In this document: positions 1-64,000 of the stretch, piece after piece
How positions within the stretch are numbered: position 1 is the first letter of the stretch
Layout of the letters: each line of letters starts with the position of its first letter
NCBI GenBank assembly: GCA_013204105.1
Contig: JABMOM010000040.1
Coordinates: forward strand, 1 to 64,000
From: Flavobacteriales bacterium
GTDB lineage: Bacteria; Bacteroidota; Bacteroidia; Flavobacteriales_G; Salibacteraceae
Direction of reading: 5' to 3'
Length of the DNA stretch: 64,000 nt
Position numbers and translations under genes: made by a program
Notes under the pieces: generated by a model
What the model saw: only the letters and a program-made list of their open reading frames with translations
What the model was told of the DNA's origin: nothing
The model's database searches: none

Positions 1-11
1 CCAAGGTTGTT

Positions 12-95
12 CTCGATACATCCACGCCTACCGCGTGGCCACTCGAACTGACATCGGCTTGGGTAAGCCTTCGGCATGCCACTCGAACTGACATC
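12..95. repeat. Intergenic repeat, two partial copies
   Basis: The 18-mer GCCACTCGAACTGACATC occurs at 38-55 and again at 78-95, a 40-base period. The first copy is preceded by TTCTCGATACA (10-20) and a hairpin with arms CCACGC (22-27) and GCGTGG (33-38). Between the copies lies a second small hairpin, GGCTT (56-60) with AAGCC (65-69). The arrangement TTCTCGATAC, hairpin, ACTCGAACTGACA looks like an interspersed palindromic element; from memory similar strings recur between flavobacterial genes, which I could not check. Only two copies are seen and no mobile-element gene is near. Confidence 0.6.
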
Positions 96-128
96 CTTGG
101 AGGAGCCTTCGTACACCACATTCCCCAA

Positions 129-200
129 TCACTTTTCACTTTTAGTTTTTCACTTTTCACCTCCCCTAATCCCTAATCCCCAGTCCCTAATCCCCACCCC
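129..200. repeat. Low-complexity tract of short tandem repeats
   Basis: TCACTTTTCACTTTT-like units (129-160) are followed by CCCTAATCC-like units (about 164-196, three near-copies). The tract ends at the stop codon of the glutaredoxin-like gene. No gene or promoter is visible in it. It is probably a non-coding spacer prone to slippage. Confidence 0.55.
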
Positions 201-439
201 TAGGGTCGATTAGCATGCAGTTGAAAGTGCTCGATGATATCGAGGCCATAGGCCAAGAGTACATCGTCCATGAAAAGGACTGGGTAAATGAAGACGTGTT
301 CGGGAGGGTTATCGCCCTCATCGTCGACGTTGATGATCAGGCATTCTATGTCTTTGCGGCGCAGGTAATCGACTACGTTCGCGCATTGAGCACAATCATT
401 CGACACAAATAGGGTGTAACGCTTAGGAAGGGTGAACAT
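200..439 (-). CDS. Glutaredoxin-like small thiol protein
   Basis: A 79-aa protein with a thioredoxin-fold start: a beta strand (residues 8-13) followed by the dithiol motif C16-A-Q-C19 and a helix, as in glutaredoxins and NrdH-type proteins. A likely cis-proline lies in the strand after HVFIYP. Without a signal peptide it should be cytoplasmic, acting as a thiol-disulfide exchange protein. The CAQC active site differs from the usual CPYC/CxxC glutaredoxin forms, so substrate is unknown. It starts 16 bases after the stop of the upstream TPR/PD40 gene and is probably cotranscribed with it. The fold is supported by the motif only. Confidence 0.7.
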   Translation of the reverse strand: MFTLPKRYTLFVSNDCAQCANVVDYLRRKDIECLIINVDDEGDNPPEHVFIYPVLFMDDVLLAYGLDIIEHFQLHANRP

Positions 440-455
440 CGAGCCTGAGAAGCGC

Positions 456-2039
456 TTACTTGAGGACTAACTCTAGGTTCTTATCGATCTCCGGTTGGAA
501 GGAGCTCTTGCCGAGGATTTTCACCTCAAATGAAACAGGCTCAAACCCCGGTGAATCCACGAATACCTCGAACTCTCCTGGAGGGAGAATGATGACGTAG
601 CGCATGGTCTTTGGATTCGGCGTATAGATTCCATACAAGTCACCAGTAAGTAGGTCGGACACGGTGATCTCAGCAGAATTTACGTCGAAACCTTCTTCCG
701 CACTGGTGATGAGCCCACGCACAACGCTGAACTCACTCTCTACTTCGTTGATCGTGATGCGGTAGATGTCATAATCGCCATAACCATCTTCACGCAAGGC
801 AGACATATATCCATAACGACCCGTTCGAGAAACACGGTAGTTCATGTCATCGTCTACCGAATTGATCGGATACCCTAAGTTACGTGGGTTCATGAAGCGG
901 TTGCTGTCCAAGTTCCACTTGGACTTGAAGATGTCATAGCCGCCCATGGAGAAATGTCCTTTTGAACTGAAATAAAGGAACTCTCCGTCCGGAGAGAGGT
1001 TAGGGAAATCTTCATCTAACTCTGTATTGACATCAGGGCCTGCATTGAAAGGAACGCCCCACTTCCCTGTCGGAACCTTTTTAATGATCCAAATGTCTGT
1101 TCCTCCGTAGCCATCTGGACGGTCGCTTACGAAGTAAATGGAATTGCCATCGGTAGAAAAAGAAGCCGCAATCTCTCGGAACTTACTGTTGACCTTATCA
1201 TCCAATGGACGGATGTTGCTCAGGCGATCATCTGAAAAATCTCCTTGGAAAATATCTCCACTGATGCCTTCGAATCCTTTCATCAGCAGCATGTTTGCTC
1301 CGTCTCCAGACATTCCGACGATTACTTCGCTTTCACGAGGATCATTGGTTGCGCCTGGCATCGGCACACCATCTGTGTACTCTCCGGAGACAACATTTGA
1401 GTAATAGATGTTGGACGCGAAAGTTCCATCGGGCTCCAAAGCACTGCCGTCGTCGCGCTTTGACGTGTATGCGATGAAACGCTCGTCAATGGTGACAAAT
1501 GGAAAGTAGTCTGGGTATTCGCTATTGATATGTCCTCCTAGGTTCTCGAACGTACAGTCCTTCGGAAACTTCATGAGTTCATAGGCGTTCTCACAATACT
1601 CAATCTGCTGTTCCGCATCGTCCAATGTGAACTCAGACCCTAGGTCATGGAACTCGAGGAATTTGTTGAACATATCAATCGCGCGATCAAACTGAAAATC
1701 GTTCTGATACGCCTGGCCCATCAGGAAGTAAACCGTCGAAGCTTCTTCGTCGTAAAAAATGACCTTCTCGAAATAAGGGATGGATTTGATCTTCTCGAAA
1801 TCCGAATTGAGGTAGCACAATCCTGTATTGTAATTGTACTTGAGATCTTCTGGTTCTTCTTGAAGAAGGACTAAGTACTGATTCAGCGCAGCCTTGTAAT
1901 TCTCATTGAAAAAATAATCATCCGCAAGACCTTCATCGCCTTCGATCATCTCCTGATCTGCGTCACTTCCACCCTGCGCAAAGCTGACAGAAACTGTCAA
2001 TAGGCTCAGGATAAGCAGCAAAAGGAATCTTTTCATCAT
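456..2039 (-). CDS. Exported TPR and PD40 beta-propeller protein
   Basis: A 527-aa protein with a signal peptide (residues 1-21, ending SFAQ). TPR-like helical repeats cover about 35-155, followed by PD40/WD40-like propeller blades (about 165-430), recognisable from repeats such as FSTDGNSIYFVSDRPDGYGGTD and NLSPDGEFLYFSSKG. A carboxypeptidase-regulatory-like beta sandwich occupies about 440-527. The order resembles the T9SS-associated protein PorE, but the C-terminal OmpA peptidoglycan-binding domain of PorE is absent, so I do not use that name. It probably sits in the periplasm or at the outer membrane as a scaffold. A -7 promoter element lies 16 bases upstream. The start follows from the signal peptide. 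Confidence 0.75.
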   Translation of the reverse strand: MMKRFLLLLILSLLTVSVSFAQGGSDADQEMIEGDEGLADDYFFNENYKAALNQYLVLLQEEPEDLKYNYNTGLCYLNSDFEKIKSIPYFEKVIFYDEEASTVYFLMGQAYQNDFQFDRAIDMFNKFLEFHDLGSEFTLDDAEQQIEYCENAYELMKFPKDCTFENLGGHINSEYPDYFPFVTIDERFIAYTSKRDDGSALEPDGTFASNIYYSNVVSGEYTDGVPMPGATNDPRESEVIVGMSGDGANMLLMKGFEGISGDIFQGDFSDDRLSNIRPLDDKVNSKFREIAASFSTDGNSIYFVSDRPDGYGGTDIWIIKKVPTGKWGVPFNAGPDVNTELDEDFPNLSPDGEFLYFSSKGHFSMGGYDIFKSKWNLDSNRFMNPRNLGYPINSVDDDMNYRVSRTGRYGYMSALREDGYGDYDIYRITINEVESEFSVVRGLITSAEEGFDVNSAEITVSDLLTGDLYGIYTPNPKTMRYVIILPPGEFEVFVDSPGFEPVSFEVKILGKSSFQPEIDKNLELVLK

Positions 2040-2055
2040 GGGTTCTTCAGAGCGT

Positions 2056-2063
2056 CAAATTTA
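2056..2063 (-). promoter_or_regulatory. Promoter -7 element TAAATTTG
   Basis: On the minus strand this is a full match to the Bacteroidetes -7 consensus TAnnTTTG. It lies 16 bases before the start codon of the TPR/PD40 gene. No TTG at the expected -33 distance is seen. Confidence 0.45.
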
Positions 2064-2090
2064 CGAAAGGACTGCAAAGGAATGCGAAAA

Positions 2091-2519
2091 TTATGAACTA
2101 TGGTCTGCAATGATGACCCAATTACCCGCTAACTTCCGCCAAACCAGGGTGAATCTACCACTCAGCGTATCGCTCTTCCTCAGCAATTTCCACTCTCCTG
2201 TAGCAAATGCTGAGCCACCTCCGGTAAGCTCCACGTTTAGGTCATTGAATTCAAGTTGTCCCATTTTTTCAGGGGTTGGATAAGATCGGTTGTAGCGATC
2301 GAGCGCATCCTGCCATCCTACGGTCTTTGTTTTTCCGCCGGTAAAGGTGAGCTTATCGCTTTGCCAATAACCCTGCATGAAGGCTTCCACATCGCCCCTA
2401 TTCCAGGCAGACACCTGATCCTCCATTACTCGTCGAATCTCTAAAACGTCCTGTTCTGCGGGAGGATTGCACCTAACCATCAGCAACAGGAGCAGCACAA
2501 CCGCACTATACTTCCACAT
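2091..2519 (-). CDS. Secreted NTF2-like (DUF4440/SnoaL) lipoprotein
   Basis: A 142-aa protein with a hydrophobic N-terminus (residues 5-15) followed by C17 in VRCNPP. It is probably a lipoprotein, although Arg at position -1 of the lipobox is atypical. The remainder fits the NTF2-like fold of DUF4440/SnoaL proteins: an opening helix (EIRRVMEDQVSAWNRGDVEAFMQGYW), then a curved sheet ending in VWRKLAGNWVIIADHSS. Members bind small ligands or act as nonspecific folds; no catalytic residue can be assigned. It overlaps the 3-prime end of the DUF2452 gene by 14 bases, suggesting cotranscription. Confidence 0.7.
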   Translation of the reverse strand: MWKYSAVVLLLLLMVRCNPPAEQDVLEIRRVMEDQVSAWNRGDVEAFMQGYWQSDKLTFTGGKTKTVGWQDALDRYNRSYPTPEKMGQLEFNDLNVELTGGGSAFATGEWKLLRKSDTLSGRFTLVWRKLAGNWVIIADHSS

Positions 2520-2955
2520 CTTCTTTCAGGATTTGCCATGTATGATCACCCAGGAGTTTCACTGCCGAAAGGTATTCCCAATTCGGCTTGCTTCGTCCCC
2601 AATCTGCATCAGAAAGCATGGACACTTGATAGCTGCCGTCTTCCTTTTGGTACAAATGGTAGGTATGTCCGACGACAGGCTCAAAGGACATCTTCGATTC
2701 GTAAATCTTTTCCGACACTTCCTTACGGCGATTTAAGTGTCGCACTTGGTCCGCGAGAAGGTCTATTTGTTGCTTGATCTGAGCGAGCTGCTGATCCGTT
2801 TGCTCGTACATCGCTGACAATGCGCGGCTTTTTATTTTGCCTTTGTCTTCTGGCTTGATCAAGGCACTACCCACGTGGTGCGCATATTCGATCAGCCCTG
2901 GGGCATCGGAAACTTTATCGGGATCAATGGGATTCTTAAAGGTGCTTTCTTCCAT
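2506..2955 (-). CDS. DUF2452 family protein
   Basis: A 149-aa cytoplasmic protein of the DUF2452 family (related to human C1orf50). The family pattern is seen as PDKVSDAPGLIEYAHHVGSALIKP, then DKGKIKSRALSAMYEQTDQQ and a helix QIDLLADQVRHLN, followed by a C-terminal sheet region. Function is unknown. I chose ATG at 2955 (MEESTFKNP) because a start at 3006 would overlap the preceding PKD gene and add 17 residues unlike the family. Downstream it overlaps the NTF2-like lipoprotein gene. Confidence 0.8.
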   Translation of the reverse strand: MEESTFKNPIDPDKVSDAPGLIEYAHHVGSALIKPEDKGKIKSRALSAMYEQTDQQLAQIKQQIDLLADQVRHLNRRKEVSEKIYESKMSFEPVVGHTYHLYQKEDGSYQVSMLSDADWGRSKPNWEYLSAVKLLGDHTWQILKEDVEV

Positions 2956-2989
2956 CACACGAAAAATAACAAGTGCTTGGCAGAAGGGT

Positions 2990-5900
2990 TTAGCGGGCAA
3001 GGACAAAGCTGCCCCTCACCTCTCTTTCTTGATCGTCAGATGTCATGTATCGGATCTGATACACATAGGCCGAATTTGGCGCATACTTATCGCTGTTCGG
3101 CATGAATCCGTTCCATTCGAATTCCATGTCTGTACTTTCAAACAATAGCTGTCCCCAGCGATTGTAAATCTCGATTTCGAATAATTTGCCTTCGTTGAAC
3201 CCTTTCACAAACCAAGTATCGTTTACGCCATCACCGTTCGGAGTGAACATAGACGGAATGAACAAGGTCGTGATCGGCGTAATGGTTAAATACCATTGCT
3301 CTCCGACGAAGAATCCACTACCGACGACATCCAGAGAACCAGCGAGCTTAGAAATAGGAACTCTCGCGGTGTCAGCACAGGAATACTCATTCCAAACCAT
3401 TTGCTGCACGGGATAATCTCCTGATTTACGGTAAGTATGAACAGGAGCAAATACGTCTGATGAATCTCCATCACCAAAATGCCACAACCAACGCACCCCA
3501 TAGCGGGATAGATTCTTGAAAGCTACATCTGGGTTATACATATTGTAAGACGTCTCTGCGATATCAAAGTTGGCAACTGGGGCAGGAAGCACCGTTATGC
3601 CGTTTTCAACAACTGAGGAGTGCTTGCACCCAAGGTCACTAGAAGCCACGAGTTTTACCGTGTGGAAGGTCGGAATGATCGTGTCGTTTTCAATGACAAG
3701 ATCAGGATCTGAAAAGACGGAGAATAAGGAATCGTCCATGTACCATTCATAGGTCAAACTTCCATCGCTGATCGTGCTGTTGTTCACAAAACCTACCCTC
3801 AACGGCGAACAACCCACTTCAGGCACAATGTCAAATGAAGCCACGGGCGTTGCAGGAATGGTTACTTCTTTAGACACCTCATCCACACATCCTTTGTTGG
3901 AATGTGCCTCAAGGTTCACGGTATACACGCCTGGAAGCATATAGGCATAGTCAGGATGTTCCGCGTCTGAAGTACCTCCATCTCCGAAATTCCAATAGGT
4001 CTCTGAAATGAGCCCGCTGAACACTTTTGAGGTGTTCGTAAACTGAGACGAATCTTCTGCACATGCGGGGTCGGTGACAAAACTGGCGGTCGGAAGCGGG
4101 AAGATCGAAGCCGTATTCTCATCAAACGTCGTACACCCGTAGTTACTCCACGTTCTCAATGAAACCTGAATATCCTCGAAGACGGTCGTTTGGTAGGTCG
4201 GGTTTTGCACGGTCTGCGTGTCCGAACTATTGAATACCCACTGCCAAGCCACCACTTGATCTCCGCCAGGCGTAACCTGAGGAATGGTAGTTTGATCATT
4301 GAACGGAAGCGGGTCACCCTCGCAAACATTGTTCAACCATCCAAAGGCTGTATGGGGCGTAGGATAGACCCTGATCTCTTTCTCAATCGTGTCTAAACAC
4401 CCGAGGTTAGATCCTACCGTAAGTGTCACAACGTGCTCACCCGGAGTGGTGTAGTTGTGCGATGGAGTAGCTGAAAAAGCCGAATCCCCGTCTCCAAATT
4501 CCCATTTGAAATAGCTCAGGTTACCACTTTGGTTGTAAGAAGCTTGGAGGAAGGAAGTGTTCTGATTGTCGCATACAGTATCCGCAATGAAATTGGCCAC
4601 TGGCAGGTAATACACCTGAATCGTCTTGGTGAAGCTGTCGACACAACCACTGTCGGTGGTGATGGTCAATTGCACATTCTTAGGTCCTGGATTGTCATAC
4701 GTATGCGTCGGCCCTGGGAGCGGTGGGTTGTTGCCTGAGTAAGTGAATGCATTGCCATCTCCATAATCCCAGACCCATTCGGTGATGTTGCCCAAGGCTA
4801 CAACGCTGCTATCGATGAACTGTGTCTCATCATTATGGCAAACGCCCGGCACATAAAAATCTGCTTCTGGCATGGGATGCACGGTAATGGTCTTGGTCAA
4901 GGAGTCATGGCAGCCAAAAGAATCGGTAACAATGAGTTCGATGGGGTATGTGCCGTAATTGTTATAGACGTGGTTCACGTTGATGCCTGTGTATTCAATG
5001 ATGCTGTCGTTGTCTATGTCCCATCCGTTTGCGATGATCGGAAAGGTGGTCGCTGAAGAAACATCTTCTAGTTGCACGGCAAAGCCTTCACAGGCATTTT
5101 CGTAATCGAATTGCACATCAGGAAGTCCGAAAATTTCGATTTCACTTACCGCCGTATCAACACATCCAGCATTGGTCTCGATGATCAACTGCACGGTGAA
5201 CGTTCCTGCAGAGCCATATAAATAGAGTGGATTCTCAAGGGTATCAGTGCCCAAACCATCCCCCATGGTCCACTGCCAATCCACGACGTTTCCTCCCATG
5301 GGTAAATAGGTAGAATCAAGCAACTGGGATGAATCTGCATAGCAACCATCCAGCGCCTCAATGCCAGCAACAGCAGGCGGATGGATGTGGATCTCTTTTA
5401 TCATTGTATCCGTGCATCCATTGATGTCTGTAGCAATGAGCGAGACTAAAAACGTATCGGGATACGCATATATATGCCAGGGGTTCGTGTCGTTTGAAAG
5501 GGTTCCATCACCTAACTCCCAATAAAATGTATCAAGATTAGAGAATGCATTAGCCCCCGCACATCCTCCCGTATCGATGAAGAAAAACTGGGCTGTATCA
5601 CCAAAACAAACGTCCTCGCTTTCAATCTGGTAGTCCACGTATAGCTCATAGTTGAAATTCAGGTAACGAGCAGCTTCTTGACTGTAATTGTAAAACCCAA
5701 AAAGACCAGGCTCAAAACACCCTCCTTGATCAAAAATTGTATCAGAGTCAACCAGAATAACAGCTCTTGTGGGAGTGTAGAGCAATTCGAAGTCATAGTA
5801 GGTATAAGGCACCCAACCATTCGTAGTGGAGTAATCCGTCTGAAGCACATTGAAAGCGGTGCTATTTGTATGAACCCAAAAACTTGGAAATACCGAAGGA

Positions 5901-6358
5901 ATCGTATGATTCCAAGAACCATTCACTTTATCGAGAGAAAATCCCTCTAATGCCGTATAGCCAGAATACGTCTGATTATTTTTCTTCCAGTCAAACAAGT
6001 AATACTCATGATCCATCCAACCCGTAGTCCATGTATAATCCCACGTTTCTTGAAATCCAAATACGAATCCGATGTAATCATCGTCAGAATAATTTTCAAC
6101 CCGAAAAGTGCCCGTAACCCTGACATTGATAAGTGTGTCAGGACCAACAAACATCGTTGGAAAGTTCGTGTTACAACCTGATAGTAACTGTGTCCCGCTT
6201 GATTGAATAAGCCATGGAGCATTGAAGCAAACCGCACTATCTCCGGTAGATTCCCAAGTGTTGAAATTAACCGTCTGAACGCATTGAGCACTTACAGAGC
6301 CGATGGCTGCAAAGGTCAGAATACAAATTAGAAATGGAATAAAGTGCTTCAGGTTCAT
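2990..6358 (-). CDS. Giant PKD-repeat surface protein, T9SS type B
   Basis: A 1122-aa secreted protein. Residues 1-24 are a signal peptide (ending VSAQ). About 30-240 resemble the thrombospondin C-terminal lectin-like fold (DDDYIGFVFGFQ, YYLFDWKKNNQ, GLFGFYNYSQEAARYLNF). I count nine PKD-like domains, about 250-1020, each around 80 residues with WxFGDG or variants and a paired Cys. The last 90 residues are a T9SS type B (gliding-motility-associated) tail: FTPNGDGVNDTW, IEIYNRWGQLLFES, ending GSFVLAR. It is probably exported by T9SS and held on the surface or released as an adhesin or binding protein. A -7 element lies 11 bases upstream. Confidence 0.9.
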   Translation of the reverse strand: MNLKHFIPFLICILTFAAIGSVSAQCVQTVNFNTWESTGDSAVCFNAPWLIQSSGTQLLSGCNTNFPTMFVGPDTLINVRVTGTFRVENYSDDDYIGFVFGFQETWDYTWTTGWMDHEYYLFDWKKNNQTYSGYTALEGFSLDKVNGSWNHTIPSVFPSFWVHTNSTAFNVLQTDYSTTNGWVPYTYYDFELLYTPTRAVILVDSDTIFDQGGCFEPGLFGFYNYSQEAARYLNFNYELYVDYQIESEDVCFGDTAQFFFIDTGGCAGANAFSNLDTFYWELGDGTLSNDTNPWHIYAYPDTFLVSLIATDINGCTDTMIKEIHIHPPAVAGIEALDGCYADSSQLLDSTYLPMGGNVVDWQWTMGDGLGTDTLENPLYLYGSAGTFTVQLIIETNAGCVDTAVSEIEIFGLPDVQFDYENACEGFAVQLEDVSSATTFPIIANGWDIDNDSIIEYTGINVNHVYNNYGTYPIELIVTDSFGCHDSLTKTITVHPMPEADFYVPGVCHNDETQFIDSSVVALGNITEWVWDYGDGNAFTYSGNNPPLPGPTHTYDNPGPKNVQLTITTDSGCVDSFTKTIQVYYLPVANFIADTVCDNQNTSFLQASYNQSGNLSYFKWEFGDGDSAFSATPSHNYTTPGEHVVTLTVGSNLGCLDTIEKEIRVYPTPHTAFGWLNNVCEGDPLPFNDQTTIPQVTPGGDQVVAWQWVFNSSDTQTVQNPTYQTTVFEDIQVSLRTWSNYGCTTFDENTASIFPLPTASFVTDPACAEDSSQFTNTSKVFSGLISETYWNFGDGGTSDAEHPDYAYMLPGVYTVNLEAHSNKGCVDEVSKEVTIPATPVASFDIVPEVGCSPLRVGFVNNSTISDGSLTYEWYMDDSLFSVFSDPDLVIENDTIIPTFHTVKLVASSDLGCKHSSVVENGITVLPAPVANFDIAETSYNMYNPDVAFKNLSRYGVRWLWHFGDGDSSDVFAPVHTYRKSGDYPVQQMVWNEYSCADTARVPISKLAGSLDVVGSGFFVGEQWYLTITPITTLFIPSMFTPNGDGVNDTWFVKGFNEGKLFEIEIYNRWGQLLFESTDMEFEWNGFMPNSDKYAPNSAYVYQIRYMTSDDQEREVRGSFVLAR

Positions 6359-6369
6359 CTGTTGGAACT

Positions 6370-6377
6370 CAAATATA
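6370..6377 (-). promoter_or_regulatory. Promoter -7 element TATATTTG
   Basis: A full TAnnTTTG match on the minus strand, 11 bases upstream of the PKD giant. The -33 partner is not clear. Confidence 0.4.
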
Positions 6378-6448
6378 CGTCGTTGGTTGTATTTGGAACG
6401 CAGGAAATAGGGTTTGGTTGGCTCTCCTCCTCCGTTAATCGAAAATAT

Positions 6449-7870
6449 TTACAATCCGTACTTGTCGATCAGATATACCAAGGCAGCGATAGAGGCCGTT
6501 CCGAGCTCAAGTTCCCTCTTATTTACCTGATCAAAAGTGTCATTGGCGGAATGGTGGTGGTCAAAGTAACGTTGGCTATCAGGAACGAAACCGATGAGCA
6601 CGTTGTCGTCTGTTTTGAGCGGACCGATGTCTGCACCGCTTCCACCCTCTTCTACTTGGTGGATTCCGAATTTATCCAAGACCTTTTCCCAACTCAGCAT
6701 TTTCTCTAGCTGCGCCTCTGATCCGTCTACATGAAAACCTCTTGGTGTAAAACCGCCCCTGTCTGATTCGATGGCTGCAATGTGGGTTTCGCCTGAAGTT
6801 TCGGCCCACTCTCCGTATTTCTTTGCTCCCCTCAGACCATTCTCCTCGTTCATGAAAAACACGACCCGAACGGTATTCTTTGGCGCGTAGCCAATCTTGT
6901 TGAGCAATTCCAGTACGCCCAACGACTGCATCACTCCAGCGCCATCGTCGTGCGCTCCGTGCCCTACATCCCAACTATCTAAGTGACCGCCAACTACAAT
7001 GACGCGATCCGGGTGCTCACTTCCCTTTATTTCTCCGATAACATTGAATGATTCTTTATCCGGCAAGGTCTGGCAGCTTTGGCGCATCATCACCTTGACT
7101 TCCTGACTCTCTGCCAAAAGCCTGCTGAGGGTCTCTGCATCCTGCGTGCTCACCGCAGCGGCAGGGATGCTATCGATGCCCTCGTCATACTTCATGCTGC
7201 CGGTATGCGGAAAGTCGTCAATGCGCAAATTGAGGGAACGCACCAAGGCTCCAGCCGCTCCGTACTTCGCTGCTTCCACTGCTCCACCCCAACGGTGTCG
7301 CACACAATGGCCATAGCTGTGGAACGTGTAAAGGTTCTCTGCGTCCATTTTCTCATTGAAGAAGACGATTTTTCCTTCGATCTGCTCTTTTCCAAGTGCT
7401 TCCAGCTCTTCCCAAGATGCTACCTCGATGATCGGAGCGAAGAGTCCGTCCCCTTCTGTAGCAACTGAACCACCAAGAGCCAACACATTGATCTCTCCGG
7501 ACACACCGCTCGAAGTTTTGTAAAATGCCTGTTCGGCTTCTCCCCTTTGCCAAACAGGCACCATCAAAGACTGCTTACGTGCATCCAGTCCAAGCTTAAC
7601 CATGAGGTCGTAGGAGAATTCCACTGCTTGGTCAGCTTGTGGAGAACCGCTCAAACGAGGACCGATGTTCAGGCACATGTCTCCTAACCATTGGTAGACA
7701 TTGCTTTCTGTCAGGGCCAATCGAAAGAATTCGTCAATGGCTTGCTGGTCGTCAAGAAAATCAACGTGGTCAGCGGGTTCAGCTTTACTGAGTTCGGTGG
7801 ATTGCGTCATTCCATTGAAGGAAGTCGCCAGCCCGAGACTGAACAGGAAAAAGGAGGGAAGTAGCTTCAT
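6449..7870 (-). CDS. M28 zinc aminopeptidase/carboxypeptidase Q-like
   Basis: A 473-aa exported metallopeptidase with a signal peptide (about 1-22). A PA-like insert covers about 130-250, and the M28 catalytic domain covers 280-473. The two-zinc ligands of M28 are all visible: H296 (GGHLDSWD), D308/D309 (HDDGAG), E342-E343 (NEENG), D370 (ESDRGG) and H438-H440 (DHHHSANDTFD). The layout and length match plasma glutamate carboxypeptidase/carboxypeptidase Q-like enzymes of Bacteroidota, which trim peptides in the periplasm or outside. The complete ligand set suggests an active enzyme. A TACATTTG element ends only four bases before the ATG, so the mRNA may be leaderless. Confidence 0.9.
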   Translation of the reverse strand: MKLLPSFFLFSLGLATSFNGMTQSTELSKAEPADHVDFLDDQQAIDEFFRLALTESNVYQWLGDMCLNIGPRLSGSPQADQAVEFSYDLMVKLGLDARKQSLMVPVWQRGEAEQAFYKTSSGVSGEINVLALGGSVATEGDGLFAPIIEVASWEELEALGKEQIEGKIVFFNEKMDAENLYTFHSYGHCVRHRWGGAVEAAKYGAAGALVRSLNLRIDDFPHTGSMKYDEGIDSIPAAAVSTQDAETLSRLLAESQEVKVMMRQSCQTLPDKESFNVIGEIKGSEHPDRVIVVGGHLDSWDVGHGAHDDGAGVMQSLGVLELLNKIGYAPKNTVRVVFFMNEENGLRGAKKYGEWAETSGETHIAAIESDRGGFTPRGFHVDGSEAQLEKMLSWEKVLDKFGIHQVEEGGSGADIGPLKTDDNVLIGFVPDSQRYFDHHHSANDTFDQVNKRELELGTASIAALVYLIDKYGL

Positions 7871-7874
7871 GTGC

Positions 7875-7882
7875 CAAATGTA
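7875..7882 (-). promoter_or_regulatory. Promoter -7 element TACATTTG
   Basis: A full TAnnTTTG match on the minus strand whose 3-prime edge is four bases from the ATG of the M28 peptidase. If used, transcription would begin at or inside the start codon. The same octamer precedes three other genes here. Confidence 0.45.
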
Positions 7883-7900
7883 AAACTTGACACGTACCGA

Positions 7901-8707
7901 TTATTGAACGATCAAGCGCTGCTGTGTTTTTGCATCTCTGTTGGAGAGGATCAAAGCATATACTCCCGCTGGAACACCCGCTAGATCTATTCGAGCACTT
8001 GCACTCATAGGCGCCATCTCCAACACCATTCTTCCTTGCACATCAAAGAGCTGAAGATGCTCGATTAGAGCATTTGAGTGCACATTGACATAGGAAGATG
8101 CAGGATTTGGAAATATGGAAAGCTCCGATTCAGCAACATCTTCGGTTCCTAGCAAGTCGAGGACTTTCTCAACAATATCCACCCCGTGATCATTGTATGC
8201 GTGCAGCTTGACATAATAAATCTCTTTGGTGCCATAAGTATGGCAAAGAGAATTTACATTATCGTCGTTGGTGGTGCCATCTCCGAAAAACCAGAACACC
8301 GTATGGGCATTGATCGAAGTATTGGTAAAGCACATCTCCTGCTGATCCCACGTCCACGTAAAATCAGCGATTGGAGCAAGGCAAGAATCCGTGAGGATAT
8401 TCGCCGCGTTGCTTAGAACGTTGAGTCCATTGCTGTCCATCACTTCACAAACGATCACGACGGACGCCACGCCGCTATCGGGGCAATACTCGAGCGATGT
8501 GTCATTTTCACCTTCAATGTCGGTGGTATCCATTCCCATGATTTCCAACCACTGGTATTGGAGTCCACCGCCAACGGCAGCAACGGAAAGGTTTGCGCAA
8601 TCACCAGAACATACCGTCTCACCGCTTGGATGCTGGGTAATGATCGGTTGGGCGAAAAGCATTCCACTGAACAACACAGTGGCAATCAGCAGCATGGACT
8701 TCTTCAT
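7901..8707 (-). CDS. Ig-like/PKD protein, T9SS type A
   Basis: A 268-aa secreted protein: signal peptide (1-19, LFAQ), an Ig-like domain (about 20-110, ITQHPSGETVCSGDCANLSV), a short PKD-like domain (about 115-185, VFWFFGDGTTNDDN) and a C-terminal T9SS type A tail (about 195-268). The tail reads LSIFPNPASSYVNVHS, LFDVQGRMV, GVPAGVYALIL and ends RLIVQ. It is a T9SS cargo of unknown ligand. No promoter match was found in the 59-base gap upstream. Confidence 0.85.
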   Translation of the reverse strand: MKKSMLLIATVLFSGMLFAQPIITQHPSGETVCSGDCANLSVAAVGGGLQYQWLEIMGMDTTDIEGENDTSLEYCPDSGVASVVIVCEVMDSNGLNVLSNAANILTDSCLAPIADFTWTWDQQEMCFTNTSINAHTVFWFFGDGTTNDDNVNSLCHTYGTKEIYYVKLHAYNDHGVDIVEKVLDLLGTEDVAESELSIFPNPASSYVNVHSNALIEHLQLFDVQGRMVLEMAPMSASARIDLAGVPAGVYALILSNRDAKTQQRLIVQ

Positions 8708-8766
8708 AGTAGGAATTTACAAGAGGCGTAAAAGTACTACGCAGACGCATCGCGTAAAGAAGGATG

Positions 8767-11046
8767 CTACTTTTTAGACGAAGACATCAAATCGACACGC
8801 AAACCGATGAAAACCTCCCGACCATGCAAGGAAGCATAGGCGTAAGAAGTATCGAAAAAAGGGCTAAACCCAGGTTGGTAGTTGGGGTCGTTGTACCCAA
8901 TCAATGGGGATTCTTGCTGGCGGTAGTTTAAAAAGTTTTGGACCCCTCCATACACCTCCATGGAGTTTTGCTTGAACTTCTTGGTGATCTGAATATTCTG
9001 AATAAAAAAAGCCTGCGATCGAATGGGGCGAGGAGCACCTAATTGCTCCCCATTTTGATCCAAGTCAAAGACCTTGGGCAATGCCATGGGTCCCGTAGCA
9101 TTTGCCGTGTAGGCAAAGTTGAGTCTGATTTTGGATAAATTATAGTTGATCGTAAGTACTCCGCTCCACTGGGGTGCGTAGGGAATCAGATTTGTTGATG
9201 GTGCGCCATTTTCGAGCGAAGTGGTTGATGCCCGATTAAGGTTTATACCAAGGTTGTACGCCAATGGAAAAGCAAACTGCTGGTTGAAGGTCATCGCCAT
9301 TCCATAGCTTTCAGCAAAGCCGTTGGCGTTCGAATAGATGATCTTTCCCGGCACGTCGTAATCCGCCACGATCTTGTTCCCAAAGCGCGTGTAGTACACG
9401 TCAATATCCAACATACCCGAACTGTTCCACAGCGCGTGAATGTGGTTAAAGTTCGCAGACACGTTCCACGAACGCTCAGGGTCGAGGCGTTCTTCTATTT
9501 CCACCGCGCGCTGCCCAGTGATGAAGGCGTGGTCTTCGGTGAATAGGTTGACGATCTTAAATCCGGTACCGGCACTCGTCCGCAAGGTTGTCCATTGACT
9601 CGAACTGTATTTCACACTGGCACGCGGAGAAGGAATGATGCCATGGCCCGAATAATAATCCAAGCGCATTCCACCGAGCAAGGTCCACATCGCATTTCCA
9701 GCCCACTCGGTTTCCGCAAAGATCCCTGGGATATACTGGCGTTCTGGATGGTTTGATAGGTCTTCATTGGTAGCCACGGTGTTGTCGTCATAGAATTGAT
9801 ACCGGTTTGTCCAGCCTGCCATGAGGAGATGCTTCTTTTTTCGCTTGTTCCAGACCAGGTTCGAAAAGAGTATTCCTTGTTTGGCCAAGTAATGATCTGC
9901 GCCATAGTAGCTGTCTTGATCGTGCCAGCTCATGGAATAGTCCACCCGGACATCCTCAGCAGTTGGGAGATCGTACGTGCCAAAAATTTCACCGCGCAGG
10001 GTATAAATGCTTTCGCCATAGAGGCTGTCGCTTCCGCGCATCGATCGATAATTTCTATCCGTAAAGAACTCCTCTACTCCATTGCGTCTGTCTTCTGCAT
10101 ACAGCTTGGCGGCAATGGAGAGCTTTCGGTGCTCAGGACGGTCGAGGTTCCACTTCGTGAAAAGGCTCAATCGATCCATGCCAATCATATCTCCGAAGCC
10201 ATCTCCGTTATTGTCTTCGTAGCGGTCCATGTAAGTGAAGTTTATGCCTGAAAAAGCCTTCCACTTCCCCGAGCGGCTGGCGAGGGCAACATTGCCAAAG
10301 GCCTCTTGGTGCGAGGTCCCCATCAGGTCAAAGGCCAGGGTCGGCTCGTCTCCGGGATCTTTGGTGATGATGTTGATTACACCGGCGATGGCTTCAGAAC
10401 CATAGAGCGTAGAGCTCGGACCTTTCACTACCTCAAAGCGATCGATCATTTGGGTGGGGATTCCATTTAGACCATAGACAGAAGCGAGGTTTCCATACAT
10501 GGGCGTACCGTCCATGAGCACCGCCGTATAAGGCCCGGGAAGGCCGTTGATGCTGATGCTATTGGTGAAGCAGACCCCACATGAAGTCACTTCTTGCACT
10601 CCATTTACCAGTAAAAGTCCGTCCATGAGGTTGACCGCGGGTAGGTTGTTTTGCAATCGTTCTGCAGTGATCACTTCAACCTTGATCGGGGACGCTTTTA
10701 CAAAGGTCTCTCGCATGGTTCCTGTGATGACGACTTCGTCCAATCCCAGCATGTCATCCTGCATAACGAGCGTTCCTAAATCTAGGTCATGCTCCCCTGC
10801 TGGCACTTGCCTTTTAAAACGTTGGTGCCCCAAACTCGAGAAGAGCATTACCCCTTGTTCTGCGGGCACCTCGTCGATGTAAAAATTACCCTGCTCATCC
10901 GTCGCACCTCCGATTGAACTCCCTTCCCATTGCACGTTCGCAAAAGGAATCGGTGCCCCATTGGCATCATGGATCACTCCGGAGACGCTGCGAGACCATA
11001 CATCGCAGGGAATAACTAGGATTAGTAAAAGGAGTAGGCCGCGCAT
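8767..11046 (-). CDS. TonB-dependent outer-membrane receptor, probably for metal
   Basis: A 759-aa receptor: signal peptide (1-19), CarboxypepD_reg-like domain (about 20-95), plug (about 110-235) and a 22-strand-type barrel to the C-terminus. The plug contains an S-C156-G-V-C159 motif next to NSISINGLPGPYTAVLMDG and the typical GPSSTLYGSEAIAGVINIITKD. It is transcribed divergently from a DtxR/MntR-type regulator and a ZIP transporter, with a palindromic operator in the 94-base gap. I therefore infer uptake of a metal ion or metal chelate (manganese, iron or zinc). A candidate -7 (minus strand TAGTTTTG, 11054-11061) lies beside that operator. The substrate itself cannot be read from sequence. 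Confidence 0.88.
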   Translation of the reverse strand: MRGLLLLLILVIPCDVWSRSVSGVIHDANGAPIPFANVQWEGSSIGGATDEQGNFYIDEVPAEQGVMLFSSLGHQRFKRQVPAGEHDLDLGTLVMQDDMLGLDEVVITGTMRETFVKASPIKVEVITAERLQNNLPAVNLMDGLLLVNGVQEVTSCGVCFTNSISINGLPGPYTAVLMDGTPMYGNLASVYGLNGIPTQMIDRFEVVKGPSSTLYGSEAIAGVINIITKDPGDEPTLAFDLMGTSHQEAFGNVALASRSGKWKAFSGINFTYMDRYEDNNGDGFGDMIGMDRLSLFTKWNLDRPEHRKLSIAAKLYAEDRRNGVEEFFTDRNYRSMRGSDSLYGESIYTLRGEIFGTYDLPTAEDVRVDYSMSWHDQDSYYGADHYLAKQGILFSNLVWNKRKKKHLLMAGWTNRYQFYDDNTVATNEDLSNHPERQYIPGIFAETEWAGNAMWTLLGGMRLDYYSGHGIIPSPRASVKYSSSQWTTLRTSAGTGFKIVNLFTEDHAFITGQRAVEIEERLDPERSWNVSANFNHIHALWNSSGMLDIDVYYTRFGNKIVADYDVPGKIIYSNANGFAESYGMAMTFNQQFAFPLAYNLGINLNRASTTSLENGAPSTNLIPYAPQWSGVLTINYNLSKIRLNFAYTANATGPMALPKVFDLDQNGEQLGAPRPIRSQAFFIQNIQITKKFKQNSMEVYGGVQNFLNYRQQESPLIGYNDPNYQPGFSPFFDTSYAYASLHGREVFIGLRVDLMSSSKK

Positions 11047-11069
11047 TATTCGTCAAAACTAACATCTTT

Positions 11070-11085
11070 TTTAGACTCGTCTAAA
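11070..11085. promoter_or_regulatory. Palindromic operator, probable MntR/DtxR box
   Basis: TTTAGACTCGTCTAAA is a perfect inverted repeat with 7-base arms and a 2-base centre. It is placed between the divergent TonB receptor and mntR-like genes. Size and symmetry suit a dimeric DtxR/MntR-family repressor. It sits just upstream of the -33 of the regulator gene and covers the -33 region of the receptor promoter candidate, so it could repress both. Confidence 0.7.
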
Positions 11086-11090
11086 TTTAT

Positions 11091-11123
11091 TTTGATACAC
11101 ATTTGAATTTAAGATTAGATTTG
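11091..11123 (+). promoter_or_regulatory. Promoter of the regulator-ZIP operon
   Basis: TTTG (11091-11094), a 21-base spacer and TAGATTTG (11116-11123) match the Bacteroidetes -33/-7 promoter. The -7 ends 17 bases before the ATG. It lies immediately beside the palindromic operator. Confidence 0.6.
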
Positions 11124-11140
11124 CGATAGAATTTGAAGCC

Positions 11141-11800
11141 ATGGCATCATTTACCGTAGAAAATTACTTGAAGGCCATCTACGGCCTAAGTCAGAAGCAA
11201 CGGGGGGGCGTAAGCACCAATGCCATAGCCGAGGCCATCGGCACAAAGGCGGCTACTGTCTCCGATATGCTAAAGAAGCTGAGCGCCAATAAACTCATTC
11301 ATTACAAGAAGTACCAAGGCACTACCCTCACCACAAAAGGAGCCGCCATGGCACTCAACATCATCCGCAAGCATCGCCTTTGGGAGGTCTTTCTGGTAGA
11401 GAAGCTTGACTTTAGATGGGATGAAGTACACGACTTGGCAGAGGAGCTCGAGCACATCGATTCAGATGAGCTGATCAACCGATTGGAGGCCTTTCTCGAC
11501 AATCCCAAGTTCGACCCCCACGGCGATCCCATTCCGGATAAAAGCGGCGTCATCCACCAACGCGAACAGGTAGCCTTGACAGATATTCAAGTGAACGAGG
11601 CGGGTGTTGTGACGGGCGTTAAAGACAGCTCCAAAGAATTCCTTCAGTTTCTAGACACACAGGGTATCGAGCTCGGAGATCGACTGGTGATCAAAGAGGT
11701 CTTCGAATACGACAAGTCCCGCACGATTGAACTGGATGGAAAGGCAATGACCTTGAGCCATCAGGTATGTAAAAACCTATACGTCAAAACAGAAGCGTAG
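11141..11800 (+). CDS. mntR: DtxR/MntR-family metal-dependent repressor
   Basis: A 219-aa regulator: winged helix (about 4-62, VENYLKAIYGLS to AATVSDMLKKL), metal-binding dimerisation region (about 65-140) and a C-terminal SH3-like/FeoA-type domain (about 150-217). Potential ligands are E7, H78, H97, E101, E102, E104 and H105, in the positions DtxR/MntR proteins use. The C-terminal domain makes it longer than Bacillus MntR. With metal bound it would be expected to repress the linked ZIP and TonB genes through the palindrome at 11070. The stop is two bases before the ZIP start. Whether it senses manganese, iron or zinc is open; the symbol is by family resemblance. Confidence 0.82.
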   Translation: MASFTVENYLKAIYGLSQKQRGGVSTNAIAEAIGTKAATVSDMLKKLSANKLIHYKKYQGTTLTTKGAAMALNIIRKHRLWEVFLVEKLDFRWDEVHDLAEELEHIDSDELINRLEAFLDNPKFDPHGDPIPDKSGVIHQREQVALTDIQVNEAGVVTGVKDSSKEFLQFLDTQGIELGDRLVIKEVFEYDKSRTIELDGKAMTLSHQVCKNLYVKTEA

Positions 11801-11802
11801 CC

Positions 11803-12624
11803 ATGCAAGAGGTCCTCGACTATATGGAGCAGCTCGACCCCATCGTAGCTGCACTGATCGCCACCACCTTTACATGGTTCTTGACGGCCTTAGGGGCCGC
11901 GGTTGTATTTTTCTTCAAGGAGATGAAGCGCGCATGGCTTGACGGCATGTTAGGCTTTACAGGAGGCGTTATGATTGCGGCGAGTTATTGGTCGCTCCTT
12001 GCGCCTTCCATCGAGATGGCGGAAAGCCAAGGTATGATTCCATGGGTTCCTGCGGCGGTAGGATTTGGAGCGGGGGCTTTATTTCTCTTCGCGCTGGATA
12101 AGTTGATGCCTCACCTCCACATCAACTTCAAACGTGAGGATGCAGAAGGACCAGAAACGAATTGGCACCGTACCACACTTCTAGTCCTGGCCATTACCAT
12201 GCACAACATTCCGGAAGGACTCGCAGTCGGTGTGCTCTTCGGAGGAGTTGCCGCCGGCGTGGAAGGAGCAAGCATTGGAGCCGCTGTAGCCTTAGCCATC
12301 GGTATCGGAATTCAGAACTTTCCGGAAGGCATCGCCGTTTCTATGCCGCTTCGACGTCAAGGCGTGTCGCGCCTGCGTTCCTTTTGGTACGGACAATTGA
12401 GCGCAATTGTAGAACCTGCCGCAGGCGTATTAGGAGCCGCCGCAGTGATCTTTTTTGAACCCATTCTACCTTACGCTCTTGCTTTTGCCGCAGGTGCCAT
12501 GATCTACATCGTGATCGAAGAAGTTGTGCCGGAATCTCAGCAGGACAAGTACACCGACATTTCCACCTTGGGATTCATCGGTGGCTTTTTGGTGATGATG
12601 TCATTAGACGTAGCGCTGGGCTAG
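11803..12624 (+). CDS. ZIP-family metal transporter (GufA type)
   Basis: A 273-aa inner-membrane protein with about eight hydrophobic helices. The two metal-site helices are plain: HNIPEGLAVGV (about 131-141) and NFPEGIAVSMPL (about 173-184), the ZIP signature with the second His replaced by Asn. A charged loop (about 108-120) precedes them. ZIP proteins import divalent zinc, iron or manganese. Translation begins two bases after the mntR-like stop, so the two form an operon under the operator and promoter upstream. The divergent TonB receptor could provide the outer-membrane step of the same uptake route. Confidence 0.9.
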   Translation: MQEVLDYMEQLDPIVAALIATTFTWFLTALGAAVVFFFKEMKRAWLDGMLGFTGGVMIAASYWSLLAPSIEMAESQGMIPWVPAAVGFGAGALFLFALDKLMPHLHINFKREDAEGPETNWHRTTLLVLAITMHNIPEGLAVGVLFGGVAAGVEGASIGAAVALAIGIGIQNFPEGIAVSMPLRRQGVSRLRSFWYGQLSAIVEPAAGVLGAAAVIFFEPILPYALAFAAGAMIYIVIEEVVPESQQDKYTDISTLGFIGGFLVMMSLDVALG

Positions 12625-12631
12625 CAGAAAT

Positions 12632-13186
12632 TTATTTCTCCCAACCAGGAACCTTGTAATCGCTCGGATTCTTTCCATCTGGCACGAAGATCATAGCCGC
12701 AGAATTGAGGCAGTAACGCAATCCCGTTGGTGGAGGTCCGTCATTGAAGACATGCCCCAAGTGGCTGCCACTTTTACTGTCGAGGATCTCGATCCTACTC
12801 ATCCCGTGTGCCTTATCCACCTTGTAGATGATGGCATCAGGATCAATGGGTGCAAAGAAGGAAGGCCATCCACATCCGGAGTCGTACTTGGCATCAGATC
12901 GGAACAGTGGTTGCCCCGTTGCCGCGCTGTAATAAATGCCCGCGTCTTTGTTGTTCCACGTAGCGCCTGCATAAGCCCTTTCGGTGCCCCTTTGACGCAG
13001 GATATTGTATTGCTCTTCCGTCAACAAGGACTTCCATTCCTCGTCGCTTTTCTGCACTTCGATGGGGAGCGCTTCTCCCTCTGTATATACCTTCTTGATC
13101 AGATCGTATCCTTCCATTCGTTCCTTGCTTTGTCCGCAGGCGGTCAACACCGCTGCCATCCATAAAAGTGTGAGTATCGTTCGCAT
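12632..13186 (-). CDS. msrB: Exported methionine-R-sulfoxide reductase
   Basis: A 184-aa protein: lipoprotein signal (VLTACGQS) and an MsrB domain. The catalytic Cys is in RYCLNSAAM and the resolving Cys in SGCGWPSFF. The CxxC pairs that hold structural zinc in many MsrB proteins are replaced ([10 protein letters not shown] and [13 protein letters not shown]), so this is a zinc-free form. It would reduce methionine-R-sulfoxide in envelope proteins. I chose ATG at 13186 because it gives a normal lipoprotein signal; 13213 would add nine residues. It converges with the ZIP gene, with only seven bases between stops. An exported MsrA partner lies at 58050. Confidence 0.9.
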
Positions 13187-13221
13187 CTGTACCATAAACT
13201 TAGGGCGACTCAAAATGTTCG

Positions 13222-13845
13222 CTAATTCATGATCCGTTGAAGAATTCCTTCGTCAATCCTTACGGCGTTGGAAGGAATCGTAAAATAGGTTTGGTCAATA
13301 GGTTCTTCAACGATCCGTTCCGCCGAAAACCGCATCCGTATGCCGTTTCGCTCCATGTCAAATTGCAGCGGAAGGGACTTCAACGAAGGGAAGTCATTCG
13401 TCAGCGGGTTTTTATACCGCTCCCAAACCCAGATTTCCTTGTGCTCGCCCGAAGCATCCTGAGCGAAACGTCTGGAGCATTCAACTCCCGCCAATGTCAG
13501 TTCTCCTTCTTTGGGGACGATCCGATACTTCGCGGCCCCTTTCCCTGTGGGTATCGCCAGAAACACCTTGCGATCCATGAAATCAAACAATTGATAGAGC
13601 GTATCCCCGCCGTCGGGACGGATCCAAACGAGGTCACCTGCCAGCGCAGAAGCTTGCTGCATGCGGTAGTTTGCCCCATTGAGGACCAAGGTCATTTGCT
13701 GCGGGAGGGCCAGTTCAGCTCCTTCCATGCCATCGGGAAAACTCAGGTAGTTTACCGAGTAGTGGATGCGCCCTTCAAACGGCTTCTGTGCGACCAGTGA
13801 AAAGGCACAAAGCAGAAAGCCGAGAAGGACGGGCCATTTATGCAT
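13222..13845 (-). CDS. Secreted DUF4412/GLPGLI-like protein
   Basis: A 207-aa protein with a signal peptide ([20 protein letters not shown]) and a beta-rich body: [53 protein letters not shown], ending [12 protein letters not shown]. The pattern of antiparallel strands and an asked-for reporter-like region resembles DUF4412/GLPGLI envelope proteins of Bacteroidota. Function is unknown. The ATG at 13845 overlaps the dapA stop by eight bases, so it is probably translationally coupled to dapA. A longer start at 13899 would add 18 residues inside dapA and no signal. Confidence 0.7.
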
Positions 13846-14728
13846 TGCTAGCCTTCTGAATATTTGAAATGCTTTTCTCCAATTTTCGATAGAGCTCACT
13901 GCCCACCTGAACCAGGGGAAGTCTCAAGTATTGTTGCGTAATTCCAAGGATTTGGAGCGCCGCTTTGATGCCGCCTGGATTGCCCTCTTGAAAGAGCAAG
14001 TAGATGAAATCGACCAATAGGTAGTGCAGCCTTCTCGCCTTGTCGTAATCTCCGGCCTTGCAGGCGCGAGCAATGTCCGAAAATTGCTTCGGAAATGCAT
14101 TGGCGATCACCGAGATGATACCGTCTCCACCCAGCGCCATGTGCGGCACGAGCAGTGGGTCATCTCCACTGAGGACCAAAAATCCTTTCGGCTTGCGCTT
14201 GATGATGGCACCCACTTGGTCCAAATCTCCTGAAGCCTCTTTGACGGCGATGATCTGCTTGTGCTCCGCCAGTGCCAGTGTAGTTTCATACAACATATTC
14301 GAGGCAGTGCGACCCGGAACATTGTAGAGGATGATCGGAAGTGGACTTGCGTCTGCCAATGCTTTGTAATGCGCCAATATCCCAGCTTGTGTTGGCTTGT
14401 TGTAGTAAGGACTTGCAGAAAGAATCGCGTCTACTCCTTTGAGATCAATCTTCTCAAAGCCCTCGATCAGTGCGCGGGTATTGTTTCCGCCATGGCCGAA
14501 TACGATTGGAAGTCGTCCGTTGTTCACATCTACCACGCAGTCCAAGACCTCTTGTTTTTCGGAAGCCGTGAGCGTGGCGCTCTCCCCCGTCGTGCCTTGC
14601 ACAACCAGGTATTCCAATCCCCCTTTAACCAGGTGTTGCGTGAGGCGCTCAAGGCCCTCAAAATCTACTTCGCCACTTTGCTTGAAGGGTGTGACCATGG
14701 CCACTCCTGTACCGCTGAAGTCTTTCAT
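13838..14728 (-). CDS. dapA: 4-Hydroxy-tetrahydrodipicolinate synthase
   Basis: A 296-aa TIM-barrel aldolase that condenses pyruvate with aspartate semialdehyde, the first committed step to diaminopimelate and lysine. Seen motifs are GTTGESATLTASEK (pyruvate site), YNVPGRTA with the catalytic Tyr, the Schiff-base Lys in IIAVKEASGD, and GDDPLLVPHMALGGDGIISV. Full length for the family. It overlaps the DUF6913 gene by four bases upstream and the secreted protein by eight bases downstream, so three genes form a tight unit. Confidence 0.97.
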   Translation of the reverse strand: MKDFSGTGVAMVTPFKQSGEVDFEGLERLTQHLVKGGLEYLVVQGTTGESATLTASEKQEVLDCVVDVNNGRLPIVFGHGGNNTRALIEGFEKIDLKGVDAILSASPYYNKPTQAGILAHYKALADASPLPIILYNVPGRTASNMLYETTLALAEHKQIIAVKEASGDLDQVGAIIKRKPKGFLVLSGDDPLLVPHMALGGDGIISVIANAFPKQFSDIARACKAGDYDKARRLHYLLVDFIYLLFQEGNPGGIKAALQILGITQQYLRLPLVQVGSELYRKLEKSISNIQKASNA

Positions 14729-15276
14729 GCCGCGTTTGATGTATTTAGATTGATGATGTAGTGGTCCATATAGTGCATGAGTTTCCGCACATCTGGATCC
14801 TGCTTGATGTCGATCATGAGGTCCAAGAGAAAAGCCCTGTCTTCATCGCTTTCTCCCACCTTCCATTTGGCTTTGATTTTGGCGATGACCACGTCACACG
14901 CAAAGAACCTCCCTCGCGTAAGGTCGATCAGAATGTCATACTCTGCCCGCAATGCCTGCACTAAGCCGGGCGCTGTCGCCTTGCCTGCAAGGTTGAAATC
15001 CTTTCTTAAAAATGGAATGTCTTTTGGATTGGGGGAATAGGACTCCAGTTGTTTCTTGTTGGGAAAGTAAACGTACAAATCGACCGACCGCATCCCTCGT
15101 TTTCGCCACTCTTTCACGTACTGCTGGGCATGGGCAAACGACTCGTCAGAACGGTAGCCCACTACAATCGCCACATCACGAATATGCTCACCTTTGACCA
15201 GCGATGGCTGGCGATCCAGCTCTTTGAGGGAGCGCTTCATCAAGTATTTGACCAGGGGGCGAAACATGGAATACAA
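14725..15276 (-). CDS. DUF6913 family protein
   Basis: A 183-aa protein (or 180 from the second Met) matching the Bacteroidota DUF6913 pattern: an IAVVVGYRSDESFAHAQQYVKEW-like N-half, YVYFPNKKQ, DIPFLRKDFNLAGKATAPGL and DILIDLTRGRFFACDVVIAKIKAKWKVG. It has no signal peptide and is probably cytoplasmic; function is unknown. Its stop codon overlaps the dapA start by four bases (ATGA), and in related genomes such coupling to dapA would support a shared role; I infer this only from overlap. Confidence 0.75.
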   Translation of the reverse strand: MYSMFRPLVKYLMKRSLKELDRQPSLVKGEHIRDVAIVVGYRSDESFAHAQQYVKEWRKRGMRSVDLYVYFPNKKQLESYSPNPKDIPFLRKDFNLAGKATAPGLVQALRAEYDILIDLTRGRFFACDVVIAKIKAKWKVGESDEDRAFLLDLMIDIKQDPDVRKLMHYMDHYIINLNTSNAA

Positions 15277-15311
15277 AGAAGGGTATTTCAGCGCGATGCA
15301 CCAAGCATCTT

Positions 15312-16202
15312 TCAGCGGATATTCTGCTCTTCTGGAGGGTCGTTGTAGATCTTATCTCGACTGTCCTCCTTTGCATCTACCTTCTCGATGAACTCCCATT
15401 TACGACGCTTCCATTGAAAGGCATCGAACTCAAGTACCGGAATATAGAACTCATACATCCCTTCCAAGTCGGGCTGCATCGGCACAAGTTCATTGAAAAT
15501 GAAGCGCTTTTTACGCGCGTCGTATTTGAGGGAAACCGATGCATCTGACTTGTACTGCAAAATGAAGCGTCGAATGTTCCGCTCATAAGGGTATTCAAAG
15601 ATGTCAGCTCCGAAACGAATTCCACGGTTCGTGATGGTCATCACGTCGATGACCTTAAGCGAAGAATATTCATCGTGTCCATCCCATCCTAGGAGCATAT
15701 AAGCGCGTTTGCGCTTCCGCCCTTTTTTACTTGGAATGATCTGGTAATAAAGGCAGCCGTACCAATCCCGATCACTGAACACTTTGCGGTACTCCTCTTC
15801 CAGGTCCCGAAACCCCTTCTTGAGCTCTACCACTTTGTTTTCCTTCAACTTCTTGTCATAGTACTGAATAAAGCAGAAGTAGCGGTTCGTGCCATCGTCG
15901 TACGGAAGGTTCCAATTGATCATTCGAAAGAAACCATCGCCGCTGCGTAAGTCTGCGATCGAAGGGATGGTGTCAAAGTCGGTTTCAAAACTCGCCGGGT
16001 GCGTCAGCGCGTCTCGCATGAAGCGCAGGAAGTCTGCATTGGCCTCTACCCTTTCCGCTTCACTTTCCGCTTCCAGAACGGCTTTTCGCAACACGACCAG
16101 TTGCTTGATTTTGGCCTTGAGGCTTACGTTCTGTTCATCATCTGCAATTCCAGTAAATGGCAATACGAAACAGAGCAATGCTAAGAGTAAACGATTCATC
16201 AT
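15312..16202 (-). CDS. Secreted Bacteroidota protein of unknown function
   Basis: A 296-aa protein with a signal peptide (MMNRLLLALLCFVLPFTGIA), a helical charged region (about 25-75) and a mixed alpha/beta body with YFCFIQYYDKK, DWYGCLYYQIIPSKKGRKRKRAYMLLGWDGHDEYSSLKVIDVM and a C-terminal MYEFYIPVLEFDAFQWK. It resembles hypothetical secreted proteins of Bacteroidota, but I know no named domain. The Met pair at 16202/16199 is the likely start; an upstream start at 16328 would run through the ferredoxin gene. It follows the ferredoxin by 61 bases. Confidence 0.65.
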   Translation of the reverse strand: MMNRLLLALLCFVLPFTGIADDEQNVSLKAKIKQLVVLRKAVLEAESEAERVEANADFLRFMRDALTHPASFETDFDTIPSIADLRSGDGFFRMINWNLPYDDGTNRYFCFIQYYDKKLKENKVVELKKGFRDLEEEYRKVFSDRDWYGCLYYQIIPSKKGRKRKRAYMLLGWDGHDEYSSLKVIDVMTITNRGIRFGADIFEYPYERNIRRFILQYKSDASVSLKYDARKKRFIFNELVPMQPDLEGMYEFYIPVLEFDAFQWKRRKWEFIEKVDAKEDSRDKIYNDPPEEQNIR

Positions 16203-16263
16203 CGATGCGAAGATTGCTCGTTTAACGCAGGGAAATGCGCGGTGTTGTAAAAGTAATTGACGT

Positions 16264-16611
16264 TTAAAGGTGGAGAAACTCCTTCTTTTCGAGCAAAGCC
16301 TCTTCGCTTTCTCGGTAGTCAGGGTCATCCACGCAACAATCTACCGGGCAAACCGCTGCGCATTGTGGCTCATCATGAAAGCCCACGCACTCGGTGCACT
16401 TATCGGTAACGATGTAATACACATCCATCGAATTTGGCTCATTCTCGTCGTCCGCTTCTGCTGATGATCCATTTTTACCCTCGATCATTCCTGAGAGGGT
16501 CGTTCCATCAGCGAAACGCCATTCCACGCCTCCTTCATAGATTGCATTGTTCGGACATTCCGGTTCGCATGCACCGCAGTTGATGCATTCATCGGTGATC
16601 ATTATCGCCAT
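16264..16611 (-). CDS. 2[4Fe-4S] ferredoxin
   Basis: A 115-aa cytoplasmic electron carrier. The first cluster motif is [12 protein letters not shown] (residues 9-20); the second is [18 protein letters not shown], a longer CxxC-x8-CxxxCP type as in YfhL/FdxN-like ferredoxins, followed by VDCCVDD. Between them is a 30-residue acidic insert (about 35-65) that replaces the short linker of classic clostridial ferredoxins. The partner enzyme is not evident in the window. A TAACTTTG -7 element precedes it. Confidence 0.92.
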
Positions 16612-16639
16612 AGCAAGATGCTGGTTTTCAATTTCGTTG

Positions 16640-16647
16640 CAAAGTTA
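16640..16647 (-). promoter_or_regulatory. Promoter -7 element TAACTTTG
   Basis: A full TAnnTTTG match on the minus strand, 28 bases upstream of the ferredoxin ATG. A 7-base inverted repeat (TGAAATG-CTAA-CATTTCA, 16684-16701) lies a little farther upstream and could be an operator. Confidence 0.4.
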
Positions 16648-16811
16648 ACGTCCCTACCCAAGAAATTGTTCCTCCGACATTAGTGAAATGCTAACATTTC
16701 ATTCTTGATGCTCATTTTTTCGAAAATCTCGAACCATGCACTAGAGGTCCATCTTGCCCTATCACTCAGCTTAATATTGCCCCACTAGTTTGCCCAAAAC
16801 GGGCTGAGCTT

Positions 16812-17009
16812 TGATGGACCGACAACTGCGCGCAGACCGCCAATAACGGTGTCACAGGAATTGCCAAGCGGAGCATTGAAGCGTGGATAAAGACCACCTA
16901 CTCATCCTCCCAAGAGGTCATTGCCGATGACGTGGAGAGAGTATGTAAACATTGAAAGCAAAGGAGGAAATGCGGTCAAGCAATTGATCATTCAAAACTC
17001 CAAGTAATA
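16812..17009 (+). pseudogene. Possible decayed gene remnant
   Basis: The 437-base stretch 16612-17048 has no intact gene. Within it, a plus-strand frame from 16815 reads WTDNCAQTANNGVTGIAKRS, continues through an amphipathic helix (SIEAWIKTTYSSSQEVIADD) and meets a stop near 16956. Shifting frame near 16946 continues as VNIESKGGNAVKQLIIQNSK and ends with TAA at 17007-17009. The coding-like composition across a frameshift suggests an old gene end, with no start or family I recognise. It might also be chance. The rest of the gap holds only the ferredoxin promoter and a small palindrome. Confidence 0.3.
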
Positions 17010-17048
17010 AGTCCTTACATATTGAATATCAAATACTTATACTCTAAT

Positions 17049-18146
17049 TTATACGTTAAATCGGAAGTGCATAACGTCGCCATCGCTGACCACATATTCC
17101 TTCCCTTCGACATGTAATTTTCCCGCATCTCTTGCGGCGGATTCCGACTTAAAATGGATGAAGTCTTCATAGCCGATGACCTCTGCGCGAATGAAGCCTT
17201 TCTCAAAATCAGAGTGAATCACACCTGCGGCTTGGGGTGCCTTCATTCCTTTCTCGATTGTCCACGCACGCACTTCCTTCACTCCTGCCGTGAAATAGGT
17301 TTGCAGGTCGAGTAATCTATAAGCGCTGACGATGAGCTTACTCACGCCTGCCTCTTTCAATCCAAGATCCTCCAAGAACATTTGACGTTCATCAAAGGTT
17401 TCTAGAGACGCAATATCTGCCTCAATACCTACGCCTAGCACAAGCACCTCCGCATTTTCATCTTTCACTGCTTCTCTCACCGCCTCAACGAGCGCATTGC
17501 CTGATACGACAGACGCCTCCTCTACGTTGCAGACATACAACACTGGCTTGTCCGTCAACAGAAACAGATCGCTCACGATCTCCCGCTCCTTTTCATCAAC
17601 GGGTGCCGAGCGCGCCGACTTTCCTTCTTCGATGTGTATGCGGTATTTCTCAAAAATGTCGAAGGCCTTTTTCGCGTCCTTATCCCCTACCCGGGCCTGC
17701 TTCTTTACCTTATCAATGCGCTTCTCCAAGGTGTCTAGGTCCTTGAGTTGTAACTCCATATCGATGACTTCTTTGTCGCGTACAGGGTTTACGCTGCCGT
17801 CTACGTGGACAACATTTCCATCCTCAAAACACCGCACTACATGGATGATGGCATCGCATTCGCGAATATTGCCGAGGAACTGATTTCCAAGGCCTTCTCC
17901 TTTGCTCGCGCCCTTTACCAATCCAGCGATGTCAACGATCTCGATGGTGGTAGGGACGATGCGTTCCGGGTTCACCAAACCAGCTAGCGCGTTCAACCGC
18001 TCGTCTGGAACCGTTATGGTACCTACGTTTGGCTCGATCGTGCAGAATGGAAAATTCGCAGCTTGCGCCTTTGCGTTACTTAGACAATTGAAAAGGGTTG
18101 ACTTACCGACATTCGGCAATCCTACGATACCACACTTGAGCGCCAT
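17049..18146 (-). CDS. ychF: Redox-regulated ATPase YchF/OLA1
   Basis: A 365-aa Obg-like P-loop ATPase: G1 motif GLPNVGKST (8-16), G3 DIAGLVKGAS, and NVEE in place of the GTPase NKxD motif, the change that gives this family its ATP preference. A coiled-coil insert (about 130-170) and the C-terminal TGS domain (about 280-365, FTAGVKEVRAWTIEKG to DGDVMHFRFNV) are in place. It binds ribosomes and responds to oxidative stress in other bacteria. Full length. A well-placed promoter precedes it. Confidence 0.97.
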   Translation of the reverse strand: MALKCGIVGLPNVGKSTLFNCLSNAKAQAANFPFCTIEPNVGTITVPDERLNALAGLVNPERIVPTTIEIVDIAGLVKGASKGEGLGNQFLGNIRECDAIIHVVRCFEDGNVVHVDGSVNPVRDKEVIDMELQLKDLDTLEKRIDKVKKQARVGDKDAKKAFDIFEKYRIHIEEGKSARSAPVDEKEREIVSDLFLLTDKPVLYVCNVEEASVVSGNALVEAVREAVKDENAEVLVLGVGIEADIASLETFDERQMFLEDLGLKEAGVSKLIVSAYRLLDLQTYFTAGVKEVRAWTIEKGMKAPQAAGVIHSDFEKGFIRAEVIGYEDFIHFKSESAARDAGKLHVEGKEYVVSDGDVMHFRFNV

Positions 18147-18164
18147 TGGTTAAAATTTGGGCGG

Positions 18165-18193
18165 CAAATGTAGGCGAAATGTCAGCGCAACAA
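18165..18193 (-). promoter_or_regulatory. ychF promoter
   Basis: On the minus strand TTG (18193-18191), an 18-base spacer and TACATTTG (18172-18165). The -7 ends 18 bases before the ychF ATG. The -33 part falls inside the 3-prime end of the neighbouring T9SS gene. Confidence 0.5.
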
Positions 18194-20437
18194 TGTCAGG
18201 TTATCTCTGACCTCTATCACCGGCAGATCATTGCAGGTAGTTTCTGCTTGCAGTAGATAGAAATAAGTGCCGTTTGGAGCAGGACTTCCGTTGGGCATAG
18301 CTCCATCCCACCCGTTATTCATGAAGGCAGATTCAAAGAGTAAGCTTCCCCATCGGTTGAACACGGTCAATCGGCAGCTCGTGACGATCGAAGGGTCTTG
18401 CACTTCCAATCGCAAAACGTCATTCACCCCATCAGAGTTGGGCGTTAAAACATTGCCCACCACAAAGAAGTCATCCGGACTCAAAGAGCATGAAGACACA
18501 TAGATAGAATCCCTATAAGAGCATCCGCCCAATGAGACCTCCGCAATCACAAACCCTGTATCACTCACCACGATGGACGACGCAACCTCTCCGGTATTCC
18601 AGCGCATTTCGGTCCATTGGGGTTCTGGGATTACATTCACTTCTTGTCCAGCACAAAGCACAATGTCATCTCCAAGCTCAAACACCGGCGTGGTACTCAA
18701 CACTAATTCCACGGCGTCTGTAAAGGTGCAGAACGCACTTTCTACGGTGACACTGTATATGTCACTTTCGTTGACGACGATTGAAGCGGTTGTGTCACCA
18801 TTCGACCATTGATACTTCCAAAATTCGTTCGTCGGCGCCGAAAGCGTTGTGCTCACTTCATCGCAAAGGAGTAGAAATGTATCGGTCAACTTGAATGATT
18901 CAACCCTAAAAACCCCCGTATCCGCGTCCGAACACCATTCATTGCTGGTCATCAACCACCATGTCCCAGAAGAGTCCACGAGGAGACTACTGACCGTATC
19001 ACCGGTATTCCAATTCAACTGGCCGTCACCCGAAACAGCTGCTTCAATGATCGATGGTCCGCACAACGTTGTGTCCTGCGGAAGAACCACGGATACTGGA
19101 CGAAAGCGCACATCAATACTGTCCTCTAAAACACAATCTTGCAGGGTTAACACGACGGAATACAGACCGTCCTCCGCAATAGTTATTGATTCCGTAGTAT
19201 CGCCTGTATTCCAGAGCGTCGTTCCATGTGGATTGTATACGCTCAAAGACAGTTCCCCTTCGCATAGCACCGTATCCACCCAGTCGCTGTTGATGTAGGC
19301 CATATCTATAAAAACATAGTCCGTATCGATGCAAACTCCTGAGCTCGCTACCAAAGAATAATTGCCAGCCGTGTCAATCGTAATGTTCGGAGTGGTGTCT
19401 CCCGTATTCCACAGATAGAATTCCGCGCCAACTGGCCCCTCAATGGTAAAGCTTGATGCGCAAATGCTGGTATCAGAAAGGAGGTCAAGTACGAAGGGGA
19501 ATATATTGACGTCGACCGAATCAAAGGCAGTATCACACCCCAAGATCTTACGCACCACATAGGTTGTAGAATCCAAAGGAGAAGCCCAGGGAGCATTAGA
19601 AATAGAATCACTCAAACCCGCTGATGGAGACCACAGGTAGTCAACCGAAGCATCACCGGCATAGAGCTGAACCGAATCTCCCGGACAAAGCAGGAAGGCA
19701 GTGAGATTATTCGTTAGCGCGCCAGCAGCGACTGGTCCACAAAAGCCTTGCTCATTAAAGCCCCCTCCAGTCGTCCCCAGAAAACCCCAATGCACCAAGT
19801 TATCACCATTGAACACATCGTCGATCAGGTCGACCTCTAAAGAAACACGGAGCGAACAGTCTAGGTACACCCGCAGAATATCCGTATTGGGATTCCATGT
19901 CACGCGCAGACCGTGCGTCTCACCATCTTCCACGTTTCCTCCACTAGGTAAAGCCGACACAGGCCCAGCTAGGGAGTTAGAAGCGGTGTGGTCTACAGGT
20001 CCATTCCTGAATATGCCAATATGATCTTCGACCGGGTCGCCGAAATCACCATTCTGCCATGTATCAATTTCAATCCCCAATGAATTCGAAGTAAATCCGC
20101 TGCCCGAAAACCCTATCGTCCCTCCAGAACTACCAATCAGCGCGCCCGTCAATTCACCGCGTAAAACAAACACGATGCCGTCTGCACCATTATCATTATC
20201 GCCAAGCCAGACGTCAAAACTGAGGTCGAACGATTGATTAAGGTTGACGGGGGTTTGTTCATACACATATCCTCCAGCAGCCGTTGTTAGACCTGTGAGC
20301 TGATAGCAATCAGCACCTAAAGTGTCGGTCGTGCCTCCAAATATGATTTGTGCCGACAATGGAAATGCAGCACAAATCAGCAAACAAGAAAGGAGAAAGC
20401 TTTTAGGATGCACCGGATATTTCTTACGTAAGTCCAT
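18182..20437 (-). CDS. L-type lectin-like protein, T9SS type B
   Basis: A 751-aa secreted protein: signal peptide (about 1-30, PLSAQ), a legume/L-type lectin-like domain (about 32-245, with FDLSFDVWLGDNDNGADGIVFVLRG, LGIEIDTWQNGDFGDPVEDHIGIFRNG and LRVTWNPNTDILRVYLDC) and six Ig-like modules marked by W(N/S)xG(D/E). The last 95 residues are a type B tail (VLTPNSDGVNDVL, FNRWGSLLFES, ending VRDNLTLLR). It probably binds carbohydrate at the surface. The C-terminal half (18182-about 19447) aligns module by module with the neighbouring gene at 20511, while the N-terminal parts differ. Confidence 0.9.
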   Translation of the reverse strand: MDLRKKYPVHPKSFLLSCLLICAAFPLSAQIIFGGTTDTLGADCYQLTGLTTAAGGYVYEQTPVNLNQSFDLSFDVWLGDNDNGADGIVFVLRGELTGALIGSSGGTIGFSGSGFTSNSLGIEIDTWQNGDFGDPVEDHIGIFRNGPVDHTASNSLAGPVSALPSGGNVEDGETHGLRVTWNPNTDILRVYLDCSLRVSLEVDLIDDVFNGDNLVHWGFLGTTGGGFNEQGFCGPVAAGALTNNLTAFLLCPGDSVQLYAGDASVDYLWSPSAGLSDSISNAPWASPLDSTTYVVRKILGCDTAFDSVDVNIFPFVLDLLSDTSICASSFTIEGPVGAEFYLWNTGDTTPNITIDTAGNYSLVASSGVCIDTDYVFIDMAYINSDWVDTVLCEGELSLSVYNPHGTTLWNTGDTTESITIAEDGLYSVVLTLQDCVLEDSIDVRFRPVSVVLPQDTTLCGPSIIEAAVSGDGQLNWNTGDTVSSLLVDSSGTWWLMTSNEWCSDADTGVFRVESFKLTDTFLLLCDEVSTTLSAPTNEFWKYQWSNGDTTASIVVNESDIYSVTVESAFCTFTDAVELVLSTTPVFELGDDIVLCAGQEVNVIPEPQWTEMRWNTGEVASSIVVSDTGFVIAEVSLGGCSYRDSIYVSSCSLSPDDFFVVGNVLTPNSDGVNDVLRLEVQDPSIVTSCRLTVFNRWGSLLFESAFMNNGWDGAMPNGSPAPNGTYFYLLQAETTCNDLPVIEVRDNLTLLR

Positions 20438-20510
20438 TTCTAAACCGCGCTAAAAATAAGGAATCTGCAGACTTTTGGTAATGAATACTATTTCAAAGGG
20501 AGGAGTGACC

Positions 20511-23500
20511 CTATCTAAGAATGGTCACGTGATCCTTGACCTCAATGATGGGAATGTCTGTGCAGATGGTTGTGGCCCGCAATAGATAGTAGTACGTACC
20601 TTCTTCGGCCATTTCACCGGACGGCAAGCGGCCATCCCAATCGTGGTTGATGTATTCCGACTCGAAGAGAAGCACACCCCAACGATTGTAAACGAGTAAC
20701 TCATAATCAGTGACCAGGTTCTTATTGACAACGTTCAAGCCCAGTTGGTCGTTGATGCCGTCATAATTGGGAGTGATGACATTCGGAATGATGAAAAATG
20801 AATCCGGGTCAAGCCTCCTCCACGTCACGTTGATGCTATCCCTTCCTTCACAACCATTGAATGACATAGAGGCATAGATCAGTCCGGAATCGCTCACAAG
20901 TATTGACCTTCCTGTATCACCATTGTACCAACGCACAGAGGACCATACTGAATCCACCGTCACGCGCAGTTCTTCTCCGTCGCAAATGATCTGATCCTCT
21001 CCCAAACTGAATTTCGGAGCGTTCGCAAAGGTGATGCGGAGCGAATCTGCTAAGGCACAGTGCTCGGTAGTCACGGTCACGTAATAAATGCCTGTGCTGT
21101 AGACCGTAGTGGTACGGGTTGAATCCCCGGTACTCCAGGTAAACGAGGAGCCCGAAGGTCCAGGCGCCACGAGGTAATGGCTGTCTCGATCGCACACCAA
21201 CTCCTCCGTGATGGAAAAACTCAAGGTCTCCAAGCTTACATTGATCGTATCGGTATCTGCACAGAGGTCACTTCGGCCAATCACCCACAAGGTCATGGAG
21301 GTGTCCACGCAGGTTTCGGAAACAGAATCCCCTGTACTCCATAGGTAAGACACCAAGGTCGGGTCAAAGGCGGAGAACACTCCAGGAGTACAAATCACCG
21401 TGTCGGGACCTAGGTCCACGAGCGTTGGACTGAGATCCACATGAATCGTGTCGACCGTTGTGCAAAATCCATTTTCCAGCCGCACCCAGTACGTACCTTC
21501 TTCGGTTATCGAAATCGATGTTGTGGTATCTCCCGTACTCCAAGTAATCGTTCCTTCATCATTAACCACCGACAGTTCAACCGACTCCGCGCAAACGACC
21601 GTGTCGTTTGTCGTAAAATTGGTGTAAGAAACACGCACGTTCACGGTGTCCGTGTCACTGCAAAACTCATTTCCAGCGATCAGAATGTAGTTCCCTGTAT
21701 TTGAAACGAGGGTTGATTGTGTTGTATCGCCCGTATTCCATAGAAAATGCGTTGCCTCATTCGGTCCTTCCAGAAAAAATCCTGGCTCGCAAATTCCCGT
21801 GTCGTTGACCAAGGAGAATTCAAAGGGTGGAATGATCTCGACATCAAAGGTGTCGCCGAAGTTGCCACACGCATTCACCACTTCTACCCAATACGGCCCA
21901 CTCTCGGTCACTTCGATTTGGTTGCCCAAACTTCCATCTGACCATAGGTAAGTTGAATAAGGACTTTCAACGAAAAGCGTTACCGTTTCATTGCAAATCG
22001 CAGAATCCGTGAGTATCTCGATAGAGGAAGTGTCGTAAACCGTAATGATCAACGTAGCTGTATCGCTCAGTACACAGCCTATGGTATCAAAAATGACATA
22101 AAGCACTTCGTATTGCCCTGGCTCGGTGTAGGTATGGGAAGGGGTTTGTGTAAGCGCCGTGTCCCCGTCTCCAAAGTTCCATTGGTGGCTCAAACCTTGG
22201 CTTCCAAAATTGGTAAAGTTGACGGTATGAGGAACGCATCCCACGCTATTCGGAGCTACTTGCGCATTGGCCACAGCCGCCTCAACTTCGAAATCTATCT
22301 TGAATAAGGTAAGGTCATAAGTTCCACCATTTTGGTTTCCAGACCAAGCGTTCGCGGTTTGTGGAAAAGAGAATCCATTGGTGCACGTAGCTTGGTAGAC
22401 CGCCCCTCTTTTGTCGAATCGACTGGTTCCACCATCCACGTGGGAGCCAGCGGTTCCGAAGAATGTCCCGTGGATCAAACTGTCTGCTTCAGGGTTGAGA
22501 ACGATGATGTAAAATCCAGCAGGCGAAGGCTGAACCGCATTGGCCGTCATTTCAAAATTCCCGTTTCCATTGGCGCCGTTTCCTGCTGCATAAATGTTCT
22601 TGCAATTGTCCACCAAGAAGGCAGAATGCGAAAGATTCGCAAAGGTCGACGTCCAATGGATCGAGTCGAGCGTCTTGGAGTACTTCCGGATGTAGCTTCC
22701 TTGATTCGTGCCAGGGGCTGTATAGCGATTGCTATCGGCAACAATACTTCCGCTTGACGTACCCAAAACAAAGATTTCACCGTCCCGGTCAATCTGCAAG
22801 AAAAGTGCACGATCTGCATCGTTCAGCGTAGAGTCGGAGCGGATGAAGGTGCTTTGCAAAATACTTGATCCATCTTCACTCAGACGGGTAATGAATCCAT
22901 CGCTCTGACCGCCATTATAGCCCTCATCTTCTGCTCCAACGGTAGTCGGAAAGCCAGGACTAGCCGTAACTCCAACGACGTAAACCGTTCCGTCCTTGGC
23001 AGGCTTGAGGTTGAAGGCTCCATCGTTGAGTGAATCGCCGAGGTAGGTTCCAAATTCCAGGACCGATAGGTTGTAATTGAGTTTTGCTACATAACCATCT
23101 TGCATCCCGATCCGGTTCGTTGCCCAGGCCGTGCTCGAAACTTGAATAGAATCGCTGGATGTAGTGCTGGCGACGTAAACATTGCTGTAGATATCACAGA
23201 CAACTTCTCCTTTAAAGCTGGCATAAGGAACACCTGAAATGCTATTCGCACCATCGGCACCTTCCCCACCGAGGTAGGTCGAGCCTATGAGGACGTCACC
23301 GCTATCTGAAATGATGGTCAAGCAAATATCGACACCACCGTTGTAGGACGTGTCTACCGCATTGGCAGCAACAGGATAGTCTGTAGAATAAGTCTTTCCG
23401 TAGACTACGACATCGTTGAATCCATTGACAACAATACTGTGCACATACTCTTGGTCTGAGCCCCCTATGTACGTGCTCCAAAGGAGATCACTGGCATCAT

Positions 23501-24407
23501 CGTTCAATTTCGATATGCCAATATCGACGGAGCCTCCGCCGTAATTCATTTGAAATGAACCTGTGTCGGTAGGGTAGCCCTGACCGAAGGGACGGCCACC
23601 CCCGATGATGTTTCCGAATTGATCGAAGGTCGCGCTATGGCCAAAGGTCATGACGGTTGCGCCTATATTGGTCGACCCAATGATGACCGGATCAATGAAT
23701 AGTTTGTAGTCCGAATTATAATTGCCAACGCTGAAATGCACTCGGTTTTCACTTACATCAAAGGCGCAGTCCACTTCGACCTCTTTCCCGTCGATTAGCT
23801 GGTAAGCGTATGGCTGTTGCTCCACGACCCTGAGATTGGGCAATTGTATGTGCAGGTCACCGTCAACCACGCTCAAAGAGCGAATAGCATTGTACTCTAA
23901 GAATACGCTGCGCGGGTCAACACCCGACCCGACCGAATATGTGTATTTCATGTTTCCTTCTTGGAAGGTCCATACCAGGTCAGCTCCAGGCTGTACTTCG
24001 GCATAGTGCAGTTCGTCGAAGATCCCGACGCGACTCGCCCATTTTTTACGATCCTTCCCTAAAAAGAAGTTGGCGTAATCTTTATGTCTGGATTTCAAAT
24101 CAATGGATACAGGAGATGTGGAATTGCCAAAACGTACTTCGTAGGTATGTCCAGTAACATAATGGTCTTCTTCCGGTGCGTCGTGGGTCTGTTCAATGGT
24201 CGCCATATGCACGCTTTCTTCTACGATTGGAATGCGCACTCGATCCTCCATAAACCAAGCGACGCCATTGGCCAAGGAGTACCTGGCAATGAATTTTTCA
24301 TCCCACTGTCCTTTGTTCTCCATATACCCCACGGACTGTGCCAGCAAGCCTGTTGCCAGACCAATTCCCAATCCGAATGAAGTGAATATGTGTTTCCAGT
24401 TTATCAT
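20511..24407 (-). CDS. SBBP-propeller/PKD giant, T9SS type B
   Basis: A 1298-aa secreted protein: signal peptide (MINWKHIFTSFGLGIGLATGLLAQ), a DUF7948-type N-domain (about 25-255, VGYMENKGQWDEKFIARY), SBBP-like propeller repeats (about 265-715, WSTYIGGSDQEYVHSI and LGGEGADGANSI units), one PKD domain (HQWNFGDGDTALTQ), six Ig-like WxTGD modules and a type B tail (VITPNYDGINDQL, YNRWGVLLFES, VKDHVTILR). I chose ATG at 24407 over 24440 because it starts the signal peptide and the upstream Met lies inside a TACATTTG promoter element. Surface function is unknown. It shares its last 425 residues with the neighbour at 18182. Confidence 0.9.
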   Translation of the reverse strand: MINWKHIFTSFGLGIGLATGLLAQSVGYMENKGQWDEKFIARYSLANGVAWFMEDRVRIPIVEESVHMATIEQTHDAPEEDHYVTGHTYEVRFGNSTSPVSIDLKSRHKDYANFFLGKDRKKWASRVGIFDELHYAEVQPGADLVWTFQEGNMKYTYSVGSGVDPRSVFLEYNAIRSLSVVDGDLHIQLPNLRVVEQQPYAYQLIDGKEVEVDCAFDVSENRVHFSVGNYNSDYKLFIDPVIIGSTNIGATVMTFGHSATFDQFGNIIGGGRPFGQGYPTDTGSFQMNYGGGSVDIGISKLNDDASDLLWSTYIGGSDQEYVHSIVVNGFNDVVVYGKTYSTDYPVAANAVDTSYNGGVDICLTIISDSGDVLIGSTYLGGEGADGANSISGVPYASFKGEVVCDIYSNVYVASTTSSDSIQVSSTAWATNRIGMQDGYVAKLNYNLSVLEFGTYLGDSLNDGAFNLKPAKDGTVYVVGVTASPGFPTTVGAEDEGYNGGQSDGFITRLSEDGSSILQSTFIRSDSTLNDADRALFLQIDRDGEIFVLGTSSGSIVADSNRYTAPGTNQGSYIRKYSKTLDSIHWTSTFANLSHSAFLVDNCKNIYAAGNGANGNGNFEMTANAVQPSPAGFYIIVLNPEADSLIHGTFFGTAGSHVDGGTSRFDKRGAVYQATCTNGFSFPQTANAWSGNQNGGTYDLTLFKIDFEVEAAVANAQVAPNSVGCVPHTVNFTNFGSQGLSHQWNFGDGDTALTQTPSHTYTEPGQYEVLYVIFDTIGCVLSDTATLIITVYDTSSIEILTDSAICNETVTLFVESPYSTYLWSDGSLGNQIEVTESGPYWVEVVNACGNFGDTFDVEIIPPFEFSLVNDTGICEPGFFLEGPNEATHFLWNTGDTTQSTLVSNTGNYILIAGNEFCSDTDTVNVRVSYTNFTTNDTVVCAESVELSVVNDEGTITWSTGDTTTSISITEEGTYWVRLENGFCTTVDTIHVDLSPTLVDLGPDTVICTPGVFSAFDPTLVSYLWSTGDSVSETCVDTSMTLWVIGRSDLCADTDTINVSLETLSFSITEELVCDRDSHYLVAPGPSGSSFTWSTGDSTRTTTVYSTGIYYVTVTTEHCALADSLRITFANAPKFSLGEDQIICDGEELRVTVDSVWSSVRWYNGDTGRSILVSDSGLIYASMSFNGCEGRDSINVTWRRLDPDSFFIIPNVITPNYDGINDQLGLNVVNKNLVTDYELLVYNRWGVLLFESEYINHDWDGRLPSGEMAEEGTYYYLLRATTICTDIPIIEVKDHVTILR

Positions 24408-24437
24408 GAGCTCAAGTTCCTTCTTTTCAAGATGTCT

Positions 24438-24445
24438 CAAATGTA
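24438..24445 (-). promoter_or_regulatory. Promoter -7 element TACATTTG
   Basis: A full TAnnTTTG match on the minus strand, 30 bases upstream of the ATG at 24407. It overlaps the alternative Met codon at 24440, which argues against that start. Confidence 0.5.
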
Positions 24446-24530
24446 GCCCAATTTGAAGTTCTCAAAAGTTTTAAACATTCGTTTTCTACGCGATGGAGGC
24501 CTTCTATTTTCGCACTATTCAACGATTCCA

Positions 24531-25376
24531 ATGGCTGAACTAACCGAACTTCAAAAGCGTTCCTCTCAAGTAAGACGCGATATTGTCAGAATGGTCCACT
24601 CGCAATCCAGTGGTCACCCTGGAGGTTCGCTCGGATGTACTGATTTTCTCACTGCTTTATACGGCGAAATCATGCATTTCGACGCACAACATTTTTCGAT
24701 GGACGGAAAGGGTGAAGACCTCTTTTTCCTCTCCAACGGACACATTTCACCCGTTTGGTACAGCACCTTGGCCCGCAGTGGATACTTTCCGATAGCGGAA
24801 TTGGGCACCTTCCGCGCACTGAATTCGCGTCTTCAAGGACACCCAACAACCGCCGAGCATCTTCCTGGAATCCGAATGGCCTCTGGAAGTTTGGGGCAAG
24901 GCCTCAGCGTGGCGATTGGAGCAGCATTGGCCAAGAAACTCAACGGCGACGATACATTGGTATTCACCCTCCATGGTGATGGAGAACTGCAAGAAGGTCA
25001 AATCTGGGAGGCAGCCATGGCCGCTCCGCATATGAAGGTGGACAACCTCATCGCCACGGTAGACTTCAACAATCGACAAATCGATGGAGATGTGAGCGAT
25101 GTAATGTCCCTCGGAAACCTACGCGCCAAATGGGAAGCCTTCGGTTGGAAAGTGCTGGAATTGGACGGCAGCGATATGGAAGCCATCGTGAAAACGCTGC
25201 ATGAGGCCAAGGCGATGACCGGACAAGGCTTCCCAATTGTCATCATCATGCGCACCGAGATGGGGCAAGGTGTCGACTTCATGATGGGAACCCATAAATG
25301 GCATGGCGTTGCCCCCAATGATGAACAGTTGGCGCAGGCTTTGCAACAGCTGGAAGAGACGGAGGGTGATTATTGA
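24531..25376 (+). CDS. Transketolase, N-terminal (TPP-binding) subunit
   Basis: A 281-aa half enzyme carrying the thiamine diphosphate pyrophosphate-binding domain: SGHPGGSLGCTDFLTALY near the start, ASGSLGQGLSVAIGAAL, and the ThDP/Mg motif GDGELQEGQIWEAAMAAPHMKVDNLIATVDFNN. The pyrimidine and C-terminal domains are encoded at 26792. Transketolase moves two-carbon units in the non-oxidative pentose phosphate pathway. ATG at 24531 (MAELTELQ) is the start; upstream codons add an unrelated 26-residue extension. The split form is common in Bacteroidota and archaea. Confidence 0.95.
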   Translation: MAELTELQKRSSQVRRDIVRMVHSQSSGHPGGSLGCTDFLTALYGEIMHFDAQHFSMDGKGEDLFFLSNGHISPVWYSTLARSGYFPIAELGTFRALNSRLQGHPTTAEHLPGIRMASGSLGQGLSVAIGAALAKKLNGDDTLVFTLHGDGELQEGQIWEAAMAAPHMKVDNLIATVDFNNRQIDGDVSDVMSLGNLRAKWEAFGWKVLELDGSDMEAIVKTLHEAKAMTGQGFPIVIIMRTEMGQGVDFMMGTHKWHGVAPNDEQLAQALQQLEETEGDY

Positions 25377-25404
25377 CGCTAAAACACTTAAGCGGTTCGT
25401 TACA

Positions 25405-26784
25405 ATGCCTATGCAGAGATTTCTACTGATAGCACTTCTTTTTTGTCTGGGATGGAACGCTTCTGCCCAGCAAGAGCAACCCTTGACGCGTATACTTTTC
25501 ATTTTCGACGCTTCGAACAGCATGAACGGTGTTTGGGAGCGAAAGCCGAAGATTGAATTGGCGACCAAGCTCCTCTCCACTGCCCTGGATTCTTTGCGGG
25601 GTGTGGAAAACCTCGAAATGGCATTGCGCGTTTACGGCCACGAAAAGTTCTATCAAAAAGGACAGGACTGCGATGACACCAAACTGCTGGTGCCCTTTGG
25701 CTCCAGCAATGTAGTCCGCATGAAGAACGAGCTGTACAAGCTCCAACCGAAAGGAACTACGCCCATTGCAGCAACCTTAGAAAAAGCGGCGGATGATTTC
25801 CCCAAATGTCCCCGGGGTGAATGCCGCAACATCATCATTCTGATCACCGATGGCATTGAAGAATGCGATGGAGATCCCTGCGCAGTTTCCCTCGCGTTGC
25901 AAAAACGCGGCATCATCCTCAAACCCTTTGTCATTGGCGTTGGCCTCGATGTTGAGTTTCGCGAAGCCTTTGAATGCGTGGGCACTTACTTCGACGCTTC
26001 TAATCAGGAAAAATTCAAGACAGCTTTGGGCGTGGTCATCTCACAGGCCTTAAACAACACGACTGCTCAGGTGAATTTGCTTGACTTTTCAGGGAATCCG
26101 ACCGAGACGAACATCAACATGACGTTCTACGACCAGCGCAGCGGAGAAGTCATCCACAACTTCGTGCACACGATGAACGTTAAGGGAAACCCTGACACAC
26201 TCGCTCTGAACCCTGCACACGTATATCGTGTAGTAGCACACACGATTCCACCGCGTTCCACAGACAGTGCCGTCGTCACGCCTGGAAAGCACACGATCAT
26301 CGGCATCCCCACGCCACTTGGAGATCTGGAATTCAAAATGCTCGGGTTGAATCCTGAAAACCAGCACCTCAATGTCATAGTGCGACAAGCGGATCAGATG
26401 AAAACGCTGCACATCCAAGGGTTTAGTGACAAACAGCGCTACATCGTAGGTAAATACGATCTGGAGATCCTGACCTTGCCACGGACATATATTGAGGATG
26501 TGGAGATATCACAAAGCCACACCACTACCATCGAAATTCCGCAGCCAGGAAGCGCTACGTTTAGCAAACTAGGCTACGGATACGGTTCGGTCTACTTGCA
26601 TACCAAGAACGGATTGGAATTGGTGGTCGACCTAAGCTTAACCAAGGAAAGAGAATCGCTCAGCTTGCAACCCGGTGACTATGTTGCCGTGTTCAGACCC
26701 AAGCAAGCGCGCGGGAGCATTTTTACCGTAGAAAGAAAATTCAAAGTAACCTCTGGAGCTTCCGTTGCCGTGAAGCTGAATTGA
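25405..26784 (+). CDS. Secreted von Willebrand factor A protein
   Basis: A 459-aa protein: signal peptide (ending NASAQ, start ATG at 25405 or 25411), VWA domain (about 28-225) and a beta-rich C-terminal region (about 235-459). The MIDAS metal site is complete: D35-A-S37-N-S39, Thr in [13 protein letters not shown] and Asp in [12 protein letters not shown]. Extra Cys residues (CDD, CPRGEC, ECDGDPC, ECVG) could form disulfides. It likely binds a protein or surface ligand through a divalent cation. It lies 28 bases after one transketolase subunit and seven bases before the other, an odd position discussed in findings. Confidence 0.88.
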
Positions 26785-26791
26785 ACACCCT

Positions 26792-27748
26792 ATGAGCATA
26801 CACGATTTCAACCCGACCGAGAAGAAAGACACACGCAGTGGTTTTGGAGATGCCCTTTATGAATTGGGCAAGGAAGATGAACGGGTAGTCGGACTTTGCG
26901 CAGACCTCACAGGCTCGCTGAAGATGAATGCCTTTGCTGATCATTTTCCAGATCGCTTCTTTCAAACGGGAGTTGCTGAAGCCAACATGATCGGAATGGC
27001 AGCCGGCCTTACCATAGGGGGTAAGATTCCCTTCACAGGAACCTTTGCTAACTTCAGTACTGGTCGCGTATACGATCAGATCCGACAGAGCATTGCATAT
27101 TCAGGTAAAAATGTGAAGATCTGTGCTTCACACGCAGGACTGACACTCGGTGAGGATGGGGCTACCCACCAGATCCTTGAGGACATCGGACTGATGCGGA
27201 TGCTTCCAGGAATGACGGTCATCAACCCCTGCGATTACAACCAGACCTTTGCAGCCACTAAGGCAATCAAGGACTGGGAAGGCCCCGTATACCTACGTTT
27301 TGGACGTCCATCTTGGCCCATTTTCGCTTCCAAGGACAGCTTCGAGATCGGAAAAGCTTGGAAGATCAATGACGGAGCCGATGTCACCATCGTAGCTACA
27401 GGTCATTTGGTGTGGTACTCGATCCTCGCTGCAAAAGAGCTAGAAAAGGAAGGTATTTCAGTGGACTTACTCAACATTCACACGATCAAGCCGATCGATG
27501 AAGAGGCCATCATAGCGTCGGTGAAAAAAACGGGCTGTTTGGTTACTGCTGAAGAACACAATCGTTTTGGTGGATTGGGTGAAGCTGTAGCGCAAGTAAC
27601 CACCACCCACTACCCTGTTGCACAGGAGTTTGTAGCTGTCGATGACACCTTTGGCGAAAGTGGCAAGCCGGAAGACTTGTTGAAAAAGTATGGCTTAGAC
27701 GTGCGTGATATCATCTCTGCCGCGAAACGAGCGGTCGCCAGAAAGTAA
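26792..27748 (+). CDS. Transketolase, C-terminal subunit
   Basis: A 318-aa half enzyme with the pyrimidine-binding domain (about 8-180: [46 protein letters not shown]) and the transketolase C-terminal domain (about 190-318). E of VAEAN is the conserved glutamate that activates ThDP. It pairs with the subunit at 24531. Its start is seven bases from the VWA stop, so all three genes are likely one transcript. Confidence 0.95.
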
Positions 27749-27778
27749 ACATTGGGATTCGGAAGAGGTTAGGGAAAA

Positions 27779-28372
27779 TTAATCTTCCAATTGCGCGAGC
27801 TTCTTATCTAGCAATGCGATTTGTTCACGCTTGCCCGACTGGCGGTTTTCCTTCGAGAAATCAGTCCAATATTGATGGACGTTCAAAAAGGAGATTTGTC
27901 GCTCAATCCAATTGCGTTCTCCGCACAGCACATCCCAAGCGCAGAATTCCTTGTAGAGATATCCCGAAATCTTGTCGTAATCAGTACGCCCCAAATAGTC
28001 CAAGTCCGCATCACAAATGATCTGTTCAAGCTTATTCTTAGGCTTTTGAGGCACTTTGGTGGCCATGATCATTCCGCACACAATTTGAATTTCCTCCATG
28101 GTGTACCCCGCCTCGTACATCATAAAATAGGCAATACCACAGCTGGCTTCTTCGTGATTGGTATAGGCAACCAAATGGCCGCAATCGTGAAATGCTGCTG
28201 CGACCAAAAGCAATTCTAAATCGGTTCCAGAAACTCCTTCTGCGGTACATATTTCCTTGGTCGCCCCAACCACATCTTTCGTGTGATACAAGCCGTGATA
28301 ATAAAGCGTAGGCGCAAGGTCTTTTTCCAGACGTGCGAGTATCCTGCTGCTAATTTCTTCTAATCGATTCAT
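27779..28372 (-). CDS. HD-domain metal phosphohydrolase
   Basis: A 197-aa cytoplasmic HD-superfamily protein. Metal ligands are visible: H30 (LYHTKD), H62-D63 (AAFHDCGH) and D121/D123 (ICDADLDYLG), with NHEEASC and AGYTMEEIQIVCGMIMAT between them. HD enzymes of this size hydrolyse nucleotides or phosphomonoesters; some degrade cyclic nucleotides. Substrate is not known here. Its ATG is one base after the stop of the universal stress gene, and two adenylate cyclases lie just upstream on the same strand, so a role in cyclic nucleotide turnover is a hypothesis. Confidence 0.85.
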   Translation of the reverse strand: MNRLEEISSRILARLEKDLAPTLYYHGLYHTKDVVGATKEICTAEGVSGTDLELLLVAAAFHDCGHLVAYTNHEEASCGIAYFMMYEAGYTMEEIQIVCGMIMATKVPQKPKNKLEQIICDADLDYLGRTDYDKISGYLYKEFCAWDVLCGERNWIERQISFLNVHQYWTDFSKENRQSGKREQIALLDKKLAQLED

Positions 28373-28373
28373 A

Positions 28374-29165
28374 CTATTTATTTACGCAGAATACCGGGAT
28401 GGCATTATCGTTTAAAATGATTCGTTCTTTGTCCGCATTTCCGAGGATAGCCTTGTCGGAAACCAAAGACATGATTGAAATGAATTGCACGGGCCGCTCC
28501 TTAGCGAACTTCATTATTTGCTTGCCGTAGCCAAAAGAGTATTCAGTAGCCTCTTCGTTCACCACTTCAAATGGTACCCCTAATTTAGTGAATTCCTCCA
28601 CTGCAATGGCCTGATTTCTTTCAATGGCTTCTCCGGGTCCTTCATCGCTCTTGAGAACGGTGTACAACAATACGGTGCTATTGAATAACTTAGAGAGCCT
28701 CGCCGTATCCTGCACTTTTTTGATGAAATCATTGTGCGGCGCCATTGGAAAGAGAATCTCTGTACTTCCATCTTCAGGAATTACACTTTCCTTTTGAACG
28801 ACTAGCGCAGGCACTGGAAGTTGTTGGGTCAAGCTCAATATGTTTGAGCCAAACAAAAATTGCTTAACATCATGTACCCCATGTGTGCCGATAACCACAA
28901 GGTCAAGATCTAGCTCGCCGACTATTCCTGGAACCACCGAAGTAAATTTACCGTAGTGCAACTCCACTTTGTAGTCGATGCCTTTCGTTTTCAGGGAATC
29001 TGCGTACATATCAAAACGCGGAGTCACATCATGGTTAGAGTGCTTTTCAGGTGCGACATGTATGAGCGAAAGCAGGCATTTCTCCTTGAAGGCAATCGAC
29101 TCTGCAAAAGCAACGGAAGTGTGGCACAAATCCGTAAAATCGATCAATACTCCAACGTGTTTCAT
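28374..29165 (-). CDS. Tandem universal stress protein (UspA)
   Basis: A 263-aa protein with two Usp domains (about 1-138 and 142-263). The first keeps the ATP-binding pattern GxxG-x9-G(S/T): GTHG, nine residues, then GSN (about 93-108). The second lacks this motif (IMSLVSDKAILGNADKERI) and probably does not bind nucleotide. Usp proteins act in stress and some mycobacterial members bind cAMP. Here it stands between adenylate cyclase genes and an HD hydrolase gene in one run of minus-strand genes, separated from the cyclase stop by 78 bases. Confidence 0.9.
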   Translation of the reverse strand: MKHVGVLIDFTDLCHTSVAFAESIAFKEKCLLSLIHVAPEKHSNHDVTPRFDMYADSLKTKGIDYKVELHYGKFTSVVPGIVGELDLDLVVIGTHGVHDVKQFLFGSNILSLTQQLPVPALVVQKESVIPEDGSTEILFPMAPHNDFIKKVQDTARLSKLFNSTVLLYTVLKSDEGPGEAIERNQAIAVEEFTKLGVPFEVVNEEATEYSFGYGKQIMKFAKERPVQFISIMSLVSDKAILGNADKERIILNDNAIPVFCVNK

Positions 29166-29243
29166 AGGTGGCTAGGATTTAAGAAGCGGCAATGTACATT
29201 ATGACAAGGCTCGCAGCAATCAAATATCGAATATTCTTAAGTT

Positions 29244-31043
29244 TCAAGCGGTAGCGTCTTGTTGTGATCTATGCACAAACCACATGGTCATCTCCCCTTT
29301 TCCTTTCACATCCATAGCACCTCTTTGCTCGAATGCGAAGCGCTTATCATCCTTTAATAATGCATAGGTTGATTGACTGATGTTCACTTTCCCAACCTCG
29401 CCATGACTTTCCATTCTATGTGCAGTATTTACCGTGTCACCCCATATATCGTACTGAAACTTCTTCACCCCTACGATGCCTGCGACGACATGTCCGGTAT
29501 GAATTCCTACGCGCATTTCGAACGCTCCAGCATTTTTCGCCAGGTTCTGCGTTTTTCTGTTTGTGATGAATGCTTGCATTTCGATTGCCGCCATCAGTGT
29601 GTTACCAGCGGATTCTGGTGACGGAACGGGCAATCCGCCAGCAGCCATATAGGCGTCGCCGATGGTTTTGATCTTTTCAATGCCATAGGTGTCGCAAATG
29701 CCATCAAATGCTTCGAAACATACATTGATCTCTTCTACGAGGTCCTTGGCGTTCAGCTTTTCTGCGGCTTCCGTAAAATGAGCGAAATCCGTAAACAGTA
29801 TGGAGGCGTCTAAAAAGTCACGTGCTTCTGCTTTTCCTTTTGATTTTAATTCTTCGGCTATTTGCTCGGGCAGAATGTTGAGCAATAGATGATCACTGCG
29901 CTTCTTTTCGACTGAAATGCGGTTTCGTTGCCGAAGGAAGAGGATCGCAATCATGAATACGACCAGAAAAGCACCGATAAGAAAATTGCGTGTAATACGC
30001 TCCTGCTTCAGCTCTTCTTCAGCTATGGCATCCTTAACGGCTTGTTCGGCTTGCTTATCCCGCATTGCCTGATCAAATTCAAATTGCCCATTCAATTCCG
30101 CCACTTTTTGCAGCACTTGATCATTGTACATTGAATCTTTGTGCTCACTCAATGTGCGCAGATAGAAATAGGCGCTGTCTGAATTTCCAATGGCAGCAAA
30201 GGCCTTATGCATGGTTGCCTGTGTCTCTCTCAAGTAATATCCACCAGAACCCAGGTCCTCCAAATAAACCAAGGCTGCTCTTCCATGTGTGATGGCCTTT
30301 TGGTATTCTCCTGCCTCCAAATATGCCGTGGACAAGAAGGTGGAAACCGGTCCATACGATTCCTCCTCAATGAGATCTCGATAATTATCCTTCAAGGCCT
30401 GCAAATGCCTGATGGTGCGCTGAGGATCACCTTGATTCGTAAACATTTTACCCCGAAACGATTCAATCTGAACAAGGAAAAAATCGTACCTATCTCCTAC
30501 TTCTTCAATGGCGGCCTGGAATCGTTTTTCAGCCTTATCGAATTGCCTCAATTCTGAATAAGACAAGGCAATTAAGTAGTGGACTACGGCAGATCGATAG
30601 GTGCCATAATCACTCGAATCCGATGCGTTTTCTAATTGATCAATCGCCGCTTGATAATTCTTCAAGTCGTGCTGAAGTACTCCGAGTTGCAGGTAACAAT
30701 TCTTCATCCCTTCTCGATCACCCATTTGCGTATAGAGATCCAAGCTTTGCAGGAAGTATTTTGCCGCCAAGTCTAATGACCCTCCTCCCGATAACTCGAT
30801 CGTCCCCATCAACCTCAATGCTTCAGCACGCTGGTCTTCATTCTCAGTGACCATCGCTTGCTCTACATAAATTCTTGCAGAATCTTGCTTCGAATTTTTG
30901 ATGAAGTCATTGGCTCTTTCCAGTAGTCTTTGAACTGTAGCACTATCCGTCTGTGCGATTGCAACAGACGAAGTACCAGCCAACCAAAGGCAGGCAGTCA
31001 AGCCTAGCAGCCACATGCATCTCTTATTCAGCACGGGACGCAT
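29244..31043 (-). CDS. TPR-sensor transmembrane adenylate cyclase 1
   Basis: A 599-aa class III cyclase: signal peptide (about 1-31), periplasmic TPR repeats (about 40-330), one transmembrane helix (about 353-370), a linker SDHLLLNILPEQIAEELK and the catalytic domain (about 405-590). Catalytic residues are complete: metal ligands D419 (LFTDF) and D463 (IGDAYM), purine-selective K459 and D532 (the Lys/Asp pair marks ATP use), N539 and R543 for the transition state. It should turn an outside signal into cAMP. Start may also be the Met at 31016. It overlaps the second cyclase gene by 20 bases. Confidence 0.93.
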   Translation of the reverse strand: MRPVLNKRCMWLLGLTACLWLAGTSSVAIAQTDSATVQRLLERANDFIKNSKQDSARIYVEQAMVTENEDQRAEALRLMGTIELSGGGSLDLAAKYFLQSLDLYTQMGDREGMKNCYLQLGVLQHDLKNYQAAIDQLENASDSSDYGTYRSAVVHYLIALSYSELRQFDKAEKRFQAAIEEVGDRYDFFLVQIESFRGKMFTNQGDPQRTIRHLQALKDNYRDLIEEESYGPVSTFLSTAYLEAGEYQKAITHGRAALVYLEDLGSGGYYLRETQATMHKAFAAIGNSDSAYFYLRTLSEHKDSMYNDQVLQKVAELNGQFEFDQAMRDKQAEQAVKDAIAEEELKQERITRNFLIGAFLVVFMIAILFLRQRNRISVEKKRSDHLLLNILPEQIAEELKSKGKAEARDFLDASILFTDFAHFTEAAEKLNAKDLVEEINVCFEAFDGICDTYGIEKIKTIGDAYMAAGGLPVPSPESAGNTLMAAIEMQAFITNRKTQNLAKNAGAFEMRVGIHTGHVVAGIVGVKKFQYDIWGDTVNTAHRMESHGEVGKVNISQSTYALLKDDKRFAFEQRGAMDVKGKGEMTMWFVHRSQQDATA

Positions 31044-32958
31044 TTTGCGTTACAAACCACATTTCCATCTCACCTTTTCCTTTGGCCTCAATCTTTCCGC
31101 GGGCTTCAAATCCAAATCTTGGATCCTCCTTTACAAGAGCATAGGTCGCTGCGCTGATATTCACCTTGCCTTCAGCACCATATGTTTCCATGCGATGCGC
31201 TGTATTGACTGCATCGCCCCAAATGTCGTATTGAAATTTCTTATCTCCAACAATGCCCGCCACCACCGCACCCGTGTGAATTCCTACCCGCATTTCGAAT
31301 GCTGCCAAACCGAGGGCGTCTCGTTCTAGCTTTCGTTGGACGATAAAATCATGCATTGCCAAAGCCGCGCACACCGTTTGATGAGCTGAATCAGCCGATG
31401 GCTTGGGTAAACCTCCAACGGCCATATAGGCATCGCCAATGGTTTTAATTTTTTCCAGGCCAAGCGCATCTATGATCGCATCAAAGCCTTTGAAGCAAGC
31501 ATCTACTTCTTCCACCAATTCAGAGGGTTTTAATTGAGCCCCAATTTCGGTGAAAGACTTGAAATCCGTAAAAAGGATGGTTGTCTCATCAAATTCTCGT
31601 GCTTCAGCCTTACCATATCGCTTCAACTCATCCGCCACAGATGCAGGAAGAATATTGAGTAAAAGCTTATCGCTTCGGTCTTTCTCACTAGATATACGTC
31701 TTCCCTGAATGAAGAGCACCACAGCAAAGAGTGCCATCAAAGCAAAGGCCGATATCAATCCATTCCGAATCGTTTTTTGATTTTCAATATCGGCGTCTTT
31801 TAACGCTTGATCCTTCATCAAAAGTTCGATTTCCTTTTGCTTTCCTTCCATTTCATAGTCAAAAAGCATTTGTCCTAGCTTTTGATCTACTTCTACAGAA
31901 TAGGCGCTATCCCTTAACTCGAGCAGCAATTGTTGATATTCAAACGCCTTAGCGAGTTCACCTTTTTCAGCCAGCAGGGCTGCCACTCCCTCATAACAAG
32001 ACCTCAAAGTGGCCGAATTGTCGGAGATTTTCTTGGTTGTCTCGATCGCCTTGTAAAACATCTCTTCTGCACGGTCATTTTTTCCTTGAAGTACCAATGC
32101 TTTGCCAATCGCTAGGTATGAAGAAGCGCGTGCGAGGTCTTGGTCTTGCTTGTTGGCTATGAACAAAGCACGTTCGTGAAAAGCAATGGCAGTGTCGACT
32201 TCACCCAATTCCCGATGGGCATTTCCGAGCATATTCAGTACGTGAGGTTCATCAAAGGATCCATGAGAAGCCTTTTTGGAAATGTTCAAATAGTACAATG
32301 CAGAATCCAGCATATCCCTGCTCACGTAAATTCCTCCAAGGTTTAAAGTTGAAGCGCCTATTCCTCTGTCGTATCCAATGGATTGGTCAAGTTGAAGCGC
32401 TTTTAGGTAGGCTGAAATCGCCTTGGATTTGGTTGCTAAATGATCGGAGTGTACGTTACCAATGTTCGTCCAGGCTGTAGCTATCCTCAAGGTATCTCCT
32501 TCCAATTCAGCATACTTCAAAGACTGCAGGTAATAATCGAGCGCCTTGGTATCATTTCCACGGTCATAATAAACGGCCCCCATGTTGTTGTACATATTGG
32601 ACAGTCCCACATTGTGACCAATCTTTTCAAAAATGTCTCGTGCTTCTCCCCAATATTGAATCGCCATTACGTATTCGCCCTGCACATAATACGCAATCCC
32701 AATATGCTTTTTCGCGTAAGCTGCTCCTTCTTCATACCCAATGGATATAGCGAGCTCATAGGATCGGGTGCCAATCTGCATCACACTATCGGTATTGGAT
32801 TCAAAAAATGTTTGGGCCAACTCGTTGAGCAGATCTACCTTACTCTCTTTGTCCGCAGCAGATTGGATTTCGGAGCGAAGACTGTCTTCTACGTTTTGGG
32901 CATATAGCCCCATTCCCATCAACCCTATCAACAGGCAAAGCGCATATTTTCTAATCAT
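31024..32958 (-). CDS. TPR-sensor transmembrane adenylate cyclase 2
   Basis: A 644-aa paralogue of the cyclase next to it with the same plan: signal peptide (MIRKYALCLLIGLMGMGLYAQ), more TPR units (about 25-370), a transmembrane helix (GLISAFALMALFAVVLFI), the linker SDKLLLNILPASVADELK and a class III catalytic domain. LFTDF, EKIKTIGDAYMA, YDIWGDAVNTAHRME repeat every catalytic residue of the first copy, including the ATP-type Lys/Asp pair. ATG at 32958 gives the signal peptide; a start at 33063 would add 35 unrelated residues across the divergent promoter region. It is probably the first gene of the four-gene unit. Confidence 0.93.
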   Translation of the reverse strand: MIRKYALCLLIGLMGMGLYAQNVEDSLRSEIQSAADKESKVDLLNELAQTFFESNTDSVMQIGTRSYELAISIGYEEGAAYAKKHIGIAYYVQGEYVMAIQYWGEARDIFEKIGHNVGLSNMYNNMGAVYYDRGNDTKALDYYLQSLKYAELEGDTLRIATAWTNIGNVHSDHLATKSKAISAYLKALQLDQSIGYDRGIGASTLNLGGIYVSRDMLDSALYYLNISKKASHGSFDEPHVLNMLGNAHRELGEVDTAIAFHERALFIANKQDQDLARASSYLAIGKALVLQGKNDRAEEMFYKAIETTKKISDNSATLRSCYEGVAALLAEKGELAKAFEYQQLLLELRDSAYSVEVDQKLGQMLFDYEMEGKQKEIELLMKDQALKDADIENQKTIRNGLISAFALMALFAVVLFIQGRRISSEKDRSDKLLLNILPASVADELKRYGKAEAREFDETTILFTDFKSFTEIGAQLKPSELVEEVDACFKGFDAIIDALGLEKIKTIGDAYMAVGGLPKPSADSAHQTVCAALAMHDFIVQRKLERDALGLAAFEMRVGIHTGAVVAGIVGDKKFQYDIWGDAVNTAHRMETYGAEGKVNISAATYALVKEDPRFGFEARGKIEAKGKGEMEMWFVTQNASRAE

Positions 32959-33043
32959 CACGTCCGAAAAGGGTTTAGTCAGCTTGAAAAATAAAACTAG
33001 TATTTCATTCCGTGCGCATTCTTGACCACATTTGCCAAATAGA

Positions 33044-34216
33044 ATGCCTTTCTCCCCCCACATAGCACAGACCAGCCCATTCCCAATGGGAATAGAAGTG
33101 GATCGAGCTGAAGGCTGCTACATTTATGACAAGTCTGGTAAGCGTTACCTAGACTTGATCTCTGGCATAGCGGTCACCAACATCGGGCACCGCCATCCGT
33201 ACGTGATTTCTGCGATCAAAGACCAGCTCGATCGTTACCAACACGTGATTCCTTTTGGTGAGTTTTCGCAAGACCCTCAGAATAAGCTGGCCGACAAGCT
33301 CGCATCCTTGCTGCCAAAGACCTTGAACTGCAGCTACTTTGTCAACTCAGGAACGGAAGCCAACGAGGCTGCATTAAAACTCGCGAAGCGCGTGACGGGT
33401 CGTTTTGAGGTTGTCGCCATGCGCGGCGGATACCACGGAGGCACCCATGGATCGTTGAGCGTCAGTGGAAATGAAGTCAAAAAACAAGCCTTCAGGCCCT
33501 TTGTACCTGGAAGCACTTTCGTCGACTTCAATCGGACCGACGACCTGTACGCCATTACCCACAAGACTGCCGCGGTCATCGTTGAACCAGTAATGGGCGA
33601 TGCAGGTGTGCGAATCCCTGCACCAGGATACTTGAAGGCGCTTCGCGCTCGATGCGATGAGACGGGAGCCTTGTTGATCTTTGATGAAATCCAAACGGGC
33701 CTCGGGCGGACTGGAACGCTGTACGCTTTTGAGCGTTTTAATGTGATCCCTGACATCCTCACTACCGCCAAAGCCTTTGGAGGAGGGATGCCGATTGGCG
33801 CCTTTATCAGTTCAAAAGAGAACATGGAGCTGTTGACTCACGACCCCATACTGGGTCATATCACAACTTTTGGTGGGCACCCTGTGTGCTGTGCAGCAGC
33901 GCTGGCCAACTTGGAGGTGTTGACTGATCAGGAACCTTGGTTGGGACTAGTGGTTGAAAAAGGAGAGCTCTTCAAGGAATTGCTAGCACACAAACGCATC
34001 AAAGAAGTGCGACAGATCGGATTGATGTTAGCTGTTGAGTTGGAATCGGCGGAACAAGTGGACACCGTTATCGCTGAGCTTTTGAAACGCGGGATCATCG
34101 GGTTCTACTTCCTCTCTACTCGAAATGCCTTTCGATTGGCACCACCGCTGTGCATTTCGGAGGATGAAATCCGCTGGGCTTCTGCGGAAATACTAGCTGT
34201 GCTTTCGACACTTTAA
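33044..34216 (+). CDS. Class III PLP aminotransferase
   Basis: A 390-aa enzyme of the acetylornithine/ornithine-type aminotransferase family. Visible features are SGIAVTNIGHRHP, the PLP phosphate site NSGTEANEAALKLAKR, GGYHGGTHG, the PLP-ring Asp in LIFDEIQTGLGRTG and the Schiff-base Lys in TTAKAFGGGMPIGAF. Full length. The substrate (acetylornithine, lysine-epsilon, glutamate-semialdehyde-like or other) cannot be told, as no arginine gene is nearby. ATG at 33044 is preferred; TTG at 33032 would add four residues. It is divergent from the cyclase unit with an 85-base gap. Confidence 0.88.
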   Translation: MPFSPHIAQTSPFPMGIEVDRAEGCYIYDKSGKRYLDLISGIAVTNIGHRHPYVISAIKDQLDRYQHVIPFGEFSQDPQNKLADKLASLLPKTLNCSYFVNSGTEANEAALKLAKRVTGRFEVVAMRGGYHGGTHGSLSVSGNEVKKQAFRPFVPGSTFVDFNRTDDLYAITHKTAAVIVEPVMGDAGVRIPAPGYLKALRARCDETGALLIFDEIQTGLGRTGTLYAFERFNVIPDILTTAKAFGGGMPIGAFISSKENMELLTHDPILGHITTFGGHPVCCAAALANLEVLTDQEPWLGLVVEKGELFKELLAHKRIKEVRQIGLMLAVELESAEQVDTVIAELLKRGIIGFYFLSTRNAFRLAPPLCISEDEIRWASAEILAVLSTL

Positions 34217-34239
34217 TGGAATCAACATAGCACTGCCCG

Positions 34240-37200
34240 TCAACGTATGACGTGCAAGGCGCCCGTGCGTTCAAAGGGCATTGCCTTCTTCGCGTTCAGT
34301 CCAACAAATGCATTGTAATCAATACGATAAGTGTAGACCCCTACAGGAATTCGCGACCCCGTCAAAACACCATCCCATTGAAAATCAGGATCACTTGAAG
34401 TAAAGACCTTCTCACCCCACCGATCGTAGATGGTGATCCTAAACGCATCTATCTCACATGTATAAGAGATCTCAAACACGTCATTGATTCCGTCCCGAAA
34501 AGGCGAAAATGCATTGGGGATGTACATCCGGCAATCACACTCCATGACAGAAACATACGCAGAGTCTCTGAGCCAGCCGCAGTCGTTGGATCCTTCTACC
34601 GTATACAATCCTTCCCCTTCTACGAATTGACTATATCCGTTATTACCTCCATTCCACAGGTAGGTTGTGTTGGTATCTTTCTGTCGATAGCTGAACGTAT
34701 CCCCGAAACAGATCGTAGTGTCATGGATGTTGACCAAGCTGGGAGCTACTTTGGTGTAAAAACGGAATGTATCTGAAGTCCCACAGCCCCCTGCACTGAC
34801 CACCACCCAATACTTTCCTGCTTTCGTAACCAAGAATACAGAGTCGGTAGCACCGTTTTGCCATTGGTATTCCACGCCAGACAATCCAGGTTCAAGCAAT
34901 ACGGTGGCGCCTTCGCAGCGCGTTTGATCCTCTCCTAACTCTATCTGAGGGATGGGATGAACGGCCACCTCCACTGAGTCACTTCGAGTACAGCCTTTCT
35001 TGGTCACGGTTACGGCATAAAACCCCGGTTCATAGGCCATTATGTTTGGGCCGATGGTTCCATCGTACCAAACGAAGCTGGCATTTTGCGGTCCTTTTGC
35101 CGTGAGTTCAAAGGAATCCCCCTCACAGAAATGTACGTCTTCATCTAAGACGAGGTTTGGCGTGGGATGAATATCCACATCGATCTGATCGCTAACACTG
35201 CAGCCATCTAGCGTGACGGTCACTTTGTAGGTTCCGCTCACGGCGACGGGAAAAAACGGACTGGTGTAATTGGTGTTCCAGAGATAGGTGGCGCCATCGT
35301 TGAAGACATCCAGCCAAATCACTGTTCCCTGGCACGCTGCCGTATCTGGCCCTAAGTCGACAATGGGCAAAGGCTTGAAGCTCGCTTGAATAGAGTCATC
35401 AAAGAGGCAACCCCGGTCGTTGATGGTCACGGAATAAATACCCGGTGAAGTGACGTAGCGTATCGAATCAACGGATCCATTGGACCAGCTGATTCCATCC
35501 AAACCCGATTGTATTACTTCCAAGACAATCGTGTCTTCCACACACGCGATGCGGTCGTCCCCGATGATGTCGTTGATCTGAAGCACATACTCCACCACTG
35601 TGGTATCTGCAAGCGAACAACCTTCTTTGAACACGATGACGGAGTAGACACCAGCTTCATCGATTGCGTAAGTAGCATTGGTGGAGCCGTCCTGCCATAA
35701 GTACGCAGATCCGTTCAAGAAGGCGTCCAATGTCATGGTGGCATTGGGGCAAAGGATTGTATCGTCGTCCAACACATTTGCCCAAATATTGACCGTGTCG
35801 ATCACGATCGTATCGGTGGAACCACAACCGTGGATGCTTACTTCCACCCACACTTCCCCGGAGTCGATGTAGGTGATGCTCGAAGTCGTATCTCCGGTTG
35901 ACCAATTGTAGCTCGCATCAAGAAGGTAGACATCGAGCTCGATGCTGTCGTATGGACAGAGCACCGTATCGTTACCAAGGTTCACCACTGGAAATGCTTG
36001 GTATTCAACCTCGATGGTGTCTGCAACAGTGCAAGACCCCACCGTAACGGTTACTGCATAGGAACCCGTGTCGGTTACCATGAAGGTAGGTCCGGTAGAC
36101 CCATCATGCCATAGATATACTCCCCCGGGCAATTGGGCATTGAGCTCAAGCGAGTCACCAACGCACAGCACCGTATCCTCCCCTAGCCCAACTTCAAAGG
36201 CAGTATAGTAGGCATTGAACCCAATCGAAACCGTGTCAATGGTGCCGCCATTCTTATCAATGTGCTCTACCCCTGTTTCGATGTAGTTGTTGTAAAAATT
36301 GGAAGCGCTGATGTGCACGGTTGCGGTATTCTGACCGCTGAGCACATCGCCCTTTGTCAAAAAGATTGCGCCTCCTTCTGAGTTATAGGTAAAGTTCGCT
36401 CCGCCATTGGTGGTGGCGCTATTGTTGATGAAGGTGCACTCATCCACTAGATATCCGTGACCTGGAGTTGAATTGAAAAGATCGTAGAAACAAATGGCGC
36501 CGCCGGCATTTCGATCGTGCTGCAAGTCGCCATTGTCCGCAGATTGACTGTACACATAGTTATCGCAGAAGCTGCTTTGCACCACCGAAGCGGTATCCAA
36601 GTCCCTCAATAAAATCGCTCCTCCGTGGCCTCCGTTCCAATTTTGGTTCGCGAAATTTCCGGAGAAATCACAACCACTGATGTGCGCCTCAGCATACGTA
36701 GCCTGACTGGCACTTCCATTCCTTCGACCAAAGATGAAGATCGCGCCACCGCTGCTTGAACGACCTCCCGCATAACTTCCAGGCGAGTCGTAAGCTTGAT
36801 TGTCGCGAAAGACGCAGTCGTTGATGAAAACATGCAAGGCAGAAGCTGTATCGCAATCGATGCGAATGCCACCTCCGTATGCGTAAGTGATGGAACCACA
36901 AGTCTCGGTGATCTTGCAGTCCTCAATGATGAGATCCTTAAAGGAGAAGTTCAGGGTATCCGAAATACCATCGTTCGCCGTTCCTGTATTGCAACCTGTG
37001 CCCGCGTAGTAATACAGGAATCCTCGACGTGTAACGCTGCCGTTTATGCGTGTTCCTTGTCCCAACGTAGACCCTTTGAAACTTAAACTCTTGCCCTCCG
37101 GCAGCTTGACAACAGGCGTATAAGAACTCACAGAGGACGGAAGAGAATATTCACCGGTATCGATGCGAATGGTATCACCGTCTACCGCAATGCTATCGAC

Positions 37201-37374
37201 GGCGTATTGAATGGTTTGACAAGGCGACCCACTTGAACCGCATGTGATGGCATTCGCCCCACTGGCATCGCTTACATACACATCATTCTGGCCCAGGGTC
37301 GCTGATGCAAAGGACAGCAGCCCTGTGCATCCGAGCAAAATGGAACGAAGCATCTGAATTCGTGTAGCGTACAT
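34240..37374 (-). CDS. Beta-helix/Ig-repeat surface protein, T9SS type B
   Basis: A 1044-aa secreted protein: signal peptide (about 1-29, start possibly the Met at 37353), a DUF1565-like right-handed beta-helix (about 30-390; DVYVSDASGANAITCGS, GGAIFIFGRR, SGCDFSGNFANQNWNGGHGGAILL), then eight Ig-like modules of about 70 residues, each with LGxDTxxC and YxWxxG. The tail (about 950-1044: FSPFRDGINDVFE, IYDRWGEKVFTS, ending GALHVIR) is T9SS type B. Beta-helix domains of this kind bind or cut polysaccharides, but no catalytic residue can be assigned. Confidence 0.88.
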   Translation of the reverse strand: MYATRIQMLRSILLGCTGLLSFASATLGQNDVYVSDASGANAITCGSSGSPCQTIQYAVDSIAVDGDTIRIDTGEYSLPSSVSSYTPVVKLPEGKSLSFKGSTLGQGTRINGSVTRRGFLYYYAGTGCNTGTANDGISDTLNFSFKDLIIEDCKITETCGSITYAYGGGIRIDCDTASALHVFINDCVFRDNQAYDSPGSYAGGRSSSGGAIFIFGRRNGSASQATYAEAHISGCDFSGNFANQNWNGGHGGAILLRDLDTASVVQSSFCDNYVYSQSADNGDLQHDRNAGGAICFYDLFNSTPGHGYLVDECTFINNSATTNGGANFTYNSEGGAIFLTKGDVLSGQNTATVHISASNFYNNYIETGVEHIDKNGGTIDTVSIGFNAYYTAFEVGLGEDTVLCVGDSLELNAQLPGGVYLWHDGSTGPTFMVTDTGSYAVTVTVGSCTVADTIEVEYQAFPVVNLGNDTVLCPYDSIELDVYLLDASYNWSTGDTTSSITYIDSGEVWVEVSIHGCGSTDTIVIDTVNIWANVLDDDTILCPNATMTLDAFLNGSAYLWQDGSTNATYAIDEAGVYSVIVFKEGCSLADTTVVEYVLQINDIIGDDRIACVEDTIVLEVIQSGLDGISWSNGSVDSIRYVTSPGIYSVTINDRGCLFDDSIQASFKPLPIVDLGPDTAACQGTVIWLDVFNDGATYLWNTNYTSPFFPVAVSGTYKVTVTLDGCSVSDQIDVDIHPTPNLVLDEDVHFCEGDSFELTAKGPQNASFVWYDGTIGPNIMAYEPGFYAVTVTKKGCTRSDSVEVAVHPIPQIELGEDQTRCEGATVLLEPGLSGVEYQWQNGATDSVFLVTKAGKYWVVVSAGGCGTSDTFRFYTKVAPSLVNIHDTTICFGDTFSYRQKDTNTTYLWNGGNNGYSQFVEGEGLYTVEGSNDCGWLRDSAYVSVMECDCRMYIPNAFSPFRDGINDVFEISYTCEIDAFRITIYDRWGEKVFTSSDPDFQWDGVLTGSRIPVGVYTYRIDYNAFVGLNAKKAMPFERTGALHVIR

Positions 37375-37468
37375 CTCGATGTTAGAAGGTGCTCGAAAAT
37401 AAAACGAAATACCGGCAGTCGCACCCTAATTCGACTTGAATGCACTTTTCATTTTAATCCCTATGTTT

Positions 37469-37476
37469 TATATTTG
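37469..37476 (+). promoter_or_regulatory. Promoter -7 element TATATTTG
   Basis: A full TAnnTTTG match 20 bases before the pirin ATG. A TTTT tract at 37446-37449 lies at about the -33 distance but lacks the G. Confidence 0.5.
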
Positions 37477-37496
37477 TAGGTACACACATTTTTACC

Positions 37497-38378
37497 ATGA
37501 GCTTTACCCAACGTAGCATTAAAGGCGTTTACCCTTCCGTTAAAGTAAACATGGGAGGCGTGGTCTTGGACCAACCCCTTCCATACCGTGGATTGGACAT
37601 GGTAGATCCTTTCCTCTTGATACATCATTGGAACGATGTACTTCCTGGCGGGCAACATCAAAGTAAGGTTGGCGTGGGTCCTCACCCTCACCGAGGATTT
37701 ACGCCTGTTTCCTTCATCTTTAAAGGCGGCGTACATCACCGCGATTCTAAGGGCCACGAGAGTATTATCTACGACGGTGGAACCCAGTGGATGAACAGCG
37801 GATACGGCATTGTCCATAGCGAACGCCCGGCAAAGGAATTCGCACAAGCGGGTGGACCTTTCGAGCTGATTCAGTTTTGGGTAAATGCCCCTGCAAAGCA
37901 CAAATTTGATCCCGCCAATTATCAACCGCTTTCTGCAGAGGACACCCCAATGGTTAGCTCAGTTGATGGTAAGATCAACATAGGTATCGTGGCCGGAAAT
38001 TTTCTCGGAAAGGAAGGACCAATTGACACACACTCCCCGCTCCTTACGCTTCGCTTGGATATTGCCAAAGGGGGAAATATGCAGATTCCCATTCCGGAAG
38101 ATTACAATGTCGTTTTATACCCTTTAGATGGCTCGCTTCGTATCAATGGAGAGCGCGATTTGAAGGCAAAGGACATGACCGTTTTCGCGAAAGACGGTGA
38201 AGGAATCACGATAGAAGGATTGACCCCTACAAGGGCCATCCTCCTCGCGGGAAAACCGATTGAAGAACCTGTCGTGAGCTATGGCCCTTTTGTGATGAAT
38301 TCTCAAAAGGAGGTCATGGAGGCGATAAAGGATTATCAAGATGGTAAATTGGGTACCCTAGAAGAAGATTTTGGTTGA
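37497..38378 (+). CDS. Pirin family protein
   Basis: A 293-aa bicupin. The metal ligands known for pirins are present: H63 and H65 (GPHPHRGF), H107 and E109 (GIVHSERP). The C-terminal cupin (about 165-293) contains DGSLRINGERDLKAKDMTVF. Pirins include quercetinases and redox sensors; which applies is unknown. It has its own promoter and is followed after one base by a Tat-exported companion gene, an uncommon pairing. Confidence 0.92.
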   Translation: MSFTQRSIKGVYPSVKVNMGGVVLDQPLPYRGLDMVDPFLLIHHWNDVLPGGQHQSKVGVGPHPHRGFTPVSFIFKGGVHHRDSKGHESIIYDGGTQWMNSGYGIVHSERPAKEFAQAGGPFELIQFWVNAPAKHKFDPANYQPLSAEDTPMVSSVDGKINIGIVAGNFLGKEGPIDTHSPLLTLRLDIAKGGNMQIPIPEDYNVVLYPLDGSLRINGERDLKAKDMTVFAKDGEGITIEGLTPTRAILLAGKPIEEPVVSYGPFVMNSQKEVMEAIKDYQDGKLGTLEEDFG

Positions 38379-38379
38379 C

Positions 38380-38952
38380 ATGGAAAGACGTTCATTCATC
38401 AAAACCACAGCCGCTGGAATCGCGACGTCATTGCTAGCTCCTTCATTAGGATTGTCCAATGGAGTGCTTGGCAAAGCTTCGAGCTTGCAATCCTTTTATC
38501 GCATTCCAGATGCAATGGGCCACATACGCCACGGACTTTTTCAATTGAACCCAGTACATCAACCCCTGCTACCCCACTGGCTCAGGCTGTTCGAGCCCCA
38601 TCGATTTTTTCATGATGGAATGGAGGCTGGAGGAAACGACTTGCAAACCTTTACGATCAAGGTCAAAGAGCATTTCATCACGCTGGGGCACAGCGCCGCA
38701 GAAGTGCACATCATGGAAGGAGACGATGCAATGACGTGCGAAAGCCAGCATCAGTCGGATGCCCTTACGGTGATGCGGGACAAGCATTCACTTCTCTATG
38801 ATGGCGGAAAGGAACGGGTGGCAATCGTTTTAAAAGGAGAAGCACAAATCAACGGTGAAAGCTTCTCGACCCATGAATTCATTGTGTCCGATGAAGGCTT
38901 GAACATCGAGCAAGAGGAAGGTGCTTTGAGTGTTGTGATCCATCAACCCTGA
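38380..38952 (+). CDS. Tat-exported protein of unknown function, pirin-linked
   Basis: A 190-aa protein starting with a twin-arginine signal (MERRSFIKTTAAGIATSLLA, RRxFI motif). The C-terminal part IVLKGEAQINGESFSTHEFIVSDEGLNIEQ looks like the C-terminal cupin strand pattern of the preceding pirin, so a cupin fold is possible; the middle is rich in His (HSAAEVHIMEGDDAM). Tat export suggests that a cofactor is fitted in the cytoplasm. It begins one base after the pirin stop. No TatABC gene is in the window. Function is unknown. Confidence 0.7.
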   Translation: MERRSFIKTTAAGIATSLLAPSLGLSNGVLGKASSLQSFYRIPDAMGHIRHGLFQLNPVHQPLLPHWLRLFEPHRFFHDGMEAGGNDLQTFTIKVKEHFITLGHSAAEVHIMEGDDAMTCESQHQSDALTVMRDKHSLLYDGGKERVAIVLKGEAQINGESFSTHEFIVSDEGLNIEQEEGALSVVIHQP

Positions 38953-39768
38953 TCACTTTTCATCATCAAAGAGTCTGCGTTGCCTCGCCGGCGCCGCTCC
39001 CATTCCTTCCAGTTGAAGACTTTGGTGTAGTTCGTAGGTGAATTCTGGGATGACACGCTCACCCACTGGCCGAAGAAGCTCTAAACCGTGGTTTCGAGCG
39101 TTTTTGATATTTGCTGAAATCGGGTAAGCATTCATTCCTTCGTCTGGGTAACTCCGCAGCAAGTTCGTCGCCTCCGCCAATGGCAGTTCCCGATCCAACC
39201 ACATGGCTTCTTCTGCTCGATCTAAGATGACGGGCGAGCGATGATGACCGAGGGTTTGAAGCACCTGATTCGCCGTTGTCGTAATGATGGCGAAAGAATG
39301 CACGAATTCACCCGTGGTCGTATCTGCCCACTCATCCCAGATGCCGGCAAATGCGAAGGGTCGTTGCTCCTCCTTCAGATAAACACAATACGGCTTGCTC
39401 AGTTTCTCAACCTTGGGCCCCTCGATGAAGGCATCGGCGATGACCAAGCATCGCTTTGACCGAATTGATTTTCTGAACATCGGCTTGGAGATGATGCCCT
39501 TGGCACCTAGGTAGGCCGGATCGTCATCTTTGTTGTGATCTCCCTCGCTTCTCGCGTTGAGCACATACATCCGCTTCTTCGCCCAAAATGGAGTGAAGCC
39601 AAAGGTGAAAAAAGCGAGTTGATCTGGCACCGCATCAGTAATCACTGGGCTTCGCTGGCCAGCCGACACATTGGCACTGACTTGATACGGCCCGGGCGAT
39701 TCCGCCGTTACTCCAAAACGTTTTTCAATCTCCTTGATCTTCGAGATGGTCACATACCGTCCACACAT
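38953..39768 (-). CDS. SRAP (YedK/HMCES-like) DNA-shielding protein
   Basis: A 271-aa SOS-response-associated peptidase. It begins MCGRYVTISK; Cys2 becomes the N-terminus and links to abasic sites in single-stranded DNA. Asn in LNARSE, Glu in ADAFIEG and His in GHHRSPVIL are the other conserved residues, though the common GFYEW is AFIEG here. ATG at 39768 must be the start because Cys2 has to follow it; 39798 would bury the Cys. The C-terminus carries an extra LFDDEK tail. Its stop is adjacent to the Tat gene stop. Confidence 0.92.
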   Translation of the reverse strand: MCGRYVTISKIKEIEKRFGVTAESPGPYQVSANVSAGQRSPVITDAVPDQLAFFTFGFTPFWAKKRMYVLNARSEGDHNKDDDPAYLGAKGIISKPMFRKSIRSKRCLVIADAFIEGPKVEKLSKPYCVYLKEEQRPFAFAGIWDEWADTTTGEFVHSFAIITTTANQVLQTLGHHRSPVILDRAEEAMWLDRELPLAEATNLLRSYPDEGMNAYPISANIKNARNHGLELLRPVGERVIPEFTYELHQSLQLEGMGAAPARQRRLFDDEK

Positions 39769-39800
39769 GCGAACGAAGTTGAGTATTCTTTTGGACATGA

Positions 39801-39824
39801 AAAAGCCCCGCTTTCGGGGCTTTT
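39801..39824. terminator. Rho-independent terminator
   Basis: AAAAGCCCCG (39801-39810), loop CTTT, CGGGGCTTTT (39815-39824): a perfect 10-base stem. On the minus strand it is followed by a T run, five bases past the stop of the 44-aa gene and before the SRAP start, so it separates the two. Confidence 0.85.
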
Positions 39825-39829
39825 ATGTT

Positions 39830-39964
39830 TCAATCGTCAAAGTCTTCTGTATCCAAGAACCTTTTCCAGTCCTTGCTCAACTGTTTGTGGGAATCCACCT
39901 TTTTGATCTTTAGCTCACGATCAAAATTGCTTCGGCTGCGCTCCCGAGACCTTTCCTTTCTCAT
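39830..39964 (-). CDS. Small charged 44-aa protein, unrecognised
   Basis: An open frame from ATG (39964-39962) to TGA (39832-39830) encodes 44 residues: MRKERSRERSRSNF then DRELKIKKVDSHKQ, WKRF and the tail DTEDFDD. It is basic at the start and acidic at the end, with no signal or membrane segment. A perfect terminator follows its stop by five bases and no other gene uses that terminator, which supports a real transcript. It resembles nothing I can name; a nucleic-acid- or ribosome-binding small protein is possible from charge alone. Confidence 0.6.
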   Translation of the reverse strand: MRKERSRERSRSNFDRELKIKKVDSHKQLSKDWKRFLDTEDFDD

Positions 39965-40076
39965 CTCTCAATAAGAATTGGTTACACGAAATATGAATAG
40001 TTCAAACCACTGGCATCGTGGTCAATACATAATTAGTCAAAAAGTAAATTGACGTATGCATTGTTAGAAAATATTT

Positions 40077-40105
40077 CGCAAAAAAAATGAGGATCGCATC
40101 CTCAT
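40077..40105 (-). terminator. Rho-independent terminator
   Basis: On the minus strand an 8-base stem ATGAGGAT/ATCCTCAT with loop GCG (40087-40105) is followed by a run of Ts (40087-40080). It lies eight bases beyond the stop of the DUF6580 gene. Confidence 0.8.
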
Positions 40106-40113
40106 TCCAGTTT

Positions 40114-40674
40114 CTATCGGTCCCTCCGCAACTTGTCCGGAACCATCAGCGATTTGAGGTAACGCTCGTAAATGAGGAAGAGGACCAGTGCATAAAATAG
40201 ATCACCGATCAAGGTGTTTTGGAAGAAGGGAATAGCCATTGTGTAGCAGGCGACCAATCCGCCCATGGTCAAAGGATATCCCTGTCCGCTCAACCAAACG
40301 CCAAGGTTGCTTAAGACGAAGAAAATGACAGAAGCCCCCAAGCTGCCGGCAAGCATTCTTGGCATGGTAACTTCCTTCAACAAGCCTTTGCCCAAGAAAT
40401 AAATGAGCACAATACTGCCGTAGATGAAAAATGAACCTTGGGTGAAGAGCGTAAATCCTGAAGCAGCGTAGACAAAATTGTTGAGTACGAGGTCGCTGAT
40501 AAACCAAGCCATCATGGTCGCAAACAGTCCAATGCCATTCCGACTCAGGTAGGCCGAGCCAAACAATGCCATGGCTCCCAACGGAGCAAAGTTCATTGGG
40601 TGAGGGATCAGTCGAGTCAAAGCAGCGCCTAAAATGATGGCACCTACGATCAGGATACGCTTGTTCGTTTGCAT
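40114..40674 (-). CDS. DUF6580 membrane protein, ECF S-component-like
   Basis: A 186-aa inner-membrane protein with five to six helices. RLIPHPMNFAPLGAMALFGSAYLSRN near the start is the family hallmark of DUF6580 putative transport proteins, which resemble substrate-binding S-components of ECF vitamin transporters. No ECF ATPase is nearby, so the substrate is unknown. ATG at 40674 (MQTNKRILI) is chosen, as the 40713 start adds 13 residues outside the family. A terminator follows. Confidence 0.78.
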   Translation of the reverse strand: MQTNKRILIVGAIILGAALTRLIPHPMNFAPLGAMALFGSAYLSRNGIGLFATMMAWFISDLVLNNFVYAASGFTLFTQGSFFIYGSIVLIYFLGKGLLKEVTMPRMLAGSLGASVIFFVLSNLGVWLSGQGYPLTMGGLVACYTMAIPFFQNTLIGDLFYALVLFLIYERYLKSLMVPDKLRRDR

Positions 40675-40758
40675 GGTGCGAAAATAATGATTGACAGACA
40701 TTCTTGTTTTCAAATGCGATTCATTCTCAATATTAGTCGATAATAAATGAAGGAAAAG

Positions 40759-40766
40759 TACCTTTG
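40759..40766 (+). promoter_or_regulatory. Promoter -7 element TACCTTTG
   Basis: A full TAnnTTTG match ending 21 bases before the ATG of the T9SS type A protein. A TTA at 40733-40735, 23 bases upstream, is a weak -33. Confidence 0.5.
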
Positions 40767-40787
40767 CACATTTATTTGAAACCCCCT

Positions 40788-42494
40788 ATGAAAAAGCTCG
40801 CTACCCTCCTCTTCTTAAGCGTATTCAGCGCCTCCGTTTTCGGTCAAGCGCTCATCGGAACGACCAACATTACAACGACCAATCCTGACAATTGTTCGGA
40901 TACTTGGATCTCCGTGAATTTGCTGCTGTACTGTTCCAACTACAGCTATACAGGCGCTACGATCACACAAAGTGGAAGTGCCTTCAACGTGCAACTAGAC
41001 TATACTGTTGGCTTTATTTGCTTGCCCGCACTTCAGTATCCTACTGTGAATGTGAATTTGGGGCAGCTCCCTCCTGGTGCGGTCACCGTGCAAGCCACGG
41101 CTTACCTCAACAGCACTTTAAGTTCAACTGGCGCGGTAACCAACATCAGCGTGGGACAATGCTGTGGGGCCATTGCAGCCTTCACGCCTTCAGAGGACAC
41201 TATTTGCGTGGGAGAAAGTATCTCGGTGACCAATACGAGCACTGGTCAAGACAGCCTAAAGTGGTACCAAGACTGGGAGTTGGTGGACACCTCCTTCTCC
41301 CCTACGTTCACGTTCGATTCTGCCGGGTCAATAGCCCTGACATTGGTAGCTTTTGCAGATACATGCAACGATACAACGGAGCATCTCATCCAGGTGTACG
41401 CAGCACCTGAAATCGATTTAGGAAATGATACTTCCATTTGTGATGGTACTGAACTGCAACTGTCCATTCCTGGAAACCTCAACAACATTCTATGGTCTGA
41501 CGGATCTACATCGAGCAGCAACACCTTCAATGCAGTAGGAACCTACTGGGTCGAAGCCACCTCCAACCAGGGTTGTTCTGGAAGCGACACCATTTCCATA
41601 TCCGCAATCCTTCCCATTACAGATGTGGATTTAGGGGAAGACTTATTGATCTGTCCTGGGGTCCCCACGGTGATTCCATCGGGAGGGAATTATGTCAACC
41701 TCTTTTGGTCAACCGGAGATACCACCTCGAGTATCACGGTATCCACCGCGGGTACTTATTGGCTGCAAGCAAACGCAGCAGGTGAATGCACTGGTGGTGA
41801 TACGATCGAAGTGAACACCTATACGATCTCGCCTCTTGTCTTCATCGATGCACAAGATAAGTGTGGTGAAAATGAAGTCTCGACTACCGTTTCCTACAGC
41901 AGCTATAGCTGGTCCGATGGTAGTGCAACCTCTTCCGTTATTTTCACGGACAGCACGGCGATTACCCTAAGCGTAACCGACGTCAACAGCTGCGAGCAAA
42001 TAGGGAGTTTTGAGGTAGTCGTTTGGGATGTCCCAGTGGTGGACTTAGGCGAGGATACCGATTACTGTCCCGGAGAAGAACTCACTCTCCAGAGCAACAT
42101 TGAGGGCGCATTCTATGCGTGGTCTACCGGAAGTACCAGTTCCTTAATTGCGGTCATCAGCGCTGGGACCTATTGGTTAGGGGTAACCTCTGATGAAGGC
42201 TGCACTGGTTATGACACGGTAGTGGTATCGATCTGCGTGGGTGTGGAAAGCGTCAAGCTTCCTGCCTTGCATATCTTTCCTAATCCTGCCGCAGACGTTT
42301 TAAACATTCAGCAATCGACGCAGACCCTTATCAACTACCAGGTCTTTGACGCCCAAGGACGACTGATCCTAAGCCGGCGTAGTGTGGATACGAAAGTTGC
42401 GTTGGATGTGCGAACATTGTCACCAGGACTGTACTTTTTAGAGATTAGTGACGCATTAGGAAACCGCACAAGTACGTCGTTTATAAAAGAATGA
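40788..42494 (+). CDS. Ig-repeat surface protein, T9SS type A
   Basis: A 568-aa secreted protein: signal peptide (about 1-20, VFGQ), a beta-rich head (about 25-130, with paired Cys), Ig-like modules (about 130-480) with repeated LGxDxxxC, LWSDGSTSS and YSWSDGSATSS, and a T9SS type A tail (about 490-568: LHIFPNPAADVLNIQ, VFDAQGRLILS, LSPGLYFLEISD, SFIKE). The modules are related to those in the three large type B proteins of the window. Start by ATG at 40788, after a -7 element. Its last four bases overlap the AlkD-like gene (ATGA). Confidence 0.88.
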   Translation: MKKLATLLFLSVFSASVFGQALIGTTNITTTNPDNCSDTWISVNLLLYCSNYSYTGATITQSGSAFNVQLDYTVGFICLPALQYPTVNVNLGQLPPGAVTVQATAYLNSTLSSTGAVTNISVGQCCGAIAAFTPSEDTICVGESISVTNTSTGQDSLKWYQDWELVDTSFSPTFTFDSAGSIALTLVAFADTCNDTTEHLIQVYAAPEIDLGNDTSICDGTELQLSIPGNLNNILWSDGSTSSSNTFNAVGTYWVEATSNQGCSGSDTISISAILPITDVDLGEDLLICPGVPTVIPSGGNYVNLFWSTGDTTSSITVSTAGTYWLQANAAGECTGGDTIEVNTYTISPLVFIDAQDKCGENEVSTTVSYSSYSWSDGSATSSVIFTDSTAITLSVTDVNSCEQIGSFEVVVWDVPVVDLGEDTDYCPGEELTLQSNIEGAFYAWSTGSTSSLIAVISAGTYWLGVTSDEGCTGYDTVVVSICVGVESVKLPALHIFPNPAADVLNIQQSTQTLINYQVFDAQGRLILSRRSVDTKVALDVRTLSPGLYFLEISDALGNRTSTSFIKE

Positions 42495-43159
42495 CGCCAC
42501 CCCTCCACACTGCTTTTTCAGCCCGATTTTTAAAACAATCGAACAAGGATAGAGCAGCAGCGATGGAGGCTTACATGAAAGGGCATTTTACATTCTATGG
42601 TGTGCCTTCTCCCGCACGTAAATCGATCCAAAAAGAGGTGTTTCGTAACCTTGGGATGCCCGGCGATGACACCTTCGAAGCCGAGGTGCGCGCTTGCTGG
42701 GTGGCCCCCCACCGCGAAATGCAATACGTTGCGATGGAATGCATGGAGCGCAAGAAATGGTATCGAAAAGAACAATCCATTCAACTCATCGAATGGATGA
42801 TCACGGAACGCTCCTGGTGGGACTCTGTTGATTACATCGCTGCTACGCTTTGCGGAGGCTACTTTCAGTACTTTCCCGAACGCATTTATTCTGTGGTTAG
42901 CCGCTGGAATGCTTCAGAAAACATTTGGCTAATTCGCTCTTCCCTCCTTTTTCAGTTAAGGTATCGGGACAAGGTCGATAAGGATTTGTTGACAAGCCTG
43001 ATGCTCCCCCACCTAGATTCAAAGGAGTTTTTTCTGCAAAAAGCAATCGGTTGGATTTTGCGGCAAGTGTCAAAGTCAGACCCGACATTTGTGCGCGCAT
43101 TTGTCGATTCGCACAGTCTCAGCGCGGTAACTTTGCGCGAAGCGAAGAAATACATCTAA
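42491..43159 (+). CDS. AlkD-like DNA alkylation repair protein
   Basis: A 222-aa all-helical HEAT-like protein of the AlkD family, DNA glycosylases that remove bulky or positively charged alkylated bases. Seen are the N-terminal YMKGHFTFYGVPSPARK, SWWDSVDYIA (with the Trp and Asp that flank the lesion) and KEFFLQKAIGWILRQVSK near the C-terminus. Full length. Its ATG overlaps the stop of the T9SS protein by four bases, which implies coupled translation with a surface protein. A weak hairpin without a T run (43167-43185) follows. Confidence 0.88.
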   Translation: MTPPLHTAFSARFLKQSNKDRAAAMEAYMKGHFTFYGVPSPARKSIQKEVFRNLGMPGDDTFEAEVRACWVAPHREMQYVAMECMERKKWYRKEQSIQLIEWMITERSWWDSVDYIAATLCGGYFQYFPERIYSVVSRWNASENIWLIRSSLLFQLRYRDKVDKDLLTSLMLPHLDSKEFFLQKAIGWILRQVSKSDPTFVRAFVDSHSLSAVTLREAKKYI

Positions 43160-43259
43160 AACATCCTTAAAGCATTAAGCTTTAACTAGTTGTACTTCGC
43201 ATATTTATTTAAAATCCAAGCCTTAGTAAATAGATTCGCTTCTTTTTATTCTCTGGCCA

Positions 43260-43288
43260 TTGTCATTCCTATCACTTAGCTATTTTTG
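43260..43288 (+). promoter_or_regulatory. Promoter of the ABC transporter gene
   Basis: TTG (43260-43262), an 18-base spacer and TATTTTTG (43281-43288) match the Bacteroidetes promoter. The predicted start site would lie just before the tandem repeat at 43301. Confidence 0.55.
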
Positions 43289-43300
43289 ACAGCCAACCCA

Positions 43301-43321
43301 AGACTAGCCTTAGACTAGCCT
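43301..43321. repeat. Tandem AGACTAGCCT repeat in 5-prime leader
   Basis: The decamer AGACTAGCCT occurs at 43301-43310 and 43312-43321, an 11-base period, in the predicted leader of the ABC gene. One helical turn spacing is what a dimeric or tandem-binding regulator might use. No protein can be named. Confidence 0.5.
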
Positions 43322-43340
43322 AGAGACGAATTCAAGATAG

Positions 43341-46300
43341 ATGAGTGAGAAGCTTCTGAAAGCGTTGATGCAGCTGTTTGCGATCATAGCTGACGTCGAC
43401 GAACTGAACAATAAGAGCAGGATCGTAGTCGAGCATTTCCTGAAACAGCGACTGTCGCAAGACCAGGTGCATGTTTACCTAAAGCACTACGATGAATACC
43501 TTGAGGTTCACCACAAGGTATCGGCCAAGAAAGAAAGCAAGCGCAAAAAGACCTCACTGAACTCAGTGAAGGTGCTGAAGATCTGTACCCAGATCAACGG
43601 AGAACTAGAGCAGCGCCAAAAAATCTTTGTACTCCTTCGATTGATTGAGTACATCAATTCGGAGAAGGAAGCCACTGAACAAGAGCATGAATTCGTCGAT
43701 ACCGTATCCGACGTCTTCAACATTCCAAACGAGGAATTGGAAGCCATCAAGCGCTTTGTTATCTGCACCAAAGAATCCACTGACGATTCTGAAAAGCTTC
43801 TTCTTATCAATTCAGACAAAGCCCTGGTCGGAAGGGGAAAGAACAAGCATATCTGTCATGACACCCTTTCTGGAAGCCTCATCGTGCTTTCCATTCAAAG
43901 TGTGGGAATGTATGCCCTGAAGTTCTTTGGCGACGATGAGTTACTATTGAATGGACAGATCATAGATCCGGAGCGCGTGTACATCCTTACCCAAGGATCC
44001 TCGATTCGCAGTTCCAAGGTCAGTCCCATTTATTACAGCGACATCATCAGCCGCTTCTTGAGTGATAAGAGCGAAAACAAGATCATCTTCACGGCCGACG
44101 AGATTACCTATCGTTTCAAAGGTGGCAAGATTGGCCTCCACCCACTCAACTTTTCTGAAGAGTCCGGTAAGCTTATCGGTATCATGGGAGCTAGTGGGTC
44201 TGGAAAGTCCACGTTGCTAAACATTCTCAATGGAAACTACGTCCCGTACTCCGGTAAGGTGACCGTGAATGGGTACGACATTCATCACGAAGAGGATGAA
44301 GTGAGTGGTATGATTGGCTACATCTCGCAGGATGACCTACTCATAGAAGAACTTACGGTTTACCAAAACCTTTTCCTCAACGCCAAACTTTGCTTCGACG
44401 GTATGTCCGACGAAGACATCGCGACGCGTGTAAAAGACACGCTGACAGCCCTTGGTCTTTATGAAATCAAGGACATTCAGGTTGGTAATCCTATGAATAA
44501 GAAGATTTCAGGCGGCCAGCGCAAGCGATTGAACTGCGGTCTTGAATTGATACGTGAACCATCTGTGCTGTTTGTGGATGAGCCCACATCGGGTCTGTCT
44601 TCTCGGGACTCTGAGAACATCATGGACCTTCTGAAGGAATTAGCACTCAAAGGCAAGTTGATCTTTGTGGTTATCCACCAGCCATCATCGGAGATCTTCA
44701 AGATGTTCGATATGCTGATGATCACGGACACCGGAGGCTATCCGATTTACTACGGCAATCCGCTTGACGCCATCGTTTACTTTAAGACGGAGGTGCAAGC
44801 GATCAACCAAAGCGAGAGCGAATGTGCCCGATGTGGTAATGTAAATCCTGAACAGATTTTTAACATCATCGAAGCGAAGGTGGTGGATGAATACGGGAAC
44901 CTAACCGACATGCGAAAGACTTCGCCGAAGGAATGGAACGACATATACAACGCTAAATTCACCGAAGAACTCAACTTCGACAAGCCTGAGCTTCCTGAGG
45001 TAGAATTCAAGACGCCAAATTTCTTCAACCAACTCAAGGTCTTCATCACGCGTGACATCCTTTCGAAAATCACCAATACGCAATACCTTGCCATCAACCT
45101 GTTGGAGGCACCGTTACTCGGATTCATTCTGAGCTACTTCTTGCGCTACGTGATGATCGGGGAGCAAGAGGCGCAGGAGTACATCTTTTACGAAAACGAC
45201 AACCTCATCGTCTACATGTTCATGGCGGTAATCGTCGCGCTCTTTCTTGGGCTTACAGTGAGCGCCGAGGAGATCTTTAAAGATCAGAAGATCCGCAAGC
45301 GCGAATCATTCCTTCACTTGAGCAAAGCGAGTTACTTACTGTCGAAGGTCATCATCATGTTTATCCTCTCGGCCATTCAGATGTTCACCTTCATCCTCAT
45401 CGGTAACATGATTTTAGGCATCGATGGCATGTTGTGGGATTATTGGCTGATCCTTTTTACCACAGCCTGTTTCGCAAACATGTTGGGATTGAACATCTCT
45501 TCCACGTTCAACTCGGCAGTAACGATTTACATCATCATTCCTTTCCTTATCATTCCACAGATCCTGTTCAGTGGTGTCTTGGTAAAATTTGAAAAACTGA
45601 ACCCAGTTATCACTTCCCAGAGTATCGTGCCGCTGATCGGCGAGGTAATGGCCTCTAGATGGTCCTTTGAAGCGTTGGCGGTCAATCAATTCGTTAAGAA
45701 CGAGTACGAGAATCTTTTCTACTCGTACGACCAGCAAATGAGCGATGCCAACTACAAAAAGAATTTTTGGGTGCCTGAATTGAAAGCCAAGATTGGTAAG
45801 TTTAAAGAGTACCTCCGAAACAACGACCGATATACGGAGATTGAGATTGAGAACGATTTGCTTACCATACGCAATGAGGTAACACGGGAGAACGACATTC
45901 TTGCCTTTGTTGATTCTGTTTTGGTATTTGATGATGTGCAAGACTTCACCATCGAGGGCCTCAATGAAGACCTGTTAGACTACTTCTCAACCTACCTGAC
46001 TACGGTCAATCGCTACTATGTGAAGCAATGGAACTTCAACAGCGATGAGAAGGATCGTATCATTCGCGAACATCAGCAAACCGAGGAAGATAAGACCGCC
46101 TTCAACGAACTGCGTAATAACTTTGAGAACGAAAGCCTGTCTGATCTGGTGACCAATAAAAATGAGTTTAATCAGATTACAGAATACGACGGCAGCCTCA
46201 TCCAACGAGCAGACCCCGTCTTCCATATTCCAGATGGTCTACGAGCCCATTTTTACGCTCCTAAGAAGAAGATTTTCGGGAGGTATTACCCAACGTTGCA

Positions 46301-46424
46301 GGTGAACGTATTGATTCTATGGGTTATGTCCTTTCTCTTGATGGTTACCTTGTATTTTGATGCATTGAAGGGATTACTCAACATCTTCTCTAACATCAGC
46401 ATCTTCAAAAAGAAGGAATCCTGA
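43341..46424 (+). CDS. ABCG-like transporter with TerB- and FHA-like N-domains
   Basis: A 1027-aa half transporter. Residues 1-150 form a helical, TerB-like region; 155-235 are beta-rich and FHA-like (INSDKALVGRGKNKHICHDTLSGSL); the ATPase follows with Walker A GASGSGKS (283-290), signature SGGQRKRLNCG and Walker B VLFVDEPTSGLSS. Five hydrophobic helices (about 590-775) precede a soluble insert of about 200 residues and a final helix (about 990-1010). This ABC2/ABCG order, ATPase before membrane part, suggests a homodimeric exporter. The substrate is unknown. The TerB-like part and the insert are not in classical ABCG proteins. A CxxC (CARCGN) lies near 495. Confidence 0.9.
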   Translation: MSEKLLKALMQLFAIIADVDELNNKSRIVVEHFLKQRLSQDQVHVYLKHYDEYLEVHHKVSAKKESKRKKTSLNSVKVLKICTQINGELEQRQKIFVLLRLIEYINSEKEATEQEHEFVDTVSDVFNIPNEELEAIKRFVICTKESTDDSEKLLLINSDKALVGRGKNKHICHDTLSGSLIVLSIQSVGMYALKFFGDDELLLNGQIIDPERVYILTQGSSIRSSKVSPIYYSDIISRFLSDKSENKIIFTADEITYRFKGGKIGLHPLNFSEESGKLIGIMGASGSGKSTLLNILNGNYVPYSGKVTVNGYDIHHEEDEVSGMIGYISQDDLLIEELTVYQNLFLNAKLCFDGMSDEDIATRVKDTLTALGLYEIKDIQVGNPMNKKISGGQRKRLNCGLELIREPSVLFVDEPTSGLSSRDSENIMDLLKELALKGKLIFVVIHQPSSEIFKMFDMLMITDTGGYPIYYGNPLDAIVYFKTEVQAINQSESECARCGNVNPEQIFNIIEAKVVDEYGNLTDMRKTSPKEWNDIYNAKFTEELNFDKPELPEVEFKTPNFFNQLKVFITRDILSKITNTQYLAINLLEAPLLGFILSYFLRYVMIGEQEAQEYIFYENDNLIVYMFMAVIVALFLGLTVSAEEIFKDQKIRKRESFLHLSKASYLLSKVIIMFILSAIQMFTFILIGNMILGIDGMLWDYWLILFTTACFANMLGLNISSTFNSAVTIYIIIPFLIIPQILFSGVLVKFEKLNPVITSQSIVPLIGEVMASRWSFEALAVNQFVKNEYENLFYSYDQQMSDANYKKNFWVPELKAKIGKFKEYLRNNDRYTEIEIENDLLTIRNEVTRENDILAFVDSVLVFDDVQDFTIEGLNEDLLDYFSTYLTTVNRYYVKQWNFNSDEKDRIIREHQQTEEDKTAFNELRNNFENESLSDLVTNKNEFNQITEYDGSLIQRADPVFHIPDGLRAHFYAPKKKIFGRYYPTLQVNVLILWVMSFLLMVTLYFDALKGLLNIFSNISIFKKKES

Positions 46425-46499
46425 TAATTGTCAAGGTGCCTTAAAAAGCGCGTATCGCCCAGAGTAGAAGCGTATATTCATAGTACAAAATCTAGTCAT

Positions 46500-46802
46500 A
46501 TGAAATGGGATATTCAAACCGTCGGATTCAACGCCAAGGATGATTTATTGGAGACGACAAAAGAGCGAGTGCAAAAGCTAGAAAAGTATTACACCCCGAT
46601 CATCGGCGCTGAGGTTTACCTCCGCTTGGAATACGATGAGCACCAGGAAAACAAAAAGGTAGAGTTAAAACTTAATATCCCTGGTGAAGATGTTTATGCT
46701 GATCACCAAAGCGATAGCTTCGAGCATTCATTGATTGAAGCAATTGAAAAAGTTAGAAAACAACTTCTGAAAAAGAAAAACCTGGAGCGGGCACGTCGCT
46801 AG
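46500..46802 (+). CDS. hpf: Ribosome hibernation promoting factor
   Basis: A 100-aa short-form HPF/RaiA protein (MKWDIQTVGFNAKDDLLETTKERVQKLEKYY, EVYLRLEYDEHQENKKVELKLNIPGEDVYADHQSDSFEHSLIEAIEKVRKQL), which binds the 30S subunit and helps form inactive ribosomes in starvation. It has no C-terminal dimerisation domain. ATG at 46500 is the start. It ends in a strong terminator shared with fabI on the other strand. Confidence 0.93.
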   Translation: MKWDIQTVGFNAKDDLLETTKERVQKLEKYYTPIIGAEVYLRLEYDEHQENKKVELKLNIPGEDVYADHQSDSFEHSLIEAIEKVRKQLLKKKNLERARR

Positions 46803-46820
46803 CCACAGGTCAGCACCAAG

Positions 46821-46850
46821 AAAAAAGCCCCGATCACTCGGGGCTTTTTT
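46821..46850. terminator. Bidirectional terminator
   Basis: AAAAAAGCCCCGA (46821-46833), loop TCAC, TCGGGGCTTTTTT (46838-46850): a perfect 13-base stem with T runs on both strands. It lies between converging hpf and fabI. Confidence 0.93.
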
Positions 46851-46875
46851 GTTTGACTGCATTGACGAGACCTTA

Positions 46876-47679
46876 CTAGTCCCATTTCTCCATCACTTTG
46901 GAAGTTATACCTGTGGTACTGTAACCTCCATCGTGGAAAAGATTTTGCATGGTGACGTATCGGGTCAATTCACTGAACATGACCACGCAGTAATCGGCAC
47001 AGGAATCACCATCGGCATTTCCCAAGGGCGACATCTCTTCCGCAAAGTTGAAGAACTTCTCAAAGCCACTGATTCCGCTTCCTGCCGCAGTTACGGTCGG
47101 AGATTGGGAAATAGTGTTGACGCGTACTTTGTTCTTCACTCCAAAATGGTATCCAAAACTGCGTGCGATCGATTCCAAAGTAGCCTTGGCATCTGCCATG
47201 TCGCTGTAGAAAGGATAGGCCTCCTGAGCGGCGATGTAGCTCAGTGCAAGGATCGAACCCCAGTCGTTCATCGCATCCTTTTTATAGGCTGTCTGCAACA
47301 CCTTGTGAAATGAAAGCGCGGATATATCTAATGTCTTTTGGAACCAATCGTGGTTCAGGTCCGTGTATGCTTTGTCCTTCCTAACGTTCGGTGACATACC
47401 GATCGAGTGCAAGACGAAATCCAATTTGCCATACTTCGCAGTAGCGGCGTCAAAGAGATTTCCAAGATCCTCCATGCTCGTTGCATCCGCAGGAATTACT
47501 TCGGTTCCACATTTTTCCGCCAGCTCATTGATCTTCCCCATCCGCATCGCGATAGGCGCGTTTGACAGAATGAAAGATCCTCCTTGTGCATGCACCTTCT
47601 CGGCTACTTTCCATGCAATAGATCGTTCATCCAGCGCTCCGAAGATGATCCCCTTCTTGTTCTTTAGTAAGTCACTCAT
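46876..47679 (-). CDS. fabI: Enoyl-ACP reductase FabI
   Basis: A 267-aa short-chain dehydrogenase-type enzyme: NADH-binding GALDERSIAWKVAEKV near the N-terminus, LHSIGMSPN, and the catalytic pair in YSDMADAK (Tyr-x6-Lys), with a further Tyr shortly before it. It reduces the double bond in the last step of fatty acid elongation. ATG at 47679 (MSDLLKNKKGIIFG) is chosen over 47757, which would overlap recN. It is 49 bases after recN and ends in the shared terminator. Confidence 0.95.
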   Translation of the reverse strand: MSDLLKNKKGIIFGALDERSIAWKVAEKVHAQGGSFILSNAPIAMRMGKINELAEKCGTEVIPADATSMEDLGNLFDAATAKYGKLDFVLHSIGMSPNVRKDKAYTDLNHDWFQKTLDISALSFHKVLQTAYKKDAMNDWGSILALSYIAAQEAYPFYSDMADAKATLESIARSFGYHFGVKNKVRVNTISQSPTVTAAGSGISGFEKFFNFAEEMSPLGNADGDSCADYCVVMFSELTRYVTMQNLFHDGGYSTTGITSKVMEKWD

Positions 47680-47728
47680 TTCTCTTGGTAGATTAGTTAT
47701 GCGATAAAAATAGTATTGTTCGGCGATC

Positions 47729-49396
47729 TCATTTCTCTTCGAGTAAGTTTCTGGCACTTTCTAGCGATGCTTGATTCAATGCATTGCCTGAGAACATGCC
47801 TGCGATCTCTTGGATACGCTCCATTTTCTCCAATACACGAAGCCCGGACAAGACCTGCCCATCTGCTTCCCTTTTTGCGATCTGCAAGTGGTGCTCACCC
47901 TTCGCAGCCACGCCTGGTAGGTGTGTAACGGCAATGATTTGCGTATGGGCACTGATAGACCGCATCAACACACCAATCTGCTTGGCGATCTCTCCACTCA
48001 CACCCGTATCGATCTCATCGAAGATCAGGGTTGGTGTACGATCGTTCTCTGCCAAAATACTCTTTAGCGCCAGCATCAATCTGGATACCTCGCCACCCGA
48101 TGCGCTGTCCTTGAGCGGAACCAGGTGCTTGTCGCCATTTGCATCAAACCACATCTCGACGCTCTCGTTCCCGAGTTGGCCTGTCGTTTCCAAAGGCACC
48201 AATCGCACATCGATGGTGGCCTTTTCCATGCCCAACTTGCGCACTTGCTCCATCAGCCGTTTGACGTACAATTCCACCGCGCTTTTTCTCGATTCACTCA
48301 GGGCTTTAGCGCGTTCATTCAAGGCAATCGAAGCAGCGGATACTTTCTCCTCCAGATCCGCTAACTCATCCTCATAGGAAGCAATCCCATCCAATTTGAT
48401 CTGATATTCCTCGCGGACTTCTTTTAAGGCATCCACCGACTGCACCCCATGTTTGTGGAGCAATCGCTGCATCTGGTCGATTTGATCTCTTACCACTTCA
48501 AGCCGCTCCGGGTTGTATTCCACTGCGTTTGCAATGCGCGTGCACTCGCCTTGGAGGTCTTCCAATTCGATTACTGCAGAGACAATGCGCTCGCTCAACT
48601 CTTTCAAAGGATCGGTAAAGCCTTCAATGGCTCGAAGTTCACTTACAACTTTTCGCAGGATGCTTAAGGCAGACTCGCCTCCATCCCCTCCTCCATCCAA
48701 AGCCGCATCCGCTATCGCCAGTGATCGTTGTATATCTTCCGCGTGCTCCAAAGCACTCAGTTCGTTCTCTAATCCATGGAACACTTCAGGATCCAGCTCC
48801 ACGGCAATGAGCTCCTCGAACTGGAATTGAAAGTAGTCCTCATCCTTTCTCACTTGGGCAGCTGCATCCCGCAATTGGTTCAATTGCCTATCCAAGGATC
48901 GGAAAGTTTTAAAAGCATCCGAAAATGCTTCAAACGTCTTTTGATTCCGCGAAAAAAGATCCAATTGGCGCACTTGGTAACTCGGTGTTTGAAGCGATAA
49001 ATTCTCCTGCTGTCCATGCATATCCACCAACGACCCAGAGATCTCCTTCAATACAGAAATGTTGACCGGGCTGTCGTTCACGAAAGCGCGACTCCTTCCG
49101 GAAGAGGTCAATTCCCTCCTGAGAATGACATCAGATAAAACATCTAAGGCCTCTCTATGGAGGACGGCATCGAGCGATTCGTTCTTGTATTCAAACCTTG
49201 CTTCGATCACGCACTTCTCCTCGCCCTTGCGGATCGCATTAAAATTTGCCCGACTTCCGAGGACCAAGCCCAAGGCCTCTAGCAGGATCGATTTTCCCGC
49301 TCCCGTTTCTCCCGTGATCACGGTAAAACCATGTTCCATCGACACCGAAGTGTGACGTATCAAAGCATAGTTTGTGATTTCGAGTTGTTTGAGCAT
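47729..49396 (-). CDS. recN: DNA repair protein RecN
   Basis: A 555-aa SMC-like ATPase: Walker A GETGAGKS (31-38), coiled coils in the middle, Walker B/signature SGGEVSRLMLALKSIL and LIFDEIDTGVSGEIAKQIG near the C-terminus. It gathers broken DNA ends in double-strand-break repair. ATG at 49396 (MLKQLEITNYALI) is the family start; 49483 would add 29 unrelated residues and run through the promoter element at 49418. Confidence 0.97.
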   Translation of the reverse strand: MLKQLEITNYALIRHTSVSMEHGFTVITGETGAGKSILLEALGLVLGSRANFNAIRKGEEKCVIEARFEYKNESLDAVLHREALDVLSDVILRRELTSSGRSRAFVNDSPVNISVLKEISGSLVDMHGQQENLSLQTPSYQVRQLDLFSRNQKTFEAFSDAFKTFRSLDRQLNQLRDAAAQVRKDEDYFQFQFEELIAVELDPEVFHGLENELSALEHAEDIQRSLAIADAALDGGGDGGESALSILRKVVSELRAIEGFTDPLKELSERIVSAVIELEDLQGECTRIANAVEYNPERLEVVRDQIDQMQRLLHKHGVQSVDALKEVREEYQIKLDGIASYEDELADLEEKVSAASIALNERAKALSESRKSAVELYVKRLMEQVRKLGMEKATIDVRLVPLETTGQLGNESVEMWFDANGDKHLVPLKDSASGGEVSRLMLALKSILAENDRTPTLIFDEIDTGVSGEIAKQIGVLMRSISAHTQIIAVTHLPGVAAKGEHHLQIAKREADGQVLSGLRVLEKMERIQEIAGMFSGNALNQASLESARNLLEEK

Positions 49397-49417
49397 AAAG
49401 TTTTGACGTGCGTGTGT

Positions 49418-49425
49418 CAAAGCTA
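49418..49425 (-). promoter_or_regulatory. Promoter -7 element TAGCTTTG
   Basis: A full TAnnTTTG match on the minus strand, 21 bases before recN. It supports the start at 49396. A TTG lies 25 bases upstream, rather far for a -33. Confidence 0.45.
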
Positions 49426-49459
49426 AAAAGCTTGTGAAGCGAACGGACCCCAAAGCGGA

Positions 49460-49467
49460 TAAATTTG
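49460..49467 (+). promoter_or_regulatory. Promoter -7 element TAAATTTG
   Basis: A full TAnnTTTG match ending ten bases before the acyltransferase ATG. A transcript from it would have almost no leader. Confidence 0.45.
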
Positions 49468-49477
49468 CAAACACTTT

Positions 49478-50344
49478 ATGCAAGCCGTAGTACTCCTCCT
49501 CCGCATCATGTCGCTCCTCCCGCTCAACATTCTCTATCTGATTGCTGATGCGCTGGCTTGGGCATTACGCGATCTGTTTCGGTACCGGAAGGAAATAGTC
49601 GAGCTGAACCTTCGTCGTTCATTTCCTGAAAAGAGCAAGGAAGAGCGCAGGGTGATCATGCGTGAGTTCTATACCTATATAGCCGACGTCATGATCGAAA
49701 CGGTCAAGCTTCATTCCATCTCCGTGGAAGCACTCAGAGAGCGCGTCGTTTTCAAGGAACCCCATCTACTGCAGCGACTTGCCGATGATGGAAAGAATGT
49801 CATCTTACTGATGGGGCATTCCGGCAATTGGGAATGGGCAGGTTGTGCAACAGCGATTGAGTTTGGGGTCCATATACTCCCTGTTTACAGAAAGGTAAAA
49901 AATGACCCCATCGATCTCCATTTCAAAGCCTTGCGATCGCGCTTTGGGGCAACGCCAATTTTGGACAAAGAGGCATTTCGATTGATAAAAGGTCATGCTT
50001 CACCACACGCTGTTGCGCTTTTGGCTGATCACACGCCGGGAGCAGGGAAAGGACTATGGATTGAGTTTCTCGATCAGCAAGCACCATTTTACCGGGGAAC
50101 AGAAGTATTGCTCAAGCGATTAGACTATGAAGTGCTCTTTGCACACGTGCGCATAACGGGACGCGGCAGGTATGAAATCCATTTCGAACCGTACAAAGCG
50201 ACGGGTACGAATGATTTTGAGGTAACGAGGGCATTTGTAGAATTCCTAGAACGAGAGATTCATGCCCAGCCGTTCAATTGGTTATGGTCTCATAAGCGTT
50301 GGAAGCACAGAAAACCTGAAAGAGCGATTTCGATCGAACGCTGA
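49478..50344 (+). CDS. Lauroyl/LpxL-type lysophospholipid acyltransferase
   Basis: A 288-aa membrane-bound acyltransferase of the HtrB/LpxL family. An N-terminal helix (about 8-30) is followed by the HX4E catalytic motif in GHSGNWEWAG (His and Glu), then RSRFGATPI, ALLADHTPGAGKGLWIEF and NWLWSHKRWKHR at the C-terminus. It probably adds a secondary acyl chain to lipid A. Full length. Its stop is directly adjacent to the converging DUF4294 gene. Confidence 0.9.
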   Translation: MQAVVLLLRIMSLLPLNILYLIADALAWALRDLFRYRKEIVELNLRRSFPEKSKEERRVIMREFYTYIADVMIETVKLHSISVEALRERVVFKEPHLLQRLADDGKNVILLMGHSGNWEWAGCATAIEFGVHILPVYRKVKNDPIDLHFKALRSRFGATPILDKEAFRLIKGHASPHAVALLADHTPGAGKGLWIEFLDQQAPFYRGTEVLLKRLDYEVLFAHVRITGRGRYEIHFEPYKATGTNDFEVTRAFVEFLEREIHAQPFNWLWSHKRWKHRKPERAISIER

Positions 50345-50947
50345 TCAAATCATTCCTGCCTCGATCAATTGAATGATGCTCTCTATTTCCTCGTCCTCGC
50401 CATGGGGTTCGTACCGACTCTTCAGGTTGTGGCCAAACATCCGAGATAAGCCCTGCCAAAAAAAGGCGGAGAAGCTTCCCCTGAATTCCTGCACGATCTC
50501 GTAAGAGGTGTTGTCGGTTTCCCGATCGATGAGTTTGATAAGAATGCGGCCTTGGGTAGTGGTCATCGTGCGGATGTCGTCATCAAACTCTGCCAACAGC
50601 TCTTGCTCGATCAATTTAAAATACTTCTTGCGCTCGCGTGAATCGGTGATGGTGTCCAGAGGCACCTCATATTTTTCAAGCAATTCACCGGCTAATTTGG
50701 CGTAGGGATACACCTTTTTCACATTGAGCTTCATCCGCGACCACTTCGCCTTCTCTCGTTTACTTACAAATTGCTTTTCACCAACCACCAAAACGTTTGG
50801 AAGGTACTTGACGGGGAAGGTGTCGCCATCGAAAACTTCAGCAAGCATGATGATTCCTTCCTGCTTCAACTCATCCTGTGCATGCATCTGCAAGCAGGAA
50901 AAAGATCCAAGAAGGATGAAGATCAATATGCGAAGGTTGGAGCTCAT
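50345..50947 (-). CDS. DUF4294 family secreted protein
   Basis: A 200-aa Bacteroidota protein: signal peptide (about 1-23, MHAQ), then the DUF4294 body (about 45-175) with DGDTFPVKYLPNVLVV, RMKLNVKKVYPYAKLAGELLEKY, YFKLIEQELLAEFDDDIRTMTTTQGRILIKLIDRET and FRGSFSAFFWQGLSRMFG. The family is found only in this phylum and its function is unknown. A TAACTTTG element lies 28 bases upstream. Confidence 0.87.
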   Translation of the reverse strand: MSSNLRILIFILLGSFSCLQMHAQDELKQEGIIMLAEVFDGDTFPVKYLPNVLVVGEKQFVSKREKAKWSRMKLNVKKVYPYAKLAGELLEKYEVPLDTITDSRERKKYFKLIEQELLAEFDDDIRTMTTTQGRILIKLIDRETDNTSYEIVQEFRGSFSAFFWQGLSRMFGHNLKSRYEPHGEDEEIESIIQLIEAGMI

Positions 50948-50975
50948 GACAATAGCTATTACGCAATGTGCATAC

Positions 50976-50983
50976 CAAAGTTA
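50976..50983 (-). promoter_or_regulatory. Promoter -7 element TAACTTTG
   Basis: A full TAnnTTTG match on the minus strand, 28 bases upstream of the DUF4294 gene. Confidence 0.4.
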
Positions 50984-51069
50984 ACGGAAGAGTCGTCAAT
51001 TTCTTATGCGTGGCCTGTTAAGCAGTGCGAAAATCCTTCAAGGAGAGAATGGGTGAAGAGAAAATAAGC

Positions 51070-52551
51070 TTATCGCCTATTGATCTTCCACTTGGACACT
51101 ATCGGTCCCTGATCAGCTTGCCTTGTTCCATTGGCGCTCGAGGTGCCGGCCGTTGCACCGATAAATGCGGCCAAGGCAGACTCAGCGACTTCATCCACAG
51201 GTTCTAATGCCTCTGGCTTGAAGTGGTCATTCACGAAATGCGTATCGAACTTTCCGCTCACAAAGGCTTCGTGATTGATCGCGAACTTGCAAAATGCTAA
51301 AGTGGTCTCCACTCCAGAGATTTGGTACTCATCGATGGCCCTGGTCATGCGGTCGATTGCGCCCTTGCGATCTTCAGCAAAGGTGCAGAGCTTCGCAATC
51401 ATCGGATCGTAATAAATCGGAATGGTCATGCCTTCCTCAAAGCCGTCATCGAGGCGTATGCCAGGACCTTGTGGTCTCCTATAGGTGGTCAGGGTTCCTA
51501 TGTCAGGAAGGAAATTGTTCTTCGGGTCCTCAGCATAGACCCTAACTTCAAGGGCGTGACCTCTGATTTTAAGATCTTCTTGTCGAATGGATAAAGGTTC
51601 GCCGTCGGCGATCAATATCTGCTGCTTTACCAAGTCGACATCCGTGATCAATTCAGTCACGGGATGCTCCACTTGCAAGCGAGTATTCATCTCTAGGAAA
51701 TAGAAGTTCATTTGATCATCCACGAGAAATTCAACCGTTCCGGCTCCGACATATGCACATCCTTTAGCGAGATTCACGGCACACTCGCCCATCTCCTTTC
51801 GCATTTCAGGCGTGAGCACTGTAGATGGCGCTTCCTCGATCACCTTCTGGTGCCTTCGTTGGATGCTGCATTCACGTTCAAAAAGGTAAATACAGTTGCC
51901 ATGCTTATCTGCCAAGACTTGAATCTCGATGTGCCTAGGACTGGTAACGTAGCGCTCAATGAAAACGCTGGCATCTCCGAAAGCGGACCTTGCCTCGTTC
52001 ATGGCAAGGGTCAATTCTTCATCGATCGATTCTTCGTCATACACCGCACGCATTCCTTTGCCTCCACCTCCTGCGGAGGCTTTGATCAAGAGCGGAAAAC
52101 CAACCTCACGTGCGACACGTTTTGCCTCTTCTAAGTCTTTCACTGCTCCTGCCGAACCGGGCACGAGCGGAACGTGCTGCTTTTCCGCTGTCGCTTTTGC
52201 CGCGAGCTTATCGCCCATGACCTCCATAGCAGAAGCGGGTGGGCCGATCAGGGTGATCTTCTCTTGCTCCAGCCTCCTTGCAAACTCAGGGTTTTCTGAA
52301 AGAAAACCATATCCTGGGTGGATTCCATCTGCTCCACTCATCTTTGCTACGTCGATGATTTTGTCGATCACGAGGTAAGATTGTGAGGACGCGGGAGGTC
52401 CAATGCAATACGCTTCATCCGCAAACCGAACGAAGAGTGCGTCTCTGTCCGCTTCAGAATAGACAGCGACCGTTTCAATCCCCATCTCGCGACATGTCCG
52501 CATGATCCTCAGGGCGATCTCTCCCCTATTGGCTACAAGTATCTTCTTCAT
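51070..52551 (-). CDS. accC: Biotin carboxylase subunit
   Basis: A 493-aa ATP-grasp biotin carboxylase: start KKILVANRGEIALRIMRTCREMGIETVAVYSEADRDALF, the glycine-rich KASAGGGGKGMR loop, ERECSIQRRHQKVIEEAP and EMNTRLQVEHPVTELI. It carries out ATP-driven carboxylation of biotin for acetyl-CoA or propionyl-CoA carboxylase. The 45-residue C-terminal extension (about 450-493, ending IVSKWKINRR) is longer than in E. coli AccC and is typical of the Bacteroidota acyl-CoA carboxylase type. No biotin carrier gene adjoins it. It is the last gene of a five-gene overlapping operon beginning with sucC. Confidence 0.92.
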   Translation of the reverse strand: MKKILVANRGEIALRIMRTCREMGIETVAVYSEADRDALFVRFADEAYCIGPPASSQSYLVIDKIIDVAKMSGADGIHPGYGFLSENPEFARRLEQEKITLIGPPASAMEVMGDKLAAKATAEKQHVPLVPGSAGAVKDLEEAKRVAREVGFPLLIKASAGGGGKGMRAVYDEESIDEELTLAMNEARSAFGDASVFIERYVTSPRHIEIQVLADKHGNCIYLFERECSIQRRHQKVIEEAPSTVLTPEMRKEMGECAVNLAKGCAYVGAGTVEFLVDDQMNFYFLEMNTRLQVEHPVTELITDVDLVKQQILIADGEPLSIRQEDLKIRGHALEVRVYAEDPKNNFLPDIGTLTTYRRPQGPGIRLDDGFEEGMTIPIYYDPMIAKLCTFAEDRKGAIDRMTRAIDEYQISGVETTLAFCKFAINHEAFVSGKFDTHFVNDHFKPEALEPVDEVAESALAAFIGATAGTSSANGTRQADQGPIVSKWKINRR

Positions 52552-53342
52552 CTTCCTAGTCTGAATGACAGGCTGAGCCTGTTGTAGGTGTTCGTCATTT
52601 CTGTTTGCACGTCAAATGTACTACCCGTCTGGTAATTGACCCGAGTAGGTGCGATGCCCAGCATATAGTACACTACGACCATCTCTGCATGGATACCAAC
52701 TCTTGCTACAGGTGTGCCCCATCCCAAGTATTTCTTATAGTCAGCCCGGTCGTAATTCTCGATAAAGTTCATGAACAAGGGACCACGCACCAAATTGTAA
52801 CCAGCAGATAGCGTCCATCCGACCATCTTGGTATTCTCAATGGTTGAGCCTTGTCCAATGTTCACTGAAAGCAAAGCCCCTGCCTCTGCATGGCATATCC
52901 CTAATATCCCATCGCGCTCCTTGGAAAAGATGTTCGATGCCAACTCCTGTTCGGTCAATGGCTCTGCTGAATACTTGTAGCGGGATCCAGAAAGCACATC
53001 TACCAGGGAGAAAGAAAGTGTCAGTGGAATGTCTAAACTGATAGACGCATTGCTCTTGTATTCGATCAATCGCAGTCGAGGTTCATAGGTCCCCGCTAGA
53101 ATGCCGATAGCTCTGCTGAACACGGGTTCTGGATACGCCACCCCATCGTCGACAGAAGTGTAGATATTCCGCATCGGAGACTTCGTCCAGTGTGTACCAA
53201 TTGACATACCCACTTCCTGGCGGATACTCGATTTCAAATGGCTTGGATTGAAAAAATAGATTCTTGGGTCACTGCCCTCTTCTTGCCCGAATGATATACC
53301 CGACAACCCCAGCAAAATGCAGATGACCAATGCTACCCTCAT
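52548..53342 (-). CDS. Predicted outer-membrane beta-barrel, unknown
   Basis: A 264-aa protein with a signal peptide (about 1-19, SFGQ) and alternating hydrophobic strands (SIGTHWTKS, LRLIEYKSNASISLDIPLTLSFSL, GALLSVNIGQGS, WTLSAGYNLVRG, VARVGIHAEMVVVYYMLGI). It ends in LSLSFRLGR, a pattern of an outer-membrane barrel, though the last residue is Arg rather than aromatic. Function is unknown. It overlaps accC and the lipoprotein gene by four bases each (ATGA), so it is coupled to both. Confidence 0.62.
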   Translation of the reverse strand: MRVALVICILLGLSGISFGQEEGSDPRIYFFNPSHLKSSIRQEVGMSIGTHWTKSPMRNIYTSVDDGVAYPEPVFSRAIGILAGTYEPRLRLIEYKSNASISLDIPLTLSFSLVDVLSGSRYKYSAEPLTEQELASNIFSKERDGILGICHAEAGALLSVNIGQGSTIENTKMVGWTLSAGYNLVRGPLFMNFIENYDRADYKKYLGWGTPVARVGIHAEMVVVYYMLGIAPTRVNYQTGSTFDVQTEMTNTYNRLSLSFRLGR

Positions 53343-54523
53343 TGATCTAATTTCACTTCCAAGAGGTTCAACAGATAGGAATTGATTTCGTCGGTTTCCA
53401 AATCATAAATCAAGAGACCATCACGCGTTCCGATGAATACCGTATTTCCCAAGATGTCAAGATCGACGATGCTTTCGCTCCATTTGAGTAATACTCCGCT
53501 CGAAAGCGAGGTGATAGAGCATGCATCATTGAGCAGGTCATATTCCAAGATATGGCCAATAACATCGGTATTTGAAGACAGTGAATTCGTGTATTGACGG
53601 ACATAAAAACGCACCACATCGCCGTTCCAATCAAGCAATTTTATAGCGCCTTGGTGTTCCGTTGGAAATGGGCAGTGATCCTCAAATACATACTCAACCA
53701 CGGGGTCTTGGGTTAAGCCTACCGACAACATACTTGTCACCGGCGTGAGAAGCGAGGGCTCCGTAAGCATGCCATATAGGTTTCCAGAGACGGCGGCAAG
53801 GTGTGGTCGATTCGCCGTCCTGAATTTAAATCCCTGTCCACTGCGAGATACAGAATCAGCGGTTGCTCCTTGATCAGTATAGGCGCTAATGATGAAACCA
53901 GGGTTGGTATGGATGATGATATCACCGTTGTCTGCAAATGTGAAATTCGGATCGGCTAAAAACTTTGAATTCACCTTGAGTTCCGTTTGATATTCTCTCC
54001 AGGTATTGTTGTTATTGCCTAAGTACTCGTAGATTCCGATGTAGTAATCCGAATAAAAGGAACCTGAATTTTGATCCCAAAACTCTTTCCAATACCCCAG
54101 GCGCATTAATTTTCCTTCGGTGCTAAGCGCATAGGCAAAATAGGATTGCGTCGCTGCAAAGAACTGGGTGTTATCGTAATGGACGTCGTAGGTGTTCTTG
54201 CCGAGTTGTATGAAGGTTGAGTCCTGAATTACCCAGAAGACCTCCGTAGATGGGGAATAAAGCACTTCCGCTTCGGACCACTCCACCTTAAACAGTTCGT
54301 CGTAGACGTTTGCGTCGTACAGTACCTGCTCTTCCCCATACAACAACATGACACCCTCATCTGACGCCACCATCATCGCATCTTCATTGTTAAAACACTC
54401 GACTTTACGGATGTACGACTTTACAAGATCTGGCAACTCATAAGGCGTCAAGGTAGTTTCCCGAATGCATCCCACTACGAGCACCACGAGGAACATGGCT
54501 GGTATGAACTTCAGCTTATTCAT
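53339..54523 (-). CDS. Lipoprotein with propeller-like repeats, unknown
   Basis: A 394-aa lipoprotein: VLVVGC lipobox at about residue 19. The body looks like beta-propeller blades (MMVASDEGVMLLYGEEQVLYD, STEGKLMRLGYW, GNTVFIGTRDGLLIYDLETDEI), which could make a protein-binding platform on the outer membrane. No named domain is recognised. It overlaps the pseudo-protease gene upstream by eight bases and the barrel gene downstream by four. Confidence 0.65.
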   Translation of the reverse strand: MNKLKFIPAMFLVVLVVGCIRETTLTPYELPDLVKSYIRKVECFNNEDAMMVASDEGVMLLYGEEQVLYDANVYDELFKVEWSEAEVLYSPSTEVFWVIQDSTFIQLGKNTYDVHYDNTQFFAATQSYFAYALSTEGKLMRLGYWKEFWDQNSGSFYSDYYIGIYEYLGNNNNTWREYQTELKVNSKFLADPNFTFADNGDIIIHTNPGFIISAYTDQGATADSVSRSGQGFKFRTANRPHLAAVSGNLYGMLTEPSLLTPVTSMLSVGLTQDPVVEYVFEDHCPFPTEHQGAIKLLDWNGDVVRFYVRQYTNSLSSNTDVIGHILEYDLLNDACSITSLSSGVLLKWSESIVDLDILGNTVFIGTRDGLLIYDLETDEINSYLLNLLEVKLDQ

Positions 54524-56078
54524 ATCTGATTCCTAAGACGAGATTGATGTAACGTGCGTCAATGGCCATGGTCATTTGTGAAAGAGCTCCTTCCCGGGCA
54601 GCATGATCGATGATTCCGATGACTCTACCTTGCGCATCGATCAAGGCAGCCCCAGCACTCACACGTTCGCTCAATATATTGGTCAAAAGTTTTCGCACTC
54701 CATCTGGATCCTGTTTTCCGAGGAGTTTACCATGCGCAGGCATTGCATCCAAGGTGTGTATATCCGCGGATTCCCATGAGATCACTTGATTCTCGCCATT
54801 CACCGAAGCCATGTCCTCTATAATTGGCAAAGCATACAAGGACGACGCTTCTACTTTCACCAGCGCAACATGGTATACATCTGAGGTCAACACGACAAAG
54901 CCCTCGAGCAAAATCCCATTGGAAAACTGCACGTCCAAAACCGAAATATTCGAATCCAGGTAGTTGGTGACAATGTACCCGTCGCTACTGATCACGGTGC
55001 CGCCTTGCACGGCGTCCTTCCCCTTGGGTTGCAATGTCACGACCGCTCTTTTCGTCGCTGCTTCCAAGGCGATTGGATCAGTGACTAGTGGAATTATCGG
55101 TCGACGTATGGCACGCCGTTGCACGTTCACCGCAGCGGATACGCTGGAGTCGATGGTCAATGCTGATCCGATTTCCTCGATTTGTTCAGCATTAGCAATG
55201 GAATCAAGTACGGCTTGGCGCTCGGCTATATCCGCCTTACGCGCTGCCTCCTCTGCCAGCTTGGCGGCATTTACCAAGGCTTGATCGTACTCATTGAGCT
55301 CCCTTGCCACGCTTGGTTTCAAATTGAACATGACCAAGAAATTCTCTACGATACCATTGTAGAATTCCTCGTTGATTTCTGAATTCGAAAATTCGTAGTT
55401 GACTTGATTCTCTTCAGCAAAGAAGACCTCCTTGGTCACTCGATCGTAGAACTGCCATTTAATGGTCGTATTGATGGTATTGTACTTGGAATAAGGTGAG
55501 TAATTGTCGATTTGCCTACCTCGCTTGATATCCAAACCCTGCACGATTCCCTTCACTTGAATTCGCGCTACGGCGTCATCTCCTTCTTCGGCATTGCGTA
55601 GCGTTGGCATTTCCATTCGCTCCATTGCATCAAGGATCTTCAATCGTTTCTCTCCTATAGCGATCTCCTCGTCGAACTTGTACTTCCACTTGGTATTGTT
55701 TCCAACGTTTGTTGAATACGCAATGCCCGACTGAATCATCTCCAAGTCTATGAGAAAGGGCGTCTCGAATTCAAACGAGGGTAAGCTGCGTTCGAGCTTA
55801 ACGGAAATGAACTTCCGGGCCGGTATAGACCGGTCGGCTATTATTTCTTTGTCTTCATAGCCCGCTGCTTTGACCACAAATACGTGTTGAACGATTCCTT
55901 TGCGCTGGTTGAAGCCAACCTTCACTTTTCGACCGTTGGCATCTCCAATCTCCTCACCATCAAGGATGAGTTTGGCATTCATCGGATCTGTATTGAAAAT
56001 AATCTTGCTCTGCTGCGTATAGGCCACCAAAGAACAGCCGATGACCACGCAGCAGGATACAAGTGCCTTCAATCCCAT
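54516..56078 (-). CDS. Envelope protein with dead trypsin-like domain
   Basis: A 520-aa exported protein (signal MGLKALVSCCVVIGCSLVAYTQQ; VIGC at 12-15 could be a lipobox). Residues 25-100 look PEGA-like (FNTDPMNAKLILDGEEIG), 105-255 form a mixed domain, 265-310 a charged helix (AAKLAEEAARKADIAERQAV) and 345-520 a trypsin/HtrA-like domain. In the last part VISSDGYIVTN aligns with the His-motif but TNYLDS has no His, HVALVKV replaces the DxAxLKV Asp, and SAGAALIDAQGRVIGI replaces GNSGGPL, so the triad is lost. It is not expected to be a protease. ATG at 56078 gives the signal and lies after the sucC stop. Confidence 0.75.
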   Translation of the reverse strand: MGLKALVSCCVVIGCSLVAYTQQSKIIFNTDPMNAKLILDGEEIGDANGRKVKVGFNQRKGIVQHVFVVKAAGYEDKEIIADRSIPARKFISVKLERSLPSFEFETPFLIDLEMIQSGIAYSTNVGNNTKWKYKFDEEIAIGEKRLKILDAMERMEMPTLRNAEEGDDAVARIQVKGIVQGLDIKRGRQIDNYSPYSKYNTINTTIKWQFYDRVTKEVFFAEENQVNYEFSNSEINEEFYNGIVENFLVMFNLKPSVARELNEYDQALVNAAKLAEEAARKADIAERQAVLDSIANAEQIEEIGSALTIDSSVSAAVNVQRRAIRRPIIPLVTDPIALEAATKRAVVTLQPKGKDAVQGGTVISSDGYIVTNYLDSNISVLDVQFSNGILLEGFVVLTSDVYHVALVKVEASSLYALPIIEDMASVNGENQVISWESADIHTLDAMPAHGKLLGKQDPDGVRKLLTNILSERVSAGAALIDAQGRVIGIIDHAAREGALSQMTMAIDARYINLVLGIRYE

Positions 56079-56100
56079 AAAAGGTCGTTTAATATTGTCC

Positions 56101-57312
56101 TTAGGAAAGGACCTCCTTGACCGCGTCAGCAGCCTCCTGAAGTGCGATAGCAGAGCGAACCCTGAGTCCAGAATCATCGATGATCTTCTTAGCTTCCACA
56201 GCATTAGTGCCCTGTAAACGTACGATGATCGGAACTGGTATCTCACCGATGTTCTTGTAGGCGTCAACGACACCTTGTGCAACCCGGTCGCATCGAACAA
56301 TACCACCAAAGATGTTGATCAGGATCGCCTTCACGGCTTCGTCTTGTAGGATGATTCGGAAGGCGTTTTCCACCCGCTCCGCGTTTGCTGTTCCTCCTAC
56401 ATCTAAGAAATTGGCTGGCTCGCCTCCGCTCAATTTGATCATGTCCATTGTGGCCATGGCCAATCCGGCACCGTTCACCATGCAGCCAACATTTCCGTCG
56501 AGTTTCACATAGTTCAGGCTGTGCTTGTCTGCTTCTACTTCCGTTGGATCTTCTTCGGTCACGTCGCGCATTTCAGCGTACTCCTTGTGACGGAAGAGTG
56601 AATTCCCGTCTAAGGTCACTTTGGAATCAACCGCCATGATCAAATCGTCGGAAGTCTTCAATACTGGGTTGATCTCAAACATGGATGCGTCGCATCCTTC
56701 GTAAGCCTTGTAAAGTGCAACCACAAACTTGGTCATCTCTTTGAATGCATTTCCACTCAGTCCGAGGTTATAGGCAATCTTTCTGGCTTGAAAAGGCATC
56801 AATCCCACTTTCGGGTCGATTTCCTCCTTAAAGATCAAGTGGGGCGTTTCTTCCGCCACGGTCTCGATGTCCATTCCACCTTCTGTGGAGTACATGATCA
56901 TGTTGCGACCGGTCTGTCGGTTTAACAATACGCCCATGTAATATTCAGACGGCTCACTGGCGCCCGGATAATAAACATCTTGTGCAACAAGTATGCGGTT
57001 CACAAGCTTTCCTTTTTCGCCGGTCTGCTTGGTTACGAGCGCTCCACCAAGGATGTTTCCAGCAATTCGCTTTACATCCTCCAGTGATTTGGCAATGGCA
57101 ACACCATGTTGTTCGGTTCCGATGATGGTACCCTTTCCACGTCCACCTGCATGGATTTGGGCCTTAACAACCCACCATTCGGTTCCCGTTTCAGCGTTCA
57201 ACTTCTTTGCTGCTTCTACCGCTTCTTCTGGTGAAGATGCGACCAAACCTTCTTGGATGCGAACTCCAAAACTCTTCAGAATGGATTTTCCTTGGTACTC
57301 GTGTAAATTCAT
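56101..57312 (-). CDS. sucC: Succinate-CoA ligase beta subunit
   Basis: A 403-aa ATP-grasp protein of the TCA cycle: MNLHEYQGKSILKSFGV start, KAQIHAGGRGKGT nucleotide-binding motif and the C-terminal ligase domain with GCMVNGAGLAMATMDMI, FLDVGGTANAERVENAFRII and NIFGGIVRCDRVAQGVV. It needs an alpha subunit (SucD), which is not in the window. It is the first gene of the operon down to accC and has a strong promoter. Confidence 0.97.
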   Translation of the reverse strand: MNLHEYQGKSILKSFGVRIQEGLVASSPEEAVEAAKKLNAETGTEWWVVKAQIHAGGRGKGTIIGTEQHGVAIAKSLEDVKRIAGNILGGALVTKQTGEKGKLVNRILVAQDVYYPGASEPSEYYMGVLLNRQTGRNMIMYSTEGGMDIETVAEETPHLIFKEEIDPKVGLMPFQARKIAYNLGLSGNAFKEMTKFVVALYKAYEGCDASMFEINPVLKTSDDLIMAVDSKVTLDGNSLFRHKEYAEMRDVTEEDPTEVEADKHSLNYVKLDGNVGCMVNGAGLAMATMDMIKLSGGEPANFLDVGGTANAERVENAFRIILQDEAVKAILINIFGGIVRCDRVAQGVVDAYKNIGEIPVPIIVRLQGTNAVEAKKIIDDSGLRVRSAIALQEAADAVKEVLS

Positions 57313-57340
57313 CTATCTAATGCTTTTCGTGAACTGATTT

Positions 57341-57371
57341 CAAATGTAGGCTTCCCTCTAAAAGATGCAAA
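57341..57371 (-). promoter_or_regulatory. sucC promoter
   Basis: On the minus strand TTTG (57371-57368), a 19-base spacer and TACATTTG (57348-57341): both parts of the Bacteroidetes promoter at ideal spacing. The -7 ends 28 bases before the sucC ATG. This should drive the whole five-gene unit. Confidence 0.7.
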
Positions 57372-57396
57372 CCACTATCTGCCAATGCTGGCCGGA

Positions 57397-57849
57397 TTAC
57401 TTGCGTTTGTTCTTGTCTTCCAGGTGACCGGTCATAAATGGGAAGAGAAAGGATTGAAAGAGACTTGCATTCGCATTGAACACACGATCAAACAGACTCT
57501 CGAGGTCACGGCTGAACTCCGCCGTGAATACTGGCCCCATATCTTTTAGTATCCCTAGGCAATCTGCAAGTTTGGCTTGGATGAACGCTTCTTTGGCTTT
57601 ATATCCTTCAGGGAGATCTTTAATGTAGCTATCGAAATCCTTTTCAAAATGCACATCGAGGTGCTCGTAGATCGGCTTGATATAGGCCTCAGTGCTGAAG
57701 GATCGGATGTGGGTTTGCTTGATCGCTTCCGCTCGTTCCTCCTCCTCTATCACACCGTCTTTATGCACGGAAGCAAGAATGGTTGTCCAAAGAATGGCAT
57801 CCCCTAACTTCTTGTAAACATCAGCCGAAAACTCGTATATATCTTCCAT
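57397..57849 (-). CDS. TerB-like helical protein, unknown
   Basis: A 150-aa all-helical cytoplasmic protein (start ATG at 57849, MEDIYEFS). DAILWTTILASVHKDGVIEEEERAEAIKQ is like the metal-binding-type helix pair of TerB-like domains (DGxIxxxE). The remainder is acidic and amphipathic. A loosely similar helical region is present at the N-terminus of the ABC transporter at 43341. Function is unknown. It stands alone between sucC and msrA. Confidence 0.6.
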   Translation of the reverse strand: MEDIYEFSADVYKKLGDAILWTTILASVHKDGVIEEEERAEAIKQTHIRSFSTEAYIKPIYEHLDVHFEKDFDSYIKDLPEGYKAKEAFIQAKLADCLGILKDMGPVFTAEFSRDLESLFDRVFNANASLFQSFLFPFMTGHLEDKNKRK

Positions 57850-58049
57850 TTGTCTGGTCAATTAATGGCGGCAAAAGTGTGTTTTTTTGAGCAAACATCT
57901 TTTGGAGTGTCCAACAAAATCCAACAACTTTTCAAAAAACGAAAATCCGACGGTATCACCCCATCGAAATACGCATATCAAAATAAGAAATTTTAGCCAC
58001 AATTGAGCTCAAACTGGTTCGCTTGAAAATCATCGAACGGTTGGCTGGA

Positions 58050-58712
58050 TCAATCCGCCAATTTGTCTGCGAAGGCTTTTCGAAACTTCTCCACCTTAGG
58101 CCGAATCACGAAGGTGCAATAAGGCTGCGATTCGTTGTTATTGAAATAGTTCTGATGGTAATCCTCGGCCGGATAGAAATCGGTCAACTCTTCTATCGTC
58201 GTCACTATCGGTGCATCCCATGCACCAGAGGCGTCTAATTTTTCTTTATAGAAAGAAGCCTTCTCCATTTGATCCGCATCGTGGTAGAAGATGGAGGAGC
58301 GGTATTGGGTTCCCACATCATTGCCTTGTCGATTCAAAGTAGTCGGGTCGTGGGTTTGCCAAAATACTTCGAGCAATTCTGCGAAGCTGATGACACTTGG
58401 GTCGAATACAATCTGCGCCACTTCCGCATGACCGGTCCTTCCCGTACAGACCTCTTTATAAGAAGGATTCTTAACGAAGCCTCCTACGTATCCTGACTTC
58501 ACACTCTGTACGCCTTTCAATTCTTGAAATACAGCCTCCACACACCAGAAGCATCCTGCCCCCAGCGTAGCCGTATCCATTCCCTCACCAGTGGTGTTCT
58601 GATCCATCTCTTCTGTGTTCGACATGTTTTCGCTTTTTTCTTGAACAGCGGTGCATGCGAACATCAAACTGCTCGTGCATAGCATCAACCCTATCAATCC
58701 TAATTTATTCAT
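58050..58712 (-). CDS. msrA: Exported methionine-S-sulfoxide reductase
   Basis: A 220-aa lipoprotein (LMFACTAV lipobox) with a full MsrA domain: the catalytic Cys in GAGCFWCVEAVF (about 53-64), then VKSGYVGGFVKNPSYKEVCTGRTGHAEVAQIVFDP and NRQGNDVGTQYRSSIFY. It reduces methionine-S-sulfoxide in envelope proteins and complements the exported MsrB at 12632. The electron donor at this location is unknown. Separate transcription unit with a 60-base gap to the YciI-like gene. Confidence 0.95.
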   Translation of the reverse strand: MNKLGLIGLMLCTSSLMFACTAVQEKSENMSNTEEMDQNTTGEGMDTATLGAGCFWCVEAVFQELKGVQSVKSGYVGGFVKNPSYKEVCTGRTGHAEVAQIVFDPSVISFAELLEVFWQTHDPTTLNRQGNDVGTQYRSSIFYHDADQMEKASFYKEKLDASGAWDAPIVTTIEELTDFYPAEDYHQNYFNNNESQPYCTFVIRPKVEKFRKAFADKLAD

Positions 58713-58772
58713 TGTTCTCGTATAACAAGGATCAAGACGATTGGTTCCAAAGCACCTTACGAAGCAATCAGA

Positions 58773-59153
58773 TCAAGGCTCTACATCCGTAAAGCCATCG
58801 TCGTCGTCGTCGTCATGTAGATCATCGAGGTGTGACTCCAATGCGCGTACTTCGATGGTGCCTTCGAATTGAAAGATTGGACAATCCTGCGCCATAGACA
58901 CTGCAGCATCCATGTCTTCTGTTTCGATGATCAGGTAGCCCGTTACACTGTACTCATCATCCATTCCATGAACGTTGGCACCGTCTTTTGTGATCATAAC
59001 AATCTCGCTTTTCATCGGCAGACCATCGATCAACACGCCGTCGTCTTCTAGGCGGTCCATCCATTCGTCCCATGCGCTCTCGTGCGCCTTGAGTTGTTCG
59101 TCTGAAGCTTCGGTCGTTTTTCCTCCTCTGAAGAGGTATATGAATTCTTTCAT
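58773..59153 (-). CDS. YciI/DGPF-like protein with acidic tail
   Basis: A 126-aa protein with the ferredoxin-like fold of the YCII-related family: MKEFIYLFRGGK, helix AHESAWDEWMDRLEDDGVL, GLPMKSE, SVTGYLIIETEDMDAAVSMAQDCPIF and GTIEVRALE. The last 17 residues are nearly all acidic, including six Asp in a row encoded by a TCG/GTC repeat. Members are small accessory or sensor-like proteins; function here is unknown. Confidence 0.75.
   Translation of the reverse strand: MKEFIYLFRGGKTTEASDEQLKAHESAWDEWMDRLEDDGVLIDGLPMKSEIVMITKDGANVHGMDDEYSVTGYLIIETEDMDAAVSMAQDCPIFQFEGTIEVRALESHLDDLHDDDDDDGFTDVEP
58798..58812. repeat. Trinucleotide repeat (TCG)5
   Basis: Five TCG units on the plus strand, read as GAC/GAT codons on the minus strand, make the poly-Asp stretch in the YciI-like protein. 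Such a run can slip during replication and change length by whole codons without breaking the frame. Confidence 0.7.
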
Positions 59154-59315
59154 GTTGGATTACAATTGAGTCCACTAATTAAGGCTATTGCAACACACCC
59201 TACAAGCTTTATTCAGGAAAATAAAGCGCTGCTTTCATTCTGGTCATCGAAAAAATAACTCGGAACGCATGGTGAATTCAGCATACAACTTTACTATTGA
59301 AAAAATTCCTTGCAC

Positions 59316-60620
59316 ATGACTAGTAGGTTCCTCTCAGTAATCCTCTTCACACTCCTCAGCTCTTTTCTTTCGGCTCAGGTCGTTCAAAGCGGACCGATGC
59401 CCGGCTACGCATCCATGAATTCAGTCGGTATTTGGCTTCAGCTCAACGACTCTGCAGACGTAAAGATTCGCTATTGGGACCTGGAGCGACCGAACTACAG
59501 ATCCATCGTTCGGCCATCGATACATGATGTAAACGCGACCGAGGTAGCCCAGTTCCATGTAACAGGACTCGAACCCGGCATGGAATACGGATACGAAGTT
59601 TTAATCAACGGGCAGCCTTTTGACGTGGGTCAACCCCTCTCTTTTCACACAGAAGCCTTGTGGCAGTATCGCGAGGATCCTCCTACGACCCGGATCGCCT
59701 TGGGAAGCTGCGCCTTTATCAATGAAGCACCCTACGACAAGCCAGGTGTTCCTTATGGCAGCAACTATCAAATCTTTGACACTATTGCTTCAAAGAATCC
59801 GGATGTCATGCTCTGGTTGGGAAACAACATTTATCTCCGCGACTATGACCTGGGATCCAAGAGCGGCTATTTTCACCGTTATACGCATGCAAGGGCCACT
59901 CCAGCCATGCAGAAACTCCTGCGCAGCGCTCATCACTATGCCATCTGGGACGACAGCGACTTTGGACCCAACAATGCGAATGGCAGTTGGATCCATAAAG
60001 ACTGGGCCTTGGATGCCTTCAAGCTGTTTTGGATGAACCCCTCCTACGGCATTCCTGGACAACATGGCATTACTACAGCATTCGAGTACAATGACGTTGA
60101 CATGTTCCTTTTGGATAACCGATGGAACCGCACTTCAGATAATAACAAGAAGCTGGATGCCCAAATCCTAGGAAAGGAACAAATTGAATGGTTGATCGAA
60201 GCCTTGAAATTCAGCCGCGCGCCTTTTAAGCTGGTGGCAGTTGGCGGACAGGTTCTAAATCCTGCTAAGGTGTTTGAAAACCATGCGCAGTTCGAGGAAG
60301 AACGCGAATACCTCTTATCGAGGATCGTTGAAGAAAAGATCAAGGGCGTTATCTTCCTCAGTGGAGATCGGCAACATACCGAGCTCCGTAAGGCCTCTCG
60401 AGACAACATCACCATTTACGACCTGACGGTGAGTCCACTGACCGCTCAAGTCCAAGAATCGAAGAATGAATCCAGCGAATACCTCGTAGACAAGACCTCT
60501 GTAACCCAACATAATTTTGGGATTTTAGAAATTAGCGGAGAACGTTTGGCTCGCCAGCTCAAAATATCCATTTTTGACAAACAAGGTTCTGAACTTTGGA
60601 CCAAGGTGATCTTTCCTTAA
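59316..60620 (+). CDS. PhoD-like phosphoesterase with altered metal site
   Basis: A 434-aa exported protein (signal MTSRFLSVILFTLLSSFLSAQ; ATG at 59316). A fibronectin-like N-domain (about 25-115) precedes a PhoD-type metallophosphatase domain with RIALGSCAFINEAPYD. The usual PhoD motifs GD-x-x-Y, DDHD and GDRHH are here GN170NIY, DDS204D and GDRQ343H: each carries a substitution at a conserved ligand position (Asp to Asn, His to Ser, His to Gln). The fold is clearly kept. I infer weak or no phosphatase activity, perhaps a binding role. The start lies two codons after a TTG. Confidence 0.85.
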   Translation: MTSRFLSVILFTLLSSFLSAQVVQSGPMPGYASMNSVGIWLQLNDSADVKIRYWDLERPNYRSIVRPSIHDVNATEVAQFHVTGLEPGMEYGYEVLINGQPFDVGQPLSFHTEALWQYREDPPTTRIALGSCAFINEAPYDKPGVPYGSNYQIFDTIASKNPDVMLWLGNNIYLRDYDLGSKSGYFHRYTHARATPAMQKLLRSAHHYAIWDDSDFGPNNANGSWIHKDWALDAFKLFWMNPSYGIPGQHGITTAFEYNDVDMFLLDNRWNRTSDNNKKLDAQILGKEQIEWLIEALKFSRAPFKLVAVGGQVLNPAKVFENHAQFEEEREYLLSRIVEEKIKGVIFLSGDRQHTELRKASRDNITIYDLTVSPLTAQVQESKNESSEYLVDKTSVTQHNFGILEISGERLARQLKISIFDKQGSELWTKVIFP

Positions 60621-60633
60621 AACCATTGCTCGT

Positions 60634-61161
60634 ATGGCGCATTCAAACGGACACAAAACGGCTGATGACATTGTTGTCGAATCTGGAAGAAACTGGACTC
60701 AATGGTACAATGAGTTAGACAGCCCTAAGTTTCGAGGCTCGAGTTGCGATGAGGTAGAAGATATCTTGGTTTACGAATACGGCATTGAGCGAAACTGGGC
60801 ACGAAGGATCACGAATCGTTTCGCCGCCAAGCACAGCTTTCACTCTGGAACAGAAGACCTTCCTTGTTTTGAAATTTCGGTACGTAAAACCTTCGATTAC
60901 CCCATAAACGAAGTCTTCTGGAATGCTTCCCAATGGTTTGAATCAGAGCAGCGCGCTACGGAAACTGAATTGCTCAATGGAAACCTGCTCACCTGTCAAT
61001 GGAAGACCGATCATTCTAAGATCGAAGTGAAATTCCATAAAAAGGGCGAAGGCAAAACCCAGATGATCCTTCAGCACGATCGCATACACAGCCGAATGGA
61101 CGCTGAGATCATGCGCAATTTTTGGAAAGAGAGTTTGCGCGGGATGGTCGAGGCGCTGTAG
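60634..61161 (+). CDS. DUF4287 plus SRPBCC-like protein
   Basis: A 175-aa cytoplasmic protein. Residues 10-75 (ESGRNWTQWYNELDSPKFRGSSCDEVEDILVYEYGIERNWARRI) look like the DUF4287 helical domain, and 80-175 like a START/SRPBCC ligand-binding domain (SVRKTFDYPINEVFWNASQWF, LTCQWKTDHSKIEVKFHKKGEGKTQMILQHDRI). Many SRPBCC proteins bind hydrophobic ligands. It begins 13 bases after the PhoD-like gene and may be cotranscribed. Function is unknown. Confidence 0.65.
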   Translation: MAHSNGHKTADDIVVESGRNWTQWYNELDSPKFRGSSCDEVEDILVYEYGIERNWARRITNRFAAKHSFHSGTEDLPCFEISVRKTFDYPINEVFWNASQWFESEQRATETELLNGNLLTCQWKTDHSKIEVKFHKKGEGKTQMILQHDRIHSRMDAEIMRNFWKESLRGMVEAL

Positions 61162-61191
61162 ATTTCAGAAAGGCCCCATTCGAGCTTAGCT

Positions 61192-61812
61192 TCAGTACAA
61201 TATCTCCACCTCTCCCAAACCTTCCCGAATTACCTCAGGAATACCAGAAGAGCAATCCACTACCGTCGAGGCCACTTGATTGCCATATCCCCCATCGATT
61301 ACGCAATCCACTAAGTTTTCAAACTTCTCATGTATAAGTTCGGGATCGGTAGAATATTCGATCACGTCGTCTTCATCGCGAATGGAGGTGGTTACGATTG
61401 GGTTGCCCAACAATCGGACAAGTTCTCGTGGGATCGAGTGATCTGGAATACGAATACCGATCGTCTTGCGCTTGGCGGTGAAGATCTTGGGAACCAAGTT
61501 TCCCGCTTCGAGGATGAAGGTAAAAGGACCCGGCAGGCCTTTCTTCATCATTTTAAAGGTCTTGTTGTCAACGTGCCTGGCGTAATCGGTGATGTGGCTC
61601 AAGTCGTAGCAGATGATCGACAGGTTCGCCTTTTCGGGTTTTAAACCCTTGATCTTCGCCACCCGTTCTACTGCTTTTTTATTCATCAGGTCGCAGCCTA
61701 ATCCATAGACCGTATCGGTTGGATAGATGATTACCCCGCCATTGCGGAGGATGTCCACCACTTTGAGGAGCTCCTTTTCATTCGGATTTTCAGGATAGAT
61801 GCGGAGGATCAT
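61192..61812 (-). CDS. YciO-type YrdC/Sua5-domain protein
   Basis: A 206-aa YrdC-domain protein: GGVIIYPTDTVYGLGCDL, KIKGLKPEKANLSIICYDLS, KGLPGPFTFILEAGN, KTIGIRIPDHS and the tail ASTVVDCSSGIPEVIREGLGEVEILY. Length and motifs are closest to E. coli YciO, a paralogue of the TsaC/Sua5 threonylcarbamoyl-AMP synthases used for tRNA t6A. Whether it makes t6A or a related product is uncertain. TAATTTTG precedes it. Confidence 0.88.
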   Translation of the reverse strand: MILRIYPENPNEKELLKVVDILRNGGVIIYPTDTVYGLGCDLMNKKAVERVAKIKGLKPEKANLSIICYDLSHITDYARHVDNKTFKMMKKGLPGPFTFILEAGNLVPKIFTAKRKTIGIRIPDHSIPRELVRLLGNPIVTTSIRDEDDVIEYSTDPELIHEKFENLVDCVIDGGYGNQVASTVVDCSSGIPEVIREGLGEVEILY

Positions 61813-61833
61813 TTATGCTTCGATTGTCACCCT

Positions 61834-61841
61834 CAAAATTA
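61834..61841 (-). promoter_or_regulatory. Promoter -7 element TAATTTTG
   Basis: A full TAnnTTTG match on the minus strand, 21 bases upstream of the YciO-type gene. Confidence 0.4.
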
Positions 61842-61911
61842 ACCAATCGTCACGAGAATGCAGCTTCTCTTGTCGGCTTGGATTATACTTGCTCATCAAA
61901 TAGATATAGCA

Positions 61912-63942
61912 ATGAGAATTCTCCTCTTTTCCCTCGGTATATTCTTCGCATCGGTCATCGTTGCGCAGGAAAGCCTTACCCCAGAAAATCTATGGAAATT
62001 GAAGCGTGTTTCCAGTGAATCCGTTTCGCCAGATGGGACCAAAATGTTGTACAACGTGCGCAGTTATGAGCTTGAGGCCGACAAGGGCAGTACAACGATT
62101 TACGTGATGAACGTAAACGGATCTGATCGCGAGCGCATCGTGCGAGAATCCATTTTCGACGTGCAGTGGCGCCCTGACGGAAAAAAGATCGGCTACCTCA
62201 GCGGGCAAAGCGGAAGCGTTCAATTGTGGGAAATGAATCCAGACGGAAGCGAAGACAGCCAAGTGACTGACTTCGCTTTTGATATTTCTAACTGGCATTA
62301 CGCACCCAACATGCAGCACATCAGCTTCACCATGGAGGTGCAAGTAGAGCAGACATTGGCTCAAAAACATTCAGACCTGCCCTTGGCTACCGGAAAGTCC
62401 TATGACAACTTGATGTTTCGGCATTGGACCCAGTGGCACGACCATGCCTACTCGCATGTATGCATAGCCGATTATACAGGCGGAAAGGCCGGCAAGACGC
62501 ATACAGACATCATGGAAGGCGAGGCTTTCGACTCTCCCCTACCTCCTTTCGGCGGTGGAGAACAAATCGCCTGGGCACCCGATGGGAAGTCTTTGGTCTA
62601 TGTATCAAAGAAAAAGCCGGGGACTGAATGGGCAGTCAGTACCAATTCCGACATCTACCAGTATGACCTAAGCACCAAGTCCACTAAGAACCTAAGCGCG
62701 GATAATGCAGGGTACGACAACGACCCTTCCTATTCCCCAGACGGCTCTAAGCTGGCTTGGTTAAGCATGAAGAAGGATGGTTTCGAGGCAGACAAGAACA
62801 TCATCCACATCCTGGACCTGAAGACGGGAAAGCACGTATACACCACTGAGTCAGTGGACCAGACATTCGGCCATGCCGTATGGACGGCAACAGGAGATAA
62901 AATCTACAGCCTCAGCCCCGTCGATGCGACCTATCAAGTCTATGAGATCTCGCTGAACAAGGACAATACAATGAAGTCGATCCGCGCGGTCACTTCGGGC
63001 ATTCACAACATCAACTCGGTAGCCATTGCAGGTAAGAATCTGATTGGGTCAAAGAGCACGATGAGCATGCCAAACGAGCTTTTCATTTGGGACATCAAGA
63101 CCGGTAAGGAGGCGCCTCTGACAACGGAAAATAATGGAATGCTCGGTCAAATGAAAATGGGCAAGGTGGAAAAGCGCATGATTGCCACCACGGACGGAAA
63201 GGAAATGCTGACTTGGGTAATTTACCCTCCAGACTTCGATCCTTCTAAGAAGTACCCTACCCTACTCTATTGTCAAGGCGGACCGCAAAGTGCCGTGAGT
63301 CAATTCTTCAGTTACCGTTGGAACTTCCAATTGATGGCAGCCAATGGTTACATCATTGTTGCCCCGAACCGCCGGGGTCTTCCTTCATTCGGACAGAAAT
63401 GGAACGATGACATTTCCGAAGATTGGGGTGGGCAGGCCATGAAGGACTACCTAAGCGCTATTGATGAAGTGGCCAAGGAGCCATTTGTGGACAATGATAA
63501 CCTCGGAGCCGTTGGTGCGAGTTATGGTGGATACAGTGTCTATTACCTCGCCGGTATTCATGAAGGCAGGTTTAAGACCTTCATCAGCCATTGCGGCTTG
63601 TACAACTTGGAGAGCTGGTATGCCAGCACCGAGGAATTGTTTTTTGCCAATTGGGATATTGGAGGCCCGTATTGGGAACAACCTACGCCGAAGAGCTACA
63701 ACTTATTCAGTCCGCACAAGCTCGTGCAGAATTGGGACACGCCGATCCTGGTTATCCACAACGAACTCGATTTTCGGGTCCCGTTGAACCAAGGCTTAGA
63801 GGCTTTCACCGCTGCTCAGCTCAAGGGGATTCCTAGCAAACTGCTGTACTACCCTGATGAAGGTCACTGGGTACTCAAGCCACAGAACGGCGTCATGTGG
63901 CACCGAGAGTTCTACGGCTGGTTGGAAGAGTGGTTGAAATAA
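61912..63942 (+). CDS. S9 family prolyl oligopeptidase-like peptidase
   Basis: A 676-aa exported peptidase: signal peptide (about 1-19, VIVAQ), a beta-propeller domain (about 30-400; blades with SPDGSKLAW and RPDGKKIGYLSGQS) and an alpha/beta-hydrolase domain (about 430-676). The triad is complete: S537 (GASYGGYS), D620 (NELDFRVP) and H652 (PDEGHWV). This is the layout of DPP/oligopeptidase enzymes that trim short peptides in the periplasm. ATG at 61912 (MRILLFSLG) begins the signal peptide; 61858 adds 18 residues. It converges on the partial gene at the window end. Confidence 0.95.
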   Translation: MRILLFSLGIFFASVIVAQESLTPENLWKLKRVSSESVSPDGTKMLYNVRSYELEADKGSTTIYVMNVNGSDRERIVRESIFDVQWRPDGKKIGYLSGQSGSVQLWEMNPDGSEDSQVTDFAFDISNWHYAPNMQHISFTMEVQVEQTLAQKHSDLPLATGKSYDNLMFRHWTQWHDHAYSHVCIADYTGGKAGKTHTDIMEGEAFDSPLPPFGGGEQIAWAPDGKSLVYVSKKKPGTEWAVSTNSDIYQYDLSTKSTKNLSADNAGYDNDPSYSPDGSKLAWLSMKKDGFEADKNIIHILDLKTGKHVYTTESVDQTFGHAVWTATGDKIYSLSPVDATYQVYEISLNKDNTMKSIRAVTSGIHNINSVAIAGKNLIGSKSTMSMPNELFIWDIKTGKEAPLTTENNGMLGQMKMGKVEKRMIATTDGKEMLTWVIYPPDFDPSKKYPTLLYCQGGPQSAVSQFFSYRWNFQLMAANGYIIVAPNRRGLPSFGQKWNDDISEDWGGQAMKDYLSAIDEVAKEPFVDNDNLGAVGASYGGYSVYYLAGIHEGRFKTFISHCGLYNLESWYASTEELFFANWDIGGPYWEQPTPKSYNLFSPHKLVQNWDTPILVIHNELDFRVPLNQGLEAFTAAQLKGIPSKLLYYPDEGHWVLKPQNGVMWHREFYGWLEEWLK

Positions 63943-63945
63943 GTC

Positions 63946-64000
63946 CTATTTCACTTCCTGCACTGGAATGACGAAGCGGACGTCGTCCCATTCACAAATG
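63946..64000 (-). CDS. C-terminal end of a gene cut by the window
   Basis: The minus strand reads ICEWDDVRFVIPVQEVK and then a TAG stop at 63948-63946; the N-terminus lies beyond the window. Only 17 residues are visible, so no family can be named. It converges with the S9 peptidase, three bases between the stops. Confidence 0.6.
   Translation of the reverse strand, partial: ICEWDDVRFVIPVQEVK

Follow-up and report, generated by a model that had tools for sequence, protein, structure and literature searches.

The PhoD-like gene and its active-site residues

The DNA analysed here (the window) is a stretch of 64,000 nucleotides from an uncultured Flavobacteriales bacterium. An ORF on its forward strand (59316–60620, ATG start) was identified from the ORF list, a Pfam match and the predicted structure as encoding a PhoD-family (PF09423) protein of 434 amino acids with a deficient Fe site; the Pfam match scored 47.9 bits against a gathering cut-off of 27. 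All features described for this gene lie on the same strand. The protein begins with the segment MTSRFLSVILFTLLSSFLSAQ (59316–59378), which on inspection has a hydrophobic helix and an A-Q end and, judged by eye, looks like a signal peptide for export. The predicted model places a helix at residues 2–17 within this segment. It is followed by an N-terminal beta domain with a Pfam match to DUF7800 (residues 24–101; 59385–59618). A gene for an AHSA1/START-like protein (60634–61161, forward strand; Pfam AHSA1 score just below the cut-off) starts 13 bases downstream and is probably co-transcribed with the PhoD gene. This neighbour pair is conserved in most of the genus, and since canonical PhoD also adjoins the AHSA1-like gene, the latter gives no specific clue to function.

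The AlphaFold2 model of the protein (pLDDT 92.6, pTM 0.91) had as its best structural matches Bacillus subtilis PhoD (2yeq; Z 34.0, rmsd 2.9, 392 residues) and the kidney bean purple acid phosphatase (PAP; Z 33). With a Pfam score over the cut-off and 2yeq as the best match of the predicted structure, both sequence and modelled fold place the protein in the PhoD family. The claim of the first-pass annotation that the fold is otherwise normal was upheld by the same values.

In B. subtilis PhoD the Fe3+ is bound by the ligand set of PAPs, except that Cys180 stands in for one Asp; the CaA ligands are all Asp, the CaB ligands are Asp or Asn, and Asp436 bridges Fe and CaA (PMC4223295). Activity is abolished in the variants C180A, D265A, N271A, N272A and D436A and drastically reduced in D207A and D266A, variants which together cover ligands of each of the three metals (PMC4223295). 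The Fe of the wheat purple acid phytase is coordinated by Asp174, the bridging Asp201, Tyr204 and His379, and the phosphate touches His259, which is the His of the GNH motif and adjoins the ligand Asn258 (PMC9073318). A profile of 58 orthologues of the window protein was found to align to 2yeq (E 1.7e-13), with GDNIY paired to GDYIY, WDDHD to WDDHE and GDRHH to GDVHA.

According to the alignment, the window protein retains Cys132 (59709–59711), the equivalent of the Fe3+ thiolate ligand Cys180 (PMC4223295), which is present in 102 of 102 aligned sequences, and Tyr173 (59832–59834), the equivalent of the tyrosinate Fe3+ ligand. The Asp which bridges Fe3+ and the second metal (PhoD Asp207, the Asp of PAP GDxxY) is replaced by Asn170 (AAC, 59823–59825), and the invariant Fe3+-ligand His of GDxH (wheat phytase PAP His379) by Gln353 (CAA, 60372–60374). 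The Fe3+ ligand set of Cys, bridging Asp, Tyr and His is incomplete by this alignment, with two of its four members, the bridging Asp and the His, substituted. The calcium ligand set (D265, D266, N271, N272/Asp and D436 in PhoD) is complete in the window, being represented by Asp212-Asp213 (59949–59954), equivalent to D265 and D266, by Asn219-Asn220 (59970–59975), equivalent to the CaB ligands N271 and N272 (PMC4223295), and by Asp351 (60366–60368), equivalent to the bridging Asp436. The changes to the metal centre are confined to its Fe half.

The third substitution, Ser214 (AGC, 59955–59957), takes the place of the invariant His after the DD of the PhoD motif WDDHE. As the CaA site of PhoD has Asp ligands only (PMC4223295), this position belongs to the second shell, and from the alignment Ser214 replaces a phosphate-contacting His and not a metal ligand; a metal-binding role for His214 is ruled out by the published calcium sites, which have only Asp at CaA and Asp/Asn at CaB (PMC4223295). 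The wheat phytase variant H229A was also considered as a model for Ser214 and rejected, since His229 lies in another motif and the equivalent residue is His259. The first-pass annotation had described three changed metal ligands, which holds for Asn170 and Gln353 but not for Ser214. Its residue number 170 was correct, while 204 and 343 were ten too low for positions 214 and 353, and the three codons which it had called unambiguous were indeed found as such.

Comparison with known systems places the protein closest to B. subtilis PhoD, with which it shares the fold (VIA-align), the motif order GDxxY / WDDH / GDxH, the Cys subfamily of Fe ligand and the calcium ligands. It differs from that enzyme in having no counterpart of the bridging Asp207 or of the His in GDxH and in WDDH, is 18% identical to it, and ends without a long capping extension such as that described at the C-terminus of Bacillus PhoD. 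The plant PAPs of kidney bean (1kbp), sweet potato (1xzw) and wheat (phytase, 6git) have the same two-domain fold (Z about 28–33) and the same Tyr ligand position. Relative to these, however, the window protein has Cys for Asp at the Fe site, a calcium-type second site, and neither two of the Fe ligands nor the phosphate-contacting His; the PAP ligand set is incomplete, with WDDS instead of GNH and GDRQ instead of GHxH.

The substitutions among relatives and selection on the gene

The three positions were compared with 100 distinct relatives from bacterial genomes. Position 170 is Asp in 99 of these, with a single Val, and positions 214 and 353 are His in all 100, which confirmed the claim that three motif residues differ at once. 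Of the columns with an invariance of 99% or more, three of the eight in the active site are changed in the window, against one of 48 others (R142K; Fisher p = 0.0075). The second His of GDRHH is itself variable, with F, K, S, R or L in many of the relatives, so only the loss of the first, at 353, is meaningful.

The same three residues were found in one other, related and likewise uncultured species of Flavobacteriales (G009, contig CALSRJ010000001), an independent assembly with a PhoD about 94–95% identical to that of the window. Its codons are AAC, AGT and CAA. All 12 of the other tabulated members of the genus and family have GAC/GAT, CAT/CAC and CAT/CAC. The canonical PhoD-like proteins of the genus (G001–G008 and G010–G012) are orthologues with 53–62% identity and, where testable, the same neighbourhood, and all of them keep Asp, His and His at the three sites. 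On a tree of 102 taxa with a total length of 33, all three changes were placed on one stem branch of length 0.38, and only one change, to Val170 in L102, was found elsewhere at these sites; a rough Poisson estimate puts the expectation for three hits on this stem at about 2.5e-7. Degenerate DNA patterns were also searched in 395 genomes of the class. The pattern for WLGNNIY matched only the window genome, G009 and two unrelated reading frames, those for WDDSDFG/WDDSDYG matched only the window genome and G009, and these scans gave no independent Asn170 or Ser214 in another PhoD.

The Val at the bridging-Asp position belongs to a PhoD-like protein of Chlorobiota (L102, 1641–2909; motif GVNVYL) on a contig of 3 kb. 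A near relative (L086) has Asp there, and the Val is an isolated change or an error.

A sequencing or assembly error in the window as the source of the three changes was also considered. The window genome (G000; 3.1 Mb, 96% complete) is fragmented into 46 contigs, and nothing further was found in favour of an error. It is excluded by G009, a different species whose separately made assembly has N, S and Q encoded in part by other synonymous codons, and this explanation is regarded as extremely improbable.

The gene order sucC, a 154-amino-acid protein, msrA, YCII, PhoD, AHSA1-like, Sua5 and S9 peptidase is common to much of the genus. Because this synteny is conserved, the window gene is the vertically inherited resident orthologue of PhoD, converted in place, and not a duplicate freed from selection; a paralogue or horizontal transfer is ruled out by the conserved msrA-YCII-PhoD-AHSA1 order. 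The first-pass annotation had suggested a search for a second active copy, and no other PhoD was found in the window genome (96% complete) or in G009. A PhoX-like gene is present in the window genome (G000:C43:99749-100837, L140) and in all in three of the 13 genomes of the genus; G009 and most other members gave none. Replacement of a lost PhoD activity by PhoX was rejected, as this occurrence follows no pattern. No PhoA was found, and relatives of PF01663 are present. Some genomes of the family (G013, G026 and G031) gave no match to the PhoD gene.

Between the two species with the substitutions, the PhoD genes (433 codons) gave a dN/dS of 0.028 (NG86) or 0.034 (YN00), these values being approximate as dS (1.39 and 1.03, respectively) is near saturation above 1. 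As both species share the three changes, the differences between them postdate the losses by parsimony. The ratio is below that of most of 12 neighbouring genes (0.016–0.10) and as strict as in housekeeping neighbours. In relative terms PhoD also diverged least of the genes in this neighbourhood, with 0.067 between these species against 0.358 for a canonical pair (G007 and G003), compared with 0.033 against 0.044 for sucC. There is no sign of relaxed selection, and the whole fold is under strong purifying selection.

The G009 copy differs by having Ser-Asp in place of Asn219-Asn220 (N219S at the CaB-ligand position) and by the loss of one base at codon 62, which, if genuine, would cut the protein short. 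No stop codon follows in the remaining 371 codons, and the frameshift may be an assembly error. Two frame breaks occur in about 50 kb of this assembly, and the second indel in the same stretch suggests sequencing errors there. This second break is in the G009 orthologue (L118) of the window ORF 47729–49483, the frame of which is split near residue 27.

Possible role of the protein

The window protein is probably a pseudophosphatase of the PhoD fold which arose from the sole copy of the gene and has been kept for binding or scaffolding. On the stem shared by the two species, the Fe3+ part of the trinuclear Fe-Ca-Ca centre would have been lost through Asn170 and Gln353, and on the same branch the phosphate-contacting His would have become Ser214. 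The tyrosinate-Fe3+ centre would then no longer be assembled, nor the nucleophilic (bridging) hydroxide positioned, and the protein is predicted to be dead as a phosphatase or phosphodiesterase. It would still be exported across the inner membrane with the PhoD/PAP fold and part of the calcium ligands. In the simplest case it may have been retained to hold a phosphorylated ligand, its former substrate, without hydrolysis, or possibly to bind calcium and present a surface to a partner; a scaffold role would be paralleled by other proteins of the metallophosphatase fold. One precedent for a structural role is Plasmodium GAP50 (3tgh), a PAP-fold protein described as the glideosome membrane anchor, although it is eukaryotic, membrane-anchored and of an unrelated lineage, matches over 253 residues only (Z 23.4), and has also been reported to have phosphatase activity.

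The features found are those of a pseudoenzyme, with a conserved fold, lost catalytic residues and purifying selection, the inactivity itself being predicted. In favour of a pseudophosphatase is that three invariant residues changed together and are fixed in two independently assembled species. Counting against it are the seven metal-site residues that are kept, including Cys132 and Tyr173, which is more than a pure scaffold needs, the deletion in G009, and a clade known from two species only. Since Asn and Gln are still able to bind metals, the protein may have kept some activity or be active with an altered metal set. The secreted pseudophosphatase proposed in the first-pass annotation is nevertheless the best reading, with two Fe3+ ligands gone and selection strict, although its detail of three lost ligands was partly wrong.

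An active enzyme with a site rebuilt to work without Fe3+ would account for the continuing strict purifying selection and for Cys132, Tyr173, Asp212, Asp213 and Asp351 being unchanged in both species. Such a site might hold calcium or another divalent ion on Cys132, Tyr173, Asn170, Asp212/Asp213, Gln353 and Asp351. The change may have been an adaptation to scarce iron or a new substrate; the intact calcium ligands in the window and the lack of a compensating PhoX in G009 fit with such a rebuilt site. However, the loss of the bridging carboxylate came together with that of the second Fe ligand and of the phosphate-contacting His, the activity of B. subtilis PhoD drops drastically when D207 is replaced by alanine (PMC4223295), and G009 has N219S at the CaB site; an altered-metal enzyme is therefore considered unlikely. 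A PhoD that works without Fe3+, either as a calcium-based phosphoesterase or as a secreted receptor for a phosphorylated ligand bound at the former active site, and that originated in place without duplication, is conceivable though not favoured. It could also be that the enzyme became dispensable, lost catalysis and is now being lost as a gene, with the G009 frameshift as the next step and the genomes of the family in which no match was found as further signs. A decaying gene is difficult to reconcile with a dN/dS of 0.03 after the shared losses, with 371 codons free of stops in G009, or with changed invariant positions that are clustered in the active site and not scattered, and the other indel in the same stretch points to sequencing errors; decay is thus deemed quite improbable.

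The fold family is already known, pseudoenzymes are common and GAP50 provides a structural precedent for the PAP fold; a literature search in a limited library found no paper on a PhoD-like pseudophosphatase. As a marker for the acquisition of phosphate from organic phosphorus by bacteria, PhoD is widespread, and counts of phoD genes are commonly taken as enzyme activity. If the pseudophosphatase reading is true, a sole-copy, strictly conserved PhoD without its iron site would mean that annotation can mislead. The orthologous and syntenic genes within the genus would offer a natural comparison of what a phosphatase fold does without catalysis, which also bears on whether a PhoD can escape the iron requirement.

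Other genes of the window

Within the window, the region 27779–33063 carries genes for an HD-domain protein, a universal stress protein and a TPR-guanylate/adenylate cyclase, all three missing from the syntenic region of G009, where a second, adjacent TPR-cyclase is only partly matched. Judged by this sequence comparison, the region is a lineage-specific insert or a tandem cyclase expansion. Large surface proteins with PKD, thrombospondin C-terminal-like or legume-lectin domains are encoded at 2990–6358 and 18182–24440, and these have CHU_C tails of type IX secretion.
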